Below are positions 1 to 35,110 of a stretch of 35,110 nucleotides of DNA, in pieces (within the stretch, counting starts at the first letter, position 1; every line of letters begins with the position of its first letter). A program made the translations under genes and the position numbers. The notes under the pieces were generated by a model. That model did not search any database, had not been told where the DNA came from, and worked only from the letters and a program-made list of their open reading frames with translations. The DNA comes from Terriglobales bacterium (GTDB lineage: Bacteria > Acidobacteriota > Terriglobia > Terriglobales > Acidobacteriaceae), in contig DASTZZ010000116.1 of assembly GCA_035764005.1 (NCBI GenBank), positions 1 through 35,110 of the forward strand, read 5' to 3'.

Positions 1-323
1 GATGCAGTCTCGCCAGCGGCGTTGCTGTGCTGGCGTCGAGCCTCGATTCTGCGCAAGGCACCGCGCAAGAAATCCACTTCCACCACCTTGCCTGCCAAGG
101 CTTGCTTCAGTCGCTGATTCTCCCGCTGCAGCCGCTGCTCCAGCGTCAATCGTTGCTCTGCTCCCACCTGCCCCAGTTGCCAACGCTCCACATCTCTCCG
201 CCAGCTATACAACTGCCGCTGAGGAATGCCGATCTCGGCCGCTAACTCCTTATGCCCGCAGTAGCTCATGCGCTCCACTGCCGCACGCTTCTCCTCTATC
301 GTCCATCGTCGATATCGCCTCAT
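1..323 (-). CDS. IS3-family OrfA-like transposase, N-terminal part
   Basis: This partial reading frame of 107 codons is open to the window edge. The product begins MRRYRRWTIEEKRAAVERM and has the layout of IS3-family OrfA proteins. A basic start is followed by a helix-turn-helix (about residues 8-45, including GHKELAAEIGIPQRQLYSW), then a heptad-like stretch rich in Leu, Glu and Gln (about 55-80), then the EVDFLRGALRRIEARRQ motif that is common at this point in OrfA. In the family OrfA binds the terminal repeats and OrfB supplies the DDE catalytic core, often through a frameshift; OrfB is not visible here. The start at 323 is preserved in the second copy at 35033. Confidence 0.8.
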   Translation of the reverse strand, partial: MRRYRRWTIEEKRAAVERMSYCGHKELAAEIGIPQRQLYSWRRDVERWQLGQVGAEQRLTLEQRLQRENQRLKQALAGKVVEVDFLRGALRRIEARRQHSNAAGETA

Positions 324-385
324 CTACTCTCCATTCGCTGTAGATAGGGATATTCTCCTCTGTCTCACTTTTGGGGGTCACTCCA
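1..385 (-). mobile_element. 5' end of an IS3-type insertion sequence (copy 1, cut by window edge)
   Basis: Read on the minus strand, the element begins at 385 with TGGAGTGACCCCCAAAAGTG and runs off the left edge. The same terminal sequence begins at 34971 on the plus strand, and the two copies stay identical for 26 bases and nearly so for about 60 more. Beyond that shared start the flanking bases differ, which fixes the outer boundary near 385. The element carries the start of an OrfA-like transposase gene (start codon at 323). The other end, the second transposase frame and any target duplication lie outside the window, so the IS name cannot be given. Confidence 0.8.
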
Positions 386-505
386 TTTTCCCTGGTTCGA
401 AATCAAATTTGCGAATTTTGGGCAGATTTTGATGAAATTCCATGCGGATTCGAAAACCTTCCCTGTATTGTTCGCTGTTCCTTGTGTCGAAGCGCTGGAC
501 GACGA

Positions 506-997
506 CTAGGTTCCGGCAGCTTCTTCTCCGAACATCGGCACCTGACCGGTATCTCTGGCCTCGCGGCGTTTACGGACTGCTCCGCCGATTACCGCCAGCA
601 CGGTTAGCGACGAAAGCGCCGCGCGCGGCACGAAGATCCGTTGAGTGTTTGAGCGTGTGTCGGGCGGAATGACGAGATAGCCGTCGCCCGTGATCTGGGT
701 GAGATCGTTGGGCATCAAGCCTTCGAGGATGTCGTTGTCGATGAATTCGATCCTCACCCACAGACCTTCGGAGCGTGGGCGGGTAGTGAACGTCTTGCGG
801 CCGAGCGACTCGGTATCGGCGAAATCCCGCACGAAATAGACGCCTTTGACTTCGCGCAAATCGATAAAGATGACTTTGCCCGACTGCGTGAGCAACTCCA
901 GCTTTCCGTCCGAGACAAAATGGCTGCCGGAAACGTATCCCGTGAGGGTGTCGCGGTCCATCTTGCGGACGATTACTTTCTTGTGCGTCGAGGGCAT
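506..997 (-). CDS. Conserved hypothetical protein, DUF6982-like
   Basis: The product is a soluble 163-residue protein with no signal peptide or membrane segment. Its N-terminal half contains VIVRKMDRDTLTGYVSGS and GKVIFIDLREVKGVYFVRDF, a beta-rich pattern that I associate with a small acidobacterial family (DUF6982-like) of unknown role. The second half has ILEGLMPNDLTQITGDGYLVIPPD, and the tail is basic then acidic. No clear ribosome-binding site precedes 997, but no better start is visible. It stands alone between the IS end and the divergent CCA-enzyme gene. The family assignment is from memory and tentative; that the frame is a real gene is more secure, because its pattern is protein-like throughout and the overlapping frames are not. 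Confidence 0.6.
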   Translation of the reverse strand: MPSTHKKVIVRKMDRDTLTGYVSGSHFVSDGKLELLTQSGKVIFIDLREVKGVYFVRDFADTESLGRKTFTTRPRSEGLWVRIEFIDNDILEGLMPNDLTQITGDGYLVIPPDTRSNTQRIFVPRAALSSLTVLAVIGGAVRKRREARDTGQVPMFGEEAAGT

Positions 998-1266
998 GGA
1001 GCCAGAGCCTGAACGCCGATTCTCGCATGTTTACCAGTCAGGTGTGTCGTGAGGAGGCGAATAGTAGCCAACTTGTCAACGGCTGTGATATTGTTCTAAG
1101 TTTGCCGTGACCTTTCGGGTCTCGCATCGGGCTAAGTGTCTGTGCTGCAGGGACTTACTGGCTTACGGTATCCGGGCCTGCCGGTCCCAAGCTCGTCCTT
1201 CCGGATTGGCAGTCTGGGCTATTGGCTCGCGGAAATCCTGCCGTCCAGGGACAACGAACTACCAGA

Positions 1267-2916
1267 ATGGCTGACTACATATACATGATGGAGAGCCGGT
1301 TATCTCCGGCGCAACTCCAGGTCGTGGGACAAGTGCAGGAGATCGCGCGCGCCTACGAGATGAACGTCTATCTCACCGGCGGCGCGGTGCGCGACATCAT
1401 CAGCGGATTCCCAATCCGGGACCTTGACTTTACCGTCCAGGGCAACGTCCTCAAGCTGCAGAAAGACTTGCAAAAAATCGGCGCCATTATTCAGGGAAGT
1501 GACGAGGACATGCACATCCTTTATGTCCTCTTTCCCAATCACGTGCGGACAGAGATTGCCAGCGCGCGCTCCGAGAGCTATCCCAAACCGGGAAAGCCCG
1601 AGGTGACGTTCGAAACCATAAACGAGGACCTCCGCCGCCGGGATTTCACTGTCAATGCGATGGCGTTGTCGCTGAATCCCGGCTCACGCGGGCTATTGAT
1701 GGATCCATTCAACGGGGTTGCCGATCTCGAGGCCAAACACCTGCGCATTCTTCAGAACTACGCCTTTCTCGAAGAACCTTCGCGCATGTTGCGCGCGTTA
1801 CGTCTGATGACGCGCTTTCATTGGACTCTCGAAGAGCGCACGCAAGCCCGCTTTGATGCCGCGAAAGAGAACAACTACCTCGAATACATCTCCAATCGTG
1901 CGATCGGCTACGAGATCGAACAAATCGCGCATGAAGACGACCCTGTCGCAGTGATGAAAGCCTTCGAGAAGGAAGGCTGGATGAAAATCCTCTTCCCCGC
2001 CTGGACGACCGCGAAAGTCGATACCGCCGGACTCACGGCGCTGCAAAAGACTCGTCAGCAGCTCACGGATATCGGAGTGCAATCGGATCCGGCTGCCGCT
2101 CGCATGTACTTCCTCACCAGGAAAATGGGCGATAAAGAAGTGCATGCGATGCAGAAGCTCTTGCCGCGCCAGCACTTCGTCGAGCAGTGGCGCAATATCG
2201 AAGACGACGCCAAGGACCTGGCCAAGCGATTGCTCTCGAAAGAGTACGCTGCGCCTTCTGCTACCTGGAAACTTCTGATGGCCACGCGTCCGGAGCTAAT
2301 TCTTTTTCTCGATATAACGACGCGGCAGTCCGCGGTCGAGCAGAAGATCAAAGCATTTCTCACGAAATGGCCGCAGTACCGCCAGAAGATGCCGCTGCTC
2401 AAGATGACGGAGATGCGCATCACTCCGGATCTTCCCGTCTACCAGAAGCTGTTGGAAGAGATGTTCTTTCTCATGCTCGACGGCAAGCTGAAAACAGAAG
2501 CGGAGATAGTGAAGTTTCTTGAGCCGCATCAGCCGCCGTTGCCGGTTGCGCCGCCAACTCCTACGCGTCGCGGCCGAGGCAAGAAGAAAGTTGCTGCGAA
2601 AGCCGCTGCAGCAGCCGCACCGGCCGCGCCCGAACAAACAGCTCCGAGTGCGCAGGCTGCGCCAGCACTACAGCAGGCGAAACCACCAAAGGTTGCCAAG
2701 AAAGAGGCAGCTCCAGCAAAGCTGCAGGCTCAAGCCGCGGCAGTTGCTGCGCCTGCGCATCAGAAGACCGCGCCTGCGAAGGTTGAAGCCAAAGCAGTCG
2801 CGACCCCGACTGCAAAGAAACCAGAGCCAAAGAGGACTAAGCGTGCGAAGAAAACCGCCTCAAAACCAGCGGCAAAGAAACCTAAAACAAAATCTGCCAA
2901 GAAGAGCAAACGATAA
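1267..2916 (+). CDS. CCA tRNA nucleotidyltransferase / poly(A) polymerase family protein with basic C-terminal tail
   Basis: This is a class II nucleotidyltransferase of the CCA-adding/poly(A) polymerase family, which adds nucleotides to RNA 3' ends. From the ATG at 1267 the protein has 549 residues. The head domain shows TGGAVRD near residue 38, the metal-binding DLDFTV pair near 52, RRRDFTVNAMALSLN near 122 and EEPSRMLRALRLMTRF near 175. A helical neck/body follows to about residue 418. No HD phosphohydrolase motif is evident. The last 130 residues are low-complexity Ala/Lys/Pro resembling histone H1 or AlgP tails and ending in lysine-rich repeats; such tails bind nucleic acid non-specifically in other proteins. 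An in-frame TTG at 1222 would add 15 residues that do not look conserved. Whether it adds CCA or poly(A) cannot be decided from motifs. Confidence 0.85.
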   Translation: MADYIYMMESRLSPAQLQVVGQVQEIARAYEMNVYLTGGAVRDIISGFPIRDLDFTVQGNVLKLQKDLQKIGAIIQGSDEDMHILYVLFPNHVRTEIASARSESYPKPGKPEVTFETINEDLRRRDFTVNAMALSLNPGSRGLLMDPFNGVADLEAKHLRILQNYAFLEEPSRMLRALRLMTRFHWTLEERTQARFDAAKENNYLEYISNRAIGYEIEQIAHEDDPVAVMKAFEKEGWMKILFPAWTTAKVDTAGLTALQKTRQQLTDIGVQSDPAAARMYFLTRKMGDKEVHAMQKLLPRQHFVEQWRNIEDDAKDLAKRLLSKEYAAPSATWKLLMATRPELILFLDITTRQSAVEQKIKAFLTKWPQYRQKMPLLKMTEMRITPDLPVYQKLLEEMFFLMLDGKLKTEAEIVKFLEPHQPPLPVAPPTPTRRGRGKKKVAAKAAAAAAPAAPEQTAPSAQAAPALQQAKPPKVAKKEAAPAKLQAQAAAVAAPAHQKTAPAKVEAKAVATPTAKKPEPKRTKRAKKTASKPAAKKPKTKSAKKSKR

Positions 2917-2975
2917 AGTTGGCTTCGGAGCACCCGTCATCGGTAGCGCGCATTCCCAGTTCTAACAGCTCTGAT

Positions 2976-5066
2976 CTAGAAGTCGAACCGATCGATATTG
3001 CTCTTGTTGAAGACAAATGGCTTACCCAACATGATCTGGTCCCCTTCCACTTGAATGGTTCCCAGCCGGCCTGCCTGGAATTGATGGTCGCCATGCTTTA
3101 GTCTTCCGCGAACGAGCGCGTCGGCCGCTTCAACTGTTAAATATCCGAGGTCATTCGTGTTCCAGAGGACGATGCTCTCAATCGTTCCGTCCTTGATGTA
3201 AGGCTTGCACATATTGGGCAACGACAGGCCAGTCACTTTTACGTCCTTGCGGCCGGATTGCTTCACGGCTTCCGCCGCGCCCGGCACTGCAGGAGCGGCA
3301 ATGGCCATGATGAGTTTCACGTTCGGATATACCTTGAGAACGTTTTGCGTTTCGGCGAACGCGCGATCGCGATCTCCCTCGCTGGGCTGAATCGTAACCA
3401 GTTTCAGTTTGGGATAGCGCTGCAGACGCTCCTTGATGTATTTGATCCACTCATTCTGATTTGCGGCCGTAAGACTCGCGGTGATGATGGCGAAGTCACC
3501 GCTGCCGTTGAGAATACGTGCCGCTTCATCGGTGAGCGTGTATCCGATTCCCTGCGGAGTGGCTTGATTCACGAAGAAATCGCGCGCATCCGGCTCGGCG
3601 TCGGCATCCCAGGCAAGGACGCGAATGCTATGTGCTCGTGCTTTGCGCAGCACGGTGGAGATTGCCTGCTTGTTTTCGACGCTTACTGCAATTGCATCGA
3701 CGGCGCGAGTGATCCAGGCTTCAACTACTTCGTTCTGCTTTGCGGGATCGAGATCCGTAGGGCCGTCCCAAATCAGATCGTCTCCGAGTTCGCGCGCGGC
3801 CTCTTCGGCGCCTTTCTCGCAACTGATGAAGTACGGATCTCCCTTTGCCTTCGGCATCATGGCAATCGTGAGCTTGCGGCCCACAGAGCTTTGCGTCGAT
3901 GAAGACCCAGCAGCCCCATGCTGAAGCTGCTGGCGAATCGAACGCACCAGTGCCCAATTGCTGCCGGCGACAATCAAGGCACAGATCAGCATTACGCCGC
4001 TGAGAACCGCGACTTGCCAGTTTTTCAAATGGAACTCCTTCTCTTCAGTTTCTTCCGCGTGAACAGGGCGCGGCGGACGCCAGCGTCGCACTCCGTGCAG
4101 TGCGACGGTCGCTAACAGCAGTACGCCAGTTAAAACGCCGGTGAATTCCGCCGGCATTGCTCCCAGCCGCAATCCGTTTTGCAGAACGACGAGAGCGTAC
4201 AAGCCCAGAATGGTACCGAGCACCGTCCCGCGCCCGCCAAAAATCGACGCTCCGCCGAGCACGACTGCGGTGATCGCAGTTAGCTCATAACCAGTGCCGG
4301 CGTCGGACTTCGCCTGGCCGACATGCGCCACATAGATGATTGCAGCCAGGCTGGAGGCAAATCCCGATGCGACATAGATAAGCGTGAGTCGCCGACGCAC
4401 GGGTATACCTGCGAATCGCGATCCATCCGGCGAAAATCCAATTGCATACAGAGTCCGACCAAACGCGCTACGGTGTAGAACCCATGCAGTTGCAAGGGCT
4501 GCAACGGCCAGCACCAGCAACTGCGGAGGTAGGACCCCGGCGATGTAGCCTTGTCCAAAAAAGAGAAACTTGTGCCCGAATCCGGAGTAGTTTTCTATGC
4601 CGCGCGTTAGGCCGTCCGCAATTCCCCTGTAGAGAGAATAGGTTCCTAGCGTGACGATGAGCGATGGCAGGTTCAGGCCGCCGACAAGAGCGCCGTTCAG
4701 CAACCCGCACCCGCAGCCGACCATGAGCGTCAGAACGCTGGCTGCCCAAAGTGGGACATGAGCATCGCGCCAGAGCGCTCCCAATACTACGGCGCACAGG
4801 CCCAGCGCTGACCCAACCGAAAGATCGATTCCGCCGGTGATGATGATTGGGGTAAGCGCCAGCGCGAGCAGGCCGAGTTCAACGCTGAGCCGAACGATCT
4901 CGAACAAGTTCGCAACCGTAACAAAATTGTCCGAGACGAGTCCGAAGACGAGACATTCGCACGCCAGAACGACGAGCAGCGCCCATTCCCCGTTTGGGAA
5001 CAAGCGGCGATGCAGCGGCACCGAGCGCTCAGGCGCTTCCGGCGCGGGAGAAGTCGAGGTGGACAT
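2976..5066 (-). CDS. Rhamnose-type ABC transporter: permease fused to substrate-binding protein
   Basis: The 696-residue product joins two parts usually encoded by separate genes (RhaQ and RhaS). Residues 20-330 form a sugar ABC (CUT2) permease with several membrane helices and the family signatures TGGIDLSVGS (about 77) and VVLGGASIFGGRGTV (about 268). After a charged linker comes one extra membrane helix (about 350-374). Residues 398-696 then form a RhaS-like periplasmic sugar-binding protein with KLTIAMMPKAKGDPYF, LAWDADAEPDARDFFVNQA and IWDGPTD. The extra helix would return the chain to the periplasm, tethering the binding domain to the transporter. It is the last gene of the operon and overlaps rhaP by 38 bp. 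No stop codon interrupts the junction, so the fusion is real in this sequence. Confidence 0.88.
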   Translation of the reverse strand: MSTSTSPAPEAPERSVPLHRRLFPNGEWALLVVLACECLVFGLVSDNFVTVANLFEIVRLSVELGLLALALTPIIITGGIDLSVGSALGLCAVVLGALWRDAHVPLWAASVLTLMVGCGCGLLNGALVGGLNLPSLIVTLGTYSLYRGIADGLTRGIENYSGFGHKFLFFGQGYIAGVLPPQLLVLAVAALATAWVLHRSAFGRTLYAIGFSPDGSRFAGIPVRRRLTLIYVASGFASSLAAIIYVAHVGQAKSDAGTGYELTAITAVVLGGASIFGGRGTVLGTILGLYALVVLQNGLRLGAMPAEFTGVLTGVLLLATVALHGVRRWRPPRPVHAEETEEKEFHLKNWQVAVLSGVMLICALIVAGSNWALVRSIRQQLQHGAAGSSSTQSSVGRKLTIAMMPKAKGDPYFISCEKGAEEAARELGDDLIWDGPTDLDPAKQNEVVEAWITRAVDAIAVSVENKQAISTVLRKARAHSIRVLAWDADAEPDARDFFVNQATPQGIGYTLTDEAARILNGSGDFAIITASLTAANQNEWIKYIKERLQRYPKLKLVTIQPSEGDRDRAFAETQNVLKVYPNVKLIMAIAAPAVPGAAEAVKQSGRKDVKVTGLSLPNMCKPYIKDGTIESIVLWNTNDLGYLTVEAADALVRGRLKHGDHQFQAGRLGTIQVEGDQIMLGKPFVFNKSNIDRFDF

Positions 5067-6012
5067 GCTTTTGGATTCTGCTTACGGCCGCATCGGCAAA
5101 GACTGCGGTGAGAATGATCGCGCCTTGAATTGCTTTTTCCCAGAATGGATTGATTCCGGCAAACACCAGTGCAGTTCCGATGCTGCCGAGCAGCGCTGTT
5201 CCGAAAAGGGCGCCAATCACGGTTCCGCGTCCTCCTGTAATGGAGACGCCGCCGACCACGACAGCCGCAATGGCCTTTAGCTCGAGGCCGGTACCGAGGT
5301 TGCTGGGAATCGCCGAAAATCTTATCGCGTTGAGGAGAGCCGCCAGACCAGTAAGAGCGCCCATCAGTACGAAGCTGCCGAAGACAATGCTGCGCGGATC
5401 AATACCTGCCAACCGAGAAGCTTCGCGATCGCAGCCTACGGCGTACACAGCTCGTCCTCCGCTTAGGTGACGCAGAGCAACTGCGAAAACAATCAGCAGG
5501 ATCAGCGCAAAACCAACGATCAGCGTTTCCCCGACGCGCTGCGAGAATCCAAACCATTGGAATCCTGCCGGCAGATTCTGCACCCATGCGCCCTGTGTAA
5601 TCCAAAGCAAGCCATCGCGCCAGGCAATGTAGGTCGCGAGGGTAACGATGATGGAAGGCATTCCCACGCGGGCGACCAGCCAACCGTTGCATGCGCCGAG
5701 AATGGCTCCGATCGCGAGCGCCACCAGCGGAAGTACAAGAATGGGAACGCCGGCTTTTGCCAGCCATCCAAGCGCCACGCTGCACACCGCGAAGAGCGAC
5801 CCAACGGAGATATCGATCTCGCCGGTGAGAATCACAATTGTCATTCCCAGCGCCACGATCAGAGTAGGAGCCGTATTGACGAGCAGATCGCGCAGATTCT
5901 GCGCGTCGAAGAAGTCAGGAGCTCGCAAAGCAAGCGCCAGCAGAAGAACCGCAAAGGCGATTACGCAGGGGAGCTCGCGTTTGCCTCGGCTGAGTATCTG
6001 ACGAAAATTCAT
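5029..6012 (-). CDS. rhaP: L-rhamnose ABC transporter permease
   Basis: The 327-residue inner-membrane permease belongs to the CUT2 (ribose/rhamnose/AI-2) family. It has about eight to ten hydrophobic segments and the conserved TGEIDISVGS (near residue 63) and AVVVGGVSITGGRGTV (near 248). It should pair with the permease half of the downstream fusion to form the heteromeric channel. Its ATG overlaps the stop of the ATPase gene by four bases (ATGA, 6009-6012), which indicates translational coupling. The assignment to rhamnose comes from the neighbouring rhamnose enzymes and the RhaS-like binding domain, not from this protein alone. Confidence 0.88.
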   Translation of the reverse strand: MNFRQILSRGKRELPCVIAFAVLLLALALRAPDFFDAQNLRDLLVNTAPTLIVALGMTIVILTGEIDISVGSLFAVCSVALGWLAKAGVPILVLPLVALAIGAILGACNGWLVARVGMPSIIVTLATYIAWRDGLLWITQGAWVQNLPAGFQWFGFSQRVGETLIVGFALILLIVFAVALRHLSGGRAVYAVGCDREASRLAGIDPRSIVFGSFVLMGALTGLAALLNAIRFSAIPSNLGTGLELKAIAAVVVGGVSITGGRGTVIGALFGTALLGSIGTALVFAGINPFWEKAIQGAIILTAVFADAAVSRIQKHVHLDFSRAGSA

Positions 6013-7544
6013 TGGCTAGGCTCGCGCAGCAAAGGGTCGTTCTGAGCCGAATGGCCGAGCGCCAGGTTCAAGATCTTCTCTTGCGTTGCTTCTGCGCGAT
6101 CGAGAACGCCGACAACCCGACCCGCGTGCATTACAGCAATGCGATCGCTCATGCCCAGGATCTCCGGTAACTCCGAGGAAATCATAAGCACGGCCATGCC
6201 TTGCGCGGCGAGATCGCCGATGAGCGCATGAATCTCGGCTTTCGCGCCAATATCAATTCCCTGGGTCGGCTCATCCAGGATCAAAACGGATGGATTCGCC
6301 GCGAGCCAGCGGCTCAGCGCAACCTTCTGCTGATTACCACCCGAAAGAGTACCCACGGATGTGTGCAGCGAAGGAGCCTTGATTCGGAGTCGGCGAAGGT
6401 ATTCGCTGGCAATGCGAGTCTCCTGTGCAAAATCGATCGATCCGCCGCGCGAAAGCCTTGAAAGAATTGCGAGGGTTACGTTACAGGAGATCGGCAGTTC
6501 CGGGATCACTCCGTGTTTCCGGCGATCTTCTGGGACGTATGCGAGACCCGAGGCGATAGCATCGGCCGCATTTCCAATCTCGATCGCTTTTCCCTTCAAT
6601 CGAATCTCTCCGGAATCCGCAGGAGTGAGCCCGAAGATCGTTCGGGCAAGCTCGGTCCTGCCCGATCCAACCAGACCGGCGAGGCCGACGATCTCGCCCG
6701 CACGCACCGTGAGGTCCACATTACGAACTCCTGCAGTCTCGCAAGAGAGATTTCGCAATTCGAGAGCGACGTTGCTCGGAGCAGTTGCCCGCTTGGGGAA
6801 TACCGTCGCGAGTTCCCGGCCGACCATCAAGCGAATCAGCTCTTCGCGTCTAATTCCCGCCATGCTCCGTGTCTCGATCACCTGGCCGTCACGCAATACG
6901 GTCACTCGATCGGCGATCTTCGTGAGTTCCTCGAGCCGATGCGAGATGTAGATGATGCCGACTCCCTGCTGCCGAAGCTGTCGAATAACTCCGTAAAGAT
7001 TGTCCGTTTCCCGATCTGACAGCGACGCCGTGGGCTCGTCCATGATGAGCACGCGGGCATCAGCTCCGATCGCGCGAGCGATTTCGACTAATTGCTGCTC
7101 CGGCATGCTGAGCGTCCCGGCCTCCGCTTCGGGCGCGATATTCGCTCCAACTCTTGCGAGCAGTTTACGAGCGCGCTTTCGGCGAGCGGGCCAGTGGACT
7201 CGCGTCCAGAAGGTTTGCTCCTCGAGTCCGAGCGCAAGGTTCTCGGAGACGCTCAAGGCAGGAAACAATGCCGGCTGCTGATAGATTGCGGCAATGCCAA
7301 GTTCTTTTGCGCGCCGCGGCGAATGATCATGAACTGGCTGGTCGCGAACGAAGATCGTGCCTTTATCAGGCCGGATCGCGCCAGTAATGGTCTTGATTAA
7401 CGTCGACTTTCCCGCTCCATTCTCGCCTACGAGGGCATGGACCTCGCCAGCCCACAGTTCAAACGAGACATCTCGGAGCGCGCGCACGCCTTCGTAGGAT
7501 TTGTTGATCCGGTCGGCCCGAACGAGTGATGTATCGAAGCTCAT
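6009..7544 (-). CDS. rhaT: Rhamnose ABC transporter ATP-binding protein (tandem ATPase domains)
   Basis: This CUT2-type ATPase has two ATP-binding cassettes in one chain, about 511 residues from the start at 7544. The first cassette has Walker A GENGAGKST, the signature region LSMPEQQ and Walker B VLIMDEPTAS. The second has the degenerate Walker A GLVGSGRTEL usual for this family, the signature LSGGNQQK and Walker B VLILDEPTQG. It powers uptake through RhaP and the fused permease. The ATG at 7544 is chosen because its product begins MSFDTSLVRADRINKSYEG, like relatives; a longer start at 7625 would overlap the preceding gene and add 27 unlikely residues. The symbol follows rhizobial rhaSTPQ naming and is not the E. 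coli RhaT symporter. Confidence 0.9.
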   Translation of the reverse strand: MSFDTSLVRADRINKSYEGVRALRDVSFELWAGEVHALVGENGAGKSTLIKTITGAIRPDKGTIFVRDQPVHDHSPRRAKELGIAAIYQQPALFPALSVSENLALGLEEQTFWTRVHWPARRKRARKLLARVGANIAPEAEAGTLSMPEQQLVEIARAIGADARVLIMDEPTASLSDRETDNLYGVIRQLRQQGVGIIYISHRLEELTKIADRVTVLRDGQVIETRSMAGIRREELIRLMVGRELATVFPKRATAPSNVALELRNLSCETAGVRNVDLTVRAGEIVGLAGLVGSGRTELARTIFGLTPADSGEIRLKGKAIEIGNAADAIASGLAYVPEDRRKHGVIPELPISCNVTLAILSRLSRGGSIDFAQETRIASEYLRRLRIKAPSLHTSVGTLSGGNQQKVALSRWLAANPSVLILDEPTQGIDIGAKAEIHALIGDLAAQGMAVLMISSELPEILGMSDRIAVMHAGRVVGVLDRAEATQEKILNLALGHSAQNDPLLREPSQ

Positions 7545-7597
7545 GAGTGGAGTCCCGGCCGCGTGCGCTACCTGCGTTTCCAGAAAGTGAAGTTGCC

Positions 7598-8740
7598 TTA
7601 CCTCAGCAGAGCCGATGCCGACCAAAGAATCGGCGCCTCTCCATGCAGGTCGCCGGTATTGCGGGCTCGGGTCAGATAGTAATTCAGATCGTTTTTCTTG
7701 TTCGTACCTTCACAAACGTTGCTGATATCTCCATTCGCGTCGATGTAGTGAACCAGCCCGAGCCATGCCTTGCGCGCGGCGGGAGCATATGTCTTCTTGT
7801 CCAGCCAGCCGTTTTTTACGCCGGTGATCATCGCGAAGGTAAACATGCCTGTCGATGAAGTTTCCGGCCATGCCTCGGGATGATCGATGAGCTGGTTCCA
7901 CGTGCCGTCCTGATTCTGGTACTTGAGGAGCGTAGCCAGCATCTTCCGGTAGGAGCTGAGAATGTGCGCTCGTTCCGGATGATCTTGCGGCATGGAGCGC
8001 AGAAGCTCCGTCATACCGGCAGCAACCCAGCCGTTGCCGCGTCCCCAGAAGAATGGAACATCAGGAGCATGATAGAAGAGGCCGTTCGGCTGCTGGAGCT
8101 TGTCGAGGTAAACCGACATCTCGTGCGCGGCTCGATCGAGGTACTTTCGGTCTCCGGTTGCGCGATAGGCCTGCACTTCGACCTCGGTGATCATGTACAT
8201 GTCATCGATCCAATAGCGCGTTTGGCTGGTCAGACCGTCCGGCGTTGGATCCTGCCACTGCGCGTCCGCAATTGACTTTCCCAATTCGAGATACTTCGGA
8301 TTTTTAGTTTCAATATAAATTTCGAGTGGGACGGTCCCGAAAACGGTATTGTCAACGTGGTTCGGTTTGGGAATCAGCGAAGCCTTATCGCCAAATAGAG
8401 GCTCGAAGCGCTTGATGAGCCGCTGCGTGAGATCGGTATCGTGCGTGAGCTGCGCAAATGTGAGCGCTCCATACCAGGTGCATACCTCGGGATAAATGAT
8501 CGTTGGCGTCGGCGGATGGCGATGCAGATTGATGTAGTCGCTCGCCACGTAGCGTTCCGCAACGCGTTTACCGATCTTTTCCGGTGAAGTCCCCGACGGC
8601 CAGTTGCTGAATTCTTTGATTGCGTCCTGTTGATGCTTCGCGTGCGCCTGCGGAGCAAACGTCAGAACAATCGCGCAGAGCGCCAACTGCAGAACAGCGA
8701 TGGATTTCTTCGACGTTCGCCGCTTAAGACGAATGGACAT
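7598..8740 (-). CDS. Secreted unsaturated rhamnogalacturonyl hydrolase, GH105/GH88
   Basis: The 380-residue protein matches the YteR/RhiN type of family 105/88 hydrolases, which remove the unsaturated galacturonic acid left at the non-reducing end by rhamnogalacturonan lyases. A signal peptide is evident (basic MSIRLKRRTSKK, then a hydrophobic stretch ending near AHA, residue 34), so it acts outside the cytoplasm, probably in the periplasm. Family-like motifs are YWIDDMYMITEVE (with the Asp expected to be catalytic), PFFWGRGNGWVAAGM and SSTGMFTFAMITG, in an alpha/alpha-barrel helical pattern. Its start overlaps rhaM by 17 bp, with GGAG ten bases upstream. Its position inside the rha operon links pectin breakdown directly to rhamnose use. 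GH88 versus GH105 is not certain by eye. Confidence 0.85.
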   Translation of the reverse strand: MSIRLKRRTSKKSIAVLQLALCAIVLTFAPQAHAKHQQDAIKEFSNWPSGTSPEKIGKRVAERYVASDYINLHRHPPTPTIIYPEVCTWYGALTFAQLTHDTDLTQRLIKRFEPLFGDKASLIPKPNHVDNTVFGTVPLEIYIETKNPKYLELGKSIADAQWQDPTPDGLTSQTRYWIDDMYMITEVEVQAYRATGDRKYLDRAAHEMSVYLDKLQQPNGLFYHAPDVPFFWGRGNGWVAAGMTELLRSMPQDHPERAHILSSYRKMLATLLKYQNQDGTWNQLIDHPEAWPETSSTGMFTFAMITGVKNGWLDKKTYAPAARKAWLGLVHYIDANGDISNVCEGTNKKNDLNYYLTRARNTGDLHGEAPILWSASALLR

Positions 8741-9074
8741 TCTCGGTAGTCTCCATTTGCAAATGAAATACCTCCTCCAGCGGATCCATGGCGCGATCGG
8801 GAGTCAGGCCCTCCGACTGCACGAAAAAGCCGGACATCTCGCGCTGCCATCTTTTGTTTACATCACGTTTGGCCATCTCGGCGCGCGCTCGTTCAAAATC
8901 ATCGGTTTCGAAGTAGCCAACGAGCAAGCCATCAGGCCGTAGAAACAGCGAGTAATTCCTCCAGCCGGACTCGTGCAGGGCTTCCTGCATCTCGGGCCAG
9001 ACGGCGCGATGACGCTGCCTGTATTCCTCCAGGCGATTCGGTTTTACTTGCAACACGAAACAGACCCGCTTCAT
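8724..9074 (-). CDS. rhaM: L-rhamnose mutarotase
   Basis: The 116-residue cytoplasmic protein interconverts the alpha and beta anomers of L-rhamnose, supplying the form used by the isomerase. The sequence is typical of RhaM: VCFVLQVKPNRLEEYRQRH with the His near residue 22, VWPEMQEALHESGWRNYSLF, and LLVGYFETDDFERA. Length matches the family at about 104-115 residues, with a slightly longer C-terminal end that runs over the start of the hydrolase gene. GAGG lies nine bases before the ATG. A 40-bp gap separates it from rhaEW, the only sizeable gap in the upper operon. Confidence 0.92.
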   Translation of the reverse strand: MKRVCFVLQVKPNRLEEYRQRHRAVWPEMQEALHESGWRNYSLFLRPDGLLVGYFETDDFERARAEMAKRDVNKRWQREMSGFFVQSEGLTPDRAMDPLEEVFHLQMETTENVHSS

Positions 9075-9114
9075 GAACTGTGGCCTCGTAGGTGCTTCCG
9101 AATTGGGAATCCCA

Positions 9115-11331
9115 TCAGCGCAGGAATGACTCCGTCAAACCGCCGTCCACCGGAATAATGTGGCCTGTGGTCTTACCGCTTTGATCGCTGAGCAGCCACA
9201 CGATCGCGTTGGCGCAATCGGTTGGCAGAATCGGCCTTTTCGTTAGTGTGCGCTGCGCATAAAAATCCGCAAGTTTGTCCCGCAACTCTTCTGTGCTCTC
9301 GGATTCCGAAAACGCAATGTTGTATTTGCGCAGCGATTGCATCACGCGATCGCGTGGGAACATCGTGGAGCCCGCGACCACTGTAGCCGGAGCAATTCCA
9401 TTCACGCGTACATGCGGACTGAGCCCGATGGCCAACTCGCGAATGAGGTGATTGAGCGCTGCCTTGCTCACATCGTAGGCTTCGCTTCCCTTTTTAGGAA
9501 CTACGGCGTTGGCGGAACTGGTGAGAACGACAGCTGCCGAAAGCTTTTGATCCTTGAAAGTCGATTCGGCTGCCCGCGCGAGCAAATGATTACCAGTCAG
9601 GTTTACTAGAAAGGTCCTTCCCCACTGCTCCGGCGTTAGCTCGCCGCTTTCGCCTGGCACGGGATAAATCGCTGCCGTGTTAACGATCAAATCCACTCCG
9701 CCGAACTGGAGCGTCGTGAACCGAATCGCGTGCTGAAGACTCGTAGCGGACCCGAGATCTACCTGGGTGTGCGCCACCAACTCAGATGAGGAGAGGGTGG
9801 ACGCCTCCTGCGCGACCTTCGCGGCGCCGCTTGCGTCGGCGTCGGCAACCACAACGTGCGCACCCTTCTTGGCCAGCAATAGAACGACTTCCCTGCCGAT
9901 TCCGCTTGCTCCGCCCACGATCAACGCGATCTTGCGGCTAAATTCGGCTTCCGCGGGCATACGCTGCAGCTTGGCTTCTTCGAGCAGCCAATATTCAATC
10001 CGGAAGGCCTCTGAGCGAGGAAGAGCAACATAGTTCCGACATTGCGTAAACCGGCTGGACTGCTCTGGTCGGCGAGCCTGCGGCAGTTCGCCTCGGACTT
10101 CTCCTTCGTCCAAGGCATTGGCTCCTGCCATCACGTGAATGGCATTGATGAAGAACTCTGTCGTAATGCGAGCTTCCTTTTTGTTCTTCCCGAATCCGAA
10201 CAGTCCCACACCGGGAACGATGACGACCGAAGGATCGGGATCGCGCAGCTTTGGAGAGTCCGCTACAGCCCCCTCCTGGTAGTACTTCTTGTATTCACCA
10301 CGATATTGGACCGCCTGCTCGGCAATTCTCGACTTTAGCGTGCTCACGCTCTCGTCAGCGGGATTCCAATTCACGAACATCGGGCAGATCTTCGTGCGCA
10401 GGAAGTGATCGGGACAGCTTGTCCCCAAAGCAGCGAGATCTTGTGACCACTTCGAGCCGGCAAAAGCCAGTGCATCTTCGTGGTCGTTGTAGTGGGCAAT
10501 CATCCGACGCTGCGACGAGACCGTTCCCCGCAATGTCGGCAAAATCTGTACGGCAATATCTCGCCGGTTTTTGAGAGCATGATGGTACAGTCCGCCGAAC
10601 AATAAGCCTTTGCGCTCCTGATGTCTTTGAACGAACTGACCCATTTCGTCGATCGTCTGAATGCTGTTCAAGTAGCACTCGCGCTGCGTCCGTCCCCAGG
10701 TGAACAGTCCATGGCTCCCAAGGAGGATTCCTTCAGCGCCGAGATTGTTCTTCACTGCAGCCTCAAGCATCAGCGCCAATTCAAAACCTGGACGCTGCCA
10801 CGGCAGCCAAACAATCTTTCTTCCGAACTCCCGATTGAACTCTTCCAGCTTGCGCTTGCCGTTGGCGCTTGCCGCGATGGCAATCGCCCAGTCGGGATGA
10901 AGATGGTCAACGTGGTCATAGGGAATGAATGCGTGCAGCGGTGTATCGATCGACGCAGCGACTTTGTTGTCGCCAAAAGCCGAAAGCGGATAGTAGCGGA
11001 CCATCTCGTCTTCGAACTCTTCTCCGCGATAAAGCTCTTTCAGGCTTCCGAGACGATCGAGATAGAGGAGCGCGAAGCCGGACTCTTTGATTGATCCGAT
11101 GTCGCCGCCGCTGCCCTTGACTGCCAGCACGTGCACAGGCTTGCCGGTAAAGGGATCGGGTAGTTCCATCTTGGAACTTGTATTGCCCCCGCCGAAGTTA
11201 GTGATGCGCAAATCCGCGCCGAGAAGATTCGAGCGATAGCGTAAAAGCGCAAGCTGGTTATCGTCGAGCCGCTTGGCCTCGCGCTGGTCCCATAAATCCT
11301 TAAGAAGAGTAATTTCTGTTGTCTCAGGCAT
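9115..11331 (-). CDS. rhaEW: Bifunctional rhamnulose-1-phosphate aldolase / L-lactaldehyde dehydrogenase
   Basis: The 738-residue protein fuses two pathway steps. Residues 1 to about 420 are a class II aldolase-like domain with ITNFGGGNTSSK, DTPLHAFIPYDHVDHLHPD (candidate zinc histidines) and EGILLGSHGLFTWG. Residues about 445-738 form a short-chain dehydrogenase with the NAD-binding GGASGIGRE motif, the catalytic YDVSK and the C-terminal DGGLTESFLR. This arrangement is known from RhaEW (B. subtilis YuxG type), which cleaves rhamnulose-1-phosphate to DHAP and lactaldehyde and oxidises the latter to lactate. The ATG at 11331 is preferred: it overlaps the rhaB stop by eight bases and gives MPETTEITLLKDLW, whereas the start at 11391 adds 20 atypical residues. 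Confidence 0.93.
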   Translation of the reverse strand: MPETTEITLLKDLWDQREAKRLDDNQLALLRYRSNLLGADLRITNFGGGNTSSKMELPDPFTGKPVHVLAVKGSGGDIGSIKESGFALLYLDRLGSLKELYRGEEFEDEMVRYYPLSAFGDNKVAASIDTPLHAFIPYDHVDHLHPDWAIAIAASANGKRKLEEFNREFGRKIVWLPWQRPGFELALMLEAAVKNNLGAEGILLGSHGLFTWGRTQRECYLNSIQTIDEMGQFVQRHQERKGLLFGGLYHHALKNRRDIAVQILPTLRGTVSSQRRMIAHYNDHEDALAFAGSKWSQDLAALGTSCPDHFLRTKICPMFVNWNPADESVSTLKSRIAEQAVQYRGEYKKYYQEGAVADSPKLRDPDPSVVIVPGVGLFGFGKNKKEARITTEFFINAIHVMAGANALDEGEVRGELPQARRPEQSSRFTQCRNYVALPRSEAFRIEYWLLEEAKLQRMPAEAEFSRKIALIVGGASGIGREVVLLLAKKGAHVVVADADASGAAKVAQEASTLSSSELVAHTQVDLGSATSLQHAIRFTTLQFGGVDLIVNTAAIYPVPGESGELTPEQWGRTFLVNLTGNHLLARAAESTFKDQKLSAAVVLTSSANAVVPKKGSEAYDVSKAALNHLIRELAIGLSPHVRVNGIAPATVVAGSTMFPRDRVMQSLRKYNIAFSESESTEELRDKLADFYAQRTLTKRPILPTDCANAIVWLLSDQSGKTTGHIIPVDGGLTESFLR

Positions 11332-12802
11332 AAACCGTATCTCGATAGTGCTGGAAGCGCTCGGCGGCCTTCGTCCACCGGTCCGTGTCACGCGGCTCGA
11401 AGATCTCGACGGGGAAAGAGCGTTCGATCATCGCTCGGACTTGTTTCAGCGAAGCCGCGGCGCCAGTGGCGAGAATCTGGACTGCAGCGTTACCCAAAGC
11501 AGTGGCCTCGACTGGACCAGCGAGCACTCGCCTGCCGGTTGCGTCCGCTGTGAACTGATTCAGCAGTCGATTCTTCGACCCGCCGCCGATGATTCGGATT
11601 TGTTCAATGCGATCGCCGGTAAGCTGCTCAAGCTCTGCAATCACTCTGCTGTATTTGAGCGCCAGACTCTCAAGTATGGTTCTGGTATATCCGGCCGGAG
11701 TCACTGGCTTTGGTTGATGAGTTCGCGTACAAAATTCGTCGATCGCGACGCACATGTTCTTGGGAGCGAGAAACGATTCGTCATCTGGATCGACCAAATT
11801 CGCAAACGCAGGTTCGCCGGATGCGCACTGTGTGAGCTGCTCATAATTGGATTCATTCCCAGATTGAGACCAGCATTCCCGGCAGCAACGAAGCATCCAC
11901 AGTCCCATCACGTTCTTCAAAAGTCGGGTTGTGCCATTTACCCCACCTTCGTTGCTGAAATTCATCTGCAACGCATCGGGCGAAGCGACAGGAGCGTCTA
12001 CTTCGATTCCGACCAGCGACCATGTCCCAGAGCTGATAAACGCCGTTCCTTCGCGTGCGGCAATCGCGGCGACCGCCGATCCTGTATCGTGCGTGGCCGG
12101 AGCGATCACTGGCGTGTCTGCGATCTTGGCTGCTCCCACATTGGGAAGTAGCTTGCCAACCACGGTGCCAGGCTCAACAATTGGAGCCGGCAACGAAGAT
12201 GGAAGTCCCACACGCTCTAAAAGCCTGGAATCCCATGTGCGGGTGGTCGCATTCACTATTTGGGTTGTACTGGCGTTGGTGAATTCGCAAACTGCATTTC
12301 CGGTCATCCAGTAATGGAACAGGTCAGGCATCATGAGCAGCCGCTTTGCCTTGCTCAGAGCCTCGGGACTTCGCTTCTTCTCGGCAAAGAGCTGGTATAG
12401 CGTGTTGATCGGCATGAACTGGATGCCGGTGATCGAGTAGATTTCCCGTTTCGAAACTCTCTCGAACACCTCTTCCGGAATGCCACGGGTCCGCGAGTCG
12501 CGATAGTGATATGGATTCTCAACGAGCTCGCCTGCGTCATCGAGCAGAGCGTAATCGACTCCCCAAGTGTCCACCCCAACACCTTGCAGTTCGCAATCGA
12601 CCTTTGAGAGCGCCTTGCGTATGGCATTCCACAGCCGCTTCACATCCCAATGAAGAGAACCTGACTCCTGCAGCGGCTGATTGGGAAAGCGATGAACTTC
12701 TTCGATAGCAATCGTCTCGCCTCTCAGACGCGCGAGGACGGCGCGCCCGCTCTCGGCGCCAATGTCGAAGGCCAAATAGTTCTTGGGACCGCCGCTAGGC
12801 AT
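11324..12802 (-). CDS. rhaB: L-rhamnulokinase
   Basis: This FGGY-family sugar kinase phosphorylates L-rhamnulose at C1 with ATP. From the ATG at 12802 it has 492 residues, the usual family length. Motifs run in the expected order: phosphate-binding YLAFDIGAESGRAVLA at the N-terminus, GVDTWGVDYALLD near residue 75, THDTGSAVAAI, AFISSGTWSLVGIE, and adenosine-binding RIIGGGSKNRLLNQFTADATG near 410. A start at 12940 would add 46 residues translated from the middle of rhaI in another frame, so it is rejected. The chosen ATG overlaps the rhaI stop by eight bases, the same geometry as the rhaB-rhaEW junction, which suggests coupled translation. Confidence 0.94.
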   Translation of the reverse strand: MPSGGPKNYLAFDIGAESGRAVLARLRGETIAIEEVHRFPNQPLQESGSLHWDVKRLWNAIRKALSKVDCELQGVGVDTWGVDYALLDDAGELVENPYHYRDSRTRGIPEEVFERVSKREIYSITGIQFMPINTLYQLFAEKKRSPEALSKAKRLLMMPDLFHYWMTGNAVCEFTNASTTQIVNATTRTWDSRLLERVGLPSSLPAPIVEPGTVVGKLLPNVGAAKIADTPVIAPATHDTGSAVAAIAAREGTAFISSGTWSLVGIEVDAPVASPDALQMNFSNEGGVNGTTRLLKNVMGLWMLRCCRECWSQSGNESNYEQLTQCASGEPAFANLVDPDDESFLAPKNMCVAIDEFCTRTHQPKPVTPAGYTRTILESLALKYSRVIAELEQLTGDRIEQIRIIGGGSKNRLLNQFTADATGRRVLAGPVEATALGNAAVQILATGAAASLKQVRAMIERSFPVEIFEPRDTDRWTKAAERFQHYRDTVYA

Positions 12803-13985
12803 ATGACGTGAGGCTCTCAACATTTTTCGCAGCGCGCTCAGCGGTGATGCGTTCCAGGTAGCCGCTCTGGCGAAAGGCTTCGATGGGATCTTCAGGCAGT
12901 CCTTTTGAGATTCGCCAATCGCGAATGGCCGGACGGACATCAGAGGCGAAGGCGTCCTGCAGCAAGCCTTCGGCTTTGATGAGATCGCACTTCTTCTGGG
13001 CCGATGCCAGTTCGCGATCGTCGACCAGCGTGGCCTTCGCGTAGAGCTGCTGCGCCATGCTGACCGTCTGAATCATGGCCTCGATCTTGCCTTTCAGATT
13101 GTGGCTTTGATCGATCATGTACGCGACAGCAGGAGTCTTTCCTGTTTCCCATTCATAGGAAATAATCTCGCGGAAAATGCGGAATACCTGATACGGATCG
13201 ATTGAGCCTAGCGTGAGATCGTCATCGGCATAGCGTCGATCATTGAAATGGAAGCCGCCAAGCATTTCTTCCGACAGCAGCCAAGCCACGATCTGCTCGA
13301 TGTTCTGCGCGGCGTAATGATGTCCGGTGTCGACTAACACTTTCGCCTGAGGACCTGCCGCGCGCGCCAGATGGAGCGCCATTCCCCAATCGGCAATGTC
13401 AGTGTGATAGAACGCCGGTTCAAACGGCTTGTATTCAACCAGCATGCGCTGGTCAGGGCCTAGCTGACTATGCGCAGCTCGCAAATTCTCCTCGAACCAC
13501 CGCTTTCGCTCACGAATGTTTGCTGTGCCGGGATAATTCGAGCCGTCCGCAAACCAAAGCGAGATATCGATGGTGTTCAACCGGCGGCCAATCTCGACGC
13601 TTTCTTTTACGTGCTGCAGCGCGCGTTCGCGAACGGCCTTTTCCGGATTGCCGAAGGAACCGTACTTATATTCCTGATCCTGGAAAAGATTCGGATTAAT
13701 TGAGCCCGGCTGCACGCCGTACTGCTGGGCGTATCCTTTGATTGCGGAGGCGCTGCTCACACCATTCGGACAATCCCATTGGACATGTAGTGCCATTGTG
13801 GGACAGATGCCCGTCAGCCGATGTACCTGGCCGGCATCGCTGAATTTTTCTTCTATGGTCGTCGCCGCTGCAGGCTGAATGAATTTCCCAAACCGCGTCC
13901 CGGTATTCGCAAATCCCCACGAAGGCACCTCGATACGGAACGTTTCCAGCGCGTGAAAAATGCGATCGGTTTGCCGCGAATTCAT
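12795..13985 (-). CDS. rhaI: L-rhamnose isomerase
   Basis: The 396-residue isomerase converts L-rhamnose to L-rhamnulose. It is the Pseudomonas stutzeri/rhizobial RhaI type, a xylose-isomerase-like TIM barrel, not the E. coli RhaA type. Candidate metal ligands appear in VEYKPFEPAFYHTD (Glu), VDTGHHYAAQN (Asp), GFHFNDRRYADDD (His and Asp), and the substrate region includes HVQWDCPNG. It is the first gene of the eight-gene operon. AAGAGG stands just before the ATG at 13985. The promoter region faces the divergent regulator, and a palindromic operator lies about 80 bp upstream of the start. Confidence 0.94.
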   Translation of the reverse strand: MNSRQTDRIFHALETFRIEVPSWGFANTGTRFGKFIQPAAATTIEEKFSDAGQVHRLTGICPTMALHVQWDCPNGVSSASAIKGYAQQYGVQPGSINPNLFQDQEYKYGSFGNPEKAVRERALQHVKESVEIGRRLNTIDISLWFADGSNYPGTANIRERKRWFEENLRAAHSQLGPDQRMLVEYKPFEPAFYHTDIADWGMALHLARAAGPQAKVLVDTGHHYAAQNIEQIVAWLLSEEMLGGFHFNDRRYADDDLTLGSIDPYQVFRIFREIISYEWETGKTPAVAYMIDQSHNLKGKIEAMIQTVSMAQQLYAKATLVDDRELASAQKKCDLIKAEGLLQDAFASDVRPAIRDWRISKGLPEDPIEAFRQSGYLERITAERAAKNVESLTSYA

Positions 13986-14062
13986 ATACAGACCTCTTAG
14001 GATTGCTGAGAGCTTACACCACCGCGAGCAACTCCCCCGCTGCCCTCATCGCTTACGATTGT

Positions 14063-14079
14063 ATTTTGCAATACGAAAT
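14063..14079. promoter_or_regulatory. Putative operator A upstream of rhaI
   Basis: The site reads ATTTTGC-AAT-ACGAAAT, two seven-base arms around a three-base centre. The symmetry extends to 14059-14083, where eight of eleven base pairs are complementary. Related sites with the same spacing are at 14184, 19211 and 21915. A TACAAT box on the minus strand (14058-14063) overlaps the edge of the palindrome and could be the rhaI -10 element, so binding there would block rhaI transcription. The regulator and mode of action are inferred. Confidence 0.55.
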
Positions 14080-14183
14080 GCAATTCAGAGGAGGACAAAA
14101 GCAGGAAATCACGCGTGAATCACTGCTTTTGCGAACCAATGGCTAAGCGCACGCTTGGGACGGCTCAACTCGTCCCATGCTGA

Positions 14184-14200
14184 ATTTCGCATAGCGAATT
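14184..14200. promoter_or_regulatory. Putative operator B upstream of the regulator gene
   Basis: The site reads ATTTCGC-ATA-GCGAATT, with the same 7-3-7 layout as operator A, and the partial symmetry also extends four bases on each side (14180-14204). It lies about 42 bp before the regulator start codon. A TATAGT box at 14222-14227 would make an acceptable -10 element, placing this site over the -35 region, which would suit autorepression. The promoter assignment is weak. Confidence 0.55.
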
Positions 14201-14241
14201 CCAAATTGCCGGTTTTCTTGCTATAGTTCGTCCGCAACGTT

Positions 14242-15405
14242 ATGGCTGCAATGACGCAATCGCGCGATCCCTACCTGGTTAAAGCAGTTGTTCACTCTTC
14301 CAAGCTGCTCACCGCATTTCAAAGCTCCGGCGAAACATTGTCCCTCAAAGAGGTCGCCAGCCGCTCCGGACTGCCGAAGACCATGGTTTTTCGTCTGCTC
14401 TACACGCTGGAGAAATGCGGGCTGGTCGAGAAAGTCGGCGCGAATCTCTATCAATCATGTGTGCGTCCGCTGAAGCATCGCTTATATCGCCTGGGATATG
14501 CGGCGCAAGGAACTGATTATCAGTTTTCAAAAGAGGTTTCCGCGAGTTTGCAGCGCGCAGCCGCGGCCGAAGGCATCGAGCTGATCTGTTTCGACAATCG
14601 TTACAGTGCCAAAGTGGCACAGCGCAACGCCGATCTTCTGGTGCGTGAGAAGGTCGATCTGGCGATCGAATTCCAGACTGACGAAGATGTGGCTCCGATC
14701 GTCGCCGCCAAATACCGCGAAGCGAACATTCCCATGATCGCCATCGACATCCCCCATCCCGGAGCGACGTACTATGGCGCCAACAACTACGAAGCCGGTC
14801 TGATCGGTGGCCGCTATCTCGGCCGCTGGTCAAAAGAAAACTGGGAAGGCGCTGTCGACGAAATCATCCTATTGGAGCTGGTGCGCGCAGGAAACCTGCC
14901 CCGCATGCGTCTGACCGGAGCGCTGGTTGGCATCAACCTCGTACTGCCGAATGCAAAGAACTGCCGCATTACTTACCTCGATGGCGACGGTAATTTCGGC
15001 ACCAGCCTCGAAGCCATGCGACGCCATCTGCATTCATCGAATTCGCGCCATGTATTGGTGGCGGCCGTCAACGATCCGAGTGCGCTGGGAGCCTTGCGCG
15101 CCTTTGAAGAAGCTGGACGCAGCGATTGCTGTGCCGTCATGGGACAAAACGCCTCGCCGGAAGGGCGCGCCGAGCTTCGTGTTTCCAAAACGAGACTCGT
15201 TGGTTCGGTGGCCTATTTCCCAGAACGGTACGGAGAGGACCTCATCCGGCTGAGCCTCGACATCCTGAACCATCGTCAAGTCGCTCCCGCGTTGTTCGTC
15301 GAACACAAGCTGGTGACCCCGAAGACCGTCGACCACTACTATCCCAATGACTGTCTTGGTCAGTTGATCACTGCCTCAGCTCTTGCGCAGGCCAAGACTG
15401 CCTAG
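14242..15405 (+). CDS. Hybrid transcription regulator: IclR-type HTH plus sugar-binding domain
   Basis: The 387-residue protein begins with a winged helix-turn-helix of the IclR kind: VHSSKLLTAFQSSGETLSLKEVA, then RSGLPKTMVFRLLYTLEKCGLVEK at about residues 41-64. From about residue 86 it does not continue with an IclR effector domain. It shows instead a periplasmic-binding-protein (type I, LacI/RbsB-like) fold, with repeated beta-alpha units such as ELICFDNRYSAKVAQRNADL, VDLAIEFQTD, IPMIAIDIPHPGATYYGANN, HVLVAAVNDPSALGALRAFEEAG and CCAVMGQNAS. No signal peptide is present, so it is cytoplasmic. It is transcribed divergently from rhaI, with two palindromes between them. I infer that it senses rhamnose or an oligosaccharide and controls the locus. 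No good ribosome-binding site is visible; an ATG at 14251 is an alternative start. Confidence 0.85.
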   Translation: MAAMTQSRDPYLVKAVVHSSKLLTAFQSSGETLSLKEVASRSGLPKTMVFRLLYTLEKCGLVEKVGANLYQSCVRPLKHRLYRLGYAAQGTDYQFSKEVSASLQRAAAAEGIELICFDNRYSAKVAQRNADLLVREKVDLAIEFQTDEDVAPIVAAKYREANIPMIAIDIPHPGATYYGANNYEAGLIGGRYLGRWSKENWEGAVDEIILLELVRAGNLPRMRLTGALVGINLVLPNAKNCRITYLDGDGNFGTSLEAMRRHLHSSNSRHVLVAAVNDPSALGALRAFEEAGRSDCCAVMGQNASPEGRAELRVSKTRLVGSVAYFPERYGEDLIRLSLDILNHRQVAPALFVEHKLVTPKTVDHYYPNDCLGQLITASALAQAKTA

Positions 15406-15523
15406 CGAATTTCCCGACATCGACAAAGTCGTAAGTCAGCTGGGCATTATCCGCTACTCTGAGGTTCTGGTTACTCCACATAGCCCCACTCGAGGATCGT
15501 GAGACGGGTGTAGCGCCTCACAG

Positions 15524-15560
15524 AAAAAGTACGAGAGCTACATTGTCGTGCAGCTCTCGT
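15524..15560 (-). terminator. Rho-independent terminator after the TonB-dependent receptor
   Basis: A perfect nine-base stem (ACGAGAGCT at 15531-15539 pairing with AGCTCTCGT at 15552-15560) encloses a 12-base loop. On the minus strand it is followed by a run of five T (15524-15528). It lies 23 bp beyond the receptor stop codon. On the plus strand only a weaker TTTT follows some ten bases on, so it may also end the regulator transcript, but less surely. Confidence 0.75.
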
Positions 15561-15582
15561 GGGCTTAAGTCTTTTGGCGGGT

Positions 15583-18500
15583 CTAGAAGATCACTTTCGC
15601 CGCGAGCTGAAGGACGCGGGGATCATTCCAGGTTGCCGCCTGCGGCACAAATGAGGGACTCGGCGCCGACGTAACCTGTCCGAAGCTGGAGGAACCCCAG
15701 TTCGCACTCGGAGCAACCGGATTCCAGTGGTTGAACGCATTGAACATGTCGAGCCGGCCTTCTACTTTGAGTCGCTCCCGAATTGGGAAGCTTCGCGTCA
15801 AAGATAGGTCGACTGTCCAGGCGCCCGGGTTGCGGAGAAAGTCGCGTGGGACGTTCCCGTACGCTCCTGCCGCTGGTTTGCTGAATGCCGCCGGGTTGAA
15901 CACCTGATAGGCATACGTTCCGCCCTTTAGGACCGTCCAGGAATTCAAGTAGAGGGGAACTCCGGGATTCAGGTTTGGACGATCAATCCCGGTGCCTTCG
16001 CCGGTGAAGCTGTTGTCTGCTCCCAGAGTGACATTCGCAGGCAGTCCCGAAGTGGCACGGATCGATGGCGATACTTGCCATCCTTCGACAAGCCAGCGGA
16101 GCGCACCGCTGCCGATCGCAGGACTCGAAGCTACGGCAGATGTGTTGAAGATGTGACGAACGTCAAAGTTGCAGGCGCCGTAATCTGCGCGCGGATTGTT
16201 CTGCTGTGAGTAATAGGTACCGCGCAGATCGCCGTTGAAATCGCCGGTGCTGAGACAATGCGAATAGGTGTAGTTCGCAAGCCAGGTAAAGTTGCGGGCA
16301 AAGCGATGACGGATCGAGGCAATCAAGCCGTTGTAGTTTGAACTGCCGGTGTCGTCGGCGAGGTAGAACTGGCCGTATAAAGAGGCGCCTTGAGTCGGAC
16401 TGGTCGCAATCTGCGTCAAATAGCGCCGCTGCGGCTCGTTGCTCACGCTGCATCCTCCCGTGAACTTTGCGCAAACGCTGGGCTGGTTTTGCGCCCAGTT
16501 GAAATCATAGGAGAGAGGCAAATGCAGACTGCGGCTGCCGAGATACGAAAGTCCTGCCATCCAATTGGAAGCAAACTGCTTCTCGTAGGAAAAGTTCCAC
16601 TGCTGCATGTACATGGGGCGCATGCTGTCCAGCAGCGAAACCCACTGTGCGCCGCCCGGAAAGAAGGTAAACCCGCCAGGAAAAGGATTCTGGTTCGTAT
16701 TCGAATTGGCAACGCAACCATTCGCGATGGAATAGTTCTGCCACGGATTTGAGAATGTACCGCAGCCCGCAGTCGTGATGTTGATCTCGTTCACGACCGG
16801 TGGATTCGACGTGAGCCGTTGGCTGTACCAGGTCATCGTCGAGTCGTAGAGCAATCCATAACCGGCGCGCACCACCTGTTTTCCTGAGCCTGTGGGGTCC
16901 CACGTCAATCCAACTCTCGGTCCGAAATTTCCCCAATGAGTGTTGGTGAATCCCGCAGGTACGCCTTTGTCACCATAAAACAGCATGCCCGCCGGCGCGG
17001 TGGGATAGACGCTGCTGTGAACGTTGTTTTGAAAATCGGCCAGATTGAAGAGACTCCCGCGATGAAAGTAGTCATACGGTTGCAGCGATGGCTCCCAGCG
17101 CACACCAGCTATCAACGTAAGCCTAGGCAGCAGCCGAACCGTGTCTTGACCGTACAAAGAGAACATAGTCTGGCGATAAGCCACTTGCTGTGCGCGACTC
17201 TGGTCCCATCCGCTGTAGTTGCCGAGTAGGAAGTCTGCTAAGCCATCTCCGCTTACGCTTCCGCTAAAGCTAGATGTTCCGTTCTCGTTGTATCCCGTCA
17301 AAGTGTTGTTCTGGGTGTGGATGTAGTCGGCGCCGAAAGCGAAATGGTGTTTGCCGCGAATCCAGTCGATGTCGTCAGCGCCCTGCCACGTATTCACATT
17401 GAAGTGCCCCGGCGCACACGTTCCGCAGCCAACGCCAAAGTAGCCGGTAATACTGAATAGCAGGAAGTTGGGAATGGCTGGGCTCATGTTTACACCCAAA
17501 GTTGTTGGATTGATATCTCGCGGATCGACGCCGCGATTGTCTCGACGGCGGCTCAATGTAACGTGAGCTGAGTTTATAAACGTTGGAGTAAACGTGTAAT
17601 TGTCGCCGAGCACGAAACTCTGGGCGCGCTCCCAGTTGCCGGGAGTTTGCGTGTAGATCAGATTGGTCGCGCTGAACGGCGGAGGCGAAGTGTATTGGTC
17701 AAACAGGTAGCGCCCGAACAACGTTTGCTTGCTGCTGTGGTTGTAGTCGACGCGGCCGATAATCTGGTCTTCATTGTTGATGGTCGGCAATGAGTAAGTA
17801 ATAAAGCCACACGGATCGCTGGAGATCGGGATGTAGTTCCCGCTAAACAGGGCAAGAGCCGCCTTGTCATACGACGCCGGGTTGACCTGATTGCCGGAGA
17901 ATGGCGCTTTCAACGTTTTTCCGGTCGTCGTTCCCGTGCAGCCGGGTCCAACCAGAGTAGTGAAATCGCCGTTCAAAGCCGCCTGCGTAATCGTCTTCAC
18001 TCGCAGGTTATTGGCCTGCGATTTCAGCCGCGTACCCTGATATCCGGAGAAGAAAAACAGCTTGTCATGAACTATGGGTCCGCCAATGGTGCCGCCAAAT
18101 TGATTACGACGTAGTCCGTCTTGCTGAGAGCCTGTCGGGCTGAAACCGCGCGGCTTGGCGTTAAAGATGCCATCACGGTCAAAGTCGAACAGCGTGCCAT
18201 GGAAGCTGTTGGTGCCGGACTTGGTGACTGCGTTCACTACGCCGCCGGGATGAAGACCGTTGCGGGCAGGCAATGAACTCGTTTCAACGCTGAATTCCTG
18301 GAGTGCGTCCGGAAATGGGAACGGCAAGTTTACGTTGCCGAAAGTGTCGTTGTGATCGCCACCGTCGAGCAGGTAATTGGTCCCGTTTGTCTGTCCACCC
18401 GCGACTGCAACCGTCACGGAACTGAAGAAGCTCTTACTGCCGGAAGAGTCATTGGTGAGTGTCGCGCCGGAGACCGTTGCCGGCATCGTGTAGATAAGCT

Positions 18501-18972
18501 GGGTGGCAAATCTCCCGTTCAAGGGTAAATCGACCATGCGCTGCGAATCCACCACGTTGGAGACTGAGGTCGTTTCGGTCTGTACCATCGCCGCGCCAGC
18601 ATTCACTTCTACGATCTGGCTCACCGCTCCGGCCTGCAGCATGGCGTTCAAAGTTACGTGGTCGTTAACCTGAAGGACAATTCCCTGTTGAGCGTAGGTG
18701 TTGAAACTCTGCTTCTGTACTTCCAACTTGTACGCTCCAACTGGCAACCCGGGCAACACGTACCTTCCATCGTTGTCCGTGACAACGGTGTGTACAACGC
18801 CACGCTGTGTTTCGATCATCCTCACGGTTGCGCCGGCAATTACTGCTCCGCTGCTGTCGGTCACCTGTCCTGCGACTTGCGCCACGTTCACCTGCTGCGC
18901 CAAAGCTGCCGGCGATATCAGCAACAAAGAGCCCAGCAGTGCACATCCAATCCGGAACAACGTCTTTCGCAT
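15583..18972 (-). CDS. Large TonB-dependent outer-membrane receptor (Oar-like)
   Basis: From the ATG at 18972 this is a 1129-residue outer-membrane protein. GGAG lies seven bases before that ATG, which decides it over a start at 19068. Residues 1-25 form a signal peptide ending LAQQ. Residues about 30-110 form a carboxypeptidase-regulatory-like Ig domain (VAGQVTDSSGAVIAGATV, GRYVLPGLPVGAYKLEV). The plug follows, with the DLPLNGRFATQL motif, and then a long beta-barrel rich in Tyr, Asn and Gly ending VLQLAAKVIF with a terminal Phe. Such receptors take up large substrates with TonB energy. Its place between the regulator and the lyase, and the operator-like palindromes upstream, suggest it carries rhamnogalacturonan fragments. 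The substrate is inferred from position only. Confidence 0.9.
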   Translation of the reverse strand: MRKTLFRIGCALLGSLLLISPAALAQQVNVAQVAGQVTDSSGAVIAGATVRMIETQRGVVHTVVTDNDGRYVLPGLPVGAYKLEVQKQSFNTYAQQGIVLQVNDHVTLNAMLQAGAVSQIVEVNAGAAMVQTETTSVSNVVDSQRMVDLPLNGRFATQLIYTMPATVSGATLTNDSSGSKSFFSSVTVAVAGGQTNGTNYLLDGGDHNDTFGNVNLPFPFPDALQEFSVETSSLPARNGLHPGGVVNAVTKSGTNSFHGTLFDFDRDGIFNAKPRGFSPTGSQQDGLRRNQFGGTIGGPIVHDKLFFFSGYQGTRLKSQANNLRVKTITQAALNGDFTTLVGPGCTGTTTGKTLKAPFSGNQVNPASYDKAALALFSGNYIPISSDPCGFITYSLPTINNEDQIIGRVDYNHSSKQTLFGRYLFDQYTSPPPFSATNLIYTQTPGNWERAQSFVLGDNYTFTPTFINSAHVTLSRRRDNRGVDPRDINPTTLGVNMSPAIPNFLLFSITGYFGVGCGTCAPGHFNVNTWQGADDIDWIRGKHHFAFGADYIHTQNNTLTGYNENGTSSFSGSVSGDGLADFLLGNYSGWDQSRAQQVAYRQTMFSLYGQDTVRLLPRLTLIAGVRWEPSLQPYDYFHRGSLFNLADFQNNVHSSVYPTAPAGMLFYGDKGVPAGFTNTHWGNFGPRVGLTWDPTGSGKQVVRAGYGLLYDSTMTWYSQRLTSNPPVVNEINITTAGCGTFSNPWQNYSIANGCVANSNTNQNPFPGGFTFFPGGAQWVSLLDSMRPMYMQQWNFSYEKQFASNWMAGLSYLGSRSLHLPLSYDFNWAQNQPSVCAKFTGGCSVSNEPQRRYLTQIATSPTQGASLYGQFYLADDTGSSNYNGLIASIRHRFARNFTWLANYTYSHCLSTGDFNGDLRGTYYSQQNNPRADYGACNFDVRHIFNTSAVASSPAIGSGALRWLVEGWQVSPSIRATSGLPANVTLGADNSFTGEGTGIDRPNLNPGVPLYLNSWTVLKGGTYAYQVFNPAAFSKPAAGAYGNVPRDFLRNPGAWTVDLSLTRSFPIRERLKVEGRLDMFNAFNHWNPVAPSANWGSSSFGQVTSAPSPSFVPQAATWNDPRVLQLAAKVIF

Positions 18973-19091
18973 TTCCGATCTCCTTCGTGATTGGCGCCTT
19001 TTTCGCGCGCATCGGTTTCGCAGTTTGCAGGCGTGGGTGATGTAACCTTGAGCGAAAAACACTGTCAACCCGGCTCACGATAGTTGCGACC

Positions 19092-19108
19092 ATTTCACAT
19101 TACAGAAC
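19092..19108. promoter_or_regulatory. Degenerate operator-like site near the receptor gene
   Basis: The left arm ATTTCAC-ATT repeats exactly an 11-base stretch (with the preceding C) of the complement of the stronger site at 19211, but the right arm is poor (ACAGAAC). It lies about 120 bp before the receptor start codon. On its own it would not be convincing; it is listed because three related sites cluster in 136 bp. Confidence 0.25.
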
Positions 19109-19183
19109 TTAAGTTGGTCCCAGAAATCGACCCAAGTACCTGAATCTATGAGACATGGGAGTACGTGCCAATAGCCAACACAT

Positions 19184-19200
19184 ATTCTGGATTGCGAAAT
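19184..19200. promoter_or_regulatory. Operator-like half-site upstream of the receptor gene
   Basis: The right arm GCGAAAT matches the proposed consensus perfectly and follows ATT. The left arm (ATTCTGG) matches at only four of seven positions. It begins 27 bp before the stronger site at 19211, a spacing that could allow paired binding. Confidence 0.3.
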
Positions 19201-19210
19201 CAGAAATGGA

Positions 19211-19227
19211 CTTTCGCAATGTGAAAT
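19211..19227. promoter_or_regulatory. Putative operator C upstream of the TonB-dependent receptor
   Basis: The site reads CTTTCGC-AAT-GTGAAAT, the same 7-3-7 palindrome as operators A and B, with outer symmetry (TGG at the left edge, CCA at the right). It lies about 240 bp upstream of the receptor start at 18972. Its presence here links receptor expression to the rhamnose operon. Confidence 0.5.
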
Positions 19228-19274
19228 GCCACGACGGAGCGGTTGAACGGTAGATCGGTTCAGGAATTACTACG

Positions 19275-19557
19275 CTGTGGTTTGGTGGAAGCCCGCGACT
19301 TCAGTCGGGGGCGCACGTAGCGAAGCCGTGCGTCTATGCGAAGGCGAGAGAAAGCCGCGCTTTTAGCGCTGGCCCACGCGCGAAGCGCATGCAAATACCG
19401 CATGCATTGCGGCGGCCAGTCTTTGCCCCGGGACACCACAACGAGCGCGCTTCGCGCGTATACCAGCGCTAAAGCGCGTTTGGTCGTTCGCCTATTAGAC
19501 GCACGGCTTCGCGGCGTGCGCCCCCGACTCAAGTCGCGGGCTTCCACTAAAACCAAC
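19275..19557. repeat. Nested palindromic repeat element, about 280 bp, non-coding
   Basis: The left arm (about 19275-19388) and right arm (about 19447-19557) are imperfect inverted copies of each other. Both carry GTGGAAGCCCGCGACTT, GTCGGGGGCGCACG, GCGAAGCCGTGCGTCTA and TTTAGCGCTGG in the same order when the right arm is read in complement. Each arm also contains its own small hairpins, for example GCACG...CGTGC, and the centre holds GCATGC...GCATGC. Frames on both strands across it translate to the same VRPRLKSRASTK ending, as expected of a palindrome and not of a gene. It sits between the lyase and receptor genes. It may be a MITE, another dispersed repeat or a structured RNA. Confidence 0.8.
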
Positions 19558-19645
19558 TACAGTGAGTTAACTGCACCAGCGCGGAAAATTGTGCCCCTCT
19601 TTTCGGCGTTGAATCACAGCACTCTTTGTTTCCTGCTCTCGAGCC

Positions 19646-21820
19646 CTATTGGTTGTTGTTCGCAACGGCATCGTTCGCCGGCTCAGACGTGCTGCTGTTC
19701 ACATATTCGTAATCATTCCAGCCAGTCACCTCGTGTGCCGCTGAGGCGTTGGTGATCTCCATGCGCAGCGCATCGTACATAACCCCCTGCATTCTGCTGA
19801 CGTTGAATGTGAGTACGTTGTCGGCTCCCGGCGGTTTGAGTTGGCTGGTATCCCACTGAAACACCACCCACTGATAGGTCCCCGACAATCCGCTGCGAAC
19901 ATCGGCATCGGCATTTTTCACATGGAATCCATGCCAGACCAGGGCATTCCCATTTAGGGAAACGGTCAGACTTGATTCTGTCGCTGCAAGGCCGACTGAG
20001 AGAACTACATATTGCCCTTGCTGCTGTTGCGCATCGGTGGTTGAGAAATGGACCTGCCAATCGGGAACGGCGGCGGTCCCGCAATTGCCGATATACGCTG
20101 GACAGATGTATTTATACCCGTCCGCGGTCTGATCTGCCGAGTTATAGACACCTGCGTAGAGATTGGGGTTGAAGGTATGCCACTGGTTGTAATTCCACTT
20201 AGTCAAATCGTTCGTTGCGGGAGTCGAACCCACGGGAGTGGCGTAATAGACGACGGCTCCGTTGGTTGATGCGAAGTCCGCCCAGTAGTTCCAGTTGCCC
20301 CAAAACTGGCGATCGTCCTGAACAGCGTCGCCGACACGGGCGGTGTATTCGTCGCTGTAATTGCTGTCGAGATCGACGGGGTTTGTGATTTGCCCGTGCA
20401 GAAACTCGTGCGATGAACGATCGGCGGTACCGATGGTCCAAACTGGCGCCGCCGTTCCGAAGGTTTCCGGAGTGATGTTCACCGCGAGGTGCGTGGTTCC
20501 ACCAGCTTTGACGGCCACGTTGTCCTGCCTCAACTCTCCCCATTGTCCAAGGGCATACACAGTCAGCCGGTAATTTCCTGGCGCAATATTGTGAAGGTTC
20601 ACAATGCCTGCTGGATTGATGTTTTCCCAATATTCCCAGCCCGCGTGCGAGTACTGGACATTTGTGTTGGCATCGCTCAGCACGGCCCACGCCTGATGCA
20701 AATCCAACCCTTTCGTGCCGCCTACCTTTACCTGCACCTCGCCTCGCGCGTTGGAAGGCACGTAGCCGCTGTTCACAAGCACGGTTTCGGTGTCATACGC
20801 GGGCTGGATTTGCGCAGCCGCGGTCAAAGCTTCCTGATAGAGCGACGCTGCGTTGGTGTGAGTGGCGTCAAATTGGTTGAAGTGTAGATAGAACGGCCCA
20901 TACAGCCGCTGCATGGTGGCGTTTACGGGAACCGTGAAGTTGATCTGATTATCGAGGTGATTGGAGTACGCCTCCATGATGAGCAGATTTCCGGTGAAGA
21001 TCAGGTCCTGCTTTGTCGGTCCGCCGGTAAGCGATTCCGAACTGGGAAGAACCATCCATGCGCCTATGCCCGAGCCGAAGACTCCTTCAGCCTTGTGCAG
21101 GTACTCGTAGCTGGAGTAGTCGTACTTGGTATAGAACTGCCGGCGGTAGTTCGGCGGAGCAGGCAATCCGTGAAGATCGGAGGTTGCGTCCTGCACGTTA
21201 CGTCCGCTTGTCAGGCCGGTCCCGAAGAGAACCGAATCGGGCAGCGGAACGCTCGTCGCGCCGAGATTTGAAAGCCCGGTGTTCACTGCATAGGTATTGG
21301 TGAACTGGCTCAGGTCTCCACGGAAGACCCACTGCACTTGTCCGACACTTGCTGCGTTGTTTCCTGGAACATGGTCGAGAGTGAAGTACACGTGGATTCC
21401 AGGATCATTCGCGAACAGCAGGTCGTGCCACGTCCAGGTGAAACCCGAACTCGCGTCCGCCGTGTGTGTCACATAGAAGTCGATGTAATTGCCATGGGGA
21501 TCGAGATAGTAGTTGGACGTGAGCGCCCCGCCGATGTTGCCGGCGTTATCCATATAGAAGCCTTTCGGGCCATGGCTATCCCTATTCGTCTGATCGATCA
21601 GTTCCACATCGGGAGCTGCCGACCAGCGAATGCTGTTTACACGTCCATTGCCGGGCAGCCAATGCACTGTTAGCGTCCCATTCGAGATCACCCAAAGATT
21701 GGAGTTTGAAGTATCGATTGTGATCGGCGACTGCCCGTGCGTATAAGTCGCACCTGCGAAAACGATTGCGGCCATCATCAGAAAAACACGGAATTGCATC
21801 GATAAACGACCCAGGTTCAC
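19646..21820 (-). CDS. Secreted rhamnogalacturonan endolyase, PL4
   Basis: This protein of about 724 residues fits polysaccharide lyase family 4, which cleaves the rhamnose-galacturonate backbone of pectin by beta-elimination. A signal peptide (VFLMMAAIVFAGATYTHG) directs export. The N-terminal catalytic beta-sandwich includes LWVISNGTLTVHWLPGNG and the following DPHGNYIDFYVTH. The middle fn3-like domain has AWAVLSDAN, YWENINPAGIVNLHNIAPGNYRLTVYA. The C-terminal carbohydrate-binding-like domain starts near PVWTIGTADRSSHEFLHG. A GTG at 21820 preceded by GGAGG four bases upstream is chosen over the ATG at 21799, which lacks a binding site; the frame is open back to 21928 but the extra residues are not signal-like. 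An operator-like palindrome lies about 95 bp upstream. PL11 is excluded by the overall layout. Confidence 0.82.
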   Translation of the reverse strand: MNLGRLSMQFRVFLMMAAIVFAGATYTHGQSPITIDTSNSNLWVISNGTLTVHWLPGNGRVNSIRWSAAPDVELIDQTNRDSHGPKGFYMDNAGNIGGALTSNYYLDPHGNYIDFYVTHTADASSGFTWTWHDLLFANDPGIHVYFTLDHVPGNNAASVGQVQWVFRGDLSQFTNTYAVNTGLSNLGATSVPLPDSVLFGTGLTSGRNVQDATSDLHGLPAPPNYRRQFYTKYDYSSYEYLHKAEGVFGSGIGAWMVLPSSESLTGGPTKQDLIFTGNLLIMEAYSNHLDNQINFTVPVNATMQRLYGPFYLHFNQFDATHTNAASLYQEALTAAAQIQPAYDTETVLVNSGYVPSNARGEVQVKVGGTKGLDLHQAWAVLSDANTNVQYSHAGWEYWENINPAGIVNLHNIAPGNYRLTVYALGQWGELRQDNVAVKAGGTTHLAVNITPETFGTAAPVWTIGTADRSSHEFLHGQITNPVDLDSNYSDEYTARVGDAVQDDRQFWGNWNYWADFASTNGAVVYYATPVGSTPATNDLTKWNYNQWHTFNPNLYAGVYNSADQTADGYKYICPAYIGNCGTAAVPDWQVHFSTTDAQQQQGQYVVLSVGLAATESSLTVSLNGNALVWHGFHVKNADADVRSGLSGTYQWVVFQWDTSQLKPPGADNVLTFNVSRMQGVMYDALRMEITNASAAHEVTGWNDYEYVNSSTSEPANDAVANNNQ

Positions 21821-21914
21821 ATAGCCTCCGAAAACGCAATGGACGGGCTCCCTTGCACGGCAATGCTCCTCCGCGCGTGGGCGCTCCGCAATTATTTTTG
21901 GAAGGAAAATGTCA

Positions 21915-21931
21915 GTTTCGTAATGCAAAAA
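21915..21931. promoter_or_regulatory. Putative operator upstream of the rhamnogalacturonan lyase
   Basis: The site reads GTTTCGT-AAT-GCAAAAA, matching the consensus ATTTCGC-AAT-GCGAAAT at 13 of 17 positions, with the AAT centre kept. It is weaker than sites A to C and lacks outer symmetry. It lies about 95 bp before the lyase GTG. Confidence 0.35.
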
Positions 21932-21969
21932 GAGGATGGAAGGCTCCGACTGCTCGCTTCAGGAGTTTC

Positions 21970-22239
21970 GTGGTTTCTTATCCTCGTGCGCCCGATGCCC
22001 CGCGCCGGGCGCATTGCACATTGCAGAATGGAAAAACGATACTGGTCAGGCGGCTGGATCCTCCATTACTGACACTCTTAGCGTTGGCTAAAGGCCGTCG
22101 GAGCCATGACGAAATCTTAGGGCGCATATCTGGCATCGAAGAAGAATTCGGCATGCATCGACAGATCACAGCATGGATAAGGGCCATCCATCTATACGGG
22201 AACGGGCTGAAAATGAAATTGCTTGTTCATCCCATCTAA
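21970..22239 (+). CDS. Possible small ORF of unknown function
   Basis: A GTG at 21970 preceded by AGGAG opens an 89-residue frame. The C-terminal part is fairly protein-like (LLTLLALAKGRRSHDEILGRI, then EFGMHRQITAWIRAIHLYGNG) and could form a small helical, winged-helix or PqqD-like fold. The N-terminal part is Arg/Pro-rich and unconvincing. It is divergent from the lyase gene. I do not recognise it; it may be a gene remnant or chance. The whole 21821-22387 interval otherwise holds only the operator-like site and promoter sequence. Confidence 0.25.
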   Translation: MVSYPRAPDAPRRAHCTLQNGKTILVRRLDPPLLTLLALAKGRRSHDEILGRISGIEEEFGMHRQITAWIRAIHLYGNGLKMKLLVHPI

Positions 22240-22387
22240 TGTCCCTTTGTCGCTATTTGGCGGCAACTTGCGACGGTGTCGCTCTCTCCAATCTCTTGAG
22301 CTAACAAGCTAGTCCATGCTCTCGCTCTCCTGTCGCGCCGCGATACTCAGCGCTTTTTTCGCATCGTAACTAAATCAGGCACGCCAC

Positions 22388-23365
22388 ATGAGTGCACTTC
22401 ATTTCGCGAATAAGCAATCGATCGCAAAAGGAGTTTTTCTGGCCGCCCTGATCCTTATAACAATCTTCATTTTCGCGATGCAATCACACCAGGCTGCAGC
22501 CGATCAACCGCACAGCGTTGAAGTACAGATGCGTAACGTGATGTATCACTTCACCGACAGCATCGCCGTGCACATTCGTTCGCTCAACGGGCGCCTTCTC
22601 CCTGTAAAAGGCGATCTTCCGGTTTTCGATGACAAAGATTCGTTCAACATCCAAATCAGTTCCGCAGCTATCTCTATTACTCCGGAATCGCTTGCAAACG
22701 TACTGAACTCATACGTGTTCGCCCGCAGAGATGCGCCGCTGAAAAGCATTTCTATTCACATCGATTCGGCCGGACATTTGAAAGTGAAAGGCAAGCTCCA
22801 CAGCAAAGGCGACGTTCCGTTTGAAACCGATGGGGCGTTGAGCGCGACAAAGGATGGCAAGATCCTTTTGCACGCGACAAAAATCAAAGCACTGCATCTG
22901 CCGGTAAAAGGATTAATGGACCTTCTGGGCATCGAGCTTGCTGACTTGATCAAGACCGGCAAAGTACGTGGAATCGAAGTCCAGAAGGACGATCTCGTGC
23001 TTGATACGGAGAAGCTCCTTCCACCGCCTCACGTGGTGGGGCGCGTCACGGCAGTACAGGTTCGTCCTGAGGAGATCATCCAGATTTTTGGTGACACACC
23101 GAAAGCGCCTGACTGGCGACTCTCGGCAGCGAATTACATGGCGTATCGCCAAAACCAGCTCCGATTTGGCAAGCTCACCATGAGTGACACCGATTTAGTG
23201 TTGATCGACATGGATCCCAAAGACCCATTCCACTTCTATCTTGACCACTACAAAGAGCAGCTAGTTGCTGGATACACGAAGGAGACTCCAGCTTTTGGGC
23301 TTCGCGTATATATGCGCGACTACAACAAGTTGCATCGTGCAATGTCGAAACCTGCAAACCCTTAG
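22388..23365 (+). CDS. Exported or membrane-anchored protein of unknown function
   Basis: The 325-residue product has an N-terminal hydrophobic helix (about residues 15-31, GVFLAALILITIFIFAM) that acts as a signal or anchor, followed by a periplasmic domain. The domain alternates beta-strands and short helices: FNIQISSAAISITPESLANVLNSY, then KSISIHIDSAGHLKVKG, FETDGALSATKDGKILLHATKI and LPVKGLMDLLGIELADL. That pattern, in which a helix is followed by long strands with a 'dG.l.l' rhythm, recalls LmeA/DUF2993 lipid-binding proteins, but this is a guess from pattern alone. It ends 249 bp before a bidirectional terminator shared with the convergent cytochrome gene. No operator-like site precedes it, so it is probably outside the rhamnose regulon. 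Confidence 0.7.
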   Translation: MSALHFANKQSIAKGVFLAALILITIFIFAMQSHQAAADQPHSVEVQMRNVMYHFTDSIAVHIRSLNGRLLPVKGDLPVFDDKDSFNIQISSAAISITPESLANVLNSYVFARRDAPLKSISIHIDSAGHLKVKGKLHSKGDVPFETDGALSATKDGKILLHATKIKALHLPVKGLMDLLGIELADLIKTGKVRGIEVQKDDLVLDTEKLLPPPHVVGRVTAVQVRPEEIIQIFGDTPKAPDWRLSAANYMAYRQNQLRFGKLTMSDTDLVLIDMDPKDPFHFYLDHYKEQLVAGYTKETPAFGLRVYMRDYNKLHRAMSKPANP

Positions 23366-23609
23366 CGCCGCTCAGCTCGTCGTGATCTCAAAACCTATTT
23401 GCGAGCTGCTTACATAAAATCGACACCTCGCAAGTACCCGAAAATCTGGAGCGATTTTGTCAGCAGCACTCGCCGTCTTATCGAAATCAAGTTGCGCTTC
23501 ATCGTTCCACCGTGGGAACAGTCCACATAAGTTTTCATTCCGTCGGAGTGTGTGTGATGTCTCAATTGGCAACAGTGCGATCTCTTAACTTTTGTGTGAG
23601 AGCGAATTA

Positions 23610-23637
23610 AAAAGCCTCTCTTGCGAGAGGCCTTTTA
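23610..23637. terminator. Bidirectional Rho-independent terminator
   Basis: GCCTCTC (23614-23620) pairs with GAGAGGC (23625-23631) around a TTGC loop, with a run of A before and CTTTT after. It therefore works as a terminator in both directions. It lies between the convergent genes ending at 23365 (+) and 23715 (-). The rest of the 23366-23714 interval shows nothing else. Confidence 0.85.
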
Positions 23638-23714
23638 ATTTGAGCGCAATTGTTTGCGACCTCAAGCGGTTGAAGCCGCGACGTTGGTTCGGTGCGAGTT
23701 GTGGATCAAATAGG

Positions 23715-25166
23715 CTAGTCGTGATCTCCGTTATTGTCCTGGTCTTGTGCCTGCTGTTCATCCTGATCCGGCAAAGACTTCAGGTACTCGACGAGATCGC
23801 TCTTGTCCTGGTCGTTGAGGTTGAGGTTGAAGCAGGTGTTGTAGTGATTCACGACATCCGCGAGCGTGGCAAAGCGACCGTCATGGAAGAAGCCGGTGTT
23901 GGCCATGGGACCTAAATCGAACGCGCCTTTGGTGTGAGTCCACAGGCCATTCAGCGGCGAGGTGCGATAGCCGTTGTCGGGGGCGCGCTTCGCCTGGAAG
24001 TCGTCGAGGCAGATCAGGCCCGGAGTATTGGCTGCGCCGTTGTGCAGGTTCCAGCCAGATTCGGTGAAGGTTGGTGGAACGTGGCAGCTGGCGCATCCTT
24101 TGGTGTTGAAGACCTGCTCCCCACGCTTCGCGGCTGCCGTATCGAAGCTCCCTTCAGGCGGCGCCGGAGCGGCAATCGAGAGCTGATATGCCTGTAGAGC
24201 TGCCAATTTGGGAGTAATCAAATCAGCCTGCCCAGGAGGCGGAGCAACGTTGTCGAAGTGATTCGCTGCGGCGACGGGGAACTTTGCAGCGTCCCGCAAA
24301 CGGAAATCCTTGAAATGGCCGATGCCGTGCATCTCCAGATTGGCGACAAAAGCGTTCCAATGTGGGATCGACCCCCAACCGGTCCAGGTATGCAGATTCA
24401 CTCCAGCCAAGCCGAATGCCGGCGGAATCAACGTGGCCGCTGAAACGTTTGTACCGGTGACAACTCCGTTCGACATCTGCTGCGGATTGAAAGCCTTGCC
24501 GTCGAGGAACAGCTCGGCATCAAATTTGCCGGGACCCCAACTGTTGAGCACGGCTCTGACTGTATCAACAGTTACGCCTGGAGGCGGCAATCCTTTGTTG
24601 AGAAGATCAGCGACAGGCTGAAGATTGGGCGACAACGCAACGATTGCCCCTACGTTCAGATCACGGTTAGCCCAGCCATCAAGACGTTGTCCGATTCCGG
24701 GAGCAAACGAATTATCAACGGTGGAGTGGCACAGGGCGCACTGAATGCCGACGGCTTGGAGGCTGCCATCATTATTAAAGAAGCCCTTCACGCCCACCAC
24801 AGCGTTCAGCTTCAGCAAGGCTAATGTTGTCGCCGGATCATCGAGATTGACCTGACCTCGCTTAAGTGCTTGAACTAAGTTGTCGGGCAGCGCGGCCGAA
24901 TCCACTTTCAGGCCCACGGCAAGTGCCGTTCTGGGACTGACTCCCGGACCGACTCCGCCGAACTTACTTCCTTCGATCGCCTTATGCAGTCCTAAGACAC
25001 CGCCCCAAAATGCTTCGTCTCCAAAAGTATCGAACCGAAAGACCTGTTTCCCCTGACTGACAAGATGACGTGCATTGTCTCTGGCGTTGTGGCGATTATC
25101 CGCCATAGCCAACAGCACAAGACACGAGGCCAGTAGTACCGCAACTGTGGCCCAACGTGTTCTCAT
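23715..25166 (-). CDS. Secreted di-haem cytochrome c, peroxidase-like
   Basis: The 483-residue protein has a signal peptide (VAVLLASCLVLLAMA) and two c-type haem sites, CALCH (residues 143-147) and CASCH (358-362). The C-terminal half resembles the di-haem cytochrome c peroxidase/MauG-like superfamily: RGEQVFNTKGCASCHVPPTF, YRTSPLNGLWTHTKGAFDLGPMANTGFFHDGRFATLADVVNHYN, then YLKSLPDQ. The unusually long distance between haem sites and the acidic, Gln/Asp-rich tail set it apart from classic CcpA. AAAGGAG lies just before the ATG. It would act in the periplasm as an oxidoreductase or electron carrier; the substrate cannot be told. No partner genes adjoin it. Confidence 0.8.
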   Translation of the reverse strand: MRTRWATVAVLLASCLVLLAMADNRHNARDNARHLVSQGKQVFRFDTFGDEAFWGGVLGLHKAIEGSKFGGVGPGVSPRTALAVGLKVDSAALPDNLVQALKRGQVNLDDPATTLALLKLNAVVGVKGFFNNDGSLQAVGIQCALCHSTVDNSFAPGIGQRLDGWANRDLNVGAIVALSPNLQPVADLLNKGLPPPGVTVDTVRAVLNSWGPGKFDAELFLDGKAFNPQQMSNGVVTGTNVSAATLIPPAFGLAGVNLHTWTGWGSIPHWNAFVANLEMHGIGHFKDFRLRDAAKFPVAAANHFDNVAPPPGQADLITPKLAALQAYQLSIAAPAPPEGSFDTAAAKRGEQVFNTKGCASCHVPPTFTESGWNLHNGAANTPGLICLDDFQAKRAPDNGYRTSPLNGLWTHTKGAFDLGPMANTGFFHDGRFATLADVVNHYNTCFNLNLNDQDKSDLVEYLKSLPDQDEQQAQDQDNNGDHD

Positions 25167-25515
25167 GACCAGCTCCTTTCCTGTGGGTGTGAATTGATCT
25201 TTGTTGGTGTAGTGGAGCTCACGTCTGGATTCAGGCGCATTTGCAGGAGACTCGGTCCCGAATCTGCACGGGCGACAAAACGACCGACTCGCACGTGAAG
25301 CTCCCGCATACGATCCCGATCAGGAGACGTGTTGCTTCAACTCACAGAGTCAGAAACATACGAGGGGGTTACTTGCGAGATGTAAATGGTTTGTCACGTG
25401 GATGTAAAAAGCCTGTCTAGTCTGCTGGGGCTGAGGAAAATATGGGACAGAAAACGCTGGGACACGTCCATGAGGACGCTCGCGCTCGATAGCGGTCAAA
25501 GGAAGCGCTCGAGCG
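25167..25515. other. Intergenic region without a recognised gene
   Basis: This 349-bp stretch between the histidine kinase stop and the cytochrome start holds the cytochrome promoter region. A short palindrome CGCTCGAGCG lies near 25506, without a T-run. A long minus-strand frame crosses it (25350-25946), but that frame is a shadow of the kinase gene. I see no further element. Confidence 0.6.
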
Positions 25516-27090
25516 TTATGACTGGTATGCGCTCTGGTCGGAGTGAAACATCGCTTCTTCGAAGTTCGACGCCAAGGTAGGCAGGAAAAGGCGCACGCAT
25601 GTACCGCGATTCGCACCTGAGGTGCAACTTCGCAGCCGGATGGTTCCGTCGTTCCTGAGGACAACGGCGCGGCTCGCCCACAATCCCAAGCCGGCTCCTC
25701 TCTCGCCTTTCGTGCTGACGAAAGGCTCGAAGACTTTGTCGCGGAGCTCGCGAGCAATACCGCGACCGTCATCGGCAACGGTGATGCGCACGCCTCCGCG
25801 GCTTCGGCGATGCCAATCCCATCCCATACGAACGCGAATACGCACGGTCTGCGCACCGGATTCCATCGCGTTCGTAAGCAAGCTGATGATGAGCTGGCGA
25901 ATGCGCGGCGGCGATGCGATGAGGTGAGTGTCGGAACTGAACTCACGCGCCACCTGAATCTTTCGGAATCCTTCCGTTGCCCTAAGCATTTCCACCACTT
26001 CGTCGACCAATTGGCACACGTCCAGGGGAGCCGGCGTGTCTTCGTCGAAGTAGAAGTCCAATGTCATGCTGGCAATTCGGTTGATACGGGAAAGCGCTTC
26101 TTTCGCTTCCCCGACAAATTCTCGCGCTGGCGACGGTAGCGGCTGCTGGTTCAGCAGAAACACGATATTCGTCAAAGCCGCCAGCGGGTTGTTGATTTCG
26201 TGCGCGAGCAGCGAAGCCATCTGCTGGCCCGCCGAAAGCCTCTCGGTTTTGCGAAGAATCTCCTCCGCATTGATGCGATCAGTGATCTCGAACGAAATGG
26301 CGCCGACAAACCGATGACCGGTCATGTCAACGAAGGGAAACTTACTGGTGAGCCAGTATCGTTCTCCCCCCACGCCAGGAGCTCGATCGACAAACTCCAT
26401 ACCATGGCCGAGGTCCAGGACCCGGCGGTCCTGATCGCGGAACTGGAAATTCGTCTGTGCGCCTGGTATTTGGGAAGCAGCCGTATCGAGATCGATACCA
26501 AATTCCCGTTTTGCAACTTCATTGGCATAAACGCATCGACCATCTTCGTCGCGCAGATATGCGCAGGCAGAGCTGTGGTCCATGAAATTGCGGAAAAGCG
26601 TTTGCGCATCGTGCAGCCTCTGCTCGCTCTGAATGTGCGCCTCAAGCGCGCTTTCTGCCTGGGAGGCCGCCCGCATGCGCGCATGAATCAAAAGCACCAC
26701 GGCGACTGCGGTGATCAGATACACGCCAAACCCGACGGCATCGTCGATGCCGGCAAAGCCAAACTGATAACGTGGCGGGACAAAACAAAAATAAGCAACC
26801 ACCGTTCCCAGCGCGGTGGCCAAAATCGCAGGACGAACGCCTGCGTAGAGTCCGGTGACAGCAATGGCTACGACGAAGACGATGTACGGATCCTGATCTC
26901 CGAGCCAGGGATCCACGGCGAGTCGCAGCCCGAATGCCAGGAGAACCGTAAGAACCGCGAGCCAGTATCCGCCTACATGGAAGCCACGCAACAAGAGTCC
27001 AGCATGGCTCGATCTGAAGCGCAAAAAAAGTTTATAGGGAGGTGCTATCTCGGATGCTTCGACGGAAGAAATCGTGGAATTGGGAGACAT
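25516..27090 (-). CDS. Orphan sensor histidine kinase, DUF4118-PAS-HisKA-HATPase
   Basis: The 524-residue membrane sensor starts with a KdpD-like DUF4118 four-helix membrane domain (about 42-135; GYWLAVLTVLLAFGLRLAVDP, PYIVFVVAIAVTGLYAGVRPA). A linker helix and a PAS domain follow (about 160-275; FMDHSSACAYLRDEDGRCVYAN, with FEITDRINAEE at the end). The phospho-acceptor His is in LLAHEINNPLAAL. The ATPase domain has the N box LLTNAMES, G1 DDGRGI and G2 GAGLGLWAS. It should autophosphorylate on a cytoplasmic or membrane signal. No response regulator gene adjoins it, so its partner is elsewhere. No clear ribosome-binding site precedes 27090. Confidence 0.88.
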   Translation of the reverse strand: MSPNSTISSVEASEIAPPYKLFLRFRSSHAGLLLRGFHVGGYWLAVLTVLLAFGLRLAVDPWLGDQDPYIVFVVAIAVTGLYAGVRPAILATALGTVVAYFCFVPPRYQFGFAGIDDAVGFGVYLITAVAVVLLIHARMRAASQAESALEAHIQSEQRLHDAQTLFRNFMDHSSACAYLRDEDGRCVYANEVAKREFGIDLDTAASQIPGAQTNFQFRDQDRRVLDLGHGMEFVDRAPGVGGERYWLTSKFPFVDMTGHRFVGAISFEITDRINAEEILRKTERLSAGQQMASLLAHEINNPLAALTNIVFLLNQQPLPSPAREFVGEAKEALSRINRIASMTLDFYFDEDTPAPLDVCQLVDEVVEMLRATEGFRKIQVAREFSSDTHLIASPPRIRQLIISLLTNAMESGAQTVRIRVRMGWDWHRRSRGGVRITVADDGRGIARELRDKVFEPFVSTKGERGAGLGLWASRAVVLRNDGTIRLRSCTSGANRGTCVRLFLPTLASNFEEAMFHSDQSAYQS

Positions 27091-27274
27091 AGAATGAGCG
27101 CCAATTCCGCGCGGGCATAAGCTGTCGACCCGCTCTCACGGCAAACTAACTTCAATGAGATGCGCAGAAACTTAGGAGAGATGCTACCACAGTTCGCGTA
27201 AATGGACGTTACGCATCAATGGAAGGCATCCACCACCATTCTTTTCTTTTAGCAGCCGTACGTTCGGATTTGTA

Positions 27275-28114
27275 CTAGCGAGCCGCTCGATGAATGGCGA
27301 GCAGCCGTTCCAGTGTGGCTTTCAAATCCGTGAGAGGCAGAGCATTCGCGCCGTCGGACTTGGCTTGCGCTGGATTGTCGTGAACTTCCATGAATACGCC
27401 ATCAACGCCAACCGCGACGGCAGCGCGTGAGAGCACTGGGATGAATTCAGGTTGCCCGCCGCTCTGTTGCGGTTTCCCGTTTGCGGAACCGCCCGCGCTT
27501 GGAAGCTGGACCGAGTGGGTCGCGTCAAAAACAACCGGAGCGAGCTTCCGAAGAATGGGCAGTGAGCGCATGTCCACCACGAGATTGTTGTAGCCAAAGC
27601 TCGATCCGCGCTCAGTGAGAAATACGCGATCATTCCCGCTTTCCCTGATCTTCTCGACAGCATGTCGCATGTCCCACGGCGCAACGAACTGTCCTTTTTT
27701 GACGTTGATAGCGCGTCCTGTTTTGGCAGCGGCCACGAGCAGATCGGTCTGACGGCAGAGAAACGCCGGAATTTGCAATACATCTACGGCTGCAGCAATT
27801 GGGTCAGCATGCTCCGGCTCGTGAATGTCGGTGAGTACGGGCACGCGGTGGACCTCGGCAACTTTGCGCAGAATGCGCGCGCCTTCCTTTACTCCTGGAC
27901 CGCGAAAACTCTTTAGCGAGGTGCGGTTCGCTTTGTCGTAGGAAGCTTTGAAGATGTATGGCATTCGCAGCGCGCGCGTGATCTCGCTGATCGACTCCGC
28001 CATCTTCAGCGCATGAGTTTCGCTTTCGATCACGCAAGGACCGGCGATGAGAAACAGCTCGCCGGCGCCAACCTGTACATTGCCGATTTCGAATTCAGCT
28101 TTTGCTGTTGTCAT
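27275..28114 (-). CDS. kdsA: 3-deoxy-8-phosphooctulonate (KDO-8-P) synthase
   Basis: The 279-residue cytoplasmic enzyme condenses phosphoenolpyruvate with arabinose-5-phosphate to make KDO-8-phosphate for lipopolysaccharide. Family motifs include [37 protein letters not shown] and [13 protein letters not shown]. The first motif is AGPCVIES with Cys27, where the metal-independent E. coli enzyme has Asn. Together with DATHSVQLP and FMEVHDNP this points to the metal-dependent class (Aquifex type). It follows pyrG after 58 bp on the same strand, a pair often seen as an operon. Its presence shows a Gram-negative outer membrane. Confidence 0.95.
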
Positions 28115-28172
28115 TCCGAACGCTGTGAGGAATCCCTATTAGTTTAAAAGCTTGGGAGGAATGACAAAAAGT

Positions 28173-30174
<2,002 letters not shown>

Positions 30175-33100
30175 TCAAGGAGTAGTAAAGACGACATCGA
30201 CCCAATAGTTAGACGAATTGAATCCGCCGCTCGGGAACGTGCTCGTGGTACCGTAAGCAAAAACTCCATTGAAGCCACTCACTCCATTCTGTAATGCATG
30301 CAGCGGAGCGTTGTCGCTTCCCGCAGTCGTAAAGTAGTTCTGGTTCATCGAGTAGTGACCTGCATTCAGGTGATACGAAGCAACGTACACCATCCCCGCA
30401 GTAATACTTACTGGCGTGGCGAAGTTCACCTGCTGCCATCCCGATGCGGTTTCATTGCTGAACGTCGCTGATGCCAGCAGCGTGCCTGAGCTGCTCCACA
30501 AATTGGCAATATGCGTTCCCGTGTTCGCGCTGCTCTTGTAAAAGCGAATCCCACTGATCGACCCGTTCACGTCCGCTTTGAACTTCACTCCCAACTCCAC
30601 ACCAGAATCAGGGCCCGCATCCACTGTCCCTGGGACGGTGCTCGCACTCCAGATGCTGTAGAAGGTCGGTGGTGCCGTAACCGTGATGCTCAACTGTTTC
30701 GTAGCCGATTGTTGCGGACTGCCACCGTCCGTCAGCTTTACGGTGAAGTTCGAAGTTCCAATCAGGGTCGGCGCACCAGTGATCTGACCGCCGCTTGATA
30801 GGCTCAGGCCAGCCGGAAGCACCGTGTTATTGGCAAGCGACCAAGTGTACGGCGCCGTCCCTCCGCTCCCAGCCAAGGTTGCCGAGTAAGCCTGGTTCTG
30901 GACGCCAGTCGATAATGACGTAGTGCTGATTGCTAAGGCTGTCGGTTGTACAGTCAAGGTTGTACTTCCGCTCACGGTTCCCTGTGTTGCCTTAACAGTT
31001 GCACTTCCTCCAGCAATGGCGGTGGCTAAACCAGCGCTGTTAATCGTTGCGACCGCCGTATTCGATGATGACCAACTCACCTGTGACGTGATGTCCTGCG
31101 TACTGTTGTCGCTATACGTTCCAGTGGCTTTGAACTGTTGGGTGCTCCCGGCTGTGATAGTGGGATTGAGCGGTGTGATCGCAATCGAGTTCAAAGCAGC
31201 AGAAGGAGTGAAAACAACATCGACCCAGTAATTGGAAGAATTGAATCCATTGCTTGGGAAAATGCTTGTCGATCCGTACGCAAAGACTCCGTTAAAGCCA
31301 CTCACTCCGTTCTGGAGTGCGTGCAGTGGAGCGTTGTCCACGCCGACAGATGCAAAGTAATTTAGATCAACGGAGTAGTGACCCGAATTTGCGTGGTACG
31401 AGGCCAAATAGACTGTTCCGGCAGTAATACTCACTGGCGGCACGAAATCCACCTGCTGCCATCCTGATCCGGTTTCATTGCTGAACGTTGCTGAAGCCAG
31501 CAGCGTGCCGGAGCTGCTCCACAAACTTCCTACGTGCGTACCGGTATTTGCGCTGCTTTTGTAGAAACGAACTCCAGTGATCGTCCCATTCACGTCCGCC
31601 TTAAACTTCACTCCCAGCTCGACTGCAGAATCCGCCCCGGCATCCACTATGCCAGGTAGCGCAGTCGCGCTCCAGATCGTATAGATCGTGGGGGGTGCTG
31701 TAATCGAAATGCTTAGCTGTTTGTTGGCCGATTGTTGTGGACTCCCGCCGTCGCTCACCTGCACAGTGAAGGTCGATGTTCCTACCACGGTTGGAGTGCC
31801 ACTGATCTGCCCGCCGCTCGACAGGCTCAGCCCCGCCGGCAGCACTGTGTTGCTGATCAGCGACCAACTGTACGGCGCCGTTCCGCCACTCGCGGTCAAT
31901 ACTGCCGAGTAAGCCTGACCCTGTACACCACTCGCCAATGTCGTAGTGCTAATCACTATCGGTGTCGGCTGCACAGTCAGCGTTGTACTTCCGCTCACCG
32001 CCCCTTGTGTAGCCGTAATCGTTGCACTTCCTCCGGCGATAGCTGTGGCTAATCCCGCGTTGTTAATGGTGCCGACCGCTGTATTCGATGACGACCAGAT
32101 CACTTCTGCGCTGATGTCCTGCGTACTGTTGTCGCTATACGTTCCGGTCGCCTTAAATTGTTGCGTCTTGCCAGACTGAATACTGGGATTGAGCGGCGTC
32201 ACCGAGATCGAGCTCAGCACAGCCGCGGGAACAAACGATACATCGACCCAGTAATTGGAGCCGCGGAATCCATTATTGGGGAAGGTGCTGCTTGACGCAT
32301 ATGCGAAAAGTCCGTTAAAGCCGCTCAACCCGTCCTGCAATGCGTGCAATGGCGGATTGTCGACTCCTGAGTTTGTGAAGTAATCCAAATTGTCCGAGTA
32401 GTGACCGACATTCGTGTGATACGAAGCCACATACACTGTTCCCGATGTAATCTTGACGGGAGTTGCGAAATTAACCTGTTGCCATCCGGAAGCAGTTTCT
32501 CCGCTGAAAGTAGCCGATCCTAATAGTGCTCCGGAGCTGCTCCAGAGATTCCCAATATGTGTTCCAGTGTTACTGGTGCTCTTGTAAAAACGGATACCTT
32601 TAATACTACCGTTTACATCGGCGGTGAACTTTACTCCCAACTCCACCGCCTGGTCAGGCCCCACATCAAGTATGCCCGGCACCGCGCTTGGGCTGAAGAT
32701 CGTAAGAGCACTCGGCTCAGGTACAGTCACAGTGACTCCTGAGGAAGGGCTCTCAAGATTGCCTGTGTCATCTACGGCGCGGCTTTGCAGTGTGATCGAT
32801 CCAGCCGAAGAAGGAATCCATGCGTACGACCAGTTAGCAGTTCCAGTGGCGGGATGCCAGGTACTTCCTCCGTCGGTGGAGACTTCTACACCTGCAACCA
32901 ATCCGCCGATGTCCGTGGCCGTTCCCGTAACGTTTACCGAACTGCCGAAAGAGAGTGTTGCCCCATTCTTTGGAGAAGTGACAGTCGAAGCGGGTGCCTG
33001 ACTGTCAACAGATTTCGAGGCCAAAACGAGACCTGCCTGCAACGTTGCCGGCTGGACGCCCATGTCCGCAAACAGGTTCACCGTTGCCTGCTGCATATTC

Positions 33101-34719
33101 GGATCGGCGGCGGAGCCGCCACCGTCATGAGCTGCGTCGAGTCCCCAGGACCACTGCACGGTACCTGCGCCAAACACAAGCGCGCCACTAGAAGATCGAT
33201 AGAGTGATGCGTGGTGAGTCGCCGTACCGGCACCGTACCTACCGCCGAAGTCGAGCAGGTAGTCCGTAGTCAGGTTATAAGTGGCGGTAGAAAGATCGAA
33301 CTCGCCGGCAGGACGAAACCCGTTATCCGGCTCAACGTCCCACTCGTATCCCAGAGTACCGGCAGGTAAGTTATAGGTCTGCCCTGCGGATTGGGCGGCC
33401 ACTTGCGTATTACGCCAGAAACGGAGTTTTCCTTGTGCCGCTGGGACCTGAATAAAAAGGTTAGTGTTGTCTGTTCCGGGACCGTTCGCGCGGAACAGTT
33501 GGCCGGTCAGTGCATTTTCCGGACGACCACCGTCCGCTGGCGGACTTTTGCTGGGATCCCGCCAGGTACCAGTCCATGTAGGCGGATCCAACGGATCGGT
33601 TGCCGCTGTAGCTGGCGGACTGGAGCTTGGCCCGAGAGTTTCCTTATAGCAGACGAGTGTCCGATGTGCTGTGCCGCTGCCGTCGATACTGTTCTCCCAT
33701 CGGGTCTTCCAAAAAACTTCATTGCCGCTGAAAAATCCCAGACTGACGCCTGCAGTTCTAGCAGCCTCAACATTCGCCCTCTGCTGTGCAGACCAGTATT
33801 CGTCGTGGCCGACGGATAGAAATGCGCGATGATTCCTGATCAGATTCCCATTTCGGTCCGCATCGATGCTTGTGAAATAACTTACGTTGTAGCCATTGGC
33901 CTCGAGCCAGCGCACCATGGGATATTCGGCGTAGAAAACCCAGGATTGAACCTGGAAGCTGCGCGTACTAAACGGCCGGTTGTAGCTGACCTTGTAGGCT
34001 CGATTGGTCAGGTCAAATGTATTTCCGCCGTATAGACTGTGTCCTCCATAGGGATTGTAGGCCTGCCAGGTTTCATCCGACGTCTGAAATAGAATGTCCG
34101 ACGAACTGGAGTCATTGCGAACGACGAAAACAATATGACTTGCCCCACCTGTATCCAGACGAATGACTTTAGCAAAATAGATTCCTGAAACGGCACCCGA
34201 CGGAATAGTCCAAGTCGCCGATACTGCCCAATTTCCGCAATCGACCAAGTTAACCGTGCTGTCTGTAAGGCAAGCAGGCTGAGCCTGCGGCAACGTGACC
34301 GATGGACTAATGCTCGTGATGAGGCGAGCACCACGTCCCTGGTAGTAGCCCATGCGGTAGATATCCAGACGATAGTTCGTGGCGTCGGTGCTGATCTTGA
34401 AGGAAACGGTTTGCCCAACATTAAAGCTAATGTCAGTAGCGAACCCTTGAATTGTCGCGTCTCCTGAGCCGCTGATATCCCATGTAGTAGCAGGCGTGCC
34501 AGTCAAACAGTTCTCCGCCTCAATTGCATTGCTCGGAGACGAGCATGACGCATGAAGGCGACCTGGAAGAAGCAGCATGATCGATGCGACGGTCAGCAAG
34601 GTTCCAACTTGCTGACAACGCAGCAGCCGCCGACGCCTACTGGTTCTACGACTAACTGGTGATGTTTTGGCAAAGATCTCTAAAAAGGTCAGAACACTTC
34701 GACTTCCTAAAATGGGCAT
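30175..34719 (-). CDS. Large secreted protein: DMF-amidase-like domain, Ig-like domains and three DUF4082 repeats
   Basis: The 1514-residue product starts at an ATG with GGAG five bases upstream. A basic N-terminus and hydrophobic stretch (about residues 38-57, ending LHA) form a signal sequence. Residues about 60-560 resemble the C-terminal region of the N,N-dimethylformamidase large subunit (WAVSATWTIPSGAVSGIYFAK, SVGHDEYWSAQQRANVE, FFSGNEVFWKTRWE, GYEWDVEPD). A bacterial Ig domain follows (VTSPKNGATLSFGSSVNVTG), then DUF4082 - Big_2-like Ig - He_PIG-like Ig, the same triplet again, and a final DUF4082 ending YWVDVVFTTP. It is surely extracellular or cell-surface; the repeated modules suggest adhesion or carbohydrate contact. 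Catalytic activity is unproven. No sorting signal is visible at the C-terminus. Confidence 0.85.
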   Translation of the reverse strand: MPILGSRSVLTFLEIFAKTSPVSRRTSRRRRLLRCQQVGTLLTVASIMLLLPGRLHASCSSPSNAIEAENCLTGTPATTWDISGSGDATIQGFATDISFNVGQTVSFKISTDATNYRLDIYRMGYYQGRGARLITSISPSVTLPQAQPACLTDSTVNLVDCGNWAVSATWTIPSGAVSGIYFAKVIRLDTGGASHIVFVVRNDSSSSDILFQTSDETWQAYNPYGGHSLYGGNTFDLTNRAYKVSYNRPFSTRSFQVQSWVFYAEYPMVRWLEANGYNVSYFTSIDADRNGNLIRNHRAFLSVGHDEYWSAQQRANVEAARTAGVSLGFFSGNEVFWKTRWENSIDGSGTAHRTLVCYKETLGPSSSPPATAATDPLDPPTWTGTWRDPSKSPPADGGRPENALTGQLFRANGPGTDNTNLFIQVPAAQGKLRFWRNTQVAAQSAGQTYNLPAGTLGYEWDVEPDNGFRPAGEFDLSTATYNLTTDYLLDFGGRYGAGTATHHASLYRSSSGALVFGAGTVQWSWGLDAAHDGGGSAADPNMQQATVNLFADMGVQPATLQAGLVLASKSVDSQAPASTVTSPKNGATLSFGSSVNVTGTATDIGGLVAGVEVSTDGGSTWHPATGTANWSYAWIPSSAGSITLQSRAVDDTGNLESPSSGVTVTVPEPSALTIFSPSAVPGILDVGPDQAVELGVKFTADVNGSIKGIRFYKSTSNTGTHIGNLWSSSGALLGSATFSGETASGWQQVNFATPVKITSGTVYVASYHTNVGHYSDNLDYFTNSGVDNPPLHALQDGLSGFNGLFAYASSSTFPNNGFRGSNYWVDVSFVPAAVLSSISVTPLNPSIQSGKTQQFKATGTYSDNSTQDISAEVIWSSSNTAVGTINNAGLATAIAGGSATITATQGAVSGSTTLTVQPTPIVISTTTLASGVQGQAYSAVLTASGGTAPYSWSLISNTVLPAGLSLSSGGQISGTPTVVGTSTFTVQVSDGGSPQQSANKQLSISITAPPTIYTIWSATALPGIVDAGADSAVELGVKFKADVNGTITGVRFYKSSANTGTHVGSLWSSSGTLLASATFSNETGSGWQQVDFVPPVSITAGTVYLASYHANSGHYSVDLNYFASVGVDNAPLHALQNGVSGFNGVFAYGSTSIFPSNGFNSSNYWVDVVFTPSAALNSIAITPLNPTITAGSTQQFKATGTYSDNSTQDITSQVSWSSSNTAVATINSAGLATAIAGGSATVKATQGTVSGSTTLTVQPTALAISTTSLSTGVQNQAYSATLAGSGGTAPYTWSLANNTVLPAGLSLSSGGQITGAPTLIGTSNFTVKLTDGGSPQQSATKQLSITVTAPPTFYSIWSASTVPGTVDAGPDSGVELGVKFKADVNGSISGIRFYKSSANTGTHIANLWSSSGTLLASATFSNETASGWQQVNFATPVSITAGMVYVASYHLNAGHYSMNQNYFTTAGSDNAPLHALQNGVSGFNGVFAYGTTSTFPSGGFNSSNYWVDVVFTTP
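30178..32705 (-). repeat. Tandem coding repeats of about 1 kb (two and a half units)
   Basis: Two consecutive units of about 1.02 kb (approximately 32705-31690 and 31689-30667) each encode DUF4082, a Big_2-like Ig and a He_PIG-like Ig domain, followed by a half unit (30666-30178) encoding DUF4082 only. Units share long near-identical DNA stretches, for example around the codons for SGWQQV and GTYSDNSTQDI. The unit boundaries are approximate and taken from the protein pattern. Confidence 0.8.
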
Positions 34720-34970
34720 GTATGCTCCGCGCTAGCATTCGCCAATGGCGAAACGCGATGCGAGTCTGGCTTCGACGTCAGTGACGCCTGGGCCGGGTTC
34801 TAGACAAAAAGAGAGTTAGCGGGCCGAAACTTGAAGGGGGGACTGATTTGAGGTCTTTCCAAGTCGAAGCGTTTCCACAGTACACATCCGGCCTGTGGAT
34901 AAGCAAGATGCAAAGTTTTTCAACCGAGATGAATCGGCAACGATAGAATTCCCTGCCACAAGCGAATCTC
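34720..34970. other. Upstream region of the large secreted-protein gene
   Basis: This 251-bp gap separates the gene start from the second IS copy. It contains a ribosome-binding GGAG (minus strand, 34725-34728) and a six-base perfect inverted repeat TTCGCC-AAT-GGCGAA at 34738-34752. The latter resembles the rhamnose operator but is offset by one base and lies in the leader. No gene is seen. Confidence 0.4.
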
Positions 34971-35110
34971 TGGAGTGACCCCCAAAAGTGAGACAGGAGA
35001 GAAAATCCCTATCTACAGCGAATGGAGAGTAGATGAGGCGATATCGACGTTGGACGGTAGAAGAGAAGCGCCAGGCAGTGGAACGGATGTCGAGCTGCCG
35101 GCATGCAAAG
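34971..35110 (+). mobile_element. 5' end of an IS3-type insertion sequence (copy 2, cut by window edge)
   Basis: From 34971 the sequence repeats the terminal bases and leader of copy 1 (TGGAGTGACCCCCAAAAGTG onward), in the opposite orientation relative to the window. The first 26 bases are identical, and the next 60 or so differ by a few changes. Further in, the two copies diverge clearly, so they are related copies and not a recent exact duplication. Confidence 0.8.
35033..35110 (+). CDS. IS3-family OrfA-like transposase, first 26 codons
   Basis: The frame opens with MRRYRRWTVEEKRQAVERM, nearly the same as copy 1 at 323, and runs off the right edge. After residue 19 the copies differ (SSCRHAK here, SYCGHKE in copy 1). 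Only the basic N-terminus and the first helix of the DNA-binding region are visible. Confidence 0.75.
   Translation, partial: MRRYRRWTVEEKRQAVERMSSCRHAK

Follow-up and report, generated by a model that had tools for sequence, protein, structure and literature searches.

Sugar regulators of the LacI family and of the AraR/XylR type couple an HTH to a periplasmic-binding-protein sensor with a type I sugar-binding fold. Those whose sensors are LacI/RbsB-like are in many cases repressors, and KdgR of E. coli is an IclR-family regulator of uronate genes. Acidobacteriota are a dominant soil phylum for which we know of no mapped sugar regulon, and no paper on an acidobacterial rhamnose or rhamnogalacturonan regulon was found in the open-access literature. 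The IclR family also includes the Thermotoga regulator of uronate genes KdgR (PMC3750489), and its group-1 operators are described by the consensus GKTYCRYW3-4RYGRAMC (Suvorova and Gelfand 2021, PMC8222616) in a study whose set consists of COG1414 proteins and whose main text lacks the strings acidobacteri, periplasmic, loop and rhamn. The rhamnose regulators of Rodionova et al. (2013, PMC3870299) belong to the AraC, DeoR and LacI families and control rhamnose catabolism, transporters, rhamnosidases and rhamnogalacturonan genes, as the regulator considered here would; the main text of that paper contains none of the terms IclR, Acidobacter and Solibacter.

The locus compared with these systems lies in a window of 35,110 nucleotides, the whole stretch of Terriglobales DNA that was analysed, and comprises the following genes and one promoter.

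2976..7625, minus strand: sugar ABC transporter (ATPase 6009-7625, permease 5029-6012, permease-binding protein fusion 2976-5066)
7598..8740, minus strand: GH88-family hydrolase (PF07470, 2e-60), which we take to be a GH88/105 unsaturated glycuronyl hydrolase
9115..11391, minus strand: bifunctional rhamnulose-1-phosphate aldolase / dehydrogenase (NF006189, above cut-off)
11324..12940, minus strand: rhamnulokinase-like (TIGR02627, 511.4 bits, just under the cut-off of 528)
12795..13985, minus strand: L-rhamnose isomerase rhaI, TIGR02635-like (E 3e-151, 503.6 bits, just under the curated cut-off of 531)
14242..15405, plus strand: regulator, with an IclR-type winged HTH (residues 19-65) and a ribose-binding-protein-like sensor (residues 88-344)
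15583..19068, minus strand: Oar-like TonB-type outer-membrane receptor (PF25183, 1e-197)
19040..19068, minus strand: receptor promoter (TTGACA 19063-19068, 17 bp, TTACAT 19040-19045)
19646..21928, minus strand: lyase of the rhamnogalacturonan lyase type (polysaccharide-lyase-family-4 domains II and III, PF14683 and PF14686)

Signal-peptide-like N-termini place the probable true starts of the receptor and the lyase near 18972 and 21799, respectively; the catalytic domain of the lyase has no Pfam match.

The regulator is an unusual HTH_IclR + Peripla_BP_4 fusion, a chimeric build overlooked by the first-pass annotation, which had rightly expected an IclR-type DNA-binding domain. Specifically, Pfam matches PF09339 (HTH_IclR; 1.5e-12, 47.5 bits, cut-off 22) and PF13407 (Peripla_BP_4; 8.8e-21, 75 bits), with no LacI HTH among the matches and no IclR_C effector domain, residues 88-344 being Peripla_BP_4 instead. 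The Foldseek matches of the AF2 model (mean pLDDT 85.5) are ribose-binding proteins, with a TMt of 0.85 for 2ioy. This IclR-type HTH distinguishes the protein from LacI-family and AraR/XylR-type regulators, which use LacI, GntR or AraC HTHs, and no description of such an IclR-HTH/periplasmic-binding-protein fusion regulator was found in the open-access literature. Descent of the sensor from the ABC binding protein encoded in the window is unsupported (BLASTP E 0.4).

Seven predicted operators, O1 to O7, are found around these genes. Their scores come from a matrix trained solely on the promoters that the 14242 regulator has in other genomes, with the window held out.

14063..14079: predicted operator O1, rhaI-proximal, centred 86 bp upstream of the rhaI start codon ATG (22.0 bits, rank 1)
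14184..14200: predicted operator O2, regulator-proximal, 121 bp from O1 and 21 bp before TATAGT (16.8 bits)
14222..14227, plus strand: candidate -10 box TATAGT of the regulator gene, proposed from the sequence
19092..19108: predicted operator O3, receptor-proximal, 23 bp upstream of the -35 box (18.4 bits, promoter match)
19184..19200: predicted operator O4, a further site 92 bp from O3 (19.1 bits)
19211..19227: predicted operator O5, distal site of the pair with O3, spacing 119 bp (18.4 bits)
21915..21931: predicted operator O6, lyase-proximal (19.5 bits, rank 2)
22013..22029: predicted operator O7, distal site of the pair with O6, spacing 98 bp (16.3 bits)

The first-pass annotation had reported O1, O2, O5 and O6 as 17-bp palindromes, which agree letter for letter, and had not listed O3, O4 and O7. 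Its placement of the sites in intergenic DNA applies to O6 only with the lyase start near 21799 and not with the first-possible TTG at 21928; nor is O6 the weaker site it was called, being second-ranked rather than the weakest of the four. With the held-out matrix, the top seven among all 17-mers of the window fall at the rhaI/regulator, Oar-like receptor and lyase control regions, and these three regions hold seven sites of at least 16 bits in 1517 bp, against 0.018 expected under a second-order Markov model of the same composition, while the best-scoring coding 17-mer reaches 14.4 bits. A matrix built from only 40 upstream regions, nearly all at no more than 62% identity (L106, at 68%, is included), still ranks five of the seven above all coding 17-mers, the exceptions being O2 (12.6 bits) and O7 (10.8 bits).

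The motif shared by the sites is RTTTCGCANTGCGAAAY, and conservation beside orthologues of the regulator, which the first-pass annotation had set as a test, is borne out. Among 79 upstream regions (78 of 80 regulator loci plus the window; L079 and L113, where the regulator start is cut off, are omitted), 70 carry a site above 12 bits, compared with a mean of 1.7 and a maximum of 5 in 50 Markov runs, and five lack any site above 8 bits. The strict pattern is present in 32 of the 79, against a mean of 0.03 in mononucleotide shuffles and none for the reversed pattern, and the O1 17-mer recurs unchanged, in the opposite orientation, before the orthologue in G034:C104. Moreover, the motif precedes three of four rhaI genes that share a locus with the regulator and none of 16 others; the rhaI of G034:C9, which is internal to an operon and convergent with the regulator, has no site. 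In regulator loci across genomes it is also found at RhaT, GH78 and GH106 genes, a target list drawn from loci selected for holding the regulator. The shared, conserved motif thereby supports the candidate regulon of rhamnose catabolism, Oar-like receptors and rhamnogalacturonan lyases. The operator type, however, is not the new one that the first-pass annotation had proposed: matched by eye, the 79-region motif matrix and RTTTCGCANTGCGAAAY fit the group-1 consensus of PMC8222616, and the likeness to that group extends to the IclR-type HTH, predicted autoregulation, adjacent operons, paired sites and possible helical-phase effects.

Pairing of the sites and an apparently fixed distance from proximal site to promoter are features that the first-pass annotation missed. 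Distances of 118-127 bp are commonest among 96 non-redundant pairs (47 pairs), and 69 pairs fall at 98-134 bp, whereas tandem sites of IclR group 1 are given as 18-22 nt apart, and also about 3-4 turns (PMC8222616). Pair distances outside the main group appear to fall on a ladder of about 11 bp, with helical-phase p values of 0.19, 0.0095 and 0.0002 for periods of 10.0, 10.5 and 11.0 and a best fit at 11.5, the promoters of related genomes not being independent and the main group spanning 9 bp. Additionally, 224 sites provide 407 non-redundant flanks, 34 of which have a promoter-like match 22-24 bp from the site, against 1.6 expected; offsets 22, 23 and 24 account for 5, 24 and 5 matches (0.4, 0.6 and 0.6 in shuffles), and any other offset from 0 to 44 for at most two. 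Recognisable target promoters thus have their -35 box 23±1 bp from the site, which would place the operator centre near -68 if the promoter is canonical. Within the window, the receptor promoter alone has a convincing -35 box at 23 bp, those of rhaI and the lyase having none. The -10 boxes of several targets are of poor quality, GAGCAT being one of them.

Single-site counts are less informative. A strict single-site pattern, RTTTYGYNNNRCRAAAY, gives 13 sites against 7 in the control in the seven regulator-bearing genomes and 81 against 30 in the other 54, so that the genome-wide count proposed by the first-pass annotation does not track the regulator. A looser pattern gives 34 against 9 in regulator-bearing G018, G024, G034 and G036 and 17 against 18 in G001-G005, all lacking a close orthologue of the regulator, in nine hand-picked genomes counted before the stricter 61-genome test, which did not repeat the difference. 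Single-site counting being weak, weight is placed on pairs, promoter distance and orthologous promoters.

Taken together, this evidence makes it probable that the palindrome is the operator of the 14242 regulator, acting as a rhamnose-sensing activator of its targets and a self-repressor, with help from the distal site. The protein would be a cytoplasmic sugar sensor that binds the palindromic sites, with L-rhamnose or a close derivative as effector, and is most likely a rhamnose-responsive dual regulator that activates from about -68 and represses itself. Activation of the rhaI operon, receptor and lyase would have a class-I-like geometry; in the regulator's own promoter, O2 would reach the -35 position, given a 17-bp spacer, and occupancy there would repress the regulator gene. 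The distal site may contribute through cooperative binding or a small DNA loop; looping between paired sites is plausible, and two dimers would then meet across a small phased loop. The open-access literature searched yielded no paper on DNA looping by IclR-family tetramers at palindromic operators. Rhamnose freed from rhamnogalacturonan would thereby switch on receptor, lyase and catabolic enzymes together. More tentatively, the IclR HTH with a ribose-binding-protein sensor may represent an undescribed class of acidobacterial sugar regulator, a class-I activator and self-repressor working through a looped-dimer cassette in whose standard form the distal operator would lie about 11 helical turns from the proximal one, itself followed after 23 bp by the -35 box. 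The rule of a pair plus 23 bp to the -35 box could help to find pectin and rhamnose genes and to single out, among the numerous Oar-like receptors, possible importers of rhamnogalacturonan fragments. Such a regulator would add an IclR-type solution to the known non-orthologous rhamnose regulators and offers a clean natural setting in which to ask if an IclR-type DNA-binding protein can act across about 11 DNA turns.

It is rather unlikely that the protein is instead a plain repressor relieved by rhamnose, with the pairs serving as independent operators or a repression loop and no polymerase contact from -68. Repression is common among sugar regulators with LacI/RbsB-like sensors, and a repression loop would require the helical phasing of which signs are seen; however, the fixed 23±1 bp to the -35 box, without a comparable peak 10-11 bp to either side, would be expected if an activator contacts polymerase, the site lies clear of target promoters of this arrangement, and the poor -10 boxes likewise count against repression.

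The motif does not appear peculiar to the 14242 regulator, and some sites may serve another, because the C93 type and eight of ten genes related to the regulator through the HTH only (upstream site above 10 bits) share the operator type. C93, a true IclR regulator also encoded in this genome (HTH_IclR + IclR_C) and KdgR-like by context, differs from the 14242 protein in its sensor, IclR_C rather than RbsB-like. A pair stands at its own promoter in G000 (20.2 and 14.2 bits, 122 bp); its relatives in G001, G003 and G004 likewise have paired operators of this type, and the distance within pairs, that of C93 included, is 116-122 bp. The two regulators might therefore share operators, the receptor/lyase, C51 and C19 sites being mainly those of C93 and answering a galacturonate signal of the 2-keto-3-deoxygluconate type. 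The neighbours of C93, an FAH-fold hydrolase and a PfkB-like kinase (19 bits, below cut-off, with an ORF truncated where the locus ends), point that way, as do a site before uxaC in this genome and an oligogalacturonate-lyase-like gene in C51. Yet the looser pattern shows no excess in G001-G005, although its contrast with the regulator-bearing genomes was not repeated by the stricter test, rhaI sites are seen only at regulator loci, and in L051, L052 and L060 (loci fetched by the regulator) no more than 10 kb separates receptor or lyase orthologues with paired sites from the 14242 orthologue; a main role for C93 is accordingly judged unlikely. A second HTH/PBP fusion subfamily (37-40% identity; C125 here and four others) was rejected as sharing the operator because all five upstream regions lack a site above 10 bits.

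That the two sites simply serve one divergent promoter each, their spacing being a by-product of intergenic length, would suit O1 beside rhaI and O2 beside the regulator but is improbable, since pairs also precede single promoters, namely the window's receptor (119 bp), C51 (122 bp), the L055 rhaI some 4 kb from the regulator (121 bp) and the L051 and L052 receptors (122 and 120 bp), and in L046-L050 the rhaI pair is accompanied by a third site beside the regulator. An origin of the palindromes by chance in AT-richer intergenic DNA, suggested by the excess over the reversed control even in regulator-less genomes, is strongly disfavoured to the point of being negligible by the composition-matched expectation for the window and by conservation at orthologues.

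The activator and self-repressor reading would extend to targets elsewhere in the genome, where RTTTYGYAWTRCRAAAY with at most two mismatches occurs at 35 places against 14 for the control, six of them inside the window. Inspection of the other 29, in 28 loci, yielded accepted partner sites at C51, C124 and C93 only; pairs at C27 (96 bp, partner 13.1 bits), C55:4114 (164 bp, partner 13.0 bits) and C83 (98 bp, both below 14 bits) are doubtful, and the remaining single places are taken as mostly chance, a coding location having been checked for some. The site before an Oar-like gene in C65 scores 22.6 bits, with no partner and no -35 box visible at 23 bp. The C124 pair is flanked by genes for an Oar-like receptor and for a PcRGLX-like lyase; that of C51 precedes an Oar-like receptor, after which come PL22-like and GDSL-esterase genes.

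The 17-bp palindrome in the window is probably the operator of the 14242 regulator, a putative dual regulator of a rhamnogalacturonan regulon. To avoid circularity, the motif model, a symmetric 17-bp matrix fitted by EM, was built from the promoters of orthologues, using 400 bp upstream of each gene or less where the contig ended. A scan of genome contigs gave 238 confirmed relatives, of which the 80 best were taken, all from Acidobacteria or from groups that we take to be Acidobacteriota; 78 loci were used, the regulator start being cut off in the other two. Across the 79 upstream regions (78 orthologues and the window), the strict pattern occurs in 32 (shuffled sequence gives 0.03 on average) and the reversed control pattern in none. 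Matrix scores above 12 bits are reached in 70, compared with an average of 1.7 for Markov sequence; this bears out the conservation beside orthologues on which the first-pass annotation had staked its operator. Five of the 79 contain no site above 8 bits. The four sites of that annotation (14063, 14184, 19211 and 21915) are present exactly as given; its count was too low, the window-free matrix placing seven sites on top.

Regulator and predicted operators, the latter in order of window-free matrix score
14242..15405, plus strand: 14242 regulator, IclR-type HTH with a ribose-binding-protein-like sensor
14063: rhaI (L-rhamnose isomerase)/regulator
21915: lyase
19184: receptor
19211: receptor
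19092: receptor
14184: rhaI/regulator
22013: lyase

With the same matrix, the highest-scoring coding 17-mer in the 35-kb window reaches 14.4 bits, and the seven sites of at least 16 bits fall in 1517 bp, where 0.018 would be expected. Across the 80 loci such sites number 103 per 121,270 intergenic versus 58 per 1,062,854 coding positions; the ORF calls behind this split are crude and count some regulator promoters as coding. The segment 19336-19480, which lies between the lyase end and the receptor promoter, appears by eye to be GC-rich with self-complementary pieces, possibly a repeat element.

The proposed IclR-type DNA-binding domain is found at residues 19–65 of the regulator (HTH_IclR), followed by a Peripla_BP_4 match at residues 88–344. 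IclR_C was looked for in the Pfam domain search and gave no match, and the protein is therefore classed as a regulator that joins an IclR-type HTH to another kind of sensor rather than as a full IclR-family member; no NCBIfam model matched at its cut-off. In the AlphaFold2 model (mean pLDDT 85.5) a winged HTH is followed by a binding-protein domain, and Foldseek retrieves ribose-binding proteins (e.g., 2ioy, TMt 0.85). Among 60 of 64 PDB sequence matches listed, most are sugar-binding proteins aligning to the sensor, two are IclR proteins aligning to the HTH, and no best stretch spans both. Orthologues with 44–77% identity occur in 6 of 60 relatives searched, one carrying two copies. A second HTH_IclR/binding-protein fusion subfamily (37–40% identity) is present in the same genome (C125:69027-70082; loci L002, L040) and in G004, G022, G024 and G036, without this operator upstream; it lies close to rhaI in the last three.

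Contrary to the first-pass annotation, the predicted operator is not new: it is a standard group-1 motif, a published operator type of the IclR family (PMC8222616). The rhamnose regulators described in PMC3870299 are of AraC, DeoR and LacI types, whereas an HTH_IclR/RbsB chimera is found here. This chimera as a putative rhamnose regulator, the paired long-distance operator layout and the fixed operator-to-promoter position are new as far as the literature was searched.

A pair was defined as a site scoring 16 bits or more whose partner, of at least 12 bits, lies 30–330 bp away; there are 109 pairs, or 96 once similar ones are removed. Their distances concentrate at 98–134 bp (69 of 96; 1.86 pairs per bp versus 0.10 outside), with 47 at 118–127 bp. 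The 75 distances within 85–140 bp form groups at 87–92, 98–103, 109–115, 118–126 and 132–136 bp with empty gaps between them; the other 21 include seven at 60–79 bp. At an 11-bp period, the 28 distances that do not belong to the main group have a phase of 2.0 versus 2.2 for that group (p 0.0002 against uniform), with p 0.0095 at 10.5 bp, 0.19 at 10.0 bp and 0.004 when any period between 8 and 14 bp is allowed (11.5 being best), all optimistic values because related genomes are not fully independent. Some pairs stand at promoters that lack a divergent partner, and pairs are therefore more than the sites of two promoters.

Starting from 224 sites that score 15 bits or more, sigma-70-like −35/−10 elements were searched in both directions, over 407 non-redundant flanks. 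Above the score used there are 5, 24 and 5 matches at 22, 23 and 24 bp, against 0.4, 0.6 and 0.6 in shuffles, and at most two at any other offset from 0 to 44. Given a canonical promoter, the operator centre would lie near −68, which we take to be a class-I activator position. The window receptor promoter has this geometry (TTGACA-17-TTACAT, 23 bp from 19092); those of rhaI and the lyase fall below the score used. At the promoter of the regulator gene itself, −10-like hexamers begin 8–14 bp past the site in 6 of 49 non-redundant flanks (shuffles 1.2), which would make the site overlap the −35 region; on this modest evidence the regulator likely represses itself. That these features amount to a new class of sugar regulator in Acidobacteriota, which would work through a standard promoter cassette and a phased DNA loop as class-I activator of its targets and repressor of itself, is a tentative proposal, somewhat less likely than not.

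An unlikely alternative is that the receptor and lyase sites serve mainly a second, KdgR-like IclR_C regulator on contig C93 of the same genome, the operators being common to both. This protein has the same operator type at its own promoter, and 8 of 10 HTH-only relatives of the 14242 regulator carry upstream sites above 10 bits, so the regulons may overlap; the latter count slightly strengthens the shared-operator alternative and slightly weakens both the assignment to the 14242 regulator and the cassette proposal. Against it, 18 of the 61 genomes surveyed carry 20 rhaI genes between them, and a motif above 11 bits lies upstream of 3 of the 4 within regulator loci and of 0 of the 16 elsewhere. 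Twelve of these 16 belong to genomes without a close orthologue, and four to genomes with one elsewhere (C125 of the window's genome, G024, and G036 twice). Genome-wide single-site counts give a mixed answer: 34 versus 9 in control with the looser pattern in four regulator genomes and 17 versus 18 in five without, and, summed from the table, 13 versus 7 with the stricter pattern in seven regulator genomes and 81 versus 30 in 54 without, which argues against simple genome-wide specificity for the regulator.

Assignment to the 14242 regulator would give it a candidate regulon beginning with its window neighbours: rhamnose isomerase, rhamnulokinase, an aldolase/dehydrogenase, a GH88-family hydrolase, an ABC transporter, an Oar-like receptor and a PL4-domain lyase. 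Paired sites recur on other contigs of the genome.

Paired sites on other contigs
C124: 99 bp apart, between an Oar-like receptor and a PcRGLX-like lyase (presumably PL26)
C51: 122 bp apart, before an Oar-like receptor itself upstream of PL22-like and GDSL-esterase genes
C93:16728-16866 (locus L004): 122 bp apart, second site only 14.2 bits, before the IclR_C regulator

The last gene adjoins a PfkB-like kinase and an FAH-fold hydrolase. A looser, uncontrolled listing with redundancy kept, which takes sites from 14 bits upward with a promoter scoring over 5.5 at 22–24 bp, contains 75 sites: 18 before rhaI, 24 before Oar-like genes and 33 unclassified by the first tblastn. From 32 site/orientation cases inspected, ten proteins were scanned for domains, yielding two RhaT, GH78, GH106, two GH39-like, an arabinose/fucose-isomerase-like protein, a class II aldolase, a RuBisCO-large-like protein and one without a domain match; NCBIfam added a third RhaT. 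At L120:8522-9814, a RuBisCO-large-like gene with an operator-like site upstream diverges from a regulator orthologue.

Within the window, one ORF (2976-5066) fuses an ABC permease to its own sugar-binding protein (BPD_transp_2 and Peripla_BP_4), with nearly full-length matches in loci L035, L063, L080 and L109. The called rhaI and rhamnulokinase ORFs share 146 bp (12795-12940), the true rhamnulokinase start probably lying farther downstream than called, and 30175-34719 encodes a 1514-aa protein with DMFA2_C, DUF4082 and Ig-like domains.
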